Shown in pieces: positions 1 through 53,391 of a DNA stretch of 53,391 nucleotides. Location: NCBI GenBank assembly GCA_947626915.1, contig CANQUA010000012.1, positions 1 through 53,391 on the forward strand, in the 5' to 3' direction. Numbering within the stretch: the first letter of the stretch is position 1; each line of letters begins with the position of its first letter. The notes under the pieces were generated by a model. That model did not search any database and had not been told where the DNA came from. It worked only from the letters and a program-made list of their open reading frames with translations. Source of the stretch: an uncultured Lachnospiraceae bacterium. GTDB taxonomy: Bacteria; Bacillota; Clostridia; Lachnospirales; Lachnospiraceae. A program made the position numbers and the translations under genes.

Positions 1-354
1 CAGCCGGAAGGCTACTTCGCCCCGGTCATTTCCGGCGATCTCATTACCATTCTGAATGACATCCGGGAAGCACATAAGAAAGATACTACCACCGCCGATG
101 AAGATTCGGCCGCCGCAGAGGTGGCCCGCAGTCTGAAAGAGGCAATGGATTTTGAGGGCAGTCCGCAGGAGAAACGTATCAGAGGGTATCTGACCACTTT
201 GGGGATAGACTATGACACGCTTACGAAAGAGGAATTCGTCACACTGATTGGAATATTGAAGAAATCCAAGAAACTGCAAGACAGACAAGGCAGCCAGCGC
301 GGAAAAGCCAGTCCGCAGTTCGCACATGGAAAAGGCAAACGGAAGCGGAAATAG
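1..354 (+). CDS. C-terminal fragment of an unknown protein (5' end outside window)
   Basis: The reading frame is open from base 1 and ends at a TAA at 352-354, so only the last 117 residues are present. The fragment is charged and hydrophilic, with an acidic stretch near residue 35 and a very basic tail ending in GKGKRKRK, which would suit a nucleic-acid-binding protein. An internal GTG at 121 could start a short protein, but no ribosome binding site precedes it, so I read it as internal. I do not recognise the family. The terminator and dispersed repeat just downstream suggest this may be the end of a mobile-element gene, but that is inference. Confidence 0.6.
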   Translation, partial: QPEGYFAPVISGDLITILNDIREAHKKDTTTADEDSAAAEVARSLKEAMDFEGSPQEKRIRGYLTTLGIDYDTLTKEEFVTLIGILKKSKKLQDRQGSQRGKASPQFAHGKGKRKRK

Positions 355-521
355 CGGGTATGGCTATTTCAATTTACAGGAATGATAATATAGGGCGTCG
401 CGGTTTGCGACTCCCTGTGCAGCACCTGCCAAAACACGGGGTAACGATTCGCTATGTCCTTTGCTGGTGACGGCGAACGAATTTCAGCGTTTGGCTATCG
501 GAGAAGCGCATACGCTTGGAT

Positions 522-638
522 AAAAAAGAACGGAGCAAGGCAAAACCAAGCCTATACTCCGTTCTTTTTTGTCGTCCCAATCCTGTCTGACAGATGCCGT
601 AATCAATTTTGTTTCAAAACTTTCTTACGGACACCCGC
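522..638 (-). repeat. Dispersed repeat, copy A
   Basis: Read on the minus strand, this segment aligns by eye with 27885-27997 on the plus strand. Shared blocks in the same order are GTAAGAAA, ATTACGGCAT, TGTCAGA, CGGAGTATAG and GCTCCGT, and both copies end in the same style of terminator hairpin. The nature of the element is unknown. Confidence 0.7.
524..572. terminator. Rho-independent terminator (bidirectional)
   Basis: AAAAGAACGGAG is followed about 20 nt later by its exact complement CTCCGTTCTTTTTT. The stem is flanked by A on one side and T on the other, so it can work in both directions. It lies inside repeat copy A. Confidence 0.85.
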
Positions 639-712
639 CAAATCCCGGAAATTTCCGGAAACGGCTCCTGGAAACTACTCCCGAAAACTCTCCGGAAGCC
701 TGTGTCCCGCGG

Positions 713-741
713 TTGACTTTTGTCCGGAAGTATGTTATTTT
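713..741 (+). promoter_or_regulatory. Promoter for acyl-CoA synthetase gene
   Basis: TTGACT (713-718) and TATTTT (736-741) are separated by 17 bp. Transcription would start near 748, giving a leader of about 165 nt. The leader is GC-rich near 800-870, but I recognise no riboswitch in it. Confidence 0.55.
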
Positions 742-914
742 TACATAGGACGCTTTAACGGATAAAACGCATAAAGCACAAAACCATTAAACCGCGAAAG
801 AGGCGGCCCGCACAGGCAGAAGCGCAGGTCCAGCCCGCCTCCCGGCGACATGACCGGGCCGAATCGCGGAAGCATTACACAGCAAGTAAACTATACAGAG
901 AGGAAGAACTACAT

Positions 915-2549
915 ATGCCGGTTACAGATTTATTGGAGCGCAATCACAAGCTTTACGGAGACGAGGTAGCCCTGGTGGAGCTGAATCCCACCATGGCGGA
1001 CAAGAGAAAAACCACCTGGAAGGAATACGATCTGGTGCAGCAGACCTCCGCGACGCCTTACCGCCGGGAGATCACCTGGAGTATTTTTGATGAGAAGGCC
1101 AACCGCGTCGCCAATATGCTGCTCAGCAGGGGAATTAACAAAGGGGACCGCGTGGCGATCCTGATGTTCAACTGCCTGGAATGGCTGCCGATCTATTTTG
1201 GCATCCTGAAAACGGGTGCGATCGCGGTGCCGTTTAATTTCCGCTTTTCCGCAGAGGAGATCCAGTACTGCGCGGATCTGGCGGAGGTGCACATCCTTTT
1301 CTTCGGGCCGCAGTTCATCGGCCGAATCGAGAGCATTGAGGAGAAGCTGAGCAAGGGCCGTCTGCTGATCTATGTGGGCGACGGCTGTCCGACGTTCGCG
1401 GAGAGCTACCGGGAGCTGGTGGCGGACTGCTCCAGCCAGGCCCCGCTGATCCGTCTGGAGGATGAGGACGACGCGGCGATCTATTTTTCATCCGGAACGA
1501 CCGGTTTCCCGAAAGCGATCCTTCATAATCATGAAAGTCTGCTGCAGGCGGCGCAGATGGAACAGAAGCACCACGCGACGGGCAGGGACGACGTGTTCCT
1601 CTGCATCCCGCCGCTGTACCATACCGGCGCGAAATTCCACTGGATGGGGAGTCTGTGCGCCGGGAGCCGGGCCGTGCTTCTGACGGGAACTACGCCGGAG
1701 ATCATCCTGGACGCGGTTTCCAAGGAACATTGCACCATCGTGTGGCTGCTGGTGCCGTGGGCGCAGGACATCGTGGACAGCCTGGACCGCGGCGACATTA
1801 AACTGGAAGATTATGAGCTGGATCAGTGGCGGCTCATGCACATCGGCGCGCAGCCGGTTCCGCCGTCCCTGATCAAGCGCTGGAAAGAATATTTCCCGAA
1901 CCATCAGTACGATACCAACTACGGCCTGTCCGAATCCACGGGCCCAGGCTGCGTCCACCTGGGGATGGAGAACATTCACAAGGTCGGCGCCATCGGCATT
2001 CCGGGCTATCGCTGGTCCTGCAAGATCGTGGACGAGGGCGGCGCGGAGGTGAAGCAGGGCGAAGTGGGCGAGCTGTGCGTGAAAGGCCCGGGCGTCATGA
2101 CCTGCTATTACAACGATCCCGCAGCCACGGCGGAGACGCTGAAGGACGGCTGGCTCTACACCGGCGACATGGCGATGCAGGATGAGGACGGATTCATTTT
2201 CCTGGTCGACCGCAAGAAGGACGTGATCGTCAGCGGCGGCGAGAACATTTACCCGGTACAGATCGAGAATTTCCTGAGCGCTTACGAAAAAGTGAAGGAC
2301 GTGGCGGTCATCGGCCTGCCGGATAAGCGTCTGGGCGAGATCACCGGCGCGATCATTTCCGTTAAGGAAGGGATGGAATGTACCGAGGAGGAGATCGAAG
2401 AATTCTGCAAAGGGCTGCCGCGGTATAAGAGGCCGAAGAAGATCATTTTCGCGGAAGTACCGCGCAACGCCACCGGCAAGATCGAGAAACCGGCGCTGCG
2501 CAGGAAATACGGCGCGGAGCAGCTGGTGGCGCAGCAGAACCGCAGCTGA
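915..2549 (+). CDS. AMP-forming acyl-CoA synthetase (class I adenylate-forming enzyme)
   Basis: The enzyme would activate a carboxylic acid, probably a fatty or aryl acid, with ATP and load it on coenzyme A in the cytoplasm. At 544 residues it has the family's usual length. Visible ANL-superfamily motifs are the phosphate-binding loop SSGTTGFPK near residues 191-199, NYGLSES near 335, YTGD near 414, the hinge region DRKKDVIVSGGENIYP near 430-446, and the C-terminal TGK near 520, which carries the catalytic lysine. The ATG at 915 follows GAGAGGAAGAAC. The gene stands alone behind its own promoter, so the neighbourhood does not fix the substrate. Acid specificity cannot be told from sequence; O-succinylbenzoate-, bile acid- or long-chain-type ligases are all possible. 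Confidence 0.92.
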   Translation: MPVTDLLERNHKLYGDEVALVELNPTMADKRKTTWKEYDLVQQTSATPYRREITWSIFDEKANRVANMLLSRGINKGDRVAILMFNCLEWLPIYFGILKTGAIAVPFNFRFSAEEIQYCADLAEVHILFFGPQFIGRIESIEEKLSKGRLLIYVGDGCPTFAESYRELVADCSSQAPLIRLEDEDDAAIYFSSGTTGFPKAILHNHESLLQAAQMEQKHHATGRDDVFLCIPPLYHTGAKFHWMGSLCAGSRAVLLTGTTPEIILDAVSKEHCTIVWLLVPWAQDIVDSLDRGDIKLEDYELDQWRLMHIGAQPVPPSLIKRWKEYFPNHQYDTNYGLSESTGPGCVHLGMENIHKVGAIGIPGYRWSCKIVDEGGAEVKQGEVGELCVKGPGVMTCYYNDPAATAETLKDGWLYTGDMAMQDEDGFIFLVDRKKDVIVSGGENIYPVQIENFLSAYEKVKDVAVIGLPDKRLGEITGAIISVKEGMECTEEEIEEFCKGLPRYKRPKKIIFAEVPRNATGKIEKPALRRKYGAEQLVAQQNRS

Positions 2550-2615
2550 CGGAATTTTCCGGGCGGAGTCCGCGAATTTGCCGTCATATTGCGGTCAAAG
2601 GCGCAATGTTAGGTG

Positions 2616-2644
2616 TTGCAGTTTTTGTAAATTCACGTTATAAT
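2616..2644 (+). promoter_or_regulatory. Promoter for degenerate GGDEF-EAL gene
   Basis: TTGCAG (2616-2621) and a perfect TATAAT (2639-2644) are separated by 17 bp, with the start codon at 2681 about 30 nt after the expected transcription start. Confidence 0.75.
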
Positions 2645-2680
2645 AAACACATCTACACTAAAATTCGGAGGAAGCAGCTT

Positions 2681-4060
2681 ATGGCATTGTTTAGTAAGAA
2701 AAAGGAGAGGCCCCTTGCGTCAGAGGATGTCAAAGAGACCGCTCCGGCCGACAGCGGGCAGGACGGAAAGAAGACCAGCGACAGCAGCGTCTGCATGAAT
2801 CGTCTGGAAGCGCAGTTTTTGATGGGCTATGAGGGCGTGGTTCTGAAGCTCTATATCGAAAATTTCAAGCGCATGAACGATTTATTCGGTCATGACCGCT
2901 GCGAGATTCTTCTGGACGAGATTCTGACGTATCTGGAGCAGAAGAGCGGCTGTGCGGTTTACCGTTATGTAGGCGTGGAATTTATCGTGATTATGAAGAA
3001 CCGCACCATGGGAGAGGCGTCCCGGCTGGCGGATCAGCTGATCGAGCGGTTTAATGAAAGCTGGACCATCGGAGACCTGGACTGCTTCTGCAGCGTGCAG
3101 ATCGGACTTTGTTCTTATCCCGGCTACGCGACGAACGCGTCGGATATGATGAAATGTCTGGATCTGGCGGTCAACCGTGCGGCGGAGCTGGGCAGCAATC
3201 AGTACATAGCGTACGATATGGACCTGCACAAACAGTTCCTGCGCCGGCAGGCCATTGCCAGATATCTGGGCACGGCGCTGGCGAACAACGAGGTGGAAGT
3301 CCGCTACCGCCCCACTTACAACACGGAGACGGGGCTTTTCACCAGAGCCGAGTTTTATATGCGGATTTTTATACAGGATCTGGGCATGGTGGGGAGCGTG
3401 GAGTTCCTGCCGGTGGCCGAGGATACGGGGCAGATCCGCCAGGTGGAATATTATGCCCTGGACAAAGCCGCGTCCATGGTGGCGGACCTTTTGAAAGCGG
3501 GCAAGGAGTTCGAGTCCATCGCGATCCCGATTTCTCCGGCGCTTTTGATGCAGGGAGATTTCGTGCAGCAGGTGTCCCAGGTGATTGATAAATATAAGCT
3601 GCCGAAGGGCAAACTGGCGATTGAGGTTGACGAGTACATGGTGGGCGTCGATTACGCGAATATCGCCGGGCGTCTGCAGGCGTTGTCCTGGCTGGGCGTG
3701 GAGCTGATCCTGAACAACTTCGGCTCCGGCAGTTCGGGACTGATGAAGATTTTCGAGCTGCCTGTGGATACGCTCAAATTTAACCGCATGTTCGTATGGG
3801 AGATCGAGAATACTTCCAAGTGCGAGCCGGTAGTCGAGGGACTGGTACGGATCGCTCTCAAGATGAACAAGAAACTGATCGCCGAGGGCGTCGAGACCCA
3901 GAAGCAGAAAGCGTTCCTGGAGCGCTGCGGCTGCGTGATGCAGCAGGGTTTCTATTACGCGCCGACGATGCCGGAGAAACAGCTGCCGTCTTTGATCGCA
4001 ACGTCTCTGGAAAGCGCCCGCGGTATGGTGGAGCAGGAGAAGAAAGCGCTGAAACGCTGA
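2681..4060 (+). CDS. Degenerate GGDEF-EAL protein, likely c-di-GMP receptor or scaffold
   Basis: This 459-residue cytoplasmic protein has an N-terminal diguanylate-cyclase-like domain (about residues 40-180) and a C-terminal EAL-like domain (about 190-445). Both active sites are eroded. The GGDEF signature reads GVEF near 97-100. The EAL signature reads AEF near 222. The DDFG metal-binding motif reads NNFG near 344. IAEGVET near 399-405 is kept. It is therefore unlikely to make or cleave c-di-GMP and more likely binds a ligand or protein partner, as FimX- and LapD-like proteins do. The ATG at 2681 follows CGGAGGAAGC; an upstream in-frame ATG at 2606 lies before the promoter. A pilus operon is encoded 7 kb away, so pilus control is an attractive but untested idea. 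Confidence 0.88.
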   Translation: MALFSKKKERPLASEDVKETAPADSGQDGKKTSDSSVCMNRLEAQFLMGYEGVVLKLYIENFKRMNDLFGHDRCEILLDEILTYLEQKSGCAVYRYVGVEFIVIMKNRTMGEASRLADQLIERFNESWTIGDLDCFCSVQIGLCSYPGYATNASDMMKCLDLAVNRAAELGSNQYIAYDMDLHKQFLRRQAIARYLGTALANNEVEVRYRPTYNTETGLFTRAEFYMRIFIQDLGMVGSVEFLPVAEDTGQIRQVEYYALDKAASMVADLLKAGKEFESIAIPISPALLMQGDFVQQVSQVIDKYKLPKGKLAIEVDEYMVGVDYANIAGRLQALSWLGVELILNNFGSGSSGLMKIFELPVDTLKFNRMFVWEIENTSKCEPVVEGLVRIALKMNKKLIAEGVETQKQKAFLERCGCVMQQGFYYAPTMPEKQLPSLIATSLESARGMVEQEKKALKR

Positions 4061-4113
4061 CGGATATAACTGTGTGAAAACGATTGAAAAGAGCTGCTGC
4101 GGAATGTGATAGG

Positions 4114-4173
4114 CCCCTTCCGGGCAGGCAAGTGAAGGAATGAAAACTTGCTGCCCGGAAGGGGGCGTTTTTT
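4114..4173 (+). terminator. Rho-independent terminator
   Basis: CCCCTTCCGGGCAG...CTGCCCGGAAGGGG forms a long, nearly perfect stem followed by GCGTTTTTT, 53 bp after the GGDEF-EAL stop codon. Confidence 0.9.
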
Positions 4174-4292
4174 GCGGCGTTTAGCTGTAAACATTTCCAG
4201 GAAAAAAGAATCCGCATAGGATTTTGGGCTTTAGGTATGATATTGCAGAGAAATTTGGGGATCTTAATTCCGAAAGAAAAACAGAACCATTA

Positions 4293-4322
4293 TCTGGCGG
4301 CAGCATAAAAACTGCCGCCAGA
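4293..4322 (-). terminator. Hairpin terminator after histidine kinase gene
   Basis: TCTGGCGGCAG and CTGCCGCCAGA form an 11-bp perfect stem around an 8-nt A-rich loop, 54 bp beyond the kinase stop codon. No long T run follows, so termination strength is uncertain. Confidence 0.6.
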
Positions 4323-4375
4323 CATAAGCTTAATGTAAACGATCACAACATATAATGATTAGACTCCTAAGGGCT

Positions 4376-6688
4376 TCACGCATCCGCCTGCCGCGTCAAA
4401 AGCGGGAAGCTGACCTGCGCTTTGAAAAGGTCGCCGTCGATGTAGATATTAAAGGTACCGCCCTGAAGTTCGGTCAGGCTTTTCGCGATGGAAAGTCCCA
4501 GGCCGCTGCCCTCGGTGGTGCGCGCCACGTCGCCGCGCACGAAGCGTTCCGTCAGCTCGTCCGCGTTGATATTCAGCGGGCTGGCGGATATATTTTTGAT
4601 CGTGAAACTGACACGGCCGTCCCCGGAAACCATATCGATGTATACGCGGCTGTTTTCCATAGAATATTTGCAGGTGTTGGTATACAGGTTTTCGATCACG
4701 CGCCACAGCCGGCGGCCGTCCGCGGCGATCAGGAGACTTTCGGAGGGCAGCGAGGACACTACTTCCAGATGTCTGGCGGCGAAGCGCTCCTCAAATTCCC
4801 CGTTGGCCTGCTGGATCAGTTCCACGAAATCAATCTCGGAGATATCCAGCTTCAGATTGCCGGAGCTGGCTTTTGACGCCTCCACCAGATCTTCCGTCAG
4901 GGTCTTCAGCCGCTGGGATTTCTGGTCCAGCACATCCAGATATCCCTGGATTTTTTTGTCCTGGATCTTTTCCCGTTTCAGCAGATCGACATAATTGATG
5001 ATCGACGTCAGGGGCGTCTTGATATCGTGGGACACGTTGGTGATCAGGTCCGCTTTCAGGCGCTCGCTCTTTACCTGCTCCTGCAGTGCGGTTTCCAGAC
5101 CGTCGCTTAAGGTGTTGAGCGCCTGGGACACCTCTGTCCCGGTCTCGGAAAAACCGGCGGCGTCGATCTTATATTTGGTATCTCCCGCGGACATTTTAAA
5201 AATGCCTTTTATGATCTTGTCAGCCTCGGCTTTGTCCCGGACCTGCAGCAGGTAAACCCACACCTGCAGAAGCCCCAGGGGGATCAGCGGCAGCAGATAA
5301 GTGTTCGGCACGGGCAGCAGGGTCCGGTATTTCCGCATGAAGTAAAAGACCAGGAGGATCAGTCCGTTGCAGAAAAGGTAAAACAGGAACCGGACCGTAA
5401 GCCGCAGCGGCAGAGGATAATGGCGGATCATCGGGAGGACCCGCTGAAGGCTGCGGCAGGTGACGCTCCCTTTCCAGAGGGTCCTGGCTTTATAATTGCG
5501 CAGCAGGCTCAGGAATTCGTAAAGCGCGATCAGGTACAAAAACGTTCTGCGGCAAAGCACCAGCGCGTACTCCAGATATTCATCGCTTACGATCAGATGC
5601 AGAAGGGACGGGAACCACCGCTCGGCGAATACGCGGCCCGCCCAGAGCAAAAACAGGAACAGCAGCAGCAGAAACTCCAGAGGCAGCTGGTCCACGTAAT
5701 GAAGTTCGATTTTTTTGCGGTCGCCGTTCACATGGCCGGTCAGCGCCGCCATGCAGGCCAGCGAGAAGAGAAGGCCGATCGCCCCGGCGGTCACCAGGGT
5801 CAGTCCGGTCAGATATTCCTCCCGTATGCGCTGATATTCGGCGTGCGCTTCGGAATAGGGGTCATTGTAGGGGTACGTCGTGTCCAGTCCCAGCAGAATA
5901 TAATAGTCGTCGTTCATGTACTGGTTGTGGGTCGCCAGTTCCGGCGTGATATTGTGGGGAACGTGGCGGAGATTGGTGTCAATGAACAGCGTATCGCCGG
6001 AAATGAACAGATAACGGCCCATTTCCCGCAGATCCTCCTGCGTCTTGTCCGCCGCGTTGGTATACAGATGCTCTTCTCCGTCGTCGTCCACGTAGGATAC
6101 CCGGAAATAGAGGTTGGAGGGACGGTTGATATAATAGTCCCGCACCTGGTAATATTCGCCCAGGATTTCCAGGACCTGGACGGAGAGTTCCTCGACTGTG
6201 GCGAACGCGTCTCCGGGGCCGGTGGCGACTTCATTGGGGCTGTAGGTTTTCCACTCGATGGAAGGCAGGGAAAGACCGGCCTGGTCCCGCTCATGCACGT
6301 CAGGCCCGCCGACGACTTCATACTTGTCGTTTAAATAGTAGCCCAGCCGCCGCGCGTAGCTGATGGCTTCGCCCAGCGTGTAGATCTTGGATACGTCGGA
6401 TATGTAGGTGATGCAGAACATATCGGCGTTCATATTTAGTTCCCCGTCCAGCTCCAGCAGATCCTTGTACTGGACGTATTTGAAAATGCTCTCCACGTCG
6501 GCTTCCAGCTGTTCCGTGAAGCTGCGCGTGGCGGAATAGGACTCTTCCTCCATCCAGTCCACGCCCCGGCCGTAATTTTCGTTGAAAAGGACCAGGGTAA
6601 CGCCTGCCAGAAACAGGCACAGGAAAGAGATATGCAGCAGAAGCGCCGCATATTTTTTCAGACCGATGGGCAAAAATCCTTTTTTCAT
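4376..6688 (-). CDS. Multi-pass membrane sensor histidine kinase
   Basis: This 770-residue kinase phosphorylates the response regulator encoded just upstream. One membrane helix at about 13-35 leads to an extracytoplasmic sensor of about 255 residues. A cluster of five hydrophobic helices follows (about 294-316, 336-352, 371-397, 430-451, 464-482), then the transmitter. The H box is SHDIKTPLTS with His near 554, the N box has Asn near 671 (NLYTNTCKYS) and the G box is GSGLGLSIAKSL near 727-738. The start codon lies 9 bp after the regulator stop and is preceded by GTAGGAGAC, so the pair is co-transcribed. This arrangement resembles clostridial sensors of cell-envelope stress, but the signal is not evident. 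Confidence 0.93.
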   Translation of the reverse strand: MKKGFLPIGLKKYAALLLHISFLCLFLAGVTLVLFNENYGRGVDWMEEESYSATRSFTEQLEADVESIFKYVQYKDLLELDGELNMNADMFCITYISDVSKIYTLGEAISYARRLGYYLNDKYEVVGGPDVHERDQAGLSLPSIEWKTYSPNEVATGPGDAFATVEELSVQVLEILGEYYQVRDYYINRPSNLYFRVSYVDDDGEEHLYTNAADKTQEDLREMGRYLFISGDTLFIDTNLRHVPHNITPELATHNQYMNDDYYILLGLDTTYPYNDPYSEAHAEYQRIREEYLTGLTLVTAGAIGLLFSLACMAALTGHVNGDRKKIELHYVDQLPLEFLLLLFLFLLWAGRVFAERWFPSLLHLIVSDEYLEYALVLCRRTFLYLIALYEFLSLLRNYKARTLWKGSVTCRSLQRVLPMIRHYPLPLRLTVRFLFYLFCNGLILLVFYFMRKYRTLLPVPNTYLLPLIPLGLLQVWVYLLQVRDKAEADKIIKGIFKMSAGDTKYKIDAAGFSETGTEVSQALNTLSDGLETALQEQVKSERLKADLITNVSHDIKTPLTSIINYVDLLKREKIQDKKIQGYLDVLDQKSQRLKTLTEDLVEASKASSGNLKLDISEIDFVELIQQANGEFEERFAARHLEVVSSLPSESLLIAADGRRLWRVIENLYTNTCKYSMENSRVYIDMVSGDGRVSFTIKNISASPLNINADELTERFVRGDVARTTEGSGLGLSIAKSLTELQGGTFNIYIDGDLFKAQVSFPLLTRQADA

Positions 6689-6697
6689 GGGTGTCTC

Positions 6698-7393
6698 CTA
6701 CTGCTTTTCAATCTTATAGCCTACGCCCCAGACTACCTTCAGATAACGGGGCTCCCGCGGGTTGATTTCGATCTTTTCACGGATGTGGCGGATATGCACC
6801 GCAACCGTGTTGTCCGCGCCGATGGCCTCTTCGTTCCAGATCTGTTCGTAGATCTCGTCGATGGAAAAGACCTTGCCTGCGTTTTTCACCAGAAGAAGCA
6901 GGATATTGTACTCGATGGGCGTCAGTTTGATCGGTTCCCCGTCCACGAAAACTTCCTTGTTGTCGTCGTGGATCATCAGACCGCCGCATTTGTAGACGTT
7001 TTCCATCGTCTGCTGGGTCATGTTGCCCAGCTGGGTATAGCGGCGCAGGTGGGATTTGACGCGGGCCACCAGCTCCAGGGGATTGAACGGCTTGGAAATG
7101 TAGTCGTCTGCGCCGATATTCAGTCCCAGGATCTTATCGTTGTCTTCGGATTTGGCCGACAGGATGATGATGGGGATGCTGCTGGTTTCCCGCACCTTCA
7201 GCGTGGTGCGGATCCCGTCCAGGCCGGGCATCATGACGTCCACGATCATCAGGTCCACCGCGTTGGTCTCCAGAAGCTCCAGCGCTTCATAACCGTCGTA
7301 GGCCTTGATCACGCGGAACCCCTCCCCGGTCAGATAGATGTCGATGGCTTCCACGATCTGCTTATCGTCGTCGCAAACCAGGATCGTCTGCAT
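6698..7393 (-). CDS. OmpR/PhoB-family response regulator
   Basis: At 231 residues this is a full-length two-domain regulator. The N-terminal receiver has the acidic pair in CDDD (residues 7-10), the phosphoacceptor Asp in VDVMMPG near 52 and a Lys in the SKPFNPLEL loop near 100. The C-terminal winged-helix domain (about 130-231) ends in the typical YLKVVWGVGYKIE. It forms an operon with the downstream kinase. A GAAAGGAAG ribosome binding site precedes the ATG at 7393. The glycogen genes end 136 bp upstream with no convincing terminator, so read-through is possible. Confidence 0.95.
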   Translation of the reverse strand: MQTILVCDDDKQIVEAIDIYLTGEGFRVIKAYDGYEALELLETNAVDLMIVDVMMPGLDGIRTTLKVRETSSIPIIILSAKSEDNDKILGLNIGADDYISKPFNPLELVARVKSHLRRYTQLGNMTQQTMENVYKCGGLMIHDDNKEVFVDGEPIKLTPIEYNILLLLVKNAGKVFSIDEIYEQIWNEEAIGADNTVAVHIRHIREKIEINPREPRYLKVVWGVGYKIEKQ

Positions 7394-7529
7394 GGCGGGT
7401 CACTTCCTTTCTAAAAATTGCTTTCATGAAATGCTTTCTCTGATACAAATGCCGCGGCGGCCTGCGTCCTTTCTTTTGTGTCCCGGAGAATCTGCAGGGA
7501 TCGGGTCCGCCGCTTCCGGTCCGTCTGAA

Positions 7530-9578
7530 TCAGAACCGGAAGATCGCCGTGCCGTAGGGCGGAAGCGGATAGGCCACGGAATAGGGCTGGCCGTCGCATT
7601 CGCCTTTGACTGCCCGGAAAACTTTTTTCGTCTCGCCCCGCTGGTACATGCCGTGCGTCTCGTCCAGCAGCAGCGTATAATTGCCGGATTTCGGCACGCC
7701 TACGCGGTAATCGGAACGTTCCATCGGCGTGAAATTGCAGACGAAGAGCAGGCTTTGCTTCCTGGTCACATCGTAGCGCACGAAGCTGAAAATGCTGCGG
7801 TCGGCGTCGTTGACGTTGATCCAGGAGAAGCCGTCCCAGTTGTAATCCTGGGTCCAGAGCGCCGGATATTTCTTATAAAGATGCAGCAGGCCGCTGAAAT
7901 AGTTCTGGAGGTCCTGGTGCAGCGGTTCGCCGGTCAGGCCCCAGTCCAGGGACACGCTTTCGTCCCACTCGTGCCACTGGGCGAAATCCTGGCCCATGAA
8001 CAGCAGTTTCTTGCCCGGATGGCCGATCATGAACGTGTAAGCCACTTTCAGGTTGGCGAATTTGTCCTCGTAGATGCCGGGCATTTTGCTGATCATCGAG
8101 CATTTCAGGTGAACGACCTCGTCGTGGGACAGCACCAGGATGAAATTCTCACTGGTGGAGTAGGTCATGGCGAAGGTCATTTTGTTGTGGTTGTATTTGC
8201 GGAAATAGGGATCCAGCTTCACGTATTCCAGGAAATCATGCATCCAGCCCATGTTCCATTTGAAACGGAAGCCCAGGCCGCCGTCCTCCGGGCTCTTTGT
8301 AATCATCGGCCAGGCCGTGGATTCCTCGGCAATGATCATCGCGCCGTCATGACGGCCGGAGATCACGCTGTTAATGTGCTTGAAAAATTCAATGGCTTCC
8401 AGATTCTCATGGCCGCCGTTGACATTGGGAACCCAGTTCCCGGCGCTGCGCCCGTAATCCAGATACAGCATCGAGGCGACGGCGTCCACCCGCAGCCCGT
8501 CGATGTGGTACTGGTCGAGCCAGTAGAGGGCGTTGGCGATCAGGAAATTTTTCACCTCGTTTTTCGCGTAGTCAAAGACTTTCGTGCCCCAGTCGGGATG
8601 TTCGCCCTTGCGGGAATCCGCGTACTCAAACAGCGGCTCGCCGTCAAAATCCGCCAGCCCGTGGGCGTCCTTCGGGAAATGGGCCGGCACCCAGTCCAGG
8701 ATCACGCCGATGCCGTGGCGGTGCAGATAATTGACGAAATACATGAAGTCCCTGGCCTGCCCGTAGCGGGAGGTGGGAGCGTAATAGCCGGTGACCTGGT
8801 AGCCCCAGGAACCGTCAAAGGGATGCTCCGCGATCCCCATCAGCTCCACATGGGTGTAACCCATCTTCAGGACGTATTCGGTCAGCTCGTGGGCGGCTTC
8901 TATGTAAGTATAAAAGCCGTTTTTTTCCGGCCTGTCCTTCCGTTTCCAGGAGCCTAAGTGTACCTCGTAGATCGACAGGGGGGACCGGACAATGTCGGTT
9001 TCCCGGCGCTGCGTCATCCATTTTTCATCTTTCCAGCTGAAACCGGAGATGTCCGCGGTCACGGAAGCGGTGCCCGGGCGGTATTCGGCCTCAAAGGCGA
9101 ACGGGTCCGCCTTGAAGAGCACTGCGCCGGACGAGGTGGTGATTGCGTATTTGTAAAGCATGCCGGTCCCCATGCCCGGCATGAAAATCTCGTAGATGCC
9201 GGAGGTGCCCAGCAGGAACATGGGATTGGCGTCCGGATTCCAGTTATTGAAATCGCCTACCAGGGATACGGAAGCGGCGTGAGGGGCCCAGACCGCGAAA
9301 TACATGCCGTCCTGGCCTTTGTAGGTTTTCGGGTGCGCGCCCAGTTTTTCATAAATATTGTAATGGGTGCCCTGGCCGAAGAGGTAGCGGTCCATCTCGG
9401 AGACAAAGTCCGTGCCGAGGGGAACGATCTTTTTCGGGCGTCCCCGCCTGCCGGTGCGCAGCACCGTGGTGGGAGCGGCGCCGCTTTCTGCTTTTTGGGA
9501 ACGCCGCGTCCCGGATTTTTTTGCGTGCTCTTCTGCCGCGGCCGCTGCCGGTTCCTGGTTTTTCTTTGTTCTTGCCAT
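7530..9578 (-). CDS. glgB: 1,4-alpha-glucan branching enzyme GlgB
   Basis: This enzyme cuts alpha-1,4-glucan chains and rejoins them as alpha-1,6 branches during glycogen synthesis. Of its 682 residues, about 85-180 form a CBM48-type domain (WAPHAASVSLVGDFNNW). The GH13 barrel follows, with the nucleophile in DGLRVDAVASM near 365, the acid/base in IIAEESTAWP near 419 and LSHDEVVH near 483. The C-terminal beta domain ends in YGTAIFRF. The first 60 residues are an unusual Ala/Lys/Glu-rich extension that contains GRRGRPKK, an AT-hook-like basic patch absent from typical GlgB. The start lies 3 bp after the upstream GH13 gene stop, so the two are co-transcribed. No glgC, glgA or glgP is in the window. 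Confidence 0.95.
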   Translation of the reverse strand: MARTKKNQEPAAAAAEEHAKKSGTRRSQKAESGAAPTTVLRTGRRGRPKKIVPLGTDFVSEMDRYLFGQGTHYNIYEKLGAHPKTYKGQDGMYFAVWAPHAASVSLVGDFNNWNPDANPMFLLGTSGIYEIFMPGMGTGMLYKYAITTSSGAVLFKADPFAFEAEYRPGTASVTADISGFSWKDEKWMTQRRETDIVRSPLSIYEVHLGSWKRKDRPEKNGFYTYIEAAHELTEYVLKMGYTHVELMGIAEHPFDGSWGYQVTGYYAPTSRYGQARDFMYFVNYLHRHGIGVILDWVPAHFPKDAHGLADFDGEPLFEYADSRKGEHPDWGTKVFDYAKNEVKNFLIANALYWLDQYHIDGLRVDAVASMLYLDYGRSAGNWVPNVNGGHENLEAIEFFKHINSVISGRHDGAMIIAEESTAWPMITKSPEDGGLGFRFKWNMGWMHDFLEYVKLDPYFRKYNHNKMTFAMTYSTSENFILVLSHDEVVHLKCSMISKMPGIYEDKFANLKVAYTFMIGHPGKKLLFMGQDFAQWHEWDESVSLDWGLTGEPLHQDLQNYFSGLLHLYKKYPALWTQDYNWDGFSWINVNDADRSIFSFVRYDVTRKQSLLFVCNFTPMERSDYRVGVPKSGNYTLLLDETHGMYQRGETKKVFRAVKGECDGQPYSVAYPLPPYGTAIFRF

Positions 9579-9581
9579 AAT

Positions 9582-10919
9582 TTATACCCCCTTGATTTTT
9601 AAGACGGCGCCGCGGCCGCCTGCGATTGTGATGTAAATGCGCCCGTCCCGGATGGGGATGACCGCTCCGTCGGTCAGGTTTACGGCTTCCGTTCCGTAAA
9701 CGGGGACCGGAATCTGCATGGAAGCCGGATTTTCATCATTGTTGACCGCGGTTATGATGGCGGAACGGCCGCCGATGCGGGCGAATGAATACTGGCGCGT
9801 GGTCAGGGTCAGTTCCTGGTAGCGCCCTGTACGCAGTTCTTCATGCTCCCGGCGGATCCGGCCCAGCGCCGCGATATACGCCGTCAGACCGCACGCGTAC
9901 CGTTCCTGGTCCGCAATGGAAAGGCAGGGCCGCAGAGCTTCGTCGCTGTCGCGGGTCCTCTGACCGGGCAGGGCCCATTCGCTGCCGTAATAGACGGAGG
10001 GGATCCCGGGCAGCGTATAGAGAAGCGTGTAGACGGAGTACAGGTGCTCCCTGTTCCGCAGTTTGCTGGCCAGCCGGTCTTCATCGTGGTTGTCCACAAA
10101 GGTGTAGAGCTGATTCGCCACCGGAAGAAGTCTTCGGATCGTGTGAGCGATCTCGAAATAGTTATGGTCATTATGACCGGAATACAGTCCTTTATGTAGT
10201 TCGTAATTTGTCACGGAATGGAGCATTTCCGGATTTACCCAGCGGGCGTATTCGCCGTGAATCACCTCGCCCATCAGCCAGAAATCCTGCTTCATCTCTT
10301 CCGTGCGCCGCCGCAGCTCCTTCATAAAGCCGAAGTCCAGCACATTGGCGCAGTCCAGACGGATGCCGTCGATATCGAACTCGTCGATCCAGAACCGGAT
10401 CACGCCGAACAGATATTCCCGCACCTGAGGATTCTGAAGATTGAGACAGGGCAGCTCGAAATGGCCCTGCCACGCCTCGTAGCAGAAGCGGTCGCCCAGG
10501 GGACTGCCCCAGGAAAAACCTACGCCCCGGTACCAGTCTCTGTACGGGGACGCTTCCCCGTGTTCCTGGATATCCCGGAACGCGAAAAAGTCCCGCCCCG
10601 TGTGATTGAATACGCCGTCCACCACCACGCGGATGCCGGCTTCATGGCAGAGAGAGACAAACTGCCGGAAATCTTCGTTGGTTCCCAGCCGCCGGTCCAC
10701 CAGACGGTAGTCGCGGGTGTCGTAACCGTGGGAACCGGATTCAAACAGGGGGCCGATGTAAACCGCATTGCAGTAAATGCCGCAGATGTGGGGGATCCAG
10801 CGGTTCAGTTCCTCAAAACGCCGGACAACCGGACCATCCGCCGGATTCTGCTTCGGCGCGCCGGTCAGTCCCAGCGGATAAATATGATAAAATGTCCCCT
10901 TCTCATACCATGTGCTCAT
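9582..10919 (-). CDS. GH13 alpha-amylase-family glycosidase (maltodextrin-acting)
   Basis: This 445-residue cytoplasmic GH13 enzyme lacks a signal peptide, so it probably trims maltodextrin or glycogen inside the cell. The catalytic barrel shows VVVDGVFNHTG near 98-108, the nucleophile Asp in DGIRLDCAN near 183, the general acid in LMGEVIHGEY near 219 and FVDNHDED near 276. The N terminus begins directly with the barrel strand (YHIYPLGLTG), so it lacks the N domain of neopullulanases and is short for the family. It is the first of the two glycan genes on this strand, with glgB next. AAAGGACG precedes the ATG at 10919. Alpha-glucosidase, oligo-1,6-glucosidase and cyclomaltodextrinase activities cannot be told apart here. 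Confidence 0.9.
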   Translation of the reverse strand: MSTWYEKGTFYHIYPLGLTGAPKQNPADGPVVRRFEELNRWIPHICGIYCNAVYIGPLFESGSHGYDTRDYRLVDRRLGTNEDFRQFVSLCHEAGIRVVVDGVFNHTGRDFFAFRDIQEHGEASPYRDWYRGVGFSWGSPLGDRFCYEAWQGHFELPCLNLQNPQVREYLFGVIRFWIDEFDIDGIRLDCANVLDFGFMKELRRRTEEMKQDFWLMGEVIHGEYARWVNPEMLHSVTNYELHKGLYSGHNDHNYFEIAHTIRRLLPVANQLYTFVDNHDEDRLASKLRNREHLYSVYTLLYTLPGIPSVYYGSEWALPGQRTRDSDEALRPCLSIADQERYACGLTAYIAALGRIRREHEELRTGRYQELTLTTRQYSFARIGGRSAIITAVNNDENPASMQIPVPVYGTEAVNLTDGAVIPIRDGRIYITIAGGRGAVLKIKGV

Positions 10920-11011
10920 AAATCGTCGTCCTTTCGGGGGGTTATAGCCGCTCAGACGGCGCGTCTTCCCGGAGGTCAGTGGCCGGGGAAAGCGCCGGAT
11001 CGGATGGACAG

Positions 11012-11236
11012 CTACCGCACGCCTTCCAGATCCTTGAACCGGCGGAGCAGGAACTGGTACCGCAGCTGGGCCGCGTTCAGTTCGTAGATATAGCAGTCGA
11101 TCAGCGTCGGGTCGATCTCCTGTTCAAAATGGTTCCGGACGGAATCGATCCGGTAGCGCGTCCTCTCGATGTCTGCTTTTAGTTGCTGCCGCTCCAAAAG
11201 AAGCAGCGACCGGCGCCGTTTGTTCTCCGTTTTCAT
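11012..11236 (-). CDS. Small YaaL-like (DUF2508) protein
   Basis: The protein has 74 residues and is highly basic at the start and helical throughout. The pattern FEQEIDPTLIDCYIYEL and AQLRYQFLLRRFK matches my memory of the YaaL/DUF2508 family, a small clostridial and bacillar family of unknown role. The ATG at 11236 has GGGAG nine bases upstream. A longer frame reaching to 11347 has no matching ribosome binding site. It lies 92 bp upstream of the GH13 gene on the same strand and may head that transcript. Confidence 0.75.
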   Translation of the reverse strand: MKTENKRRRSLLLLERQQLKADIERTRYRIDSVRNHFEQEIDPTLIDCYIYELNAAQLRYQFLLRRFKDLEGVR

Positions 11237-11596
11237 ATTGTTCCATCTCCCAAAATTTGATAAATATAGTATTTCTGGGGAAACGGGAAAATATACATAA
11301 AACGATCCGGCCGGAGGCACGCGGCGTCCATACGGATATTCTACCATTTTCCGCTGCTTTGGTCAATGTTTCGGGGAAAAATACTGAAACGACTGCGGGA
11401 ACCGAAAAAATCCTACAAAACGCCGAATTGTCGAACAATGTCGAAATGGAAAATTTATGCTTGACATTTCCGGGCGGAGAGTGCATAATAAAAATCACTC
11501 AATAACAGTCAGTTTTTCAAAGTTCATTTACGTACATGTACCGCCCGGATCGGGCATTGAATCCAAAGATAATAGGACTCAGGGAGGTGGCGTACT
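11237..11596. other. Divergent intergenic region before the pilus operon
   Basis: This gap between the YaaL-like gene (minus) and the pilus operon (plus) is AT-rich in its centre. It carries the pilus promoter and the ribosome binding site of the first pilus gene. The transcript leader is about 100 nt. Confidence 0.7.
11461..11489 (+). promoter_or_regulatory. Promoter of the Tad pilus operon
   Basis: A perfect TTGACA (11461-11466), a 17-bp spacer and CATAAT (11484-11489). It is the only strong promoter seen before the run of pilus genes, which are closely packed down to 21880. Confidence 0.8.
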
Positions 11597-12121
11597 ATTT
11601 TTGCCGAAAAATGGCTTTTGTTTCTGGTTTTGCTGGGTGCGGCCTGGTATGACGGGAAAGAGCACAGGATCCCCAACTGGTGGCTGGGTGCGGCGTTCCT
11701 TTGCGGACTGGCGGTCAAAATGCTGGGAGCGCAGGAGGGCAGGGCAGCCGCTGCGTGCGCGGGGTACCTGTTCAGGATCTTAACCGGCGTTGCGGTTTTG
11801 TTTCCATTGTTTCTGTTCCGCATGATCGGGGCGGGCGATATTAAGCTGATCGCCCTGATGGCCGGTTTTTTGGGATTCGGCAGCGGACTTTGGGCGATTG
11901 CCTGCGGATGTTTCGCGGGAGCAATTCTTTCTCTGGTGAAACTGCTTGTGCAGAGAAATCTGTATCAGCGTCTTACGTATCTGTTCGTCTACTTCAGACG
12001 GATGTTCCAAACGAAAGAGATCGTGCCGTATTATCGCGCCGATCGTGACGGATATGGTGTGGTCATACCTTTGGCCTGCTGTCTGCTGGCGGGGTATGTG
12101 TGGTATCTTTTTGTCTCATAA
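11597..12121 (+). CDS. Prepilin peptidase, TadV/CpaA type (A24), probable ATT start
   Basis: This membrane aspartyl protease cleaves the leader of Flp prepilins. The two catalytic Asp motifs are visible: YDGKEHRIPN in the first loop, and GAGDIK near residue 77. Four or more hydrophobic helices account for the rest. The start is unusual. No ATG, GTG or TTG lies between the upstream in-frame stop at 11573 and TTG at 11618. Starting at that TTG would cut the first helix to ten residues. The ATT at 11597 sits nine bases after a strong GGGAGGTGG and restores a full helix, giving 174 residues. I therefore choose ATT. It is the first gene of the pilus operon, and a second A24 peptidase lies at 19587. 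Confidence 0.85.
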   Translation: MFAEKWLLFLVLLGAAWYDGKEHRIPNWWLGAAFLCGLAVKMLGAQEGRAAAACAGYLFRILTGVAVLFPLFLFRMIGAGDIKLIALMAGFLGFGSGLWAIACGCFAGAILSLVKLLVQRNLYQRLTYLFVYFRRMFQTKEIVPYYRADRDGYGVVIPLACCLLAGYVWYLFVS

Positions 12122-12178
12122 AGGGTCTGACGCGGGATGATCCGCGGAGATCCGGTTCATATGTGAAAGGAGTTCGCG

Positions 12179-13183
12179 ATGGAAAAAATCATGGCGGTTT
12201 ATGATTTGGACCCTGATTATGCGCAAAGATTCGCGGATGTGGTGAATCAGAAAGAAAAAACGCCGTTTACGGTGGTTCCGTTCACTTCGCTGGAGCTGCT
12301 GAAAGAATATGCGAAGAAGCACAAAATCGAGCTTTTGCTGATCAGCGCGTCGGTGCCGCGGGAGATGATGGAAGGGATCGAGGCCGGTTCGGTGGTGACG
12401 CTGTCGGAGGGCGAGCTGGCGACGCAGACAGAGGAATATCCCAGCGTTTACAAGTATCAGTCGGCGGACAGCGTGATCCGCGAGGTTATGACCAGGTACT
12501 GCGATCAGCCCTCGGAGGAGATGTTTGTGGTTCTGGGACGGCGGGCCAGGGTGATGGGGGTCTATTCTCCCATCGGGCGGTGCCTGAAAACCTCGCTGGC
12601 TTTGATGCTGGGGCAGCAGCTGGCGCGGGAGGGGAAAACGATCTACGTGGGGTTTGAGGAATTTTCCGGCATTTCCCGGCTGCTGGGCGGCGAGGGCAAA
12701 AGCGACCTGTCGGACGTGCTTTACTTCCTGCGGCAGGGCAACCTGAACGTGGTCCGCCTGCGCAGCATGGTTTATACCTGGAAAGATATGGACTATATTG
12801 TGCCGGTGCGTTACCCGGAGGACATGGAGCAGATGAGCGGCGATGAAGCAGGACAGCTTCTGGAGGTGCTGGCGTCGGAGTGCGGGTACAGCTATGTAGT
12901 CGTGGACGTGGGGCGGCCCGGCCGGAACCTGCTGCCGGTGCTGGAGCGGTGCGATGTGATCTATATGCCGGCGAAGGAGGACGAGATCTCCGCGGCCAGG
13001 ATGGAGGAATTCGAGGAATACCTGCAGAAAGCGGGAGATGAGGAGCTGCGGGAGAAGCTCCATCCGGTGAAGCTGCCCTATCCGGGCAGCCTGGGACGGG
13101 GGAATGATTATATGGACAAGCTGTGCTGGAGCGAACTGGGAGATTATGTGCGGAAACTGATTAAAGGAGCGCCGTGGAAATGA
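12179..13183 (+). CDS. TadZ/CpaE-like pilus localisation ATPase
   Basis: TadZ proteins position the Flp pilus machine at the membrane. This 334-residue protein has an N-terminal receiver-like region (about 1-100) without an obvious phosphoacceptor, then a ParA/MinD-like fold. The P-loop is strongly degenerate: VYSPIGRCLKTSLAL near 128-142 replaces the usual KGGxGKT, keeping only the KTS end. SYVVVDVGRPG near 238-248 replaces the Walker B. Nucleotide hydrolysis is therefore doubtful. AAAGGAG precedes the ATG at 12179, and its stop overlaps the tadA start (ATGA at 13180-13183). Confidence 0.82.
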   Translation: MEKIMAVYDLDPDYAQRFADVVNQKEKTPFTVVPFTSLELLKEYAKKHKIELLLISASVPREMMEGIEAGSVVTLSEGELATQTEEYPSVYKYQSADSVIREVMTRYCDQPSEEMFVVLGRRARVMGVYSPIGRCLKTSLALMLGQQLAREGKTIYVGFEEFSGISRLLGGEGKSDLSDVLYFLRQGNLNVVRLRSMVYTWKDMDYIVPVRYPEDMEQMSGDEAGQLLEVLASECGYSYVVVDVGRPGRNLLPVLERCDVIYMPAKEDEISAARMEEFEEYLQKAGDEELREKLHPVKLPYPGSLGRGNDYMDKLCWSELGDYVRKLIKGAPWK

Positions 13184-14400
13184 GCGCCGCCAGGAAAGGA
13201 AACGCCGAGGGCGCGAACGGCTGGAAAAAAGAGCTGCAGAAACAGCTGCGGGACGCCATACGGGAGGAGGCCAGCACCCGCCGCCAGTTAAGCGATGACG
13301 AGCTGTACGAGATCATCGACCGGCATGTCCTGCAGGCCGGGGAGCAGCGCCATCTGCTGCTGAAGGACCGCATCGATCTGCGTACATCCCTGTTTAACGC
13401 GTTTCGGAAGCTGGATATTTTGCAGCAGGTCATGGATAATCCGGATGTCACGGAGGTGATGATCAACGGGCGGGACCATATTTTTGTGGAGGAATCGGGG
13501 GTCATGCGTCTCTGGGACTATACGTTCGAATCGGATGAGCAGCTGGAGGATATGATCCAGCAGGTGGTCAGCCGCGTCAACCGCGTGGTGAACGTGGCCT
13601 CGCCGATCGCGGACGCCAGGCTGGAAGACGGCTCCCGCGTCCATGTAGTGCTGCCGCCCATTTCTCTGGACGGACCGGTCATGACGATCCGCAAATTTCC
13701 CCGTGTTATCACGATGGACATGCTGGTGGAGAACGGAGCCGTCTCACAGGAGGCAAGCGAGTTTCTGCGGCGGCTGGTGCGGGCGGGCTACAATATTTTT
13801 ATCAGCGGCGGTACGAACTCGGGGAAAACGACATTTTTGAACGCGCTCTCGGCTTTCATACCGGAGGACGAGCGCGTCATCACCATCGAGGATTCCGCGG
13901 AGCTGCAGATCCAGCATGTGAAAAACCTGGTCCGGATGGAGACCCGTGCGCCCAACGCCCAGGGCGAGGGGGCGATCGGGATCGGCGACCTGATCCGCGC
14001 CTCCCTGCGCATGAATCCGAACCGGATCATCGTGGGGGAGGTCCGCGGCAAGGAGGCCATGGAGCTGCTGAATAGTTATAATACGGGGCATGACGGCGGT
14101 ATGAGCACGGGCCATGGGAACAGTCCGGCGGACATGCTGGCCCGTCTGGAAACCATGGTTCTGATGGGGGCGGAACTGCCGCTGACGGCGATCCGAAGCC
14201 AGATCGCTTCCGCATTGGATATTCTGATTCATTTGGGGCGGCTGAAAGACAAGAGCAGAAAGGTACTGTGGATCGTGGAGGTAGATGGTTATGAAGAGGG
14301 TGAAATCCGGCTGCATACGCTTTATCAGTGGGAAAATGGAGAATTACGGAAGAAAGGAGAGCTTAAGAACCAATGGAAACTTCAGACAGCAGAAGAATGA
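13180..14400 (+). CDS. tadA: TadA/CpaF secretion ATPase
   Basis: This is the cytoplasmic motor ATPase that drives Flp pilus assembly, 406 residues from the chosen start. The N-terminal half has PDVTEVMINGRDHIFVEE, typical of CpaF. The Walker A is GGTNSGKTTFLNAL near 208-221, followed by an Asp box (ITIEDSAELQI), the Walker B region IIVGEVRGKEAMELL and a His box, STGHGNSPADMLARLE near 309-324. The ATG at 13180 overlaps the previous stop as ATGA and has GGAG ten bases upstream. A GTG at 13174 is too close to that site. Confidence 0.96.
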   Translation: MSAARKGNAEGANGWKKELQKQLRDAIREEASTRRQLSDDELYEIIDRHVLQAGEQRHLLLKDRIDLRTSLFNAFRKLDILQQVMDNPDVTEVMINGRDHIFVEESGVMRLWDYTFESDEQLEDMIQQVVSRVNRVVNVASPIADARLEDGSRVHVVLPPISLDGPVMTIRKFPRVITMDMLVENGAVSQEASEFLRRLVRAGYNIFISGGTNSGKTTFLNALSAFIPEDERVITIEDSAELQIQHVKNLVRMETRAPNAQGEGAIGIGDLIRASLRMNPNRIIVGEVRGKEAMELLNSYNTGHDGGMSTGHGNSPADMLARLETMVLMGAELPLTAIRSQIASALDILIHLGRLKDKSRKVLWIVEVDGYEEGEIRLHTLYQWENGELRKKGELKNQWKLQTAEE

Positions 14401-14504
14401 AGGCGTTGGACCGCGGCAGGGGAAAACAGCGGCGCGGCAGGGAGGCGGCGCGGGGAGCCGAGCGCCCGGCGGTGCAGGAAAGCAGAGGCAGGAGTCCGCC
14501 GTGA
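14373..14504 (+). CDS. Possible 43-residue Arg-rich ORF bridging tadA and tadB
   Basis: An ATG at 14373 opens a 43-codon frame that overlaps the last 28 bases of tadA. It fills the gap and ends in a TGA that overlaps the tadB GTG (GTGA at 14501-14504). The product is Arg/Gly-rich and hydrophilic. AAAGGAGA lies about 12 bases upstream. An internal ATG at 14397 would overlap the tadA stop as ATGA. It may serve only to couple translation of tadA and tadB. I know of no family match. Confidence 0.35.
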   Translation: METSDSRRMKALDRGRGKQRRGREAARGAERPAVQESRGRSPP

Positions 14505-15247
14505 TCGGGGATTACCAGCAGTACCGGCTTTCGCTGCCGGAGTGGATAGAAGCGTTCGCGCTGGGAGTGTGCGCGGCCGGGACGGCGGCCTATGCCTGCT
14601 ATCGCAGCTGGGTGGTATTCGCGGTGCTGCTTGTTCCCGCGGCGCTGGTACCGCGTTATATGCGGGAAGTGTGGAAAAAGAAACGCCTGCGGCAGCTGGA
14701 ACTGCAGTTTAAGGAGGCGATCCAGCATCTTTCAGCCGCGCTGGGCGCCGGATATTCCGTAGAAAACGCCGTGACGGTGGCGAACCGAGAATTGGAAATG
14801 ATCTACGGGCCGAAAGGAATGATCTGCCGGGAGCTGGCTTATATGGAGCAGCAGATGAAAATGAATTGTCCCATTGAACTGCTGATGAACGATCTTGGCA
14901 GGCGCAGCGGTCTGGAGGACATCGAGAATTTCGCGAAGATTTTCCAGATCGCCAAGCGCAGCGGCGGACAGCTGGTGCCGGTCATCTGCCATACGGTTCA
15001 GATCATGGAGGACCGTTTTCAGGTAAAGGAAGAGATACGGACGCTGACTACCTCCAGGCAGTTTGAGCAGAAGGTCATGAATGCGACGCCGATTTTGATG
15101 ATTTTTTACATAGAAGCGACGTCTCCCGGCTTTTTCGACGTGATGTATACCACCATACTGGGGCGGGTCATCATGACGGTGTGTCTGGCGGTGTATCTGC
15201 TGGCCTGTTATCTGGCCAAAAGGATTCTGGATATTTCGGTTGCGTAG
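14501..15247 (+). CDS. tadB: TadB-like pilus inner-membrane platform protein
   Basis: TadB and TadC form the inner-membrane platform of the Flp pilus machine. From GTG at 14501 this protein has 248 residues. Two hydrophobic helices lie near 13-47. A cytoplasmic GspF-type domain follows, with the typical LGAGYSVENAVTVANREL and AKRSGGQLVPVI motifs. Two C-terminal helices lie near 190-240. The frame stays open upstream to 14285, but that part is inside tadA and reads as low-complexity basic sequence. GCAGGAGTCCGCC directly before GTG 14501 makes that the best start. Confidence 0.88.
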   Translation: MIGDYQQYRLSLPEWIEAFALGVCAAGTAAYACYRSWVVFAVLLVPAALVPRYMREVWKKKRLRQLELQFKEAIQHLSAALGAGYSVENAVTVANRELEMIYGPKGMICRELAYMEQQMKMNCPIELLMNDLGRRSGLEDIENFAKIFQIAKRSGGQLVPVICHTVQIMEDRFQVKEEIRTLTTSRQFEQKVMNATPILMIFYIEATSPGFFDVMYTTILGRVIMTVCLAVYLLACYLAKRILDISVA

Positions 15248-15273
15248 GCTGACAGAGCAGGAAAGGGGAACGT

Positions 15274-16521
15274 GTGAAAAAGCATAAAAAGGTCAAAGCA
15301 GAAAAAATTCTGCAGAACAAATGGGCCGTCCCGGTTCTGTGTGTAATTGGAGGACTGCTCCTTTATGCGGCGGTGTCCGCGGGAGGAGCGATGGAGGATG
15401 AGGCGGCGGAGGGATATTTGAACCGGGGCGGTTATGGAGAAGAGGAAAAGCTTTATGAGCTGTATGTGGAGGGCGCCGGGGAAGAAACGATTGTATGCCA
15501 GGTAGAGGTGCGGCCCCGTCAGTACACGGAGGAAGAAGCCGGACGGGTATTTGAAGGTATCTTTGACCGCATGGAGGAAGAGATCCGCGGCGAAAATCCG
15601 GGCCTGGATCATGTGGAAACGGATCTGGCGCTGCCGGAGAACTTTTCCGAGCCGGGCATCGGGGCGTCCTGGTACAGCGAGGATCCGGATATTCTGGATT
15701 CGTCCGGAAAGATCCGGATTACGGACTGCCCGGAGGAGGGCGTGCAGGTGTGGCTGAGCGTGGAACTGAGCGACGGGAATTACCGGGAGTCCCGTACATT
15801 TCCGGTGTATATTTTCCCGGAGACGGTGTCGGAAGAACAAAAACTGGTGCGGGCGGTCGAGACGGAGATCCGCCGCGCGGAAGAACGAAATCCCCAGGAC
15901 GCCCTGGTGAAGCTGCCGGAATCCTATGACGGACATGCGCTTCGGTATCATCTGGCGGGCGAGGATTACAGACTGATACCGGTATTGGGAATAGCAGCGG
16001 CGGTGCTTCTTTACGCCCGCGGCAGGAACCAGGGGGAAGAGGAGCGCAAAAAGCGGCGGAAGCAGCTGGAGATGGACTATGCGGATGTGGTGTACCAGCT
16101 GATGGTATTTGTAGGGGCCGGACTGACAGTGGGACGTGCATGGGAACGTATCGTGCAGGATTATGAGACCAAGCGGGGAGAAAACCGCTGCGGACTCAGG
16201 TACACCTATGAGGAGATGGCTGACGCGCAGGCCAGGATGCAGTGCGGTATACCGGAAGGCCAGGCGATTGAGGAGTTTGGGAAACGCTGTCAGCTGCAGT
16301 CCTATCTGAAACTCAGCAGTCTTCTGGAACAGAACCGGCGGACAGGCACGAAGAATCTGACCAAGCTGCTGGAACAGGAGATGAACGGAGCCTGGGAGCA
16401 GCAAAAGAGCATGGCCAGGAGGCTGGGCGAAGAAGCGGGCACGAAGCTGCTTTTGCCGCTGATGCTGATGCTTGTGGTAGTGATGGTGATCATCATGGTT
16501 CCGGCCATGATGACGGTGTAA
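15274..16521 (+). CDS. tadC: TadC-like platform protein with large extracytoplasmic insertion
   Basis: This 415-residue protein is longer than a usual TadC (about 300). After one membrane helix near 17-36 comes an acidic stretch of about 185 residues that should lie outside the membrane. It ends at a second helix near 228-244. The outside part contains SWYSEDPDILDSSGKI near 130-145, reminiscent of the atypical bacterial Ig-like domains common in Lachnospiraceae. The C-terminal part is TadC-like, with VGAGLTVGRAWERIV, a QSYLKLSSLLEQNRRTGTK segment and a final hydrophobic helix near 393-413. AAAGGGGAAC precedes the GTG at 15274. Confidence 0.85.
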   Translation: MKKHKKVKAEKILQNKWAVPVLCVIGGLLLYAAVSAGGAMEDEAAEGYLNRGGYGEEEKLYELYVEGAGEETIVCQVEVRPRQYTEEEAGRVFEGIFDRMEEEIRGENPGLDHVETDLALPENFSEPGIGASWYSEDPDILDSSGKIRITDCPEEGVQVWLSVELSDGNYRESRTFPVYIFPETVSEEQKLVRAVETEIRRAEERNPQDALVKLPESYDGHALRYHLAGEDYRLIPVLGIAAAVLLYARGRNQGEEERKKRRKQLEMDYADVVYQLMVFVGAGLTVGRAWERIVQDYETKRGENRCGLRYTYEEMADAQARMQCGIPEGQAIEEFGKRCQLQSYLKLSSLLEQNRRTGTKNLTKLLEQEMNGAWEQQKSMARRLGEEAGTKLLLPLMLMLVVVMVIIMVPAMMTV

Positions 16522-16555
16522 CTTATGCTTTTGGAAAGAAAACGGAGGAAACGAT

Positions 16556-16735
16556 ATGAAACTTTGGCAGGAATGGAAGGCATTTATGGTGGACGACAGC
16601 GGTTTGGGAACGATAGAGATCGTATTGATCCTGGTTGTCCTGATCGGTCTGGTTGTTATTTTCAGAAAGCAGATCACGACGCTTCTGGAGTCGATCTTTA
16701 AGGAGATCAACAAGCAGGCGAAGGAGGTCTATTAA
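16556..16735 (+). CDS. Flp-type (type IVb) pilin, 59 residues
   Basis: This is the pilus subunit. Its 16-residue leader ends in DDSG. The mature part would begin LGTIEIVLILVVLIGL with the conserved Glu at position +5, exactly the Flp/type IV processing pattern. A single hydrophobic helix of about 18 residues is followed by a short charged tail (KEINKQAKEVY). CGGAGGAAACGAT precedes the ATG. It sits between the platform genes and the pseudopilin genes and is the only major-pilin candidate in the operon. The two A24 peptidases at 11597 and 19587 are its likely processing enzymes. Confidence 0.93.
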   Translation: MKLWQEWKAFMVDDSGLGTIEIVLILVVLIGLVVIFRKQITTLLESIFKEINKQAKEVY

Positions 16736-18652
16736 GTGAAAAAACGGGGGGAGATTACGGTATTTTTAAGCCTTAGCCTTCTGTGCATATTCGCGCTTCT
16801 GTGCGTGATGGTGGAATCCGCCAGAATGGCCGGTTCAAGGTATTATTTCCAGACGGCGGTAAATGGCGCGCTGGACAATCTGTTCAGTCAGTATCACAGA
16901 GAACTGTGGGAGAAATACCGTATTCTCGGCCTTCCGTATGAGTCGCAGGAAGAAATAAAAACCCGCCTGGAGTCTTATGTGCAGAAATATCTGGAGGTCG
17001 ATAACTGGTATCCGATCGAACTGGAAGAGCTGGAACTGTCCGGATGCGATACGCTGGTCAGCCGCGGGGGAGATCTTCTGTCCCGTGAGATTGTGGAGTA
17101 TATGAAATACGGAGTCTGGAAAGAGCTGGATCTCTCGCCGGAGACGGGGCTCAGCTTTGTGCGGGATATCGAGGAAGCGGTCGAAACCGGTCAGCTGGCG
17201 GAAAATTATACGGAACAGGCAAAAGAGGTCCGGAAGCTGGAAAAATGTGTGGAGAAGATCGCCTCGTGCATGGAGAACCAGGAAGAACGGGCGGAACGGG
17301 TTGCCAGGGAGCTGGCTTCCGACGACGCGGGAGGCTTTCGCAGCGCGGCGAGAGCTTTCCGCCGGGAAGCCGGACGTCTGGACGGGCTGATCGGGGATTA
17401 CGAGGAACAGGCGGAAAAGCTTCGGAAGAAACTGGAAACGAGCGGGAAACTGGCGGAAGCGGACGGACCTTACGCGGCTTACATAAACGAAGACGGGGCC
17501 CGCAGGCAGGAGATTATGGAGCAGGCAAAGATCACGGCGCGGAATCTGGAACTTTTGGGACAGACGGAAGAACTGGCGGAGGAGCTGGAGGATGCCTGGG
17601 AAGCCGAAAAAGAGGAAGCGAAGAAAAGAGCGGCGGAAGAAAAGGGAACCAGTCTGAAGGAGCTTTTGGGTTTGTCCTGGAGGGAAGAGGTCGGCGATCT
17701 GTCTTTGGGAGAGGCGGAAGATCTGTGGACAGATTTTATGCATACGACGATGGTCGTTCAGAAATCGAAAGGCGACGAAGAAAAGCGGAAGCTGCTGGAC
17801 CGGGTGAAGGATATGGCCCAGGGAGGTCTTTTAAAGCTGGTGCTGCCGGAGGGTGCGAAGGTTTCCGGCGCTTCCCTGCCGCGCACCGGGCTGCCGTCCC
17901 AGACAGCCGGCAGCAAGAGTACGGATACGCCGAATCCGCTGGAGAGGGCGCTGATCCATGAATACTGCGGGACATTTTTCACAAATGCCATGAGCGAAGA
18001 GACCCATCCGGTACAATATGAGCTGGAATACCTGCTGCAGGGCAAAAATACCGACCGGAAGAACCTGGAAGGCGTCGTTACTCAGCTGCTGCTGGTGCGG
18101 CAGGGACTGAATCTGGCACAGATCCTGGCAGATTCCGTGAAGCGGGAAGAGGCGCACAGCCTGGCGCTGCTGATCGTGGGCATAACCGGGATTGCTCCTT
18201 TGATTGAGATTACAGCGTTTTTTATTATGGGAATCTGGGCCATCGGGGAAGCGATCGTGGATTTGCGGGAACTGTTCCGGGGCGGGCGCGTGCCCGTGTG
18301 GAAATCGGAAGAACAGTGGCAGCTGTCTTTGGACGGACTTTTGGATATGGGAGAAAAAAAGCGCTGCCCGGAAAAGGACGTGCAGCAGGACGGGCTGACT
18401 TACGAGGGATATCTGAAACTCCTTTTGTTCCTGACGGGTCATCAGGACCTGCAGATGAGGATGCTGGATATAATGCAGATGAATCTGCAGCGGGAGGACA
18501 GCCGTTTTTCCATGAGTAATTGTGCATATCAGGTGGATATCCTGGGACAGGCGTGTGGAAAACATGTGTTTTTTGAACTGGCGATAGTGGATAACTTTGT
18601 CGAAAATGTGGATAAGTATGATCTTGCGGCGAAAGCGGCGAGGTCGTATTGA
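16736..18652 (+). CDS. Large TadG/DUF5702-like pilus-locus membrane protein
   Basis: This 638-residue protein starts with a pseudopilin-like N terminus: MKKRGEITVFLSLSLL with a single helix near 6-27, then VESARM. About 440 residues of mostly Glu/Lys/Arg-rich helical sequence follow, with likely coiled coils at 155-320. A second hydrophobic zone lies near 475-510, and the tail is hydrophilic. This fits the DUF5702/TadG-like proteins of clostridial Tad loci. Their role is not established; a minor pseudopilin or anchor is the usual guess. The GTG start follows the pilin stop with no gap and has AAGGAGG eight bases upstream, inside the pilin gene. Confidence 0.82.
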   Translation: MKKRGEITVFLSLSLLCIFALLCVMVESARMAGSRYYFQTAVNGALDNLFSQYHRELWEKYRILGLPYESQEEIKTRLESYVQKYLEVDNWYPIELEELELSGCDTLVSRGGDLLSREIVEYMKYGVWKELDLSPETGLSFVRDIEEAVETGQLAENYTEQAKEVRKLEKCVEKIASCMENQEERAERVARELASDDAGGFRSAARAFRREAGRLDGLIGDYEEQAEKLRKKLETSGKLAEADGPYAAYINEDGARRQEIMEQAKITARNLELLGQTEELAEELEDAWEAEKEEAKKRAAEEKGTSLKELLGLSWREEVGDLSLGEAEDLWTDFMHTTMVVQKSKGDEEKRKLLDRVKDMAQGGLLKLVLPEGAKVSGASLPRTGLPSQTAGSKSTDTPNPLERALIHEYCGTFFTNAMSEETHPVQYELEYLLQGKNTDRKNLEGVVTQLLLVRQGLNLAQILADSVKREEAHSLALLIVGITGIAPLIEITAFFIMGIWAIGEAIVDLRELFRGGRVPVWKSEEQWQLSLDGLLDMGEKKRCPEKDVQQDGLTYEGYLKLLLFLTGHQDLQMRMLDIMQMNLQREDSRFSMSNCAYQVDILGQACGKHVFFELAIVDNFVENVDKYDLAAKAARSY

Positions 18653-18676
18653 CAGTGAGAAAGGAGGTGGAAAAGT

Positions 18677-19576
18677 ATGCCCTTTTTCTGGCGACAGAAG
18701 ATAACTTCATTCTATCATAATCTTCTGCATGGACATTCAATATGTAAAAAAAATAAAATCTCTCTCCAAGTGCGAATCCCTTTAAAAAACAGAAAGGCTG
18801 GAAAAAGGGCATTCTTTTCTGCCTCCGCAAGCATGACGGCGGAAGCAGCGCTGGCCCTGCCCCTGGTGCTTTTTGCGGGGATCATTCTGCTGCAGCCGCT
18901 TCGGATCCTGGATGTGGAGCGGCAGATGCAGGCGATTGTAAACTCGGTGGGAGAAGACGTTTCCCAGCTGGTATATGTGACGGAGGAGTGGTCGGACGCA
19001 GATTGGGCCGATACGGCGGCCGCGATTGCTTATGCGGAAGGAAGTATCCGGTTGAAAGCCCAGGATCTGCCGGTCGAGTGGCTTACGCTGATTCGGTCTT
19101 CTGTATTGGAGGAGGACGCGGTGGTGGATCTGATCGTGGACTATCAGATGCGGCTGCCATTTTCCGTATTCGGATTGGGAAAGATCCGGAGGACTAACCG
19201 CTGTTACCTGCGCGCGTGGGTGGGGGCAGGCGGTCTGGAAAAGAAGGACGATGGGGCGGATGAGGCGGACCCGATTGTGTATGTGGGAAAAAACAGTACG
19301 CGCTACCACGTCAGCGCGACCTGCCATTATCTTTCCAATCATATGACCGCGGTGGCCGTGCGCGATCTTGATTCCTACCGGAACAAGAGCGGCAGCCGTT
19401 ATACGCCGTGCGAACGGTGCGGCGCGCAGGCGGCGGGAATTGTGTATATCATGCCTTCCGGGGAGCATTATCACAGCAGTCAGTCCTGTTCCGCGATTCA
19501 GGCATATGTGACGGCGGTGCGGAAATCTGCGGTGGAACATTTGGGGCCATGCTCCTATTGTTCCCGCGGCAAATGA
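18677..19576 (+). CDS. TadE-like pseudopilin fused to tandem Cys/His (Ada-like) motifs
   Basis: The protein has 299 residues. After a basic 48-residue leader, SASMTAEAALALPLVLF near 50-66 resembles the processed TadE pseudopilin segment. Residues about 80-190 form a soluble domain. The C terminus holds two related modules of about 45 residues. The first is VYVGKNSTRYHVSATCHYL...YTPCERC (about 201-254). The second is VYIMPSGEHYHSSQSCSAI...LGPCSYC (about 257-296). Each gives a Y-H-x(4)-C...C-x2-C pattern like the metal-binding tail seen on some secreted nucleases and Ada-type domains. A strong GGAGGTGG precedes the ATG. Confidence 0.82.
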   Translation: MPFFWRQKITSFYHNLLHGHSICKKNKISLQVRIPLKNRKAGKRAFFSASASMTAEAALALPLVLFAGIILLQPLRILDVERQMQAIVNSVGEDVSQLVYVTEEWSDADWADTAAAIAYAEGSIRLKAQDLPVEWLTLIRSSVLEEDAVVDLIVDYQMRLPFSVFGLGKIRRTNRCYLRAWVGAGGLEKKDDGADEADPIVYVGKNSTRYHVSATCHYLSNHMTAVAVRDLDSYRNKSGSRYTPCERCGAQAAGIVYIMPSGEHYHSSQSCSAIQAYVTAVRKSAVEHLGPCSYCSRGK

Positions 19577-19586
19577 GGTAATACGG

Positions 19587-20015
19587 ATGGAAAAAGTCAT
19601 GAGATGGTTCTGGTTTGCGGGTTTATGCTGGGCCGCGTGGGACGATGCGCGGCGGCGCGAAGTCCCGATGCAGATGCTTGGGCTTTGGCTGGTCCCGGGA
19701 TTGATTTACGCATGTGCTTCCGGATGGGCGGAGCATGTGAAAGCCGCCGCGGTGGGCGCGTGCCTTTTGCTGCTGTCGCGGATGACGGAAGGAGCGGTTG
19801 GGGAGGGCGACGGCCTGTTTTTTCTGGTAACGGCCTGTTATCTGGGCTGGAAAGAAACCGCAGTCCTGTTTTTGGCATCTCTGGGGGTAAGTTGTCTGTG
19901 GAGCACGGTGCTGATGATGCGCGGATTTTGGACAGGGAAAGGTACAGCCGGGATGACGGTGCCGTTTCTGACCTGCGTGTGGCTGCCGGGATTGTGGTTT
20001 TTATGGGGAGGATAG
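19587..20015 (+). CDS. Second A24-type prepilin peptidase in the pilus locus
   Basis: This 142-residue membrane protein is shorter than TadV but keeps both Asp motifs of the A24 family: WDDARRREVP near 18-27 and GEGDGLFF near 72-79. The intervening helices are strongly hydrophobic. It lies 10 bp after the TadE-like gene and before a second pseudopilin, so it may process those proteins, leaving the Flp pilin to the enzyme at 11597. GAGGTAATACGG precedes the ATG. The cytoplasmic Cys domain of larger PilD-type peptidases is absent, as usual in Tad systems. Confidence 0.85.
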   Translation: MEKVMRWFWFAGLCWAAWDDARRREVPMQMLGLWLVPGLIYACASGWAEHVKAAAVGACLLLLSRMTEGAVGEGDGLFFLVTACYLGWKETAVLFLASLGVSCLWSTVLMMRGFWTGKGTAGMTVPFLTCVWLPGLWFLWGG

Positions 20016-20082
20016 AGAGGAGGAAGCGGAGCGATAGAATGGATGGACATGGGAACTGCGGCAGGAAAGGAATGGATGTTTT

Positions 20083-20559
20083 ATGAAGAAACGTGGGAAC
20101 GGAACCGGTTTTTTAATAAAAGGAAAGCAGTGCTGCCGGGCGTCTTATACGGTGGAGGCCTCCTATATTATGGCGATTGTACTGGCTTCCCTGGCAATCC
20201 TGATCCAAACGGCTTTTGACCGGTATCGCCAGGAAACCGGGATCATGCGCCTGCATCATGTGGTGGAGCAGATGCGCGGGCAAATGACAGAAACGGAGCG
20301 GGAACTTACGGATACGGCATGGCAGGGAAGCGTCCAGATGAAAGATAACAAGATCTGGTCGCTGGATAATCTGCCATGGGAAGGACCGGAGGTGAAAGGA
20401 AGCGTGGAAGGAAACGGATGGCAGAAGGAAATCTCCGCCCACGTACACAGTCCCGAGGATATGATGCGCATGATGGCGCTTGCGGATCTATTGGAGAAAA
20501 TAAGCGAAGGGGAGGAAGAGGATGGAGGAACGGAAAAATCTGGAGATCAGTTACCATAG
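20083..20559 (+). CDS. Second TadE-like pseudopilin
   Basis: The protein has 158 residues. A basic leader of about 20 residues precedes ASYTVEASYIMAIVLASLAIL, a pseudopilin helix with Glu at the expected place (VEASYI). A soluble, mostly helical domain of about 115 residues with several Trp residues follows, ending in a very acidic tail. It resembles minor pseudopilins of clostridial Tad loci. AAAGGAATGG lies about ten bases before the ATG. Its last 38 bases overlap the FHA gene start in another frame, so the two are probably translationally coupled. Confidence 0.72.
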   Translation: MKKRGNGTGFLIKGKQCCRASYTVEASYIMAIVLASLAILIQTAFDRYRQETGIMRLHHVVEQMRGQMTETERELTDTAWQGSVQMKDNKIWSLDNLPWEGPEVKGSVEGNGWQKEISAHVHSPEDMMRMMALADLLEKISEGEEEDGGTEKSGDQLP

Positions 20560-21880
20560 AGAGATGACACAGAATTACCTGATGATCGGAGCGGCGGAAG
20601 AATCAGAGCAGGGATTTGAGGCGAGGATGCTGTCCGGCAATGATATCGAAGGGCTTCTGAAATTCCGCATCCGCCGGACGGATAACCGGTGCTGGTATTG
20701 CTACGAAATCACATCCCGGCAGCCATTGTCCAGGGTGCTGGAGAAGCGGACCGTAGACGCCCGGCAAATACGGCAGATTCTTTTGGGAATTGTGCAGACA
20801 TTGAACAGGATGCGGGAATATCTTCTGACGGAACAGCATATTTTGCTGGACCCGGAATGTATTTATGTAAATTCAGAAAGCTTTCAGCCGGAATTGTGTC
20901 TGGTTCCCGGGCTGCAGGTGGATTTTGCGGAAGAATTGAGCGATTTGCTGCGGTTTTTGCTGGGAAAAACGGACCATCAGGACAAAGAGGCGGTAATCCT
21001 GATCTATGGCCTGTACCAGGAAAGCCTTAAGGAAAATTATGGGCTGGAGAATCTGCTGAAGCAGCTTGTAAAAGAAGGTTCACCGAATATGGCGAATATG
21101 GAAGATGCCCCGATTTTTGAGAAAATAGAGAAAATGCAGGAAGCTTCCATGGATGCTGCTGAAGTCTTTCCGGCGGAACCCGTTCGTCAGGAACCTGGTC
21201 GGGGAACCGGGGGAGACTGGCCGGTACGGAAATATATGCCGCTGTTTCTTTTGCTTCCGGTGATATCGGCGGGGATATTATGGTTTTGGAAAGGCGCGGC
21301 CGGGCTGGCCCGATACGGTCTGGCGGTGGTCGGAACGGTGGTATTGGCGGTATTGGCGGGCGCGGCGCTTTGCGTATGGCGTATGAGGCAGCGGGAACCT
21401 GTATCAGAGGAAAAAGGAGCGCCGGCCGCGGAGCTGCGGAAAGATGCTTCCTGGGAAATGGTATTCGCCGAGGACGAACCGGTGATGCCGCGGGAGCAGG
21501 CGCCGCTGTATCAGCCGGCCGCTGAGCCGAAAGCGCAGCAGGGAGAGTTTCATACGACGCTGCTTTATACCCGGCGTCCCCCGCAGGAGAGCATACACTA
21601 TCTGGTGGGAGAGGAAGGAACGAAGGAGACGATCCCCATCTCTTATTATCCTTTTCTGATTGGCAAGCAGGAAAATCTGGCCGATTTTGTTTTGCGCGAG
21701 GAAACGATCAGCCGGCTTCACGCGCGGATCGACCGGAGGGATGAAACGTATTGGCTGACAGACTTGAATTCTACCAATGGGACTTCCATAAACGGCAAGG
21801 TCCTGGAGGCAAATGAGACCGCTATGCTTCAGCCGGGAGATCAGATAGCGCTGGCGGATATGCACTTCCGATTTCAATAA
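20522..21880 (+). CDS. DUF6382-like/FHA-domain membrane protein
   Basis: The protein has 452 residues. The N-terminal 170 resemble the DUF6382 region found before FHA domains in clostridia and have a kinase-lobe-like feel (TEQHILLDPECIYVNSE). Two adjacent membrane helices lie near 238-286. The C-terminal FHA domain (about 375-452) shows RLHARI and the loop DLNSTNGTSING, the residues that bind phosphothreonine. It would link the pilus machine to Ser/Thr phosphorylation, although no kinase gene is in the window. It is the last gene of the Tad operon, and a new promoter follows. Confidence 0.85.
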   Translation: MEERKNLEISYHREMTQNYLMIGAAEESEQGFEARMLSGNDIEGLLKFRIRRTDNRCWYCYEITSRQPLSRVLEKRTVDARQIRQILLGIVQTLNRMREYLLTEQHILLDPECIYVNSESFQPELCLVPGLQVDFAEELSDLLRFLLGKTDHQDKEAVILIYGLYQESLKENYGLENLLKQLVKEGSPNMANMEDAPIFEKIEKMQEASMDAAEVFPAEPVRQEPGRGTGGDWPVRKYMPLFLLLPVISAGILWFWKGAAGLARYGLAVVGTVVLAVLAGAALCVWRMRQREPVSEEKGAPAAELRKDASWEMVFAEDEPVMPREQAPLYQPAAEPKAQQGEFHTTLLYTRRPPQESIHYLVGEEGTKETIPISYYPFLIGKQENLADFVLREETISRLHARIDRRDETYWLTDLNSTNGTSINGKVLEANETAMLQPGDQIALADMHFRFQ

Positions 21881-21885
21881 ATATC

Positions 21886-21914
21886 TTAACAAAATTGAAA
21901 AAACATGCTATACT
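21886..21914 (+). promoter_or_regulatory. Promoter of rhomboid-HIT-sigma transcript
   Basis: TTAACA (21886-21891) and TATACT (21909-21914) are separated by 17 bp, directly after the FHA stop codon. Confidence 0.65.
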
Positions 21915-21989
21915 GGAATTGTTAAGGCGATAACTTTACCGTTGTGTTGTAGAGCGGCCGTGAAAATAATTTGCGTCAGGAATGATTTC

Positions 21990-22592
21990 ATGGAAAACAG
22001 GACCTATCGTAGGACGGCATATGTCAACCTTACAATTATAGCCGTTAATTTCATATATTTTGGATATCTGGAAGTCATAGGATCTACAGAAAGCAGCATG
22101 TTTATGATTGCCCATGGGGCGATGTTTGTGCCATTGGTTCTTCAGGGGGAATACTGGAGATTGCTGACAGCCGTGTTTATGCACTTTGGAATCGGACATA
22201 TTATTAATAATATGATTGTACTATATGTTCTGGGAGATAACCTGGAACGTGCGCTGGGCAGCTTTAAATATTTAATTTTTTATTTGGTGTGCGGAATTGG
22301 AGCTAACGCGGCGTCCATGCTTTTCGAGATACAGACGGACGCGGCGGCAGTATCGGCGGGGGCTTCCGGCGCGGTTTTCGGCGTCGTAGGCGGTCTTATA
22401 TATGCGGTTGCTGTCAATCGCGGGCGGCTGGAGGATTTGAGCACGAGGCAGCTGGTGATTATGGCGGCGCTTTCTTTGTATTTTGGCTTTACCAGTGCGG
22501 GTGTGAATAACGTTGCGCATGTGGCAGGGCTGGCGCTGGGGATCGTGATGGGAATTCTTCTGTACCGCAGGCCCCGGCGTATATATGATTAA
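21990..22592 (+). CDS. Rhomboid-family intramembrane serine protease
   Basis: Rhomboids cut transmembrane helices inside the lipid bilayer. This 200-residue protein has about six hydrophobic helices and the catalytic pair: Ser in GASGAVFG near 124 and His in NVAHVAGLALG near 176. HFGIGHIINN near 65-74 is the conserved H-x(3)-H-x2-NN region of helix 2. The ATG at 21990 follows CAGGAATG; upstream codons to 21942 lie in the leader. It shares a promoter with the HIT gene 24 bp downstream. Its closeness to the pilus operon raises the possibility that it trims a pilus membrane protein, which is only a guess. Confidence 0.9.
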   Translation: MENRTYRRTAYVNLTIIAVNFIYFGYLEVIGSTESSMFMIAHGAMFVPLVLQGEYWRLLTAVFMHFGIGHIINNMIVLYVLGDNLERALGSFKYLIFYLVCGIGANAASMLFEIQTDAAAVSAGASGAVFGVVGGLIYAVAVNRGRLEDLSTRQLVIMAALSLYFGFTSAGVNNVAHVAGLALGIVMGILLYRRPRRIYD

Positions 22593-22616
22593 GAACAGGA
22601 TGGAGGAACACGTGCT

Positions 22617-23030
22617 ATGAGAGATGATTGTATTTTCTGCCGGATCGCTGCGGGACAGATCCCTGCGGCTACACTTTATGAGGATGAAGATTTCCGGGTG
22701 ATTCTGGATCTGGGCCCCGCTTCCAGGGGACATGCCCTGATCTTGCCGAAGGAGCATTATGCGAACCTGTGCGAATTGGATGAGACGGTTGCGGCGAAGG
22801 TCCTGCCGTTGGCGGCCAGGCTGGGAAAGGCCATGACTGCGGCTTTAGGCTGCGATGGCTTCAATCTGGTCCAGAATAACGGAGAAGCGGCCGGTCAGAC
22901 CGTGATGCATTTCCATGTTCATATTATTCCCAGATATCAGAACGGTCCGAAGATCGTGGCCTGGGAGCAGGGCGAGCTGAGTGAGCAGGATAAAAAGCAG
23001 ATAGTTGAGGCAGTGAAAGCAGAGCTTTAA
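22617..23030 (+). CDS. HIT-family nucleotide hydrolase (HinT-like)
   Basis: The protein has 137 residues, normal for a bacterial HIT protein that hydrolyses nucleoside phosphoramidates or similar compounds. The signature HFHVHIIPRY with its His triad lies near 98-107. GHALILPKEHYAN near 41-53 is the conserved upstream block. CIFC at residues 5-8 is the usual zinc-binding start. AGGATGGAGG precedes the ATG at 22617. It is probably co-transcribed with the rhomboid gene before and the sigma factor after it. Confidence 0.94.
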   Translation: MRDDCIFCRIAAGQIPAATLYEDEDFRVILDLGPASRGHALILPKEHYANLCELDETVAAKVLPLAARLGKAMTAALGCDGFNLVQNNGEAAGQTVMHFHVHIIPRYQNGPKIVAWEQGELSEQDKKQIVEAVKAEL

Positions 23031-23045
23031 ATGCAGGAGAACGTG

Positions 23046-23654
23046 ATGCAGCTGGAACAGACAGATTTGTTGCGGGCGTTGTATGAGGAACATGAGAGAG
23101 TTCTCCGCTTTGCAGCGTTAAAACGCCACATTCCGGCAGGAGATGTCAATGATGTGGTGCAGGAGACATTCTGTTCATTTATTGATGCCTACAGAACGAA
23201 AGTCGGCGAATGGAATGAGACGCAGATCAAAGCGATATTAATGAAGATTTTACATAATGAATGTGCGGATTATTTCCGGGAGAACATGAGACATCCCAAT
23301 GTCAGCATGGAAGCGATGGTAGAGGCTGGCGGTGAGATGCTGTTCCGGAGAGAATTGCTGCCGGATATTCAGGTAAGGATAGAGAAGCGGGAGGAATTGG
23401 TGCGTATCCGGGAAGCGATCAAGGCATTGTCGCCGGAGATGCAGAAAGTGGCGATTTTGTGTCTGGTGGAAGAACGGCCGGTAGCGGAAGTCAGCGCCAT
23501 GCTGAAGATATCGGAAAGCACATGCAGAATGCGGATATGCAGGATCAGAAAATATCTGCGGAACTGCCTCGAACAGCCGGAAAACGCCGCGGCCAGGAAA
23601 CGGGGAAGGCCCCGCAATAAGGTGCCGTTTGTCGGAGAACCTGAGACGGGATGA
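23046..23654 (+). CDS. ECF-like RNA polymerase sigma factor with basic tail
   Basis: From the ATG at 23046 the protein has 202 residues. Region 2 (about 5-85) includes DVNDVVQETFCSFIDAY. Region 4 (about 118-175) has the helix-turn-helix LVEERPVAEVSAMLKISESTCRMRICRIRKYL. The tail carries KRGRPRNK, an AT-hook-like patch. AGGAGA six bases before ATG 23046 favours this start over the ATG at 23031, which abuts the HIT stop. No classical anti-sigma gene follows on the same strand; the TM protein at 24908 is a candidate partner. Target promoters are unknown. Confidence 0.85.
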   Translation: MQLEQTDLLRALYEEHERVLRFAALKRHIPAGDVNDVVQETFCSFIDAYRTKVGEWNETQIKAILMKILHNECADYFRENMRHPNVSMEAMVEAGGEMLFRRELLPDIQVRIEKREELVRIREAIKALSPEMQKVAILCLVEERPVAEVSAMLKISESTCRMRICRIRKYLRNCLEQPENAAARKRGRPRNKVPFVGEPETG

Positions 23655-23686
23655 GAATGTGCGGAGGGTCAGTCCGCCGCACATTC
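23655..23686. terminator. Shared hairpin between convergent sigma and murG genes
   Basis: GAATGTGCGG and CCGCACATTC form a perfect 10-bp stem with a 12-nt loop. It overlaps the end of murG and lies directly after the sigma stop. No T run follows, so it may work as a stalling or attenuating structure. Confidence 0.5.
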
Positions 23687-24736
23687 CTCGATGAGACCAA
23701 TGATTGTGTCAATGGCGTTATTTAGATGGCTTTCCTCCATACGGTGAATGAAATCGGCTCTCCGGTCATAAGTGTCGCGTATAGCGGCGTAAAGCGTGTC
23801 ATCGTTCATGTTTTCTTCCTCCAGCAGGGTGCTGAAGCCTTGCTGAGAGAAGGAACGGGCATTGAGGATCTGGTCCCCGCGGCTGGCGTGGGCAGAAAGC
23901 GGGATAAGAACATTCGGCTTTCTGAGAGCCAGGATCTCGCAGATAGAATTGGCGCCTGCCCTGGAAACAATCAGGTCGGCGGCGGCGAACAGATCTTTAA
24001 GCGGAGCGTCTACATATTCATATTGCGTATAGCCGGCGGTGTCGTTGAGGGACATATCCAGGTGATCTTTTCCGCAGATATGTATCACCTGAAATTCTTT
24101 AAGCAGCCGGGGCAGCAGGCTTCGGACAGCCTGATTGATCGCGACGGCTCCGAGACTTCCGCCTATGACCAGAATGATCGGCTTTTCGGCGGAGAGGCGG
24201 GCGTACTGAAGGCCGGCCAGGCGATTGCCCTGCAGCAATTCGCGGCGGATGGGCGAACCGGTAAGGACAGCCTTTTCCTTGGGCAGGTAGGGAAGCGTCT
24301 CCGGAAAATTGCAGCATACCTTCCGGGCGGATGGGATGCACAGTTTATTGGCGAGGCCGGGCGTCATGTCGGATTCATGAATAATCGTCGGGACACGATA
24401 ATGCTTGGCGGCCAGTACAACCGGCACCGCGACGAACCCGCCTTTGGAGAATACAACGTCAGGCTGGTATTTTTTCATCAGTTTTAAAGCCTCTGTGTAT
24501 CCTTTTATCACCCGGAAAGGATCAGAGAAGTTTTTCAGATCGAAGTATCTGCGAAGCTTGCCGGAAGAGATCCCGTCATAGGGGATGCCGGCTTCTTCGA
24601 TCAGTTTTTTTTCGATACCTTGATAGGAGCCAATATAATGGATCTCATACCCGCGCTCTTTCAGCGAGGGGATCAGGGCAAGGTTTGGCGTTACATGACC
24701 GGCAGTGCCGCCGCCGGTTAAGATGATTTTTTTCAT
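23669..24736 (-). CDS. murG: MurG, lipid II-forming GlcNAc transferase
   Basis: MurG moves N-acetylglucosamine from UDP-GlcNAc onto lipid I on the inner face of the membrane, the last cytoplasmic step of peptidoglycan precursor synthesis. The protein has 355 residues. The N-terminal glycine loop GGGTAGHVTPN lies near 8-18, HESDMTPGLANKL near 125, and the C-terminal UDP-sugar site includes DLIVSRAGANSICEIL near 253-268. ATCCGGAGGCAG precedes the ATG at 24736. The frame runs on to 24877, but that part lacks a ribosome binding site. It stands alone instead of in a division and cell-wall cluster, as in many Lachnospiraceae. Confidence 0.95.
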   Translation of the reverse strand: MKKIILTGGGTAGHVTPNLALIPSLKERGYEIHYIGSYQGIEKKLIEEAGIPYDGISSGKLRRYFDLKNFSDPFRVIKGYTEALKLMKKYQPDVVFSKGGFVAVPVVLAAKHYRVPTIIHESDMTPGLANKLCIPSARKVCCNFPETLPYLPKEKAVLTGSPIRRELLQGNRLAGLQYARLSAEKPIILVIGGSLGAVAINQAVRSLLPRLLKEFQVIHICGKDHLDMSLNDTAGYTQYEYVDAPLKDLFAAADLIVSRAGANSICEILALRKPNVLIPLSAHASRGDQILNARSFSQQGFSTLLEEENMNDDTLYAAIRDTYDRRADFIHRMEESHLNNAIDTIIGLIEECAAD

Positions 24737-24839
24737 GCTTACTGCCTCCGGATATATTAAATGTATGCGGCATACGGGCGTATGGGCATGGACACACGAT
24801 AAATTGCGCCGTTTTGCTGCGCAAAGATTTACATATCCT

Positions 24840-24870
24840 ATTATACTAAGCATCCAGCCAAAAAAGTCAA
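24840..24870 (-). promoter_or_regulatory. Possible murG promoter
   Basis: On the minus strand TTGACT (24865-24870) is followed by TATAAT (24840-24845), but the spacer is 19 bp, longer than ideal. Confidence 0.4.
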
Positions 24871-24907
24871 CCCCCAACAGGGGAAATCATGGCAAAGAGG
24901 TATACGA

Positions 24908-27157
24908 TTGAAAGAGGAAGACCGGAGTCGGGCAGACTGGAAACAACTAGACGATAAATTGAAGGAAGTTTTCGGCCTCAGTGACGAGCAGTTGGCTGAG
25001 GAGTATGATTTTTATGCGGCAGCCAGCGCGTCTGAAGATATGCCTCCGGCACCGGAGGGAGGATTTGAGCAGATTCTTCGCCGGTTAAGAGAAAAATACG
25101 GAGAGAATGGATTGGAAATGATCGGCTCGCCTGACCGTGAAAGTTCTGCAGGAATTATGCGGGCGGATGCGAACGGAGAGCTCCTGTCAATGCAGAGCCG
25201 TGCGGGTGAGACGGCGGACGGGAAGAGAGAGGGGATTGCCGGAAAAGAAGAACCGGGACGAGCGGCGGGCGGCGGAGTACCGGGAGCAGAAGGCGCGGTA
25301 CAGGGACATGCAGGTTCTCAATATGGAGATTCAGAAGGTTCGGATTCGGACTATATGGAGCCAAAGGATACCGGACGTGCGGCGGATGAGTTAAGGCCGG
25401 GCGGTCTGTATGAGGAAACAGGTTCCCGGCAGGCTGTGAAATCGGGGCGAGTGGATTCCGGTGCTGCTGGAGAGCTGAAACGTGCGGAATGGGAGGCTGA
25501 GGAGTCGGACCGTGCAGAAGAACCGCGGCGCGCGAGACTTGGAGGCGCGGATTTTGGTGCTGCGGAGGTGTTGGGGCGTGCGGGATCAGGGGCGGAGGAT
25601 TCTGATGCAGCGGGAGAGCTGAAATGTGCGGAATCGAGAACAACGGATTCTGATTGCGCAGGGGTGTTGAAGGGAGAGGGATCAGGTGCTGCGGATTCTG
25701 ATGCTGCAGAGACGTTGAAGCGCGAGGAATCCGGGACTGTAAATTCTGGTTATGCGGGGGTGCTAAAGCGTAAGGAATCAGGTATTGCGGATTTAGATGC
25801 TACAGAAGCATTGAAACGAGTGGAATCAAGAGCCATGGATTTGGGTGCTACAGAAGTATTGAAGCAAGCAGAATCGAGAGTCATGGAGTTTGGTGCTGCG
25901 AAAGAGTTGAAGAGTGCAGAATCAGAGATGGCGGATTTTGACTATGCAGAAAAGCTAAAGTGTGCAGAGTTAGGCATTGCGGATTCCGATCGTACGGAGG
26001 CGTTAAAGCTTGTGGAATCTGAAACTGCGGAATTAGGGGTACTGCGACCGGCACGGCTTGGATCAGAAAGTATGACTCATGGGACAGATGCTGCAGAGGC
26101 AGAAGAACCCTCAAATATGGGTTCAGAAAACAGGGAATCAGAAACGCTGAAAAAACGGGGAGATTTACTAGATGATGCCGCAACAATGAAGGCGGAATTG
26201 CCACGTTCAGGAATTACGGATTCAAATTCTGGAATTATGACAGCGGGACTTGTTAAGGGAGCAAATGAAAGTGACGGCAATGCCGGGGAAAACACAGCGG
26301 TTGAAACAATAGTTAACGAAACAGCGACGATTGACTTGGATGCGACGGGCCATGCTGGGGTGAAAGGGGGTAAAGAAAAGACAGCGCCATGGAAATGGCA
26401 AGTGGGAAGAAGAAGAAAAAAGGCAGATGACGTGCGTGCGGCTTCTTCGGAATCCGAAGATATGCCTGGATTTAATGTCATATCAAACGGCGGGGAAGAA
26501 GTCAATATAAGAAAGGGGAGAAGGTTTTGGCGAAAAACCGGAGCGCTTGCAGGGAAAGAAAAGGCCCCTGAGGCTGAAAGACAAAGCAATGGTTTATGGC
26601 AATGGGTGGGAATAGCGGCTGTGGCAGTGATGTTGGGAACGGTGTTTTTTTCACCGGGAATTCAGGTTATTGGATCGAAGATGTATGAGTATGTGGGGGT
26701 GAATAGAAGTGATAGAGAGGCAGTTGTGGATAATGCAGAGAATTTTATTGCTGATGAAGAATTAGAAAAGGCATATACGAGAATCAAGGAAGAAACAGGA
26801 ATACGCGTGATAGAGTTTTCTTATATGCCGGAGGGGATGGATTTTGACAATATTAATATAGCACGAGGGGTTGCAAGAATGATTTTTACCTATGAAGATA
26901 GGTACGTGTATTTTTATCAAATTATAAGAGCAGTGGATGATTCATTTGACCAAATATCAGATAGAATAGAATATGGAGAGGTAGATAATGATAATCTGAA
27001 CGAGAAAATATCTATATCTATAAATAATCTTGAGGATAATGAGATAGAATTTAGTGCTCAATATGTAAATGGAAAAAATTATTATTTTTTTATAGGGATA
27101 GTTGAAGAAGAAGAGTTTATAAAAATAGTAAAAGGAATGCGATATTATGGTAGCTAG
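24908..27157 (+). CDS. Single-pass membrane protein with twelve 16-residue repeats and DUF4367-like C domain
   Basis: The protein has 749 residues from a TTG start preceded by AAAGAGG. Residues 1-65 form a compact helical head (LDDKLKEVFGLSDEQLAEEYDF style). A disordered Gly/Glu/Asp-rich linker follows. Twelve degenerate tandem 16-mers occupy residues about 187-378, with pattern A-x-x-L-K-x-x-E-S-x-x-x-D-x-D-A. One membrane helix lies near 563-585 (WVGIAAVAVMLGTVFF). The extracellular C domain (about 600-749) resembles DUF4367. This layout (cytoplasmic head, helix, sensor) resembles anti-sigma factors, and a sigma gene lies 1.3 kb away. No zinc-finger Cys/His set is present. The last 500 bases are far more AT-rich than the rest. 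Confidence 0.8.
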   Translation: MKEEDRSRADWKQLDDKLKEVFGLSDEQLAEEYDFYAAASASEDMPPAPEGGFEQILRRLREKYGENGLEMIGSPDRESSAGIMRADANGELLSMQSRAGETADGKREGIAGKEEPGRAAGGGVPGAEGAVQGHAGSQYGDSEGSDSDYMEPKDTGRAADELRPGGLYEETGSRQAVKSGRVDSGAAGELKRAEWEAEESDRAEEPRRARLGGADFGAAEVLGRAGSGAEDSDAAGELKCAESRTTDSDCAGVLKGEGSGAADSDAAETLKREESGTVNSGYAGVLKRKESGIADLDATEALKRVESRAMDLGATEVLKQAESRVMEFGAAKELKSAESEMADFDYAEKLKCAELGIADSDRTEALKLVESETAELGVLRPARLGSESMTHGTDAAEAEEPSNMGSENRESETLKKRGDLLDDAATMKAELPRSGITDSNSGIMTAGLVKGANESDGNAGENTAVETIVNETATIDLDATGHAGVKGGKEKTAPWKWQVGRRRKKADDVRAASSESEDMPGFNVISNGGEEVNIRKGRRFWRKTGALAGKEKAPEAERQSNGLWQWVGIAAVAVMLGTVFFSPGIQVIGSKMYEYVGVNRSDREAVVDNAENFIADEELEKAYTRIKEETGIRVIEFSYMPEGMDFDNINIARGVARMIFTYEDRYVYFYQIIRAVDDSFDQISDRIEYGEVDNDNLNEKISISINNLEDNEIEFSAQYVNGKNYYFFIGIVEEEEFIKIVKGMRYYGS
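25466..26041 (+). repeat. Twelve degenerate 48-bp tandem repeats inside the coding region
   Basis: The units are exactly in frame, 16 codons each and twelve in number, without indels. Several units begin Ala/Thr-Gly/Glu-x-Leu-Lys, and most contain Glu-Ser and an acidic pair. Units differ by many substitutions, so this is an old or fast-diverging minisatellite. Confidence 0.85.
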
Positions 27158-27173
27158 AGTTTTCAAGTGGGTT
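27158..27173 (+). repeat. 16-bp inverted repeat, left copy
   Basis: AGTTTTCAAGTGGGTT. Its exact reverse complement is at 27772-27787. The pair flanks the small secreted-protein gene. Confidence 0.8.
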
Positions 27174-27203
27174 ATTTATTAATGAAAAATGAGGAGATTG
27201 CGT

Positions 27204-27689
27204 ATGAAAAGAAATTTATTTAAAGTAGTAAGTTTATGCATTATTTTGAGCGGATTATTATGTATGTCTGGATATGCCGCGGATGAGTCGGTATTACTGC
27301 CAGAAAATGTAAAAGTGTCTAAAATGATTATAACGGGGGCACAACGTAGTTCCACAATAGCAGTGGCATTTTCTGATATAACAAATGAAGGATATGGAAA
27401 TATTGGAGTTCGAGGAGAAACGGATTTATATATTACTGTACCTTGGGCAAAGCTTACTTTAAGATTACAAAGAAGAGAAACTGAAGGGGCGACTACAGGA
27501 TGGATTACGGAAGAAACTATTATAGAAGAATTCGAAAATGTATCTATTGCATCTATTGATGAGGTACTAAGTGGTTATCCGGTGGGGTATTATTATCGAG
27601 TTAAAACATATCATGAAGTAAAGTCAGATGAAAATGGGCATGAAAAGAAAACGACATATACCAATGGTGTTATGATTACTAATCCATGA
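27204..27689 (+). CDS. Small secreted protein of unknown function
   Basis: The protein has 161 residues. The N terminus is a clear signal peptide: MKRNLFK, a hydrophobic core VVSLCIILSGLLCMSG, and a likely cut after YAA near residue 25. The mature part of about 136 residues is predicted to be beta-rich, with alternating hydrophobic residues (DLYITVPWAKLTLRLQR) and a charged C-terminal stretch. I do not recognise the family. GAGGAGATTGC precedes the ATG at 27204. It follows the repeat protein by 46 bp, is AT-rich, and is bracketed by the 16-bp inverted repeats. Confidence 0.75.
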   Translation: MKRNLFKVVSLCIILSGLLCMSGYAADESVLLPENVKVSKMIITGAQRSSTIAVAFSDITNEGYGNIGVRGETDLYITVPWAKLTLRLQRRETEGATTGWITEETIIEEFENVSIASIDEVLSGYPVGYYYRVKTYHEVKSDENGHEKKTTYTNGVMITNP

Positions 27690-27771
27690 TAGTAATTTGC
27701 AATAGTGATATATATTTTAGAGAAAGGTAATAGTATATTATTAATAAAAGCAATTAGAAACGAACAGCTAA

Positions 27772-27787
27772 AACCCACTTGAAAACT
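27772..27787 (-). repeat. 16-bp inverted repeat, right copy
   Basis: AACCCACTTGAAAACT, the exact reverse complement of 27158-27173. Confidence 0.8.
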
Positions 27788-27798
27788 AAAGTTTAAGG

Positions 27799-27848
27799 GC
27801 TGCTTCTTTGACCAAATATCAAACGAACCAAAGAAGCAGCTCTATTTT
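27799..27848 (+). terminator. Rho-independent terminator
   Basis: GCTGCTTCTTTG and CAAAGAAGCAGC form a perfect 12-bp stem followed by TCTATTTTA. It would end transcription from the secreted-protein gene. Confidence 0.85.
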
Positions 27849-27884
27849 ATGGCATAGAGTCTAACACTTTGATAGGAAATTCTG

Positions 27885-27997
27885 CTGGTGTCTGTAAGAA
27901 ATTTTTAGGATAAATTTAATTACGGCATTTGTCAGATAGGTTGGGAAAATAAAAAGTGCGGAGTATAGACTGAACCGCTCCGTACTTTTTCCATCTT
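27885..27997 (+). repeat. Dispersed repeat, copy B (contains hairpin terminator)
   Basis: Homologous by eye to the minus strand of 522-638. It ends in the imperfect hairpin GTGCGGAG...CTCCGTAC followed by TTTTT at 27954-27991, matching the terminator in copy A. Confidence 0.7.
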
Positions 27998-28126
27998 TAG
28001 TAAAATGTATAACAAATCGTTATTCTCATTAGCCGGGGTTTATTCCGTTATATTGCGACTACTTTATCTACGGAAGCTTCTTTTTACTCATATATACTCT
28101 TGGATTCGTTTTAATTGATATGATTT

Positions 28127-29005
28127 TTAATGGTCTTGGCCTATTATACTATTACCTTTTTCTCGATTACATCGCCAGCATAACGTCTGCAAATTACTAG
28201 CAGTCGTGGTGCCTCCCTTAGAAATCGGAATAATGTGATCAACCTCTAATAGGAGATTCGGCTCTTTAAAAACACTATTTCCGCATATGCAACAGGTATA
28301 ATTATCTCTTTTCTTTATGGCTTCCCTTAAATCATTTGTCATGGAGTTACGTTGTATGGTTGCATACCCTTGCTTACTGATTTTCGAACTAACATTCTTT
28401 AGTAAATTATTCATGATTTCTGCAGAAATATTAATCTCATAGTTATGCTTGCTTTTACCTGCAGGACTAACATATGAAAAACAGAAGATGGGGTTTTCTA
28501 CTAGGGCAAGCTTATAATCTACGCCACAAATTGTATATGGAACCTCTTGTTTCGTTGCAAATAACCTTACATAAAAGGGCAATTTAGACTTTACATGCTC
28601 ATACAACTCATCCATATCATTACAAAGACTATCTCTATTTCTCATGAAAGTAGAACAAAAATCAAGCCGTTCAAGACTAAACATATCATACGTTATATCT
28701 GAGTATTTAATTATAAATTTTATCGCGTTATTCGAAGCATTTGAGACAACCGAATTTGAACAACTTATAGTCTGTTTTAATCCGAGGCTATTAATGTAAT
28801 TATTGTATATTTGTATTTGTTCTGTCAATTTGCAGCCAATATCTCTGCATTTGATTGCCAAGGCATCACCGGTATTGAAAAGATCTTCTCTGTTACGTTT
28901 TATATAGGCATCTGATATGTTAATTAAAAATACTTTTAACGCAGCTGTCGCCATCGCCAGGCCTAAACATATAAATATAATATAGATTACTTCATTTCGC
29001 ATCAT
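28127..29005 (-). CDS. Membrane-anchored HNH endonuclease
   Basis: The protein has 292 residues. One N-terminal membrane helix (EVIYIIFICLGLAMATAALKV reading, residues about 5-28) leads to a helical middle region of about 210 residues with no family I recognise. The C-terminal HNH domain (about 238-290) shows CCICG, EVDHIIPISKGG and NLQTLCWRCNREKGN, giving two Cys pairs for zinc and the catalytic His. GGGGTATCGT precedes the ATG at 29005 (or the next codon). The gene is AT-rich and next to a small HTH regulator. The layout recalls phage-defence effectors with a membrane tether, but that is inference. Confidence 0.82.
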   Translation of the reverse strand: MMRNEVIYIIFICLGLAMATAALKVFLINISDAYIKRNREDLFNTGDALAIKCRDIGCKLTEQIQIYNNYINSLGLKQTISCSNSVVSNASNNAIKFIIKYSDITYDMFSLERLDFCSTFMRNRDSLCNDMDELYEHVKSKLPFYVRLFATKQEVPYTICGVDYKLALVENPIFCFSYVSPAGKSKHNYEINISAEIMNNLLKNVSSKISKQGYATIQRNSMTNDLREAIKKRDNYTCCICGNSVFKEPNLLLEVDHIIPISKGGTTTASNLQTLCWRCNREKGNSIIGQDH

Positions 29006-29069
29006 ACGATACCCCTTTTATAACTAATAAGAATATTTCATTAGTGGCACAATTATAGTAATATGGCAT

Positions 29070-29294
29070 TTAAATCTTTAAAAATGGTTTCTCTGTGTTT
29101 ACTGCGTCGCAGATGTCTCCAATATTGCAATTGAGATATTTGCAGATTCGTAGCAAAACCGACAGCGCGACTTCCTCATTTTTTCGCATTTTTGTCATTG
29201 TTCCCGTCGCGAGGCTTAGATCCTTTCGGAGCGTTGCCGGGGAAATTCTTTTTTCAATAAGCTTGATCCAGAGCTTATTATAGCTGATTTTCAT
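29070..29294 (-). CDS. Small HTH (Cro/CI-like) transcriptional regulator
   Basis: The protein has 74 residues, almost all a single helix-turn-helix fold: ISYNKLWIKLIEKRISPATLRKDL..., TGTMTKMRKNEEVALSVLLRICKYLNCNIGDI. This matches the short YozG/Cro-CI class. GGGAGGCG precedes the ATG at 29294. It sits 64 bp upstream of the HNH nuclease gene on the same strand and is likely co-transcribed with it, so it may control it. A palindrome just upstream of its promoter is a candidate binding site. Confidence 0.85.
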   Translation of the reverse strand: MKISYNKLWIKLIEKRISPATLRKDLSLATGTMTKMRKNEEVALSVLLRICKYLNCNIGDICDAVNTEKPFLKI

Positions 29295-29350
29295 TCGGTT
29301 CGCCTCCCTCATCTGGATTTTCAAATTTACTCTCTATTTGCTATTCACTG

Positions 29351-29380
29351 ATTATACATTAGTTTTGGCAGGAGCGTCAA
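29351..29380 (-). promoter_or_regulatory. Promoter for HTH-HNH pair
   Basis: On the minus strand TTGACG (29375-29380) and TATAAT (29351-29356) are separated by 18 bp. Transcription would start about 50 nt before the HTH start codon. Confidence 0.7.
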
Positions 29381-29396
29381 TGCTTTTTTCGCCATT

Positions 29397-29416
29397 TTTC
29401 GCAATATCTTGCGAAA
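29397..29416. promoter_or_regulatory. Palindromic candidate operator
   Basis: TTTCGCAA, four bases, then TTGCGAAA: perfect 8-bp arms, 16 bp upstream of the -35 box of the HTH gene. This is a likely site for the HTH protein itself. Confidence 0.55.
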
Positions 29417-29718
29417 GAATTAGGTATTATCACTTATACTTCTTTTTTGGTCATACGGCACGAGGTCATGACCAAGAATGTTGAGGGGTAATTGAGGTTA
29501 TCGCGTTGAAGTTTTTTTGAAAAGCTAGGTATAAATTTGATAGTTACAGACATGTAAAAATGAGCTTGAAGAAATTTTAGACTTGGAGAGCAAACCTCAA
29601 AGAAAAAATGTTGCTTTAAAAATAATTTTTAATTGTTTTTACGGAATCACTAAATGACGGTCGTGTTACAATCCGACTTAAAACTATGCAAAATAGCGCG
29701 GAAGACAATAAAAATACC

Positions 29719-29765
29719 GGCAACGACGAAAGAAGAGATTAATGATTCCTTGTATCATCGTTGCC
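29719..29765 (-). terminator. Terminator of the LacI-type regulator gene
   Basis: GGCAACGA and TCGTTGCC pair across a loop of about 31 nt. On the minus strand the stem is followed by a T-rich stretch (GGTATTTTTATTG). Confidence 0.6.
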
Positions 29766-29778
29766 GCTTTATATCCCC

Positions 29779-31980
29779 TCACCCATTCCCCTCCCCCTGG
29801 AACGCATGCCGGTAGGCCTGGGCCGCGAACGAGAGCGCTTCCGAGGCGTCCATGGTCTCGCTGAGGACATTGTTGACGGCCATGCCCAGGATGCTCAGGA
29901 ACTGGCGCTCATTGAAATGGGTGCTCAGGTTGGGCGGGATCCGGTTGGTGTGGGAGGCGGACAGGCATTCCCGCGTGAGAGAAAGCCAGGGGTATGTGTC
30001 CAGCACTTCGTAGTTTTCATAGGTTTTGTGGCAGGGGGAGACGCTGCCCAGAAGCGTCATGGCGGTGGTTACGTTTTCGCTGCATATCCAGCGGATGAAA
30101 TCCATGGCTTCCTGCGGGTGTCTGCTGTTGCGGCAGACGCCAATGCTGCCTCCGCCGAGGAGCGGGTTGGAGCCGGGGACGATGGCATAGCCGATGTTGT
30201 TGGTGATTAGCGAGCCAGAGTCCAGGATTTCAGAGGCATAGTTGCTGAACAGAATGGTCATGGCCGTGTCGCCCCGGGCAAATTCCCGGGCTGTTTCCCG
30301 CCACCAGCTGCTGTGCCGCGCGGGGGCGTACAGACGGGTCTCGGCCAGCTCGTTCATGGCGGTCAGGCCGGTGGGGCCATCCAGCAGAAGGTTGCCGTCC
30401 GGCGAGAACAGATTGCCGGTATGGCTGAAATATCGGGACAGGTACTCGGTTGCCGCGACGCCGCTGTTGCCCAGTGTGAGCGTGGTGCCGTAGGTGACGG
30501 GCGATAATGGATTGAATTTTTTGGTAAAGAACCGGGCGATGCGGTTGAAACTGGCGTAATCGGTGGGCGGCGTCAGTTCGCATTTATATTGTTCCTTATA
30601 GAGACGCTGCAGGGCTACGGTCTCAAACAGGTCGCGCCGGTAAAACAGCATCTGCACGCTGGGCGTAATCGGAAGGGCGTACAGGATATCCCCCACGTGG
30701 GAATATTTCGGAATCAGTCCCGGTATGAAGGTTTGCAGCGTTTGCTCTAGGTCTGCCGACAGCGGCTGCATGGGCGAAAAAATCTGTGAGCCGAACCAGG
30801 AAAGCCAGGTGTGATCCAGGCGGATCACGTCAAAGACGGAAATATTGCCTAGGTCCTTCAGAATTTCATGAAGCCCGTCATAGGAGCTGATCACGATTTT
30901 TATTTGAATGCCGGTTGCGTCGGTGTAGAGCTTTGACAGGCTTTTAATGACGTGGGCGGTGGGGCTGTCCAGGGTAAGCAGTGTAAGGGATTTGCATTCG
31001 CTTTGCCTGCGGGGGGCCGCGGTCCAGCAGCGGATGCCGGCGTTTGCCAGAATGGCGGCCGCAGGCGGCGTCTGCGGAGCCGTTTGCGCTTCCATCAGGC
31101 GTTCAGCGGCATTTTTCCCGAGAAGACGGTAATTCAGTTCATAGCAATGGATGCCTCTGGAGGGCATTGTAAACAGGGGCGAAAGCGTATATACTTCGCA
31201 TTTATAATCCGGATGGAAGGTCTGCTGGATGCCGGAAAATGTCTGGGCCAGTCCATAGTTGGTCATGAATACTGCGTCCAGTCCTGCGGTTTCCTCCAGA
31301 AGCTGGAGGAAATGGTTGTTGCAGTGGAGAGAATTGGTCTGCACCATATGGATCTGGCAGTGGGAATTTTCCAGAACGGAGCGGAAACTGTCCAGAAACA
31401 AACGCTCGCAGGAAAAAGTCAGACTTTCGGTGACGACGGCAATTTCGCGGAAATTCCGGTTCAGCGCTTCAGCGGCCAGTTCGCGGCCCGCCTTTTCATA
31501 ATCAAAGCCGAAGTAAGAGTAGGTTTCTTTCTGACGCCGCTCTACAAACACGAGCTGTTCGGGCGAGAATCCGATGGAAGCGTAAATATCCTGCCTCGCG
31601 TTGGGCTGGCAGCTGAACGCGGCCAATCCGGCTACGCCTTCGGAGCGGATGGCGGCCAGCTGTTTTTTTTCATCTTCCGGGCTGTCGGCGGATAAGTACA
31701 GACTTACGGAGTAACCGCAGGTTTCCGCATAATGTTTGAAAGAAAGGTAGAAATCGGTATAATGCCGGTCGTATATATTGGGCAGCAGGACGGCCAATAT
31801 GTTGGAAGCGCCTTTGCGGAGCAGTTTGGCCCGTCGGTTGACAGTATATCCGAGTTTCGCCGCGGCCTCTTCTACGAGCCGGATCTTGTCGCTGCTCACG
31901 TTCCCTTTACCGTTCAGTACGTTGGATACAGTTCCTTGTGCCACGCCAGCTTCCCTGGCGATATCTTTGATGGTTGCCAT
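29779..31980 (-). CDS. LacI-family regulator fused to a solute-binding-protein-like domain
   Basis: The protein has 733 residues, about twice a normal LacI regulator. Residues 1-60 are a canonical LacI DNA-binding domain (MATIKDIAREAGVAQGTVSNVLNG). About 61-325 is the usual periplasmic-binding-protein-type ligand domain (LAVLLPNIYDRHYTDFYLSF). From about 330 onward it reads like an extracellular ABC solute-binding protein: SLTLLTLDSPTAHVIKSL, a DVIRLDHTWLSWFG segment, GDILYALPITPSVQMLFYRRDLF and HPQEAMDFIRWICSE. It has no signal peptide, so it would act in the cytoplasm with two ligand sites. AAGGAG precedes the ATG at 31980. It is divergent from the deacetylase-esterase pair and probably controls the locus. 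Confidence 0.88.
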   Translation of the reverse strand: MATIKDIAREAGVAQGTVSNVLNGKGNVSSDKIRLVEEAAAKLGYTVNRRAKLLRKGASNILAVLLPNIYDRHYTDFYLSFKHYAETCGYSVSLYLSADSPEDEKKQLAAIRSEGVAGLAAFSCQPNARQDIYASIGFSPEQLVFVERRQKETYSYFGFDYEKAGRELAAEALNRNFREIAVVTESLTFSCERLFLDSFRSVLENSHCQIHMVQTNSLHCNNHFLQLLEETAGLDAVFMTNYGLAQTFSGIQQTFHPDYKCEVYTLSPLFTMPSRGIHCYELNYRLLGKNAAERLMEAQTAPQTPPAAAILANAGIRCWTAAPRRQSECKSLTLLTLDSPTAHVIKSLSKLYTDATGIQIKIVISSYDGLHEILKDLGNISVFDVIRLDHTWLSWFGSQIFSPMQPLSADLEQTLQTFIPGLIPKYSHVGDILYALPITPSVQMLFYRRDLFETVALQRLYKEQYKCELTPPTDYASFNRIARFFTKKFNPLSPVTYGTTLTLGNSGVAATEYLSRYFSHTGNLFSPDGNLLLDGPTGLTAMNELAETRLYAPARHSSWWRETAREFARGDTAMTILFSNYASEILDSGSLITNNIGYAIVPGSNPLLGGGSIGVCRNSRHPQEAMDFIRWICSENVTTAMTLLGSVSPCHKTYENYEVLDTYPWLSLTRECLSASHTNRIPPNLSTHFNERQFLSILGMAVNNVLSETMDASEALSFAAQAYRHAFQGEGNG

Positions 31981-32065
31981 ATAATGATTCTCCTTTTCTG
32001 ATATTGAACCGTTTTGAACGAAGAACGCTTCTGAATATCGGCGAGTGTCGGATATCCCTGCATTT

Positions 32066-32095
32066 ATTATAACGTAAAAAACGCCGGTTTGTAAA
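32066..32095 (-). promoter_or_regulatory. Promoter of the LacI-type regulator gene
   Basis: On the minus strand TTTACA (32090-32095) and TATAAT (32066-32071) are separated by 18 bp. The divergent promoter and operator begin 18 bp away. Confidence 0.65.
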
Positions 32096-32113
32096 TAATT
32101 TATCGAAAAATAT

Positions 32114-32142
32114 TTGGCACGTTTCAATATTTGTGATATAAT
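32114..32142 (+). promoter_or_regulatory. Promoter with overlapping LacI-type operator, site 1
   Basis: TTGGCA (32114-32119), a 17-bp spacer and TATAAT (32137-32142). The pseudo-palindrome TGGCACGTTTCA (32115-32126) overlaps the -35 box. The same core recurs at 38024-38035 and 38421-38432. Confidence 0.75.
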
Positions 32143-32232
32143 CAGGGAGAACCGTCATACAGGAACGGTTGGAAGGTTGCTTTAAGAAACAGAGAATGGG
32201 AATGGAACAGAAAGAAAGGGGATTGACAGGCT

Positions 32233-33099
32233 ATGGCATGGGAAAAAAGCGGTGAAGAAAAGAAGGCTGCAATGTTTATGCGCTTTCCGGGCGGCAGATC
32301 CAAAGCGCTGACGCTGAGCTATGACGACGGCGTGGATCAGGACGAGAGACTGATTGCGATCATGAAGGCCCATGGACTGAAAGGAACGTTCAATTTGAAC
32401 AGCGGCCTTTATGCGCCGGAGGGAACGGTATATGAAGAGGGGAACGTGCACCGGCGCATGACGAGGAAGCAGGTGGACGCATTGTATACGGACAGCGGGA
32501 TGGAGATCGCGGTTCATGGGCTGACGCATCCTTTCCTGGAACAGCTGCCGCAGAACCGCTGCACCAGAGAAGTGCTTTGCGACCGGGAAAACCTGGAGAA
32601 GCAGTTTCATCGGCTGGTAAGGGGGATGGCGTATCCCTACGGAACGTTCAATGACGAGGTGGTGGAATGTCTGAAAACCTGCGGCATTGTATACGCCCGG
32701 ACGACCATTACGACCGGTAAATTCGATATTCCGGAGGATTGGCTGCGCTTGAAGGCGACCTGCCACCATAAGGATCCGCAGCTGATGGAGCTGGCCCGGA
32801 AATTTGTGGAGAAAAATACGTCCAGGGCGCCCTGGCTTTTCTATCTTTGGGGTCACAGCTATGAGTTTGAGCAGAATGATAACTGGAATGTGATCGAGGA
32901 ATTTGCAGAGTACACGGGCGGCCGGGAAGACATCTGGTACGCGACGAACCTGGAGATTTACGAGTATGTTCAGGCGTTTCAGCAGCTTGTGTTCAGCGTG
33001 GACGGCAGTATGGTGTATAATCCGACGGCGAGGACGCTGTATTTTCAGACTGCGTATGGCAGCTGCGAGGTAAAACCGGGCGAAACGGCGGAGCTGTAA
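32233..33099 (+). CDS. Polysaccharide deacetylase (NodB/CE4-like)
   Basis: Such enzymes remove acetyl groups from amino sugars or xylan. The protein has 288 residues and no signal peptide. The metal-binding start LSYDDGVDQD lies near 28-37, and the second His motif VHGLTHPFLEQL near 94-105. AYPYGTFND near 134-142 is the third motif. Residues about 255-288 form a beta-rich tail (MVYNPTARTLYFQTAYGSCEV). GAAAGGGGATTG lies about a dozen bases before the ATG at 32233. It is the first gene under operator site 1 and lies 87 bp before the SGNH esterase. Confidence 0.88.
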   Translation: MAWEKSGEEKKAAMFMRFPGGRSKALTLSYDDGVDQDERLIAIMKAHGLKGTFNLNSGLYAPEGTVYEEGNVHRRMTRKQVDALYTDSGMEIAVHGLTHPFLEQLPQNRCTREVLCDRENLEKQFHRLVRGMAYPYGTFNDEVVECLKTCGIVYARTTITTGKFDIPEDWLRLKATCHHKDPQLMELARKFVEKNTSRAPWLFYLWGHSYEFEQNDNWNVIEEFAEYTGGREDIWYATNLEIYEYVQAFQQLVFSVDGSMVYNPTARTLYFQTAYGSCEVKPGETAEL

Positions 33100-33186
33100 G
33101 CGCGAAGGATCGGGTCGGCCGCGAAAAAGCTTCGGACAAAAGGCGGGCGTTCCGGCTGGGGCTTATCCGAATCAAAATGGAAGGAA

Positions 33187-34233
33187 ATGGACATGTATAC
33201 AGAACATGGTTTTCAAATCGCGGCTCTGCCGGAAGCGCCGCTTCGGCTTTACGGCCTGGCGGTGGCGGACAAAGAGGGGCGTCGGTTCTGGAGGCTGCCG
33301 CCATATATGCTGGAAAAAATGCCTCAGTATGAGTTTTTGGGACGTCGGTGCGCGGGCGGCCGGGTGCGGTTTGAGACGGATTCGCCGCGGGTCCTGATCC
33401 GTATGACGCTGGATGCCTGCAGGGAGGACATCAATATTCCCCTGTCCGGTTCGGCCGGGGCGGATATCTATCTGGGAAGCGGCAGGTCCTCGGCTTATTT
33501 GGGATACATTGCTCCGAAGGTCCATACGGACCAGGAGATCGTCGTAGAGAAGCTGTTCACGAAAGGGGACCGATTGGAAACGGTCACGGTGAATTTGCCC
33601 CGCAACGATCTTCTTTTGGGGATGGAGATCGGCGTGGAGGAGCAGGCGGTATTTCGGGAAGCGCCGGAGTATCGGACGGCGAAGCCTGTCGTGTTTTATG
33701 GTTCTTCGATCACGGAAGGCGGCTGCGCCGGCAGGACGGGCACGTCTTATACCAGTGTTTTGGGCAGGTGGCTGGACGCGGATGTCCGGAATTTCGGATT
33801 TTCCGGAAAAGCAAAGGGAGAGACGGAGTTTGCCGAATACATCGCCGGTCTTTCCGAAATGAGTCTGTTTGTGTATGACTACGATCACAACGCGCCGGAT
33901 GCGGAACATCTTCGCGCGACTCATGAAGTTTTTTTCCAGATCGTGCGGAAAGCCTGGCCCAAGCTTCCCATTGTCATGCTTAGCCGCCCGGATACGGACA
34001 AAAATCCTGCGGATGCTGAAGCCAGGCGGGAGGCGGTACGACGGACGTATGAAAATGCCAGGACCGCCGGGGATGAAAATGTCTGGTTCCTGGACGGAGG
34101 GACATTTTTCGGGAATGAAGGGCGGCAGGAATGTACGGTCGACGGAACGCATCCTAATTCTTTGGGATTTATGAGAATGGCGCAGAGCCTGTATCCGCTG
34201 CTGGAGCGTATTCTGTATGGTGAAGTTCGCTGA
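33187..34233 (+). CDS. SGNH/GDSL-type carbohydrate esterase
   Basis: The protein has 348 residues with no signal peptide, so it is intracellular. The N-terminal 165 residues form a beta-rich domain. The SGNH hydrolase part begins with VVFYGSSITEGG near 170-181 (nucleophile Ser) and ends with DGTHPNSLGFMRM near 318-330 (catalytic Asp and His). This two-domain layout resembles acetyl esterases that act on sugar oligomers. AAGGAAATGG precedes the start; ATG at 33187 or 33193 are both possible. With the deacetylase before it, it would strip acyl groups from the imported glycan. Confidence 0.85.
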   Translation: MDMYTEHGFQIAALPEAPLRLYGLAVADKEGRRFWRLPPYMLEKMPQYEFLGRRCAGGRVRFETDSPRVLIRMTLDACREDINIPLSGSAGADIYLGSGRSSAYLGYIAPKVHTDQEIVVEKLFTKGDRLETVTVNLPRNDLLLGMEIGVEEQAVFREAPEYRTAKPVVFYGSSITEGGCAGRTGTSYTSVLGRWLDADVRNFGFSGKAKGETEFAEYIAGLSEMSLFVYDYDHNAPDAEHLRATHEVFFQIVRKAWPKLPIVMLSRPDTDKNPADAEARREAVRRTYENARTAGDENVWFLDGGTFFGNEGRQECTVDGTHPNSLGFMRMAQSLYPLLERILYGEVR

Positions 34234-34511
34234 GCTGCTGGAGCGATATGTCCCGCGTGAAGCTGAAAGAGCCGGCGTCCCGTCTGAATGGTGCGAGCTG
34301 CACGCAGATGGGGCGCCGTATTTGACATGGATTTTTAATCAGGGTATATTCGCTGCCGCGTAAACGCCCGGATATGCGCGCTCGTGCTGTTAAACAAATG
34401 AATTCACGGACGGGCGCGCGATGTTTGGATGGGGCGGTGGCGCGGCGTATGTTTCTGCCGCACGGACAAACGTCTCGCGGATGAGAGGATCCTGCGGGGC
34501 CGTCCGTCCGC

Positions 34512-36920
34512 TCAGTCGAGCTTCAGAATCATTTCCAGTATTCGTTTCGCACAGACCGCGATTTCCTCGCGGGTGATCAGGCCGCGATCCAGCGCCTCTT
34601 TGACGCGTTCCGGGTAGCCGGTTCCCATTTTGATGTCGTTGCCGGCTTTGGCTTCCCGGTAATGTTCTCCGAAATTCCCCCAGTCGGTGGTTACCATGCC
34701 GGTATACCCCCATTCTCCGCGCAGGATATTCGTCAATAGCTGCCGGTTTTCCGATGTACGCACGCCGTTGAGCAGATTGTAGGAACTCATGATCATGTAC
34801 GGCTGCGATTCCTTTACGGCGATCTCGAACGCTTTCAGATAGATCTCGCGCAGGGCGCGCTCCGAGACGCGGGAGTCGCTGTTCCGGCGGTTGGTTTCCT
34901 TGTTGTTGCAGGCAAAATGCTTGGCACAGGCCCCAATATGCTGAGACTGGATGCCGCGGATCAGAGCGGCGGCCATCTTGCCGGCGATCAGAGGGTCTTC
35001 GGAATAATATTCGAAATTCCGGCCGCAGAGCGGACTCCGGTGAATATTCATGGCGGGGGTCAGCCAGATGCCGATGTTGTTTTCCTTGACTTCTTCCGCG
35101 GCGGCCGCGCCGATTTGTTCCACCAGCGCCGTGTCACAGGTGCAGGCCAGCAGCGTCGCGCAGGGGAAAGCGGTGGTGCATACGCCGCGGTCGGCGACGA
35201 TGCGCAGCCCCGCGGGGCCGTCGGCGGTCATCACGTTGGGAACGCCGTACTCCGGAAGGTTGCCCATGCCCTGGGTATTGGCCACGCCTGTGTTGGGCTG
35301 TCCGCCCAGCAGATGGATCAGATCGTCGTCGCTGAGCTGCGAGATGAAATCGTCCAGGGACAGCCTGCCTTCCGCAACTTTCAGGAGCTGGAAAGGCTGA
35401 AGCTGCCTGCGCCGGCTGCTGGTAAGCCGGCCGACGCCGCGCACGGCCGGGGAGCAGGCGTCCAGATGCGCGGTGTCCTGGCGCGGGAGTCCCGGTTCTT
35501 CGACGGGATCGTCCATGGGCAGCTCTTCATAGCTTCCGTCGCTTAACAGCCTGCGGGGAAGCTTGTGGGGGCCGGCCTGCGGGGTCAGCTGCTCCGTCAT
35601 CAGTACGTCTTCCTGGCGGTAGACGAAGCTGATCTGCGCGGCATCCCGCACATTTTCTCCGATGAAGAATGTATAATCTCCGGGTTCAAGGATCCAGGCG
35701 CTGGCGCGAACCTTTCCGGTGTCGTCATAGGAAGCCATGGAGGAAACCGGAAATGAAAGGGTCAGGTATTGCTCCTCCCCCGGATTCAGAAGGCCGGTTT
35801 TGCCGAAAGCGGCCAGGACGCGGCTGGGTTTTCCCAGCTTTCCCTGCGGCGCGCTGTAATAAATCTGAAGCACGTCCCGGCCGGCCCGCGCGCCCGTATT
35901 GGTGATCCGGACGCGGAAGCAGAGCTGGCCTTCCCGGCAGCAGGCGTCCAGCAGGCTGGCGGAAAAAGTGGTGTAGGACAGGCCGAAGCCGAACGGATAG
36001 ATTACTTTGGAGGCAGCGCCCGGCAGCGTCTGGAAGTACCGGTAGCCGACGTAAATATCTTCCGTATAGTTTACATAATCATCCGACTCGTGAAACGTGT
36101 CGCTGGAGGGATAATCTTCCAGTGCGGCGGCAAATGTATCCGTCAGCCGCCCGGAGGGGTTTACATCGCCGCAGAGAACTTCCGCGATGGCCATGCCGCC
36201 TTCCATGCCGCCCTGCCACGCCATCAGACCCGCGGTTATGCGGTTGTTGTCCCGGAGCCAGCTGACGTCGACCATGCCGCCCACGTTCATTACAACGATC
36301 ACGCGCGGGAAATTCCGGCATACCGCGTCGAGCAGCGCCTCTTCCGCGCACGACAGGTAGAAGTCGCCCCTCTCGAAAATAGCCGCGCCCATTTTCAGGT
36401 AGCGGTGGCTGTTTTCCGGGATGTCCTGGCTGCCGCACACGCGGTCCCAGGATTCTCCGGAGAAACGGCAGAAACTCACAACGGCTGTGTCCGCGGCGGC
36501 TCTGGCCCGCTCAAGCAGACCGGCGGGCAGAGCCGGTTCCCGGGTCATGCCGGGGATGGCGCCCTCTGCGAACTGTCCGGCAATTTCTTTTTCGTAGAAT
36601 TGAGGAAGCTCGTGGAATAGTTCCACCCGTCCCTGGCTTTCCATCTGCTTCATGCCGTCGTACAGGTTCCGTATGTAAGCGACCGTTACGTCGCCGCTTC
36701 CGCCGCCGCCCTTGACATAGTCGATGGTGCCCTTGCCGAACAGGGCTACCTTTGCGCCTGGGGCGAGGGGAAGACAGTTATCCTGGTTTTTAAGCAGCAC
36801 CATGCCCTCCCCGGCCGCGCGCCGGGAAAGCCGGATGTGTTCTTCGCTGCCTGTGACTCTCCTGCCGTCTTCCCCGAGGGGGAGCACCGGCTGATACAAA
36901 AATCTCTGCCATTTTCCCAT
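34512..36920 (-). CDS. Glycoside hydrolase family 3 beta-glycosidase, inverted domain order
   Basis: The protein has 802 residues and lacks a signal peptide. The domain order is swapped relative to common GH3 enzymes. The GH3 C-terminal sandwich comes first (SRRAAGEGMVLLKNQDNCLP from about 32), then a fibronectin-like domain (about 340-440, ending GDYTFFIGENVRDAAQI). The catalytic barrel comes last (TADGPAGLRI near 565, KHFACNNKETNR near 670, nucleophile Asp in VTTDWGNFG near 740). This order is known from rumen and gut clostridial beta-glucosidases. AGAAGGAGGTAT precedes the ATG. It follows the amidohydrolase gene by 24 bp, in one transcript. The sugar released cannot be told from sequence. 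Confidence 0.93.
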   Translation of the reverse strand: MGKWQRFLYQPVLPLGEDGRRVTGSEEHIRLSRRAAGEGMVLLKNQDNCLPLAPGAKVALFGKGTIDYVKGGGGSGDVTVAYIRNLYDGMKQMESQGRVELFHELPQFYEKEIAGQFAEGAIPGMTREPALPAGLLERARAAADTAVVSFCRFSGESWDRVCGSQDIPENSHRYLKMGAAIFERGDFYLSCAEEALLDAVCRNFPRVIVVMNVGGMVDVSWLRDNNRITAGLMAWQGGMEGGMAIAEVLCGDVNPSGRLTDTFAAALEDYPSSDTFHESDDYVNYTEDIYVGYRYFQTLPGAASKVIYPFGFGLSYTTFSASLLDACCREGQLCFRVRITNTGARAGRDVLQIYYSAPQGKLGKPSRVLAAFGKTGLLNPGEEQYLTLSFPVSSMASYDDTGKVRASAWILEPGDYTFFIGENVRDAAQISFVYRQEDVLMTEQLTPQAGPHKLPRRLLSDGSYEELPMDDPVEEPGLPRQDTAHLDACSPAVRGVGRLTSSRRRQLQPFQLLKVAEGRLSLDDFISQLSDDDLIHLLGGQPNTGVANTQGMGNLPEYGVPNVMTADGPAGLRIVADRGVCTTAFPCATLLACTCDTALVEQIGAAAAEEVKENNIGIWLTPAMNIHRSPLCGRNFEYYSEDPLIAGKMAAALIRGIQSQHIGACAKHFACNNKETNRRNSDSRVSERALREIYLKAFEIAVKESQPYMIMSSYNLLNGVRTSENRQLLTNILRGEWGYTGMVTTDWGNFGEHYREAKAGNDIKMGTGYPERVKEALDRGLITREEIAVCAKRILEMILKLD

Positions 36921-36944
36921 TTTGAAATATACCTCCTTCTGCCG

Positions 36945-37769
36945 TCAGCCTTTTGCCGCCGTGCTGTCGGTCTGCTCGCCTAAAAATTTCAGCAGGTTTC
37001 CGCCGAAGATCCGCGCCTCGTCCTCCTCGCTCAGTCCCAGGGAGCGGAGCCGCCCGATATCCTGCATCGTCTGGTCTTCCCGGTTGTAGGGGAAATCCAG
37101 CCCGAATATGCTCCGCCCGCAGCCGGTCAGCCAGAACAGATCCTTAAGCTGCTGGTCGTCCAGATACCAGTATTTGTTTTTCCCGCGGTCGGACACGCTG
37201 GTCAGCCCCGCGAACACATTCTTCCTGTTATTGGACATCACCGCTACGGCTTCCCGGAAAAAGGAGTACCCGCCCACATGTTCCATGCTGAACCGCAACG
37301 CCGGGAAATGCCAGGCTACCTCGTCGAAAAGCAGTACATTGTAGTCCCGTATCCGGTGCCAGTGGATGCCCGTGTGGAAGGAGAGCGCCAGTCCCTCATC
37401 CTGCGCCGCCTCGTAGATTTCAAATGCCTCCGGCGAGTCGATTTTTAATTTCTGCACCGCCGGGTGGATCTTGATCCCGCGCAGTCCCAGGCCGCGGATC
37501 GCGTGAACCTGCTCTTTCAGGTTCCCTTTTTCAATATTGACGATGCCGAAGCCGTACAGCCGGTCCTGGTTCCGGATCTGCGCCGCCAGCCAGCGGTTCT
37601 GGTCGCTGTATTCGCTGTCGTCAAAGTATTTGGAAAACGGCGCAAACGCAACCGCCTTTGAAATGCCGCAGAGATCCATGATCCGCAGCAGTTCGCCGAT
37701 GGTTCCGTCCGGGCGCACCTGTTCCTGAAAAACATGGGCGTGGTTTGCGAAGATTTCATAGGATTTCAT
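36945..37769 (-). CDS. Amidohydrolase-superfamily (amidohydrolase 2) metal-dependent hydrolase
   Basis: The protein has 274 residues with a TIM-barrel pattern. Metal-binding signs are NHAHVF at 9-14, His in LSFHTGIHW near 131, His in MEHVGGYSFF near 160 and a catalytic Asp in FGLDFPYNRED near 224. These enzymes hydrolyse lactones or C-N bonds, or decarboxylate sugar-like acids. GGAGGCATAC precedes the ATG. It leads the minus-strand transcript with the GH3 gene and is driven from operator site 2. A lactonase or decarboxylase role in the same glycan pathway is plausible but unproven. Confidence 0.85.
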   Translation of the reverse strand: MKSYEIFANHAHVFQEQVRPDGTIGELLRIMDLCGISKAVAFAPFSKYFDDSEYSDQNRWLAAQIRNQDRLYGFGIVNIEKGNLKEQVHAIRGLGLRGIKIHPAVQKLKIDSPEAFEIYEAAQDEGLALSFHTGIHWHRIRDYNVLLFDEVAWHFPALRFSMEHVGGYSFFREAVAVMSNNRKNVFAGLTSVSDRGKNKYWYLDDQQLKDLFWLTGCGRSIFGLDFPYNREDQTMQDIGRLRSLGLSEEDEARIFGGNLLKFLGEQTDSTAAKG

Positions 37770-38006
37770 ACTGTATGCCTCCTGTAAAATGGCTGCGGTT
37801 CTTAGCTGTACTGCTTCTTTTGCCGGCCGCCTTGCCGCGTACTCCGGCTGCCGGCGGGAACTTTTTTTCGCACGTTCCTGCGCTGCTATGGCAGCAGAGG
37901 CAGGGCCGCGTTTACAGCCGTGTCCGGCCTCTTTCTTCCCGCGCTGCCGTGCGTGACTGCCCGCTGAAGCGTCTGCATTTCCGGACGCATGCGGGTCCTC
38001 TCTTAT

Positions 38007-38036
38007 AGTCTACTACTAAATTGCGAAACGTGTCAA
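38007..38036 (-). promoter_or_regulatory. Promoter with LacI-type operator, site 2
   Basis: On the minus strand TTGACA (38031-38036) is followed after 18 bp by TAGACT (38007-38012). The operator TGACACGTTTCG (38024-38035) overlaps the -35 box. The leader to the amidohydrolase start would be about 230 nt. Confidence 0.6.
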
Positions 38037-38419
38037 TCTTATTTTTGCGTATTTCTGCTTTTTTCAATAAAATTTCCCTGTTCAAACGGCGCGGAACAAC
38101 CGCGGAGCGGGTGCGGAATCCTGGGAAACGGCCATGGAATTAACGCGGAACATCCGCGTATTTGGCTGAAATCCGCGTATTGGCAGGTTTTCCTGCCGGG
38201 CAGATATCCGCGCCTTTCCTGTGCGTCTCCGGCTTATGCGAGACCGTGCAGAGCGCCGTATTTCATATTGAATGTTTTTGAATGCGTATTGACTGATTTG
38301 TCAAGGGATTGTCTCTGCTTTTGCATTTGATCCTGCATGATTGCCAAATTTTATCAGAATACACCTTTGCAAATATAAAAAAATGTTAAAAAGTATATAA
38401 AAAATTTTTAAAAACAATA

Positions 38420-38448
38420 TTGACACGTTTCACGACATGAAGTATAAT
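38420..38448 (+). promoter_or_regulatory. Consensus promoter with LacI-type operator, site 3
   Basis: A perfect TTGACA (38420-38425), a 17-bp spacer and a perfect TATAAT (38443-38448). The operator TGACACGTTTCA (38421-38432) overlaps the -35 box, so a bound repressor should block polymerase. Confidence 0.85.
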
Positions 38449-38518
38449 CAAACCACAAGGGTACCTGAAGAAACTCATTAACCGGTTATCAGCTACAGTA
38501 AAGAGGAGGGTGGCGGAA

Positions 38519-38566
38519 TTGACGAATACATACGCATCAGACGGCACGAAGGGGGGAATACGATGA
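38519..38566 (+). CDS. Possible 15-residue leader peptide before permease gene
   Basis: A TTG at 38519, eight bases after GAGGAGGG, opens a frame encoding MTNTYASDGTKGGIR. It ends in a TGA that overlaps the permease ATG as ATGA. The permease also has its own GGGGGG site inside this frame. The spacing and overlap suggest translational coupling. Confidence 0.35.
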   Translation: MTNTYASDGTKGGIR

Positions 38567-39528
38567 GAGAAAAAATCTCCGCGGAATCCGGAGCGGCCGC
38601 AAAAGCGGCGAAACAGAAAGCAAGGGAGAGAACACGGCGGCTGATTAAAAGGAACTGGCTTCTGTATCTGTTTCTGCTTCCGGCGGCGCTCTATATTTTC
38701 ATTTTCCACTATGGGCCGATGTATGGAATCCAGATCGCTTTCAGGGATTTTAAGCCGGTGAAAGGCATATGGGGCAGTCCGTGGGTCGGAATGAAATGGA
38801 TTCAGACTTTTATTGATACGCCCCGCTTTTGGACCATCCTGAAGAATACGATCGTGATCAGCCTCTATTCCCTGATCAGCTTTCCGTTTCCGATTCTGCT
38901 GGCGTTGTTTATCAACAATGTCCAGAATATGCGGGCCAAGAAATTTGTCCAGACCATTACCTATATGCCGCATTTCATTTCAACCGTGGTACTGGTCGGC
39001 ATGATCTCCATGTTTTTGTCTCCCAGGAACGGAGTTATCAATCTGCTCGTGGAGTTTTTCGGAGGTTCCAGGGATACGTATTACATGGGAAGCGCCTCGG
39101 CATTTCCGCACATTTACGTTTGGTCAGGCATCTGGAAGGGCATGGGCTGGAGTTCCATCATTTACGTGGCCGCGCTGACAGGCGTGGATCAGGAACTGCA
39201 TGACGCGGCGCAGGTGGACGGCGCGAACAAGCTTCAGCGGATCCTCCACATTGATATCCCGTCGATTCTTCCGACCGTCATTATCATGCTGATCCTGCGG
39301 CTCGGCAATATCATGGGGGTAGGCTATGAGAAGGTATATCTGATGCAGAACTCCCTGAACATCACAGCGTCAGAGGTGATCTCGACCTATGTTTACAAGA
39401 TGGGTCTGCAGAATCAGAGGTTCAGCTATTCGGCGGCGATTGGGTTGTTCAATAACATCATCAATTTTATCATCCTTATCATTGCCAATAAGACGGCGGA
39501 TAAGGTGAGCGGTTCCAGTCTGTGGTAA
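38563..39528 (+). CDS. Sugar ABC transporter permease, LplB type
   Basis: The protein has 321 residues with six hydrophobic helices after a basic cytoplasmic N terminus (about 1-30). The EAA loop that contacts the ATPase is visible as HDAAQVDGANKLQRILHIDIP near 208-228. LplB/YtcP permeases import oligosaccharides or uronic-acid-type sugars and borrow a shared MsmX-like ATPase encoded elsewhere, and no ATPase gene is in the window. It is the first gene of the transporter operon under operator site 3. Confidence 0.95.
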   Translation: MREKISAESGAAAKAAKQKARERTRRLIKRNWLLYLFLLPAALYIFIFHYGPMYGIQIAFRDFKPVKGIWGSPWVGMKWIQTFIDTPRFWTILKNTIVISLYSLISFPFPILLALFINNVQNMRAKKFVQTITYMPHFISTVVLVGMISMFLSPRNGVINLLVEFFGGSRDTYYMGSASAFPHIYVWSGIWKGMGWSSIIYVAALTGVDQELHDAAQVDGANKLQRILHIDIPSILPTVIIMLILRLGNIMGVGYEKVYLMQNSLNITASEVISTYVYKMGLQNQRFSYSAAIGLFNNIINFIILIIANKTADKVSGSSLW

Positions 39529-39539
39529 GGAGGCGGCTT

Positions 39540-40442
39540 ATGGCAAAAACGGGAAGAATGATTAAGAAATCCTGGGATAACCGCCTGTTCGACGCCCTCG
39601 CCAACACGTTCCTGATCGTGATGGTGGTGATTACGATTTACCCGCTGTGGTTTATTCTGGTGGCCTCCGTCACGGATTACAAGCTGATTAATTCCGGAAC
39701 GCTGCTGCTGTGGCCGAAGGGCTTCCATCTGCTGGGCTACCAGAGGGTGTTTGAGGACTGGCGGATCTGGAGCGGGTACATGAACACCATTATTTATACG
39801 GTCGGCGGTACGCTGTTCGGCGCGGTTACAACGATTTTGGCCGGCTACGCGTTTTCCAGAAGGGATCTGCCGGGCAGCGGGATACTGATGAAGCTGTTTA
39901 TTTTTACCATGTATTTCGGCGGCGGCCTGATCCCGACCTACCTGCTGATCAATTCGCTGGGCCTGGTTAATTCCCGGCTCCTGATGATCCTGCAGAGCAG
40001 TGTTTCGGTCCACAATATTATCGTCGTAAGGTCGTTCATGCGGGGCAATATTCCGGATGAGCTTCTGGATGCCGCGACCATCGACGGCTGCGGAAACGGT
40101 ACATTTTTCATATCGGTGGTCGTACCGCTGTCGAAAGCGATTTTCGCGGTTATGGTGCTGTATATCGCGGTCAGCCACTGGAACGCTTATTTCAACGCAT
40201 TGATTTACCTGACGGACAGGTACAAGTATCCGCTGCAGGTGTTTTTGAGGGAGATTCTGCTTCAGACGACGGCGGCATCCGATTTGGAGGAAGACGCGGA
40301 GGTGATGATGCAGCTGCAGCAGATGACGGCGACGATTCGCTACAGTGTGATCGTGGTTTCGACGCTCCCGATCCTCTGCGTATATCCGTTTATCCAGAAA
40401 TATTTTGTAAAGGGCGTCATGATCGGTTCCGTGAAGGGCTGA
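39540..40442 (+). CDS. Sugar ABC transporter permease, YtcP type
   Basis: This second permease subunit has 300 residues and about six helices. The EAA loop reads LDAATIDGCGNGTFFISVVVP near 177-197, and MYFGGGLIPTYLLINSLGL near 124-142 is typical of the YtcP group. AAGGAGGCGGCTT precedes the ATG at 39540. An in-frame GTG upstream overlaps the previous gene and is less likely. It pairs with the LplB-type permease 11 bp upstream. Confidence 0.95.
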   Translation: MAKTGRMIKKSWDNRLFDALANTFLIVMVVITIYPLWFILVASVTDYKLINSGTLLLWPKGFHLLGYQRVFEDWRIWSGYMNTIIYTVGGTLFGAVTTILAGYAFSRRDLPGSGILMKLFIFTMYFGGGLIPTYLLINSLGLVNSRLLMILQSSVSVHNIIVVRSFMRGNIPDELLDAATIDGCGNGTFFISVVVPLSKAIFAVMVLYIAVSHWNAYFNALIYLTDRYKYPLQVFLREILLQTTAASDLEEDAEVMMQLQQMTATIRYSVIVVSTLPILCVYPFIQKYFVKGVMIGSVKG

Positions 40443-40508
40443 TGGGCGTTTAAGAAAATGTTTGTAACAGGAAGATTATCTATACAATCAAAAACAGGAG
40501 GGTATTTT

Positions 40509-42284
40509 ATGAAGAAACAGGTTTTGGCGGCAACAATGGCGATGGTATTGGCCGCGTCCGCAATGACCGGCTGCGGAGGAAACGGGGCTTCCGGCACGAC
40601 GGCGGCGACGACAGCGGCAGCAACGACGGCGGCAGCAACCGCGGCAGCAACGACGGCGGCAGCGACTACAGCGGCGGCGCAGGGAGAAGAAACGACGCAG
40701 GCGGCTGAAGCGGACAACATTATGCCCAACGGGCTTCCGGTAGATTATTTCGCCGGGACGACTTTGAACATTTACACGCAGAACGGCAGCGCCGATCTGT
40801 CGACGGATCCGAGCGAGAAGCTGATCGTCCAGCTGGCGGAAGAGGCGACGGGGATACATATCAACTGGACCGTGCTTTCGTCGCAGGCCTGGACGGAGCG
40901 TGTGAACCTGATGCTGGCCAGCGGGGACATGCCCGACGCGTTCCTGCAGAACATCAGCCAGAATACGATCGGCACGAATATCGACCGTTTCTATGATCTG
41001 AGCGACGGGTCGCTGGAGACCTACGCGCCGGCTACGCTGGCCACGATCCAGACGGCGTATCCGAACGGGATCGAGGCGCTCAGATGGCCGGACGGCTCCA
41101 TTCGTTCCCTGCCCACGAGCTCTGTGGCCAGCAGCTCCTATGACTGGGTGAACTGGCTGATCATGATTAATAAGACCTGGCTGGATCGGGTCAATATGGA
41201 CATGCCGACAACGACCGACGAACTGTACGAGGTGTTGTGCGCGTTCCGGGATCAGGACGCCAACGGCAACGGGGATCCAAGCGACGAAATTCCGTTCGGC
41301 TTCGCTGACAAAGATTCCAACATAAATATCGGGCATACCGCGAACTATTTCGGTATTGCCAACGCGAAAGACGGTACGAACGGCCGTTTCAAGATGGTCA
41401 AAAACGGCGTAGTGACTCCGACTGCCGATACGGATGAATGGCGTGCGTGGCTGGAGTGGCTGAACAAACTGTACGATGCCGGATTGCTGGATCCGGAAGG
41501 TTTCTCGCAGACCAAGGACGAATATACCACGAAGCTGAGCAGCGATCTGTACGGCGTGGCGATGATGTTCTCGCCGGTTCATCAGGGCCTGAATCCCGAC
41601 GAATGGGAGCTTCTGTGGGTGAAGGGACTCGACGGCGTAGAGCCTGTCCATGATGGAACAAGTCAGTATGACGCTACCAAAAAATTCGGCTTCACGATCT
41701 CCGCGACCTGCTCGAACGTACCGGCGCTGCTGCACTGGTGGGATTATATGTCCAGCACCCGTGAGCTGAAGCTGATCAGCAGGATGGGCGAGATGGGCCT
41801 GGTCTGGAACGAGAAGGACGGTCAGTATTACAGCAGCGAGGATTATATTGATTCTCAGGTGATGAAGGATCATCCGGACTGGACGAGAAGCAACCTGCAG
41901 CAGACGCTGGGCTTCAACGATCGATGCGTGCTGGTCTCTTACGACGATCTGGTACCGGACGGGCCAGACGGAAGCGTTCTCTACAAAGGGGAATTTAAGC
42001 CTGCCGATCCGTATCAGTCTGCCACCTGCCGTACAATTCTGATGAATACGGTTTCGGGATGGCTGCAGGACGAGTACATGCCGAGCTGCATCGAGGATCC
42101 GGACGCGGTGGCGGATCGGACGCTGATTGAGACAGACCTCTTCCCGATGATCACCAACTTCGCGTCTACGAGCATTGTGAACGGCGTGACGGACGAGAGC
42201 TGGAACACCTATAAGCAGAGCCTGGAGACCTACGGTTACTACGATTGGATCGAGTGGTATAATGAGAACACGATGAAGAATTGA
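40509..42284 (+). CDS. Extracellular sugar-binding lipoprotein of the ABC transporter
   Basis: The protein has 591 residues. A lipoprotein signal ends at AMTGC, so Cys near 22 would be acylated and anchored outside the membrane. Residues about 28-60 are a Thr/Ala-only spacer encoded by ACG/GCA/ACA-type triplets, a flexible tether. The rest is a large solute-binding fold of the LipO type (LNIYTQNGSADLSTDPSEKL, MLASGDMPDAFLQN, ADKDSNINIGH). The ATG at 40509 follows AGGAGGGTATTTT. It completes the permease pair and sets substrate specificity. At nearly 600 residues it is a long binding protein, usual for complex oligosaccharide importers. Confidence 0.95.
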   Translation: MKKQVLAATMAMVLAASAMTGCGGNGASGTTAATTAAATTAAATAAATTAAATTAAAQGEETTQAAEADNIMPNGLPVDYFAGTTLNIYTQNGSADLSTDPSEKLIVQLAEEATGIHINWTVLSSQAWTERVNLMLASGDMPDAFLQNISQNTIGTNIDRFYDLSDGSLETYAPATLATIQTAYPNGIEALRWPDGSIRSLPTSSVASSSYDWVNWLIMINKTWLDRVNMDMPTTTDELYEVLCAFRDQDANGNGDPSDEIPFGFADKDSNINIGHTANYFGIANAKDGTNGRFKMVKNGVVTPTADTDEWRAWLEWLNKLYDAGLLDPEGFSQTKDEYTTKLSSDLYGVAMMFSPVHQGLNPDEWELLWVKGLDGVEPVHDGTSQYDATKKFGFTISATCSNVPALLHWWDYMSSTRELKLISRMGEMGLVWNEKDGQYYSSEDYIDSQVMKDHPDWTRSNLQQTLGFNDRCVLVSYDDLVPDGPDGSVLYKGEFKPADPYQSATCRTILMNTVSGWLQDEYMPSCIEDPDAVADRTLIETDLFPMITNFASTSIVNGVTDESWNTYKQSLETYGYYDWIEWYNENTMKN

Positions 42285-42326
42285 AGGGAACACCCGGCTG
42301 ACAGTTCCGCCAGCGAGAAAAATCTG

Positions 42327-43580
42327 ATGAATGAAACGACGGAAAGCTATCAGATTGTCTATGCGAAGGATGCGCCGGAACGCGTGAAAAACGCGGCGCT
42401 GACGCTGAAGGCGGGACTGGAAGCCGGAGCGGATGGAGCGGCGGTACCGGTTAGCGACGATTCGGCGGCGGAGACGGAGTTTGAGATCCTCTTCGGAGAT
42501 ACGAACCGGGCCGCCCTGCAGCCGGATGAAGAACTGTTTTATTACGATTATGTGATCCGCCGGGAAGCCGGGAAGATTACGGTGCGTTTCGGCAGCGGCT
42601 TCGCGGCGGAGAGCGCGGCGGAAATGCTGCCGGAGCTTCTGGAAACCGGCGGGCTGGAGGAGGAATACCGCTATCATTTCGACACCTCTCTGTTTAATCC
42701 GCTGGCTCTCGATCCGGATTCTTTTGTCCCCGTGTGGAAGGATGAATACACGGTACCGGACTGGATGACGGATTTTGGGGAAAAGCTGTACGCGATCACC
42801 AATCCGTCCGGGCGCCTGATGTCGGTGGCGCACCGCGGCGACGTGGTATATTATCCGGAAGATTCCCTGGAGGGCATACTTTCCGCCGCGTTTCTCGGCG
42901 CGGATGTGATCGAGATGGACCTGCAGATGACCAGGGATCACGTACTGGTTCTCAGCCACGACGGCGTATTGGGAACGTATACCAATGTAAAGGAAATGAA
43001 GGGCAAGAACGGTCTGCCGGATTCGGAGGCCATCTGCGACTGGACGTATGCGCAGCTGCAGCAGCTGTCTCTGCTGGACCGTTCCCGCAAGGTGTCGGAT
43101 TGTAAGCTGCCGAGCTTTTACGAGGTTCTGCTGGCGCTGCGCGGACGGTGCTTCGCGATGGTGGATCAGAAGGACATCGGCTCCTTTACGGCGGAAGACC
43201 TGCTGGAAATAGAGACGCGGACGGACGCTCTGGAGGTATCGATTTATTCCATGTTTCTGCAGTCGGCGTCCGGCCCTGCGCAGGGCGATTCGTGGAGCTA
43301 TTTAAGCGGCTACGCAAAGGAGCATCCGGAGCTGGAGCGTTTCTGTGCGTTTATTGAAAAGCTGGATTCGTATATGGCGATGGACGGGCATCAGATCCGG
43401 AAGCGCGGCTGGCCGGGCGGCGGCCCCAGCAAAATTCCGGATTTTGAGAGCGCTGAGCTTTATGAAAAAGCCTACAGCGAGCGGGGAATGAATCTCCAGT
43501 ACGCGAACCACATTCCCAGGATGACGCAGTACATCGCGGAGAATTTCGGCCCGGATCTGGATACGGATGAAATGGATTAA
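42327..43580 (+). CDS. GDPD-like phosphodiesterase with extra N-terminal domain
   Basis: The protein has 417 residues. The N-terminal 125 resemble the small alpha/beta domain that precedes catalytic modules in several glycosidases (YQIVYAKDAPERVKNAALTL, EFEILFGDTNR). From about 160 a glycerophosphodiester phosphodiesterase domain follows: VAHRGDVVYYPEDSLEG near 168-184, GADVIEMDLQMTRD near 192-205 and VLSHDG near 209-214. This keeps both catalytic His and the Glu-x-Asp metal ligands. No signal peptide is present. It lies 42 bp after the binding protein in the same transcript, with only a weak ribosome binding site. Confidence 0.85.
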   Translation: MNETTESYQIVYAKDAPERVKNAALTLKAGLEAGADGAAVPVSDDSAAETEFEILFGDTNRAALQPDEELFYYDYVIRREAGKITVRFGSGFAAESAAEMLPELLETGGLEEEYRYHFDTSLFNPLALDPDSFVPVWKDEYTVPDWMTDFGEKLYAITNPSGRLMSVAHRGDVVYYPEDSLEGILSAAFLGADVIEMDLQMTRDHVLVLSHDGVLGTYTNVKEMKGKNGLPDSEAICDWTYAQLQQLSLLDRSRKVSDCKLPSFYEVLLALRGRCFAMVDQKDIGSFTAEDLLEIETRTDALEVSIYSMFLQSASGPAQGDSWSYLSGYAKEHPELERFCAFIEKLDSYMAMDGHQIRKRGWPGGGPSKIPDFESAELYEKAYSERGMNLQYANHIPRMTQYIAENFGPDLDTDEMD

Positions 43581-43584
43581 TGTA

Positions 43585-43613
43585 TTGACAGGCGGGCGGG
43601 TTTACGGCAGAAT
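43585..43613 (+). promoter_or_regulatory. Possible internal promoter
   Basis: TTGACA (43585-43590), a 17-bp spacer and CAGAAT (43608-43613), between the two GDPD-like genes. Confidence 0.35.
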
Positions 43614-43684
43614 AGAAACACGGTTTGCGGCCTGTTCCGCAGGCGGATACAAGGTAAAACGATCACAGGAGGGCGGAAAAAAGC

Positions 43685-44515
43685 ATGAACGAGCTGAAGG
43701 AATGGTTTGATAAAAAAGGAGTAATGGTGGCTGCGCACCGGGGGCTTTGCGGGGCGAATATTCCCTGCAATACGATTCCGGCGTTTGAGATCGCGGTCGC
43801 AAACGGGGCGTCGATCGTGGAACTGGATCTGTTTAAGACCGCGGACGGGCAGATCATGGTGTTCCATACGGGCAAGGAGTCCCATCAGTTCAAGGTGCAG
43901 GCGGACGTGACGAAAATGACGGAGGCGGAGGTGCGGCAGCTCCGGTATCTGAACGCGGACCGCAACGAAACCCATTACGGCGTGGAGCTTTTTGACGACG
44001 TGCTGGAACATTTCAAGGGCCGCTGCCTGCTGAACCTGGACCGGTGCGACGGGTTCCTGGCGGACGCGGTGCGGTGCGTGGAGCGTCACGGGATGCGCGA
44101 TCAGATTCTGCTGAAAACGGCTCCGAAGCCGCATCTGCTGGCCGAGGTGGAGGCGTGCGCCCCCAACTATATGTATATGCCCATTTACAAGGAACAGGAT
44201 ACGGCCACGGAGCAGATCGGGCGGATGAATATTCACATGGTCGGCGCGGAGCTGGTGTTCGCGACGGAGGAATCGCCGGTAGCGCAGCAGGAATATATAG
44301 ACAGAATGCGCGCGAAAGGCCTGGTGCTGTGGGGAAATACGCTGATTTACAATGAAAAGGTGCCGCTGACCGCAGGTCACAACGACGACGTTTCCGTCCT
44401 GGGCAGGCCGGAGGACGGCTGGGGCTGGCTGGCGAAAAAAGGGTTCGGCATTATTCAGACGGACTGGACGGCCCAGTGCGCGGTGTGGCTGAAGGAAAAT
44501 GGTTACAGCTTCTGA
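43685..44515 (+). CDS. GDPD-like phosphodiesterase with altered motif residues
   Basis: The protein has 276 residues, a single GDPD barrel without signal peptide. AAHRGL near 16-21 and VELDLFKTADGQ near 39-50 keep the first catalytic His and the Glu-x-Asp pair. The usual PEN(T) reads PCNT, and the usual HD reads FHTG: the second His is kept but its Asp is Thr. Activity is therefore likely but may be altered. The C-terminal IIQTDW is typical of the family. ACAGGAGGGCGG precedes the ATG. It follows the first GDPD-like gene by 104 bp and was probably recruited to the same pathway. Confidence 0.85.
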   Translation: MNELKEWFDKKGVMVAAHRGLCGANIPCNTIPAFEIAVANGASIVELDLFKTADGQIMVFHTGKESHQFKVQADVTKMTEAEVRQLRYLNADRNETHYGVELFDDVLEHFKGRCLLNLDRCDGFLADAVRCVERHGMRDQILLKTAPKPHLLAEVEACAPNYMYMPIYKEQDTATEQIGRMNIHMVGAELVFATEESPVAQQEYIDRMRAKGLVLWGNTLIYNEKVPLTAGHNDDVSVLGRPEDGWGWLAKKGFGIIQTDWTAQCAVWLKENGYSF

Positions 44516-44546
44516 GCGCCGGCATGAGGGGCGGACGCGCGGCGGA

Positions 44547-44654
44547 CGCGGCGGAAGAGAGCGGAGAGGCGGCGTCCGGAGCGAGGAATGGCGGGAACGG
44601 ATGCAGGGAACGCGGCGGAAGAGAACGGGGCCCCGGCGTCCGGAGTGAGGAATG
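44547..44654 (+). repeat. Two imperfect 44-bp direct repeats, 64-bp period
   Basis: 44547-44590 and 44611-44654 share CGCGGCGGAAGAGA at the start and GGCGTCCGGAG(C/T)GAGGAATG at the end. They lie in the GC-rich gap between the second GDPD-like gene and the MBL-fold gene. Confidence 0.75.
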
Positions 44655-44761
44655 ACAAAGCGCGGCGGCGCGGAAGAGAGCAGGAGAAAGCAGGTGAGGA
44701 TGAAAAGCGGCACGAAACAAAGAAAAATAAAATGGAATATTACCGATATAGGAGGGCTGAA

Positions 44762-45520
44762 ATGAGAATGAAATTTCTTGGTATCGGCGCGGCGTACAAC
44801 CCTTCCTGGGGCAGCAACAGTGCGTTTTTCATGGCGGGAAAGCAGTTATATCTGATGGACTGCGGGGAAAGCGTGTTTGGCTGCATGGCGGATCGCCCGG
44901 AGCTGGCGGAATGCGAGGCGGTTAATATATTGATCACGCATCTCCATTCCGACCACATCGGCAGTCTGGGTTCGTTTATCTCGTATTGCAGGCATGTGCT
45001 GGGCAAACCGGTGCTTGTCGCGTCGCCGGACCATGCGCTGGCGGTCATATTGAAGCTGACGGGAATTGAAGAAGAGGAGTATGAATTCCGGACGGAGTTT
45101 GCGGAGGCGTTCCCGGGAGGGATCCGGGTGAAGCCTCTGGAGGTGGTGCATGCGCTTCATATGAGGTGTTTCGGGTACTATCTTTCGGATGGAAATGAGA
45201 CGGTTTTTTACAGCGGCGACGCGAACGTGATGCCGGAGGAGGTGCTGAACCGCCTTAAAACGGGGGAAGTGGCCCATGTTTATCAGGAGGCGACGTTTAA
45301 GGAGAAGCAGCACCCGTCGCATTGTTCATTAAAAAAGTTGTGCGAGAGCGTACCGGAGGAACTGCGGGCGCGTGTCACCTGTATGCACTTCGGGGAAGAT
45401 TTTCAGGCGGAGGCCAGGAAGTGCGGGTTTGATGTGGCGCAGGTGTATGAACCGCGCGCGGCGAAGGAGGCGTGGGACGTGAAAGAACTGCGCCCGGTGA
45501 GAGAAGCGTGCGCGGTATAG
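44762..45520 (+). CDS. Metallo-beta-lactamase-fold hydrolase (RNase Z/PhnP-like)
   Basis: The protein has 252 residues. The metal-binding motif ITHLHSDHIGSLG lies near 57-69, with further ligands in VVHALHMRCFGYYL near 127-140, VFYSGDANVM near 150-159 and TCMHFGEDF near 214-222. This layout fits the phosphodiesterase-like branch of the MBL superfamily (RNase Z, PhnP), not beta-lactamases. ATAGGAGGGCTGAA precedes the ATG at 44762. The frame is open upstream to 44588, but that part is repeat-rich and charged. Next to two GDPD-like genes, it adds a third phosphodiester-type hydrolase to the locus. Confidence 0.85.
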   Translation: MRMKFLGIGAAYNPSWGSNSAFFMAGKQLYLMDCGESVFGCMADRPELAECEAVNILITHLHSDHIGSLGSFISYCRHVLGKPVLVASPDHALAVILKLTGIEEEEYEFRTEFAEAFPGGIRVKPLEVVHALHMRCFGYYLSDGNETVFYSGDANVMPEEVLNRLKTGEVAHVYQEATFKEKQHPSHCSLKKLCESVPEELRARVTCMHFGEDFQAEARKCGFDVAQVYEPRAAKEAWDVKELRPVREACAV

Positions 45521-45838
45521 AGGCGGCGTGCGGGGAAGAGTTATGCGATAAGGAAGAAGCGCATGCGGGGCAGAAACTGCGCGGGGCGGGAGCCGATGGA
45601 GTAAGAGTCAAAAGCAGAGACTGGTTGCAGCGGCCAAACCGTATGGAAAAGAAAAAGGCAGCAGCGCCGGCAGATGACTGAGCGGGAAACGGGAATGGCG
45701 GCAGGCCGCGCAGCGATAAAACGAAATGGAGAAGGAACGCAGAAATAAGAATTGACGGTGCATCCTCCCACGCACCGACTGTCTGAGAACGCCCCATGGA
45801 GCGGGAAATCCCCCGCGGCCATGGGGCTTTTGTGCGCT
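45521..45838. other. Intergenic region between convergent genes
   Basis: This 318-bp gap contains the terminator at 45791-45832. I see no gene and no other structure in the first 270 bp. Confidence 0.6.
45791..45832 (+). terminator. Hairpin terminator
   Basis: GCCCCATGG and CCATGGGGC pair, with further GC pairing inside (GCGGG...CCCGC), followed by TTTTGT. It lies between the convergent MBL-fold and XRE genes. Confidence 0.8.
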
Positions 45839-46882
45839 TTAGTCCTTCTGCAGCAGCCGGCAGATCCCGGCGACCGCGGCGAAGCCGACGCCCGCCACCG
45901 GCCAGATGACCCAGGTAACGGCCCAGGGTGAGGATACTGCGAGCGTATCCAGGGAGGACGGGTTCATGAGCATTTCCCATTTCAGATTCGTGAAGCCATG
46001 GAGGCTCCACCACAGGTAGACAGCCAGCACGACAGGCCAGTAGATGACGGCGACCTTTCCGATGATGCGGTTCAGTTTCTTATTTTTATCGGTAAATTCG
46101 CCCTCCTGCAGCAGCTTTTCGTACACTTCCTTGCGCATAGAGGCGGTGATGAACAGATAAACGGCCGCGGCGATCATGAGCAGCAGCAGATCCAGGCAGC
46201 CCATGAGTACCAGCCCATTGTCTGTGATAAGCGAAGCAGCCAGCAGAGGAACCGCGCCGAGGATACACAGCACCACGCCGCAGGTGATCCTGGCGGTGCA
46301 GGCCGGGGTTTCCGCTTCGAGAGCTTCTTTTGCCATGCCGGAGACACCGTATTCCAGATCGAAGCTCTCTTTTTCCAGATAGTCATATTTATCGAGGGGC
46401 GAACCGAAGATAATGAAAATGGCGACGGCGGCCGCTATGATCAGCAGCAGGGTAATGACGCCGATACCGCTGGCCCATTCTTTGGAAAGGCCGTAAAGTC
46501 CGGATTCCGCTATGCCGAGCAGGAACAGCAGGATCGTGGGCGACAGGATGCAGAGGACGACGCCCACCGCGATCCTGGGGGCCGCGTACTGCTGGAGCCG
46601 GATGAAATTGCGGGCCTCTTCCATACTGACCCGCCGCAGCGCCGGCGCGCTTTCCTGCGATACCGGCGCGTAGTCTTCTTCTGTGTTCTCATCCTTTAGC
46701 AGATAGTCGGTGCTGACCTCAAAAATCTGGCTCAGCAGCAGGATCTTATCCAATTCCGGCACCGACATGGCGCTCTCCCATTTGGAGACCGACTGGCGGG
46801 ACACATTCAGTTTGGCGGCCAGTTCTTCCTGGGACCAGCCGTTTTTCTTGCGCAGGTTCATAATTTTTTCCGCTAAGATCAT
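45839..46882 (-). CDS. XRE-family regulator with integral membrane domain
   Basis: The protein has 347 residues. The first 65 are a canonical XRE helix-turn-helix ([39 protein letters not shown]). The rest has about seven hydrophobic segments, including two similar blocks: [16 protein letters not shown] near 99-114 and [16 protein letters not shown] near 194-209. This points to an internal duplication of a two-helix unit. Membrane-bound XRE proteins of this type are frequent in clostridia; the signal is unknown. CGAAAGGATG precedes the ATG at 46882. Confidence 0.88.
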
Positions 46883-47231
46883 GTGATGTTCATCCTTTCG
46901 TTTTGTTCCGGCGTGAAACGTGATTTACGTTTGGCGTGCCGGGTGCGTGATATGATGGAATCTGTGCGGCAGGCGGGTTGGCCCTGCCGCGTTTCCGGAT
47001 GTCTGAAGTCTATCAAAAACGAAGGCAGCAGGCAAGAAACCCGGCTTGGAAATGTGTCAACCGGCGGTTGCATTTACAGGCTGCGTTTACAAAAATGCCG
47101 GTATTTTGCAGAAACGGAAACGGGTATCCCTGCGCCGAAACCGAAAGATAGCCGCGGAGAGAACGTTAGGGGGAGCGGCTGCCCATATGGCCGCGCCCGC
47201 AGCAGGGTGAAGACAGGTTTAAAAACCGTTA
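46883..47231. other. Intergenic region upstream of the XRE gene
   Basis: This 349-bp gap contains an inverted repeat AAACGT-GATTT-ACGTTT at 46916-46932, a possible operator of the XRE protein. The plus-strand open frame at 46883-47287 lacks a ribosome binding site and family signs. Confidence 0.55.
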
Positions 47232-47843
47232 TCAAATTTCGCGGGCCGCAAAATAGTCCGGGTATTTCAGCCGCAGCCGGGCGATAAAAGAATCCGTAAA
47301 TTCTTTGCACAGCCCGGCGATTTCGGCGGGGGATTCCTTCATTCCGTCCTTCACCCAGCGGATGATCAGATAATTAAACGCGCCGCACCAGGCCGTGACG
47401 AGGTATTTGGTTTGCGTGTCGTAGGGAGTGAACTGTTTCAGAACGCATTCTTCCATCCGGGAAAACAAAAGCTCCTGCAGATTCGCTTTGAACAAGACCG
47501 AAAAGCTGTCCACATCCTGGCGGATCCGCTCGAACAGAAGCAGATACAATTCCGAAATGTCTCCTTTGCGCAGCGCTTCCCGGATCAGGGCGAATAGCTG
47601 ATCGACGGAGTCGGCCAGCCATCCGGTCAGAATTTCTTCCTTCGAGGCATAATTGGAGTAAAAGGCAGTGCGGGAAACGCCGGCCCTGGCGACGAGCTCT
47701 GTGATGGAGATTTTATCCAGGTCCTTTTCCGCCATCAGATGGATCAGCGCGGTCTGCAGGCATTCCCGCGTCAGCTGATTCGCCTTTTCATTGGAGAAAC
47801 GGAGCACATGGCGCTTCTCCATCTCGCTTTTTCTGTCAGACAT
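47232..47843 (-). CDS. TetR-family transcriptional regulator
   Basis: The protein has 203 residues. The N-terminal helix-turn-helix is typical (KISITELVARAGVSRTAFYSNYASKEEILTGWL, about 45-77). The C-terminal helical ligand domain is diverse, as usual. CAGGGGGTTAT precedes the ATG at 47843. The frame runs upstream to 47948 through the intergenic palindrome, so that part is not coding. It is divergent from the flavin-type oxidoreductase gene and probably represses it and itself through the inverted repeat between them. Confidence 0.92.
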   Translation of the reverse strand: MSDRKSEMEKRHVLRFSNEKANQLTRECLQTALIHLMAEKDLDKISITELVARAGVSRTAFYSNYASKEEILTGWLADSVDQLFALIREALRKGDISELYLLLFERIRQDVDSFSVLFKANLQELLFSRMEECVLKQFTPYDTQTKYLVTAWCGAFNYLIIRWVKDGMKESPAEIAGLCKEFTDSFIARLRLKYPDYFAAREI

Positions 47844-47921
47844 TACATAACCCCCTGAAATTGTCCTGAGCTTACAGTTTTTGCCATTTTTGTCCGCTTT
47901 ACCGGGCGGCGGGTTGCAATC

Positions 47922-47951
47922 GTCAGGACAATGTGATACAATTGTCATGAC
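47922..47951. promoter_or_regulatory. Inverted repeat, probable TetR operator
   Basis: GTCAGGACAAT, eight bases, then ATTGTCATGAC: 11-bp arms with one mismatch. It lies between the divergent TetR and oxidoreductase genes. Confidence 0.65.
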
Positions 47952-48038
47952 ATTACAAATGTAAGGCTATTTTACCGTGAATAGCTGCCGATGTCAAGAT
48001 ACGGATTTTAACATGAACTAAACGAAGGAGGTTTTGTC

Positions 48039-48905
48039 ATGGAGCAGGCGAGTTACAACATCAGAAAAGCGAAGAAGTACATCAAGGCGGATCCGGAGCT
48101 CCGGAAAATGCTGGTGCGCAGCGGCAGAAACGAGATTATGCTCGATCTGGATGGGGACGGTGCGGCGGATGTATGTATTTCCAGTGAGAACAAGGGGAAG
48201 AAGATTGACACGCTGGCGGTGGATCTGAGCGGAAACGGGGAATTTAACCTCTATCTGCACGACGCGGACGGAAACGGCATCCCGGATACGATTCTCTGGG
48301 TGGACGACGATTCGGAGGAAGCGGAGGTGCTTGCCGTCGGCTCCGAGGTGGAGCAGGGCCTGGTCGATATCGCGGTCCGGATCAGCAGCCTGCTGTCGGC
48401 CGAGGAATTCCTGAATGAGGAATTTGGCGTTTCCCTGGTCGATCTGGCGCAGTATTTGAAGCTGCACGCCGCCGTGATGCTGGCCGGGATCGAAAATCGG
48501 CTGAATGCGGAGGGGATCGAAAAGGTTTATTATTTCCTGCAGGACGCGGGGACTTATTATCTGGCGACCGCAGAGGGAAATCAGCCGAGGGTCAGGCCAT
48601 TCGGCACCGTTTTGCTGTATGATGGGAAGCTGTATATTCAGACCGGGAAATCCAAGGATGTTTCCAGACAAATCGCGGCGAACCCGAATGTCGAGCTTTG
48701 CGCGTTCATGAACGGCACGTGGCTGCGGGTGGCGGGCGAGCTGGTCAATGACGACGACCGCGAGGTCAAGGTGGCCATGCTGCAGAAGATGCCGGAGCTG
48801 GCGTCCATGTACAGCGCCGACGACAATATGCAGATGTTGTATCTGAAGAATGTGACGGCCACATTCAGTTCTTTCACCAGCGATCCGGAAACCGTCCGGT
48901 TCTGA
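48039..48905 (+). CDS. Pyridoxamine-phosphate-oxidase-like flavoprotein with N-terminal Asp/Gly calcium-loop repeats
   Basis: The protein has 288 residues. The N-terminal 100 contain repeated Asp/Gly loops (DLDGDGAADV near 36-45, DLSGNGEFNL, DADGNGIPDT near 74-83) like EF-hand or thrombospondin-type calcium loops. The C-terminal part (about 155-288) is a small split-barrel fold typical of FMN-binding PNPOx-like proteins (YYFLQDAGTYYLATAEGNQPRVRPFGTV with breaks, then LYIQTGKSKDVSRQI, NPNVELCAF, WLRVAGEL). No signal peptide is present. GAAGGAGGTTTTGTC precedes the ATG. It lies divergent from the TetR gene and 20 bp before the glycine-zipper gene. Confidence 0.85.
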   Translation: MEQASYNIRKAKKYIKADPELRKMLVRSGRNEIMLDLDGDGAADVCISSENKGKKIDTLAVDLSGNGEFNLYLHDADGNGIPDTILWVDDDSEEAEVLAVGSEVEQGLVDIAVRISSLLSAEEFLNEEFGVSLVDLAQYLKLHAAVMLAGIENRLNAEGIEKVYYFLQDAGTYYLATAEGNQPRVRPFGTVLLYDGKLYIQTGKSKDVSRQIAANPNVELCAFMNGTWLRVAGELVNDDDREVKVAMLQKMPELASMYSADDNMQMLYLKNVTATFSSFTSDPETVRF

Positions 48906-48925
48906 CCGCAGACAGGAGGCATAGT

Positions 48926-49546
48926 ATGGAAAAAATCATTTCCGTTATCTTTAAAGTTGAGAGCGAAGGCTATCAGGCCATGACCGAGCTGCGGAGAATG
49001 CCGGTGACCGATGCGTTTGTCGTAACGCAGGCGGCTCTGCTCAAAAAACAGTACGGCGGCATCGCTACATTGGATTATTTTGACACCGGCATGGAAACGA
49101 GGGACGACACGGCCAAGGGCGGGATGATCGGCACGCTGGTAGGAGTCCTCGGCGGGCCGCTGGGCATGCTTTTGGGCAGCAGCATTGGTCTGCTGACGGG
49201 CAGCGTCATGGACAGCGGGGACGCGGCGCGCAATGCGTCCCTGATCGAGAAGGTCACGGAACAGCTGAAGGACGGCGAGGTGGTGCTGATCGCGCTGGAG
49301 CAGGAAGCCATGGAAGGCGCGGCCCAGCGGATGTTGTCTAAATTTAACGTGTCCATCGTGGAAGAGGATGCCGCGGAAGTAGAGGAAGAGATCGAGGAAG
49401 CCGTCAAGGCCCAGAAGGAAATGGAGCGGGAAGCCCGCGCGAAGCTGCGCGAGGCGAAAAAAGCGGATCGGAAGCAGAAGATCGAGGACAACCGCGCCAG
49501 GCTGGAGGCCGATTTCGAGGCGTTTAAGGCGAAGTTTAAGAAATAA
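48926..49546 (+). CDS. Glycine-zipper membrane protein (DUF1269-like)
   Basis: The protein has 206 residues. An N-terminal ferredoxin-like stretch (KIISVIFKVESEGYQAMTEL) leads to a glycine-zipper hydrophobic hairpin near 68-93 (GGMIGTLVGVLGGPLGMLLG). A second soluble stretch (VVLIALEQEAMEGAAQRML) follows. The last 60 residues are a highly charged coiled coil (EVEEEIEEAVKAQKEMERE and on). It resembles DUF1269-type membrane proteins of unknown role. ACAGGAGGCATAGT precedes the ATG. It shares the TetR-controlled transcript with the flavoprotein. Confidence 0.82.
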   Translation: MEKIISVIFKVESEGYQAMTELRRMPVTDAFVVTQAALLKKQYGGIATLDYFDTGMETRDDTAKGGMIGTLVGVLGGPLGMLLGSSIGLLTGSVMDSGDAARNASLIEKVTEQLKDGEVVLIALEQEAMEGAAQRMLSKFNVSIVEEDAAEVEEEIEEAVKAQKEMEREARAKLREAKKADRKQKIEDNRARLEADFEAFKAKFKK

Positions 49547-49549
49547 CGG

Positions 49550-49668
49550 CGGGGTTGGCGATGAGTGACGAGCGATGGGCTGACGATGAGCGACGGGTTG
49601 CGGTGAGCGATGAACTGCAATGAGCGGTTGGCGATGAGCTGCGGTGAGTAATGAGCGGCGGGATACAC
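49550..49668 (+). repeat. Degenerate short tandem repeats
   Basis: About ten variants of GCGATGAGC (GATGAGTGACG, GCGATGGGC, GATGAGCGACG, GGTGAGCGATGA and so on) are packed in 120 bp after the glycine-zipper gene. There is no coding frame or dyad of note. Confidence 0.6.
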
Positions 49669-49755
49669 AGAGATACACCCGACGATGAAAGACTGGCAGC
49701 GTCCGAACGGATGAAAATTATTCTGCGGCGTCCGAAAATTCATCTGGCGGAATAA

Positions 49756-49806
49756 AGAAAGCACGAGGCACAGGAGAAAATTCCCTCCCTGCGCTTCGTG
49801 CTTTTT
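49756..49806. terminator. Bidirectional Rho-independent terminator
   Basis: AAAGCACGA and TCGTGCTTT pair, with GGAG/CTCC inside, followed by TTTTT on the plus strand and TTTATT on the minus strand. It serves the convergent glycine-zipper and symporter genes. Confidence 0.85.
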
Positions 49807-49844
49807 GAGTGCTTTCATTGGCAGCAGATACCGCGTACGCAGCT

Positions 49845-51377
49845 TTATTTCCCCAGCGCCGTCTTCTGCGCGACGACAGTGCCTTTTTCATAGCAGGCGA
49901 ACGCATCGTCGACCAGCTTCTGATCCGGCTTCGGAGTGAAGAGACTGACGACGGGGACGATCACCAGGCCGGCCAGCATGGCGATTGCGCCGCAGTTGAT
50001 CGGGGAACGCATAACCGCCGGGAGTACGTTGGGGGCCAGCATATCTACGATCATGATGCCGGCGCCGAAGATGAAGCATGCCCAGCAGGAAATCTGCGTG
50101 GTTTTCTTCCAGTACAGGGAGTAGAGGAAGGGGGCCAGGAACGCGCCGGCCAGCGCGCCCCAGGAGATGCCCATGAGCTGCGCAATGAAGGTGACGGAGC
50201 TCTTGTACTGAACCAGGGCGATTCCGGCAGAGATCGCGATAAAGACCACGATCAGTCCTCGGATGTAAAGAACCTGCTTCTTATCGTCCATATCCTTGAT
50301 GAACTGACCTTTCAGGAAATCGATGGTCAGCGTGGAACTGGAAGCGATAACCAGGGAGGACAGGGTGGACATGGAGGCTGACAGCACCAGAATCACGACC
50401 AGAGCGATCAGGCCCGGCCCCAGGTTCTGGAGCATGGTCGGGATCACGGAATCGTAGCCGTTGGCGGCGATGTCGATCTGATCGGAGAACAGACGCCCGA
50501 AGCCGCCCAGGAAATAGCAGCCGCCCGCCACGACCAGCGCGAACAGTGTGGAAATGATGGTGCCTTTTTTGATGGCCTCCTCATTTTTGATTGCGTAGAA
50601 TTTCTGGACCATCTGCGGCAGTCCCCAGGTGCCCAGGGAGGTCAGGATCACGACGAACATCAGGTTCAGCGGATCGGGGCCGAAGAAGGAATTGAAGATG
50701 CCGGGGGTGGAGGACACGGTCGGGTCGGAGATCTGGCCGAGGCCGTCCAGCGCCGCCAGGAAGCCGCCCTTGCTGTGCAGCACCGCCGCGATGACCGCTG
50801 AGATGCCCACCAGCATGATGATGCCCTGGATGAAATCGTTGATTGCCGTGGCCATGTAGCCGCCTGCGATGACATACACGGCCGTCAGTACCGCCATCAG
50901 GATGATGCAGACGGAGTAGTCGATGTCGAACGCCATGCCGAACAGACGGGACAGGCCGTTATACAGGGACGCCGTATACGGGATCAGGAAAACGAAGATA
51001 ATGACCGAAGACACGATCTTCAGCGCCTGGCTGTGGAAGCGCTCCCCGAAAAACTGAGGCATGGTCGCGGAATTCAGGTGCTGGGTCATGATGCGGGTGC
51101 GCCTGCCCAGGATCACCCACGCCAGCAGGGAGCCGATGATCGCGTTGCCGATGCCGGCCCAGGTGGCGGCGATACCGTATTTCCAGCCGAATTGTCCGGC
51201 GTAGCCGACGAAGACGACGGCGGAGAAATAAGAGGTGCCGTACGCGAAGGCGGTCAGCCACGGACCGACGGCGCGTCCGCCGAGAACGAATCCGTTCACA
51301 TCCGTCGCGTGTTTGCGGCAGTAGAGGCCGATGCCGACCATGACAGCGAAGTACACGATTAAAGCTAAGAGTTTCAT
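49845..51377 (-). CDS. Sodium:solute symporter (SSS family)
   Basis: The protein has 510 residues with about 13 hydrophobic helices, usual for the SSS family that imports sugars, proline, pantothenate or similar solutes with sodium. Family motifs include FVLGGRAVGPWLTAFAYGTS near 30-49, AGGYMATAINDFIQGIIM near 173-190 and SASMSTLSSLVIASSSTLT near 333-351. GAAAGGGAAATTGTT precedes the ATG. Its promoter lies in the 306-bp gap upstream. The substrate cannot be read from sequence. Confidence 0.94.
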   Translation of the reverse strand: MKLLALIVYFAVMVGIGLYCRKHATDVNGFVLGGRAVGPWLTAFAYGTSYFSAVVFVGYAGQFGWKYGIAATWAGIGNAIIGSLLAWVILGRRTRIMTQHLNSATMPQFFGERFHSQALKIVSSVIIFVFLIPYTASLYNGLSRLFGMAFDIDYSVCIILMAVLTAVYVIAGGYMATAINDFIQGIIMLVGISAVIAAVLHSKGGFLAALDGLGQISDPTVSSTPGIFNSFFGPDPLNLMFVVILTSLGTWGLPQMVQKFYAIKNEEAIKKGTIISTLFALVVAGGCYFLGGFGRLFSDQIDIAANGYDSVIPTMLQNLGPGLIALVVILVLSASMSTLSSLVIASSSTLTIDFLKGQFIKDMDDKKQVLYIRGLIVVFIAISAGIALVQYKSSVTFIAQLMGISWGALAGAFLAPFLYSLYWKKTTQISCWACFIFGAGIMIVDMLAPNVLPAVMRSPINCGAIAMLAGLVIVPVVSLFTPKPDQKLVDDAFACYEKGTVVAQKTALGK

Positions 51378-51481
51378 AACAATTTCCCTTTCGTTAGTTG
51401 AAATAATGGCTGGTCAGACCGTGAAATGCCGCCAGGCAGGCACTTTAACGATTAAAAGCGATGCCGGCAAAAACCATTAAG

Positions 51482-51510
51482 ACTTTAACACATAAAATCA
51501 GAAAAGTCAA
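51482..51510 (-). promoter_or_regulatory. Probable symporter promoter
   Basis: On the minus strand TTGACT (51505-51510), a 17-bp spacer and TAAAGT (51482-51487), about 100 nt before the start codon. Confidence 0.5.
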
Positions 51511-51574
51511 CAGGAAAATGAAACTTCGCAGCCGCCGGGTATAATTGTGCCGCTTATTTCTGCTATTGTGAAGA

Positions 51575-51621
51575 AAAAAGATGGCATCTACTGCTTTCTG
51601 CAAGAGTAAATGCCGCTTTTT
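51575..51621. terminator. Terminator after zinc-ribbon gene
   Basis: GGCATCTACT and AGTAAATGCC form a 10-bp stem with one mismatch. T runs lie on both sides (CTTTTTT on plus, CTTTTTT on minus). Confidence 0.75.
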
Positions 51622-51683
51622 TCTGATGATTTTCCAAATGGAAACAGGCTTTTCATTTTATGGCCGGAAGGGAAAGTCCGCGC

Positions 51684-52733
51684 TCAGTCTTTCCAGGTAT
51701 AAATGGAGATCGAATAGGCGGAAACATCTCCGGACTCAATCACGCCGCCGATGATGTCGATGCCGCTGTCTTCCATGGAAGCGGGGGTCAGGATGCCGTA
51801 TTCTGCGTCGGGAAGAGATTGCTGGAATTCCTGCAGCCATTGGCTGGTAGCGTCTTCGGACAGCGGCCAGTCTCCGGAGTCCCGGAGGGACGCGGCGATG
51901 AGCGCCAGCAGTTCCGTGACGGTGTCCGCGTCGTCCCATTCAAAGTAAACCGAATGCAGCTGCCCCGTAGCCGTATCGCTGCTGATCTGGATTGAGTTGA
52001 CGCTGAGCGGAGAGTTTTCTCCTGCCGCGAAACAATAGGTCTGTACGGTATTGTAAAGGGTATAGCCGGCGTCGTCCTCGGTGTTGTCCGAATAATCGTA
52101 GGCGTCCGTCTGTACGGCCCCGATGCGGTCCGCATAGGAAAGAAGCGCGCCGGTCAATGTCCCGGCGTCCTGCCGGAAATGGCCGTACCCGTTGCAGGGC
52201 TTTCCGGCGGCAATGATTTCGTCAGTCTCCACGAACCAGGAGCTGTAAGCGGAGGCGGGAGGGACCTCCTCTCCGTAGCCGCTCTCCGGCGTTTTTTCCC
52301 AGGAAGAGAAGCCCTCCGTGATCAGGTCGTCGAGGGGAGTGCCCTCCAGACCGAGATCGGACGCGATCGAGGACCAGACAGATAACGGACCGCCTTTGTC
52401 CTGGATAACCGCTTTGAAGGTCTGGTAGAAAGACAGGCCCCAGCAGACTGCGGCAACCAGGAGCACAATGACGAAGATCGGCGTTTTGCCGGATTTTTTC
52501 CTGGTTTTTCCGGAAGAGCCGGAACCGTGGGAAGCGGTCTGCTGTCTGGGCCGTTGGGAGGACTCGTCGTGAAAATCGTGATAAGTGCAGTCGTGCTCTC
52601 CTTCGGGGTGACGCTCATTCAGATAATAATCGACATCAATGGTCAAGGGATTTTTTATTTTCTGCCTGCAATAGGAACAATAATGCGGTTTTGTCATTTT
52701 CTGATCGCAGATCGGACAGATTCGGTATGTCAT
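51684..52733 (-). CDS. Zinc-ribbon single-pass membrane protein
   Basis: The protein has 349 residues. The N terminus has two Cys pairs (CPICDQ at 6-11 and CSYCRQ at 18-23), a zinc ribbon. A hydrophilic Ser/Lys/Gly-rich linker leads to one membrane helix near 85-103 (PIFVIVLLVAAVCWGLSF). The rest, about 240 residues rich in Asp, Ser and Gly, should be outside. I do not recognise the outer domain. GGGAGGATTATT precedes the ATG. Such zinc-ribbon plus helix proteins are common in Lachnospiraceae and have no firm role. Confidence 0.8.
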   Translation of the reverse strand: MTYRICPICDQKMTKPHYCSYCRQKIKNPLTIDVDYYLNERHPEGEHDCTYHDFHDESSQRPRQQTASHGSGSSGKTRKKSGKTPIFVIVLLVAAVCWGLSFYQTFKAVIQDKGGPLSVWSSIASDLGLEGTPLDDLITEGFSSWEKTPESGYGEEVPPASAYSSWFVETDEIIAAGKPCNGYGHFRQDAGTLTGALLSYADRIGAVQTDAYDYSDNTEDDAGYTLYNTVQTYCFAAGENSPLSVNSIQISSDTATGQLHSVYFEWDDADTVTELLALIAASLRDSGDWPLSEDATSQWLQEFQQSLPDAEYGILTPASMEDSGIDIIGGVIESGDVSAYSISIYTWKD

Positions 52734-52805
52734 AATAATCCTCCCTGAAAATGTATCTCGTCTGAGTATGAAAATATTTTAGCGCAGATCTGCGGGTATT
52801 TCAAG

Positions 52806-52832
52806 AGAAAAACAGCCCGCCGCAGGGCTGTT
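52806..52832 (-). terminator. Hairpin near the transposase end
   Basis: AAACAGCCC and GGGCTGTTT pair around a short GC loop. On the minus strand the stem is followed by TTTTTCTC, so it could end the transposase transcript. It overlaps the possible IS boundary. Confidence 0.6.
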
Positions 52833-53391
52833 TCATGAAACCCATGCACAAAATAAGAGAAGCATTTCCTTGCCCAGTGCAGTCTTCCAACCCTAAGCCC
52901 CATTTCTCCCAACATAAAAAGGCGCAAAATATCCCAAAAACCTATTTACAGATTCTTTTTAATCATGTATTCTTTTCTTATCTTCAATAGAAGCTCTCAA
53001 TTCCTTTGAAGAGGTATCTTTCCAACAGTTTCCCATCATCCGAAAACAGATCCATCATCTCTGGCATCGGACGTTCTGTGGAAAGATGCAGCATGGCGAG
53101 CCGGAGAATGTTATAGGCAAACTTCCGGATGAGCGCCAGGTTATTCTTTGAGCCTTTCGCCGGGGAACGGTCCTCCCGGAAGGTATCATCGAGGACATGG
53201 TGCAGGCGGTTCTCCACGGTCCAGTGTTCCCGCCTGCACCGTCCCATCTCCTCCGCCGTCATTTCCACGTCCGATATCAGCCCCACGGTCTGGATGTCTG
53301 ACCTCTCATGGTCCCCCGCTTCCGGCTTCGGCTGCCGGAATGTCCCCTTTTCCCGGAATGTCTCCTCGTCCGGTGTGATGTCTGCCCCGTC
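52816..53391 (-). mobile_element. Probable ISAs1-family insertion sequence (partial)
   Basis: The transposase fragment extends off the window. CAGGGCTGTTTC from about 52814 looks like a terminal repeat of this family and would mark one IS end, but the other end is not available for comparison, so the boundary is tentative. Confidence 0.5.
52984..53391 (-). CDS. ISAs1-type transposase, C-terminal part (5' end outside window)
   Basis: The frame is open to the window edge and encodes the last 135 residues. The pattern RREHWTVENRLHHVLDDTF, then EDRSPAKGSKNNLALIRKFA, is the conserved end of ISAs1-family (H-repeat-associated) DDE transposases, carrying the catalytic Glu region. No frameshift or early stop is seen in this part, so the copy may be intact. 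The stop at 52984-52986 lies about 170 bp from a possible terminal repeat. Confidence 0.88.
   Translation of the reverse strand, partial: DGADITPDEETFREKGTFRQPKPEAGDHERSDIQTVGLISDVEMTAEEMGRCRREHWTVENRLHHVLDDTFREDRSPAKGSKNNLALIRKFAYNILRLAMLHLSTERPMPEMMDLFSDDGKLLERYLFKGIESFY

Follow-up and report, generated by a model that had tools for sequence, protein, structure and literature searches.

A LacI-type regulator fused to a solute-binding protein and its predicted operators in a Lachnospiraceae locus

Genes, regulator and predicted operators of the locus

The window, i.e. the whole stretch of 53,391 nucleotides analysed here, is derived from an uncultured Lachnospiraceae bacterium of the gut and harbors a regulator gene, three predicted operators and the genes behind them. 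The features are as follows.

29779..31980, minus strand: LacI-type regulator fused to an ABC-type solute-binding protein (Pfam, profile search of solved structures)
32066..32095, minus strand: predicted promoter of the regulator gene, TTTACA-18-TATAAT, a consensus match only; operator 1 lies 18 bp upstream
32114..32127, plus strand: predicted operator 1, TTGGCACGTTTCAA; left half is the -35 box of the deacetylase promoter, -10 box TATAAT at 32137-32142
32233..33099, plus strand: polysaccharide deacetylase-like gene, first behind operator 1 (PF01522)
33187..34233, plus strand: SGNH/GDSL esterase (PF14606/PF14607)
34512..36920, minus strand: GH3 glycoside hydrolase (PF01915/PF00933)
36945..37769, minus strand: amidohydrolase (Amidohydro_2, PF04909), first gene behind operator 2
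38023..38036, minus strand: predicted operator 2, TTGACACGTTTCGC; covers the -35 box of the amidohydrolase-GH3 promoter, -10 box TAGACT, spacer 18
38420..38433, plus strand: predicted operator 3, TTGACACGTTTCAC; covers the -35 box of the ABC transporter promoter, -10 box TATAAT at 38443-38448
38563..42284, plus strand: genes for an ABC transporter (two permeases and its own solute-binding protein), first behind operator 3
42327..44515, plus strand: two GDPD-family genes, the second (43685-44515) with DUF4996
44588..45520, plus strand: MBL-fold hydrolase; RNase Z and PhnP matches weak, below the cut-off

The first permease matches PF00528 and the transporter's binding protein PF01547; the second permease has no Pfam match, and the UgpA/UgpE-like NCBIfam matches of both permeases fall below the cut-off. 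An earlier note on this DNA had described a glycan locus, which is apt in part. The deacetylase, SGNH and GH3 genes agree with it; the partner most commonly kept near homologous regulators, a GDPD/DUF4996 gene related to the one at 43685-44515, belongs to a phosphodiesterase family. This points to a phosphodiester-linked compound, and not a plain glycan, as a possible substrate of the locus.

The domain limits of the regulator, set by Pfam and profile searches, place a helix-turn-helix (HTH) at about residues 3-48, a LacI-type effector-binding domain up to about 327 and a solute-binding protein at about 331-727. The N-terminal LacI HTH (PF00356) is above the cut-off in the window regulator (E 1.4e-12) and present in all 21 members scanned, the window's included. 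Pfam support alone for the effector domain is weak, with Peripla_BP_4 below the cut-off in the window regulator and found in 10 of 21 members, and Peripla_BP_1 in six of 21; the 21-member profile matches almost the full chains of LacI (3-321) and CcpA (2-318). A two-domain LacI architecture ends after the effector domain, whereas here about 400 further residues follow, and because these form a complete solute-binding protein the regulator is a variant of the family. The gene in the locus is thus LacI-type, as the earlier note had it, but not a plain LacI. The fusion with a complete solute-binding protein is present in 21 of 21 members, and the orthologues are 96, 82, 76 and 75% identical. By title and the start of the abstract, the literature matches listed contain no description of such a fusion regulator.

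An AlphaFold2 model of the regulator, with four orthologues, had a mean pLDDT of 37.8 and was set aside. Derivation of the sensor from the transporter of its own operon was also considered and gained no support from a profile of the C-terminal half. Outside the regulators, this profile matched a single 433-aa ORF (locus L064) among the ORFs called in 31 loci, and a transporter origin of the sensor is therefore not claimed.

The motif itself lies exactly where it was first noticed: TGGCACGTTTCA at 32115-32126 (plus), TGACACGTTTCG at 38024-38035 (minus) and TGACACGTTTCA at 38421-38432 (plus). The proposed overlap with -35 boxes is borne out, as all three sites begin at the -35 hexamer of a sigma-70-type promoter: TTGGCA-17-TATAAT at site 1 (32114-32142), TTGACA-18-TAGACT at site 2 (38036-38007, minus) and TTGACA-17-TATAAT at site 3 (38420-38448). 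Two of the three are near consensus (12/12 and 11/12). The regulator gene is divergent, and operator 1 is upstream of it as well. The central CG and near-dyad symmetry attributed to the motif hold in part. The sites are even near-palindromes with a central CG; their dyads are imperfect, with five, four and five of seven pairs over 14 bp in sites 1, 2 and 3, respectively (counted by eye), site 2 being the worst. The form in two orthologous loci (L057 and L058), TTGACACGTTTCAA, has six of seven pairs, also by eye.

TTGACA is the sigma-70 -35 consensus. The motif could hence be merely a good -35 box with a chance or inherited CGTTTC tail that is read by no regulator, and the three sites indeed rank within the top six of 15 promoter-like sites in the region scanned (29500-45600). 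The distribution of the motif, described below, bears on this explanation.

Distribution of the motif and its link to the regulator

The 13-mer TTGRCACGTTTCR has three exact matches in the 3.18 Mb genome (107 contigs), all in the locus, and its reversed control has none. The genome-wide search proposed in the earlier note thus returned sites confined to operons near the regulator and not many unrelated ones. Loose matches carry no meaning, and exact ones do: with up to two mismatches the window holds 15 matches against 13.0 expected, and with up to one mismatch the genome holds seven against 11 for the reversed control. Four one-mismatch places elsewhere in the genome were considered as extra regulon members. 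Three lie inside ORFs; the fourth (TTGACACGTTTGA in L005), in front of a gene for a protein kinase, has no right half-site and is at most a possible member.

Within the genus, five genomes, the window's among them, carry an orthologue of the regulator (75-100% identical) and contain three, four, five, four and three exact sites. Seventeen of these 19 copies accompany locus genes. The 14 genomes without a regulator match at E <= 1e-60, a set that leaves out seven genomes having only 31-34% homologues, contain two exact copies in all, both in ORFs. Motif presence follows the regulator among the genus members tested. Comparison of the orthologous loci reveals that the sites are kept although gene order differs. 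When the five regions upstream of the regulator are aligned, no invariant run is longer than CACGTTTCAA, and the gene that comes after this run is a different one in two of the five. The invariance of this run while most neighboring columns vary argues against a mere -35 box, as does the position of the genus-mates' copies outside the locus, which are inside or at the end of ORFs.

Across the family, TTGACACGTNYCAA occurs in 23 of 299 genomes at 24 distinct places. Its reversed control is more frequent (48 matches, counted by hand), and overall the motif thus shows no enrichment. Six places (G046, G088, G114, G119, G253 and G283) adjoin a fused regulator or its cluster genes. The other 18, 16 of them inside ORFs of 150 aa or longer, include the sites of G104 and G237, genomes with distant fused regulators.

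Among 26 more distant homologues of the regulator (29-46% identical), 23 are accompanied by the variant TTGRCACGTNNYAA in the surrounding DNA that was fetched. At an identity of at least 29%, 28 of 31 regulators have it in the fetched region and 23 of 31 within about 1.5 kb; at 25-28% identity none of 19 does, though just 3.8-5.3 kb was fetched for each. The reversed control is absent from all 50 regulator regions. The general form of the predicted operator is TTGRNACGTNNYAA, a 14-bp near-palindrome with a central CG that most often ends in NYCAA. The match to a -10 box peaks at a spacer of 17 (mean 4.48 of 6 over 42 sites, against 1.36-2.81 for every other spacer between 10 and 29). Because the -10 box usually lies 17 bp downstream, one operator half doubles as the -35 hexamer. 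A site in an orthologue genome (L095:2243) has no -10 box, and the -10 match of an E. coli plasmid site is just four of six.

The recognition residues of the window regulator are Q15, G16 and N20, and the right half of the motif varies with the first of these. Position 11 is C in none of seven clusters with Gln15 and in 10 of 12 with His or Arg (Fisher p 0.0007, kinship among clusters disregarded); two Lys15 clusters, split between C and T, were left out of the table. Gln15 is present in two clades of the regulator tree, and few independent changes therefore underlie the association. The exceptions are L109 (His15), which has T, and L067 (Arg15), whose one site enters the count twice, once per direction. 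The left half of site 1 contains G despite Gln15, and no site was found in the regions of L115 (Gln15, 19 kb) or L017 (His15, 5 kb). A right half that shifts with a regulator residue across distant relatives is hard to reconcile with a sequence read by no regulator, and that explanation is extremely improbable.

Another DNA-binding protein, such as the global regulator CcpA or another LacI paralogue, might use the sites instead, as LacI-family operators are mutually alike. A global regulator would be expected to have sites genome-wide rather than three exact matches, the half-sites of cre are placed differently, and the motif tracks the fused regulator among genus genomes as well as its residue 15. 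Use by another protein is accordingly rated very unlikely.

Proposed mode of control

The exact sites are local and kept in orthologous loci, and across relatives the motif varies with residue 15, in support of the compact local regulon first proposed. The shared control sequence is very probably the landing site of the neighboring fused repressor. Sequence comparison supports the sites, their conservation, their link to the regulator and the promoter geometry. The binding, its effect as repression and not activation, the ligand-driven release, the reach of the transcripts and the nature of the ligand are our inferences, set out next.

The three motifs are most likely operators of the 29779-31980 regulator, which would repress by covering the -35 box and be released by ligand. 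The regulator would bind the 14-bp near-palindrome, and since the left half-site is the -35 hexamer, the bound repressor would hide this box and silence three promoters, those of the deacetylase-esterase, amidohydrolase-GH3 and ABC transporter-GDPD-MBL transcripts. Blocking of RNA polymerase would be the natural reading of repression at an operator that overlaps a -35 box. Site 1 may be near enough to the regulator's own predicted promoter for autoregulation. An imported substrate or breakdown product would fill one or both of the sugar-binding-type pockets, that of the LacI-type domain and that of the fused solute-binding protein, upon which the regulator would let go and the locus be transcribed. 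The ligand may be a glycosylated or acetylated glycerophosphodiester.

Some LacI-family members activate, and a two-sensor protein could give mixed outputs, so the fused regulator might bind without being a simple repressor. Against this, the operator sits on the -35 box itself, and the near-consensus sequences of two of the three promoters resemble those of strong promoters under repression; activation or a mixed action is very unlikely. Our verdict is that the locus appears to be a genuine regulon of the local LacI type whose regulator is a variant with two sensors.

Control of this kind is commonplace, a regulator with two sensors less so. For this regulator the analysis yields a predicted operator and regulon together with a specificity rule that turns on one residue, and these open a route to the ligands and to the coupling of two binding-protein folds with one DNA-binding head. 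A bolder and still doubtful possibility is a repressor class in which a whole transporter-type solute-binding protein serves as a second sensor, two ligands are integrated at a single operator that is at once a -35 box, the recognition rule is its own and a copy resides on E. coli plasmids together with its operator. If so, the two ligands could be, for example, a sugar and a phosphodiester-linked conjugate, and the rule would be that of a TVSN helix in which Gln15 avoids and His or Arg15 favors a TTGG-type right half-site. No description of such a class was found, by title or opening of the abstract, among the literature matches listed.

Comparison with known systems

LacI-family local regulons likewise combine a LacI HTH and an effector domain with few sites around the regulator's own locus, and autoregulation is common among them (PMC4052901). 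The even near-palindromic operator with a central CG and the specificity tied to recognition-helix residues are also shared. The fused second ligand-binding protein is a feature of the window regulator that sets it apart. The published recognition code is restricted to the TVSR group and links Arg20 to guanine at NT-6 (PMC2978694). The window regulator has a TVSN helix and therefore lies outside this group; its residue 20 is Asn, and NT-6, in our own numbering, is T.

The N-terminal half of the regulator has CcpA structures among its best matches, and CcpA sites (cre) share the near-palindrome with a central CG. In the cre consensus, the TG of each half stands one base more distant from the central CG than here. 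The window motif matches neither this consensus nor a genome-wide distribution, its three exact sites being local.

The C-terminal part resembles ABC sugar-binding proteins, namely 5iai, the trehalose/maltose-binding protein 1eu8 and SmoF; residues 331-727 align along 30-421 of the 422-residue 5iai, 'Sugar ABC transporter'. In the window regulator this fold is the C-terminal part of an HTH protein, and it is therefore presumably cytoplasmic and a sensor rather than a transport component.

Candidate operators and their promoters in the window

The compact LacI-type regulon proposed in the earlier note is supported: its exact sites are local and are kept in orthologous loci. On sequence grounds, the candidate operators and the regulator (29779-31980, minus strand) would constitute a real LacI-type local regulon. 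A sequence check of the window found all three motif positions exact and, as claimed, overlapping a -35 box, each motif beginning at the -35 hexamer of a promoter-like site. The predicted 14-bp operators and their presumed transcripts are:

32114-32127, plus strand: operator 1, TTGGCACGTTTCA, deacetylase-esterase transcript; starts at the -35 hexamer, 17-bp spacer to the -10
38023-38036, minus strand: operator 2, TTGACACGTTTCG, amidohydrolase-GH3 transcript; starts at the -35 hexamer, 18-bp spacer to the -10
38420-38433, plus strand: operator 3, TTGACACGTTTCA, ABC transporter-GDPD-MBL transcript; starts at the -35 hexamer, 17-bp spacer to the -10

Relaxed searches stay at chance level, with 15 matches in the window at up to two mismatches (13.0 expected) and 7 in its own genome at up to one mismatch (11 for the reversed control, the pattern read backwards). 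The genome-wide search suggested earlier returned three copies of the exact 13-mer in 3.18 Mb, every one inside the regulator locus. A one-mismatch site, TTGACACGTTTGA, upstream of a protein-kinase gene on contig 13 of the same genome (L005:1501-1513), is possibly only a -35 box. Operator 2 is separated from the start of the amidohydrolase gene by ∼253 bases (37770-38022), compared with 256 in G317 and ∼71 in G313; the added sequence appears G+C-rich by eye.

In a promoter scan of 34 loci and 42 distinct sites, with palindromes entered in both directions, the mean TATAAT match was 4.48 of 6 at a spacer of 17 and 1.36-2.81 at the remaining spacers from 10 to 29; 33 of the 42 sites match at least 5 of 6 at a spacer of 16-18. 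The left half-site is therefore probably constrained to TTGACA by RNA polymerase plus the regulator, and the constant direction in which the dyad is imperfect would follow from RNA polymerase also holding that half.

The fused regulator and its orthologues

The 733-residue regulator contains a LacI HTH (E 1.4e-12) and a bacterial solute-binding domain (E 4.1e-18). In a profile of 21 members, the first ∼320 residues line up with LacI and CcpA, and residues 331-727 align with a complete binding protein of a sugar ABC transporter (5iai, E 1.1e-37); PF00356 and PF01547 are both present in all 21. The earlier description of a LacI-type gene thus holds for the HTH and the LacI/CcpA-like part, to which an extra, fused solute-binding protein must be added. 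Structure prediction of the regulator was of too low quality for use. Matches at E ≤ 1e-40 occur in 26 of 299 family genomes, although for G026 and G081 the matches listed cover the C-terminal half alone.

Within the genus, 12 of 26 genomes have a match at E ≤ 1e-60, and five of these, the window's own counted, harbor orthologues (75-100% identical). The exact 13-mer was searched in these five, which hold 3, 4, 5, 4, and 3 copies, and in 14 genomes without a match at E ≤ 1e-60, which hold two in total, both inside ORFs (976 and 370 aa). In the orthologue genomes, 17 of the 19 sites map to the locus or to contigs carrying locus genes; of the other two copies, one is internal to an ORF of 264 aa and the other overlaps the end of an ORF of 391 aa. 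Isolated stray copies are expected because the reversed control matches 11 times across the 19 genomes, once in the five orthologue genomes. Gene order varies among orthologous loci, and the comparison of these loci proposed earlier found the operator retained in G316 and G320, where the divergent neighbor of the regulator is a GDPD gene instead of the deacetylase.

Distant relatives and a probable recognition rule

The distant set consists of 50 non-identical regulators, 31 of them at least 29% identical to that of the window. TTGRCACGTNNYAA is present in the fetched DNA (5-20 kb) of 28 of the 31 (23 of 26 without the five orthologues), within ∼1.5 kb of the regulator gene in 23 of 31. It occurs in none of the 19 regulators at 25-28% identity (3.8-5.3 kb searched per regulator), and its reversed pattern in none of the 50 regulator regions. 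Three lack the strict form: two (L110, L113) carry a related palindrome instead, and the third (L115) does not. Across the 299 family genomes, TTGACACGTNYCAA is not enriched: it occurs at 24 places, spread over 23 genomes, versus 48 for the reversed control (hand count). Six places adjoin a fused regulator or genes from its cluster: five precede any long ORF, and the sixth (L125) falls within a mechanically extended GDPD ORF; 16 of the other 18 are inside ORFs of at least 150 aa. The distinguishing mark of the regulator-linked copies is their location.

A homologue on an E. coli plasmid (31% identical) has TTGACACGTTCCAA between the regulator and a divergent PhnP-like MBL gene. The plasmid locus (L054, CP098972.1 32705-50843), with its homologous fused regulator and matching operator, also contains MFS (nucleoside-permease-like) and MgtC-like genes. 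Of 5426 E. coli genomes, 46 contain the 5.3 kb segment, which is plasmid-borne in 44 cases and chromosomal in two. In G114 and G313 (L065, L117), a similar transporter-GDPD-MBL operon, with permeases ∼80-82% identical to those of the window, is accompanied by TTGACACGTACCAA as its operator and by a fused regulator very unlike that of the window (31%); both systems are present in G313.

With HTH residues numbered as in PMC2978694, the recognition residues of the window regulator are Gln15, Gly16, and Asn20. Among regulators clustered at 60% identity, operator position 11 is C in 0 of 7 Gln15 clusters versus 10 of 12 His/Arg15 clusters (Fisher p 0.0007, ancestry ignored). The two His/Arg15 exceptions are a perfect palindrome (L109) and a tie from a single site read both ways (L067). 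This table excludes the Asn15 cluster and two Lys15 clusters, one with C and the other with T; window sites 2 and 3, which have T, were left uncounted because their ends miss the pattern. The tree, weakly supported near its midpoint root, places Gln15 in two separate clades, and the rule therefore rests on few independent changes.

Gene content and comparison with known systems

By clustering, a GDPD/DUF4996 gene is found in 20 of 31 neighborhoods, plus the window, added separately as the ORF picker had chosen an overlapping ORF; MBL-fold and MgtC-like genes occur in 9 and 10 of the 31, respectively. The window permeases resemble UgpA/UgpE and sugar systems, and the transporter genes of one scanned distant locus, L060, resemble 2-aminoethylphosphonate ones, both below cut-off; the three transporter gene clusters of L060 occur together in 11 of 31 loci. 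Our guess from this gene content is that the substrate may be a phosphodiester-linked compound, whose acetyl, amide, or glycosidic decorations might be stripped by the deacetylase, SGNH, amidohydrolase, and GH3 products. An operator conserved between L057 and L058 precedes a 351-aa gene (L057:10577-11632) that gave no Pfam/NCBIfam match at E ≤ 0.001; similar genes occur in 4 of 31 loci.

The regulon represents a variant rather than a new kind, and its operator and operator placement are conventional. The fused second binding protein sets the window regulator apart from the LacI architecture described in the consulted parts of PMC2978694 and PMC4052901, as does its TVSN recognition helix from the TVSR group presented there.
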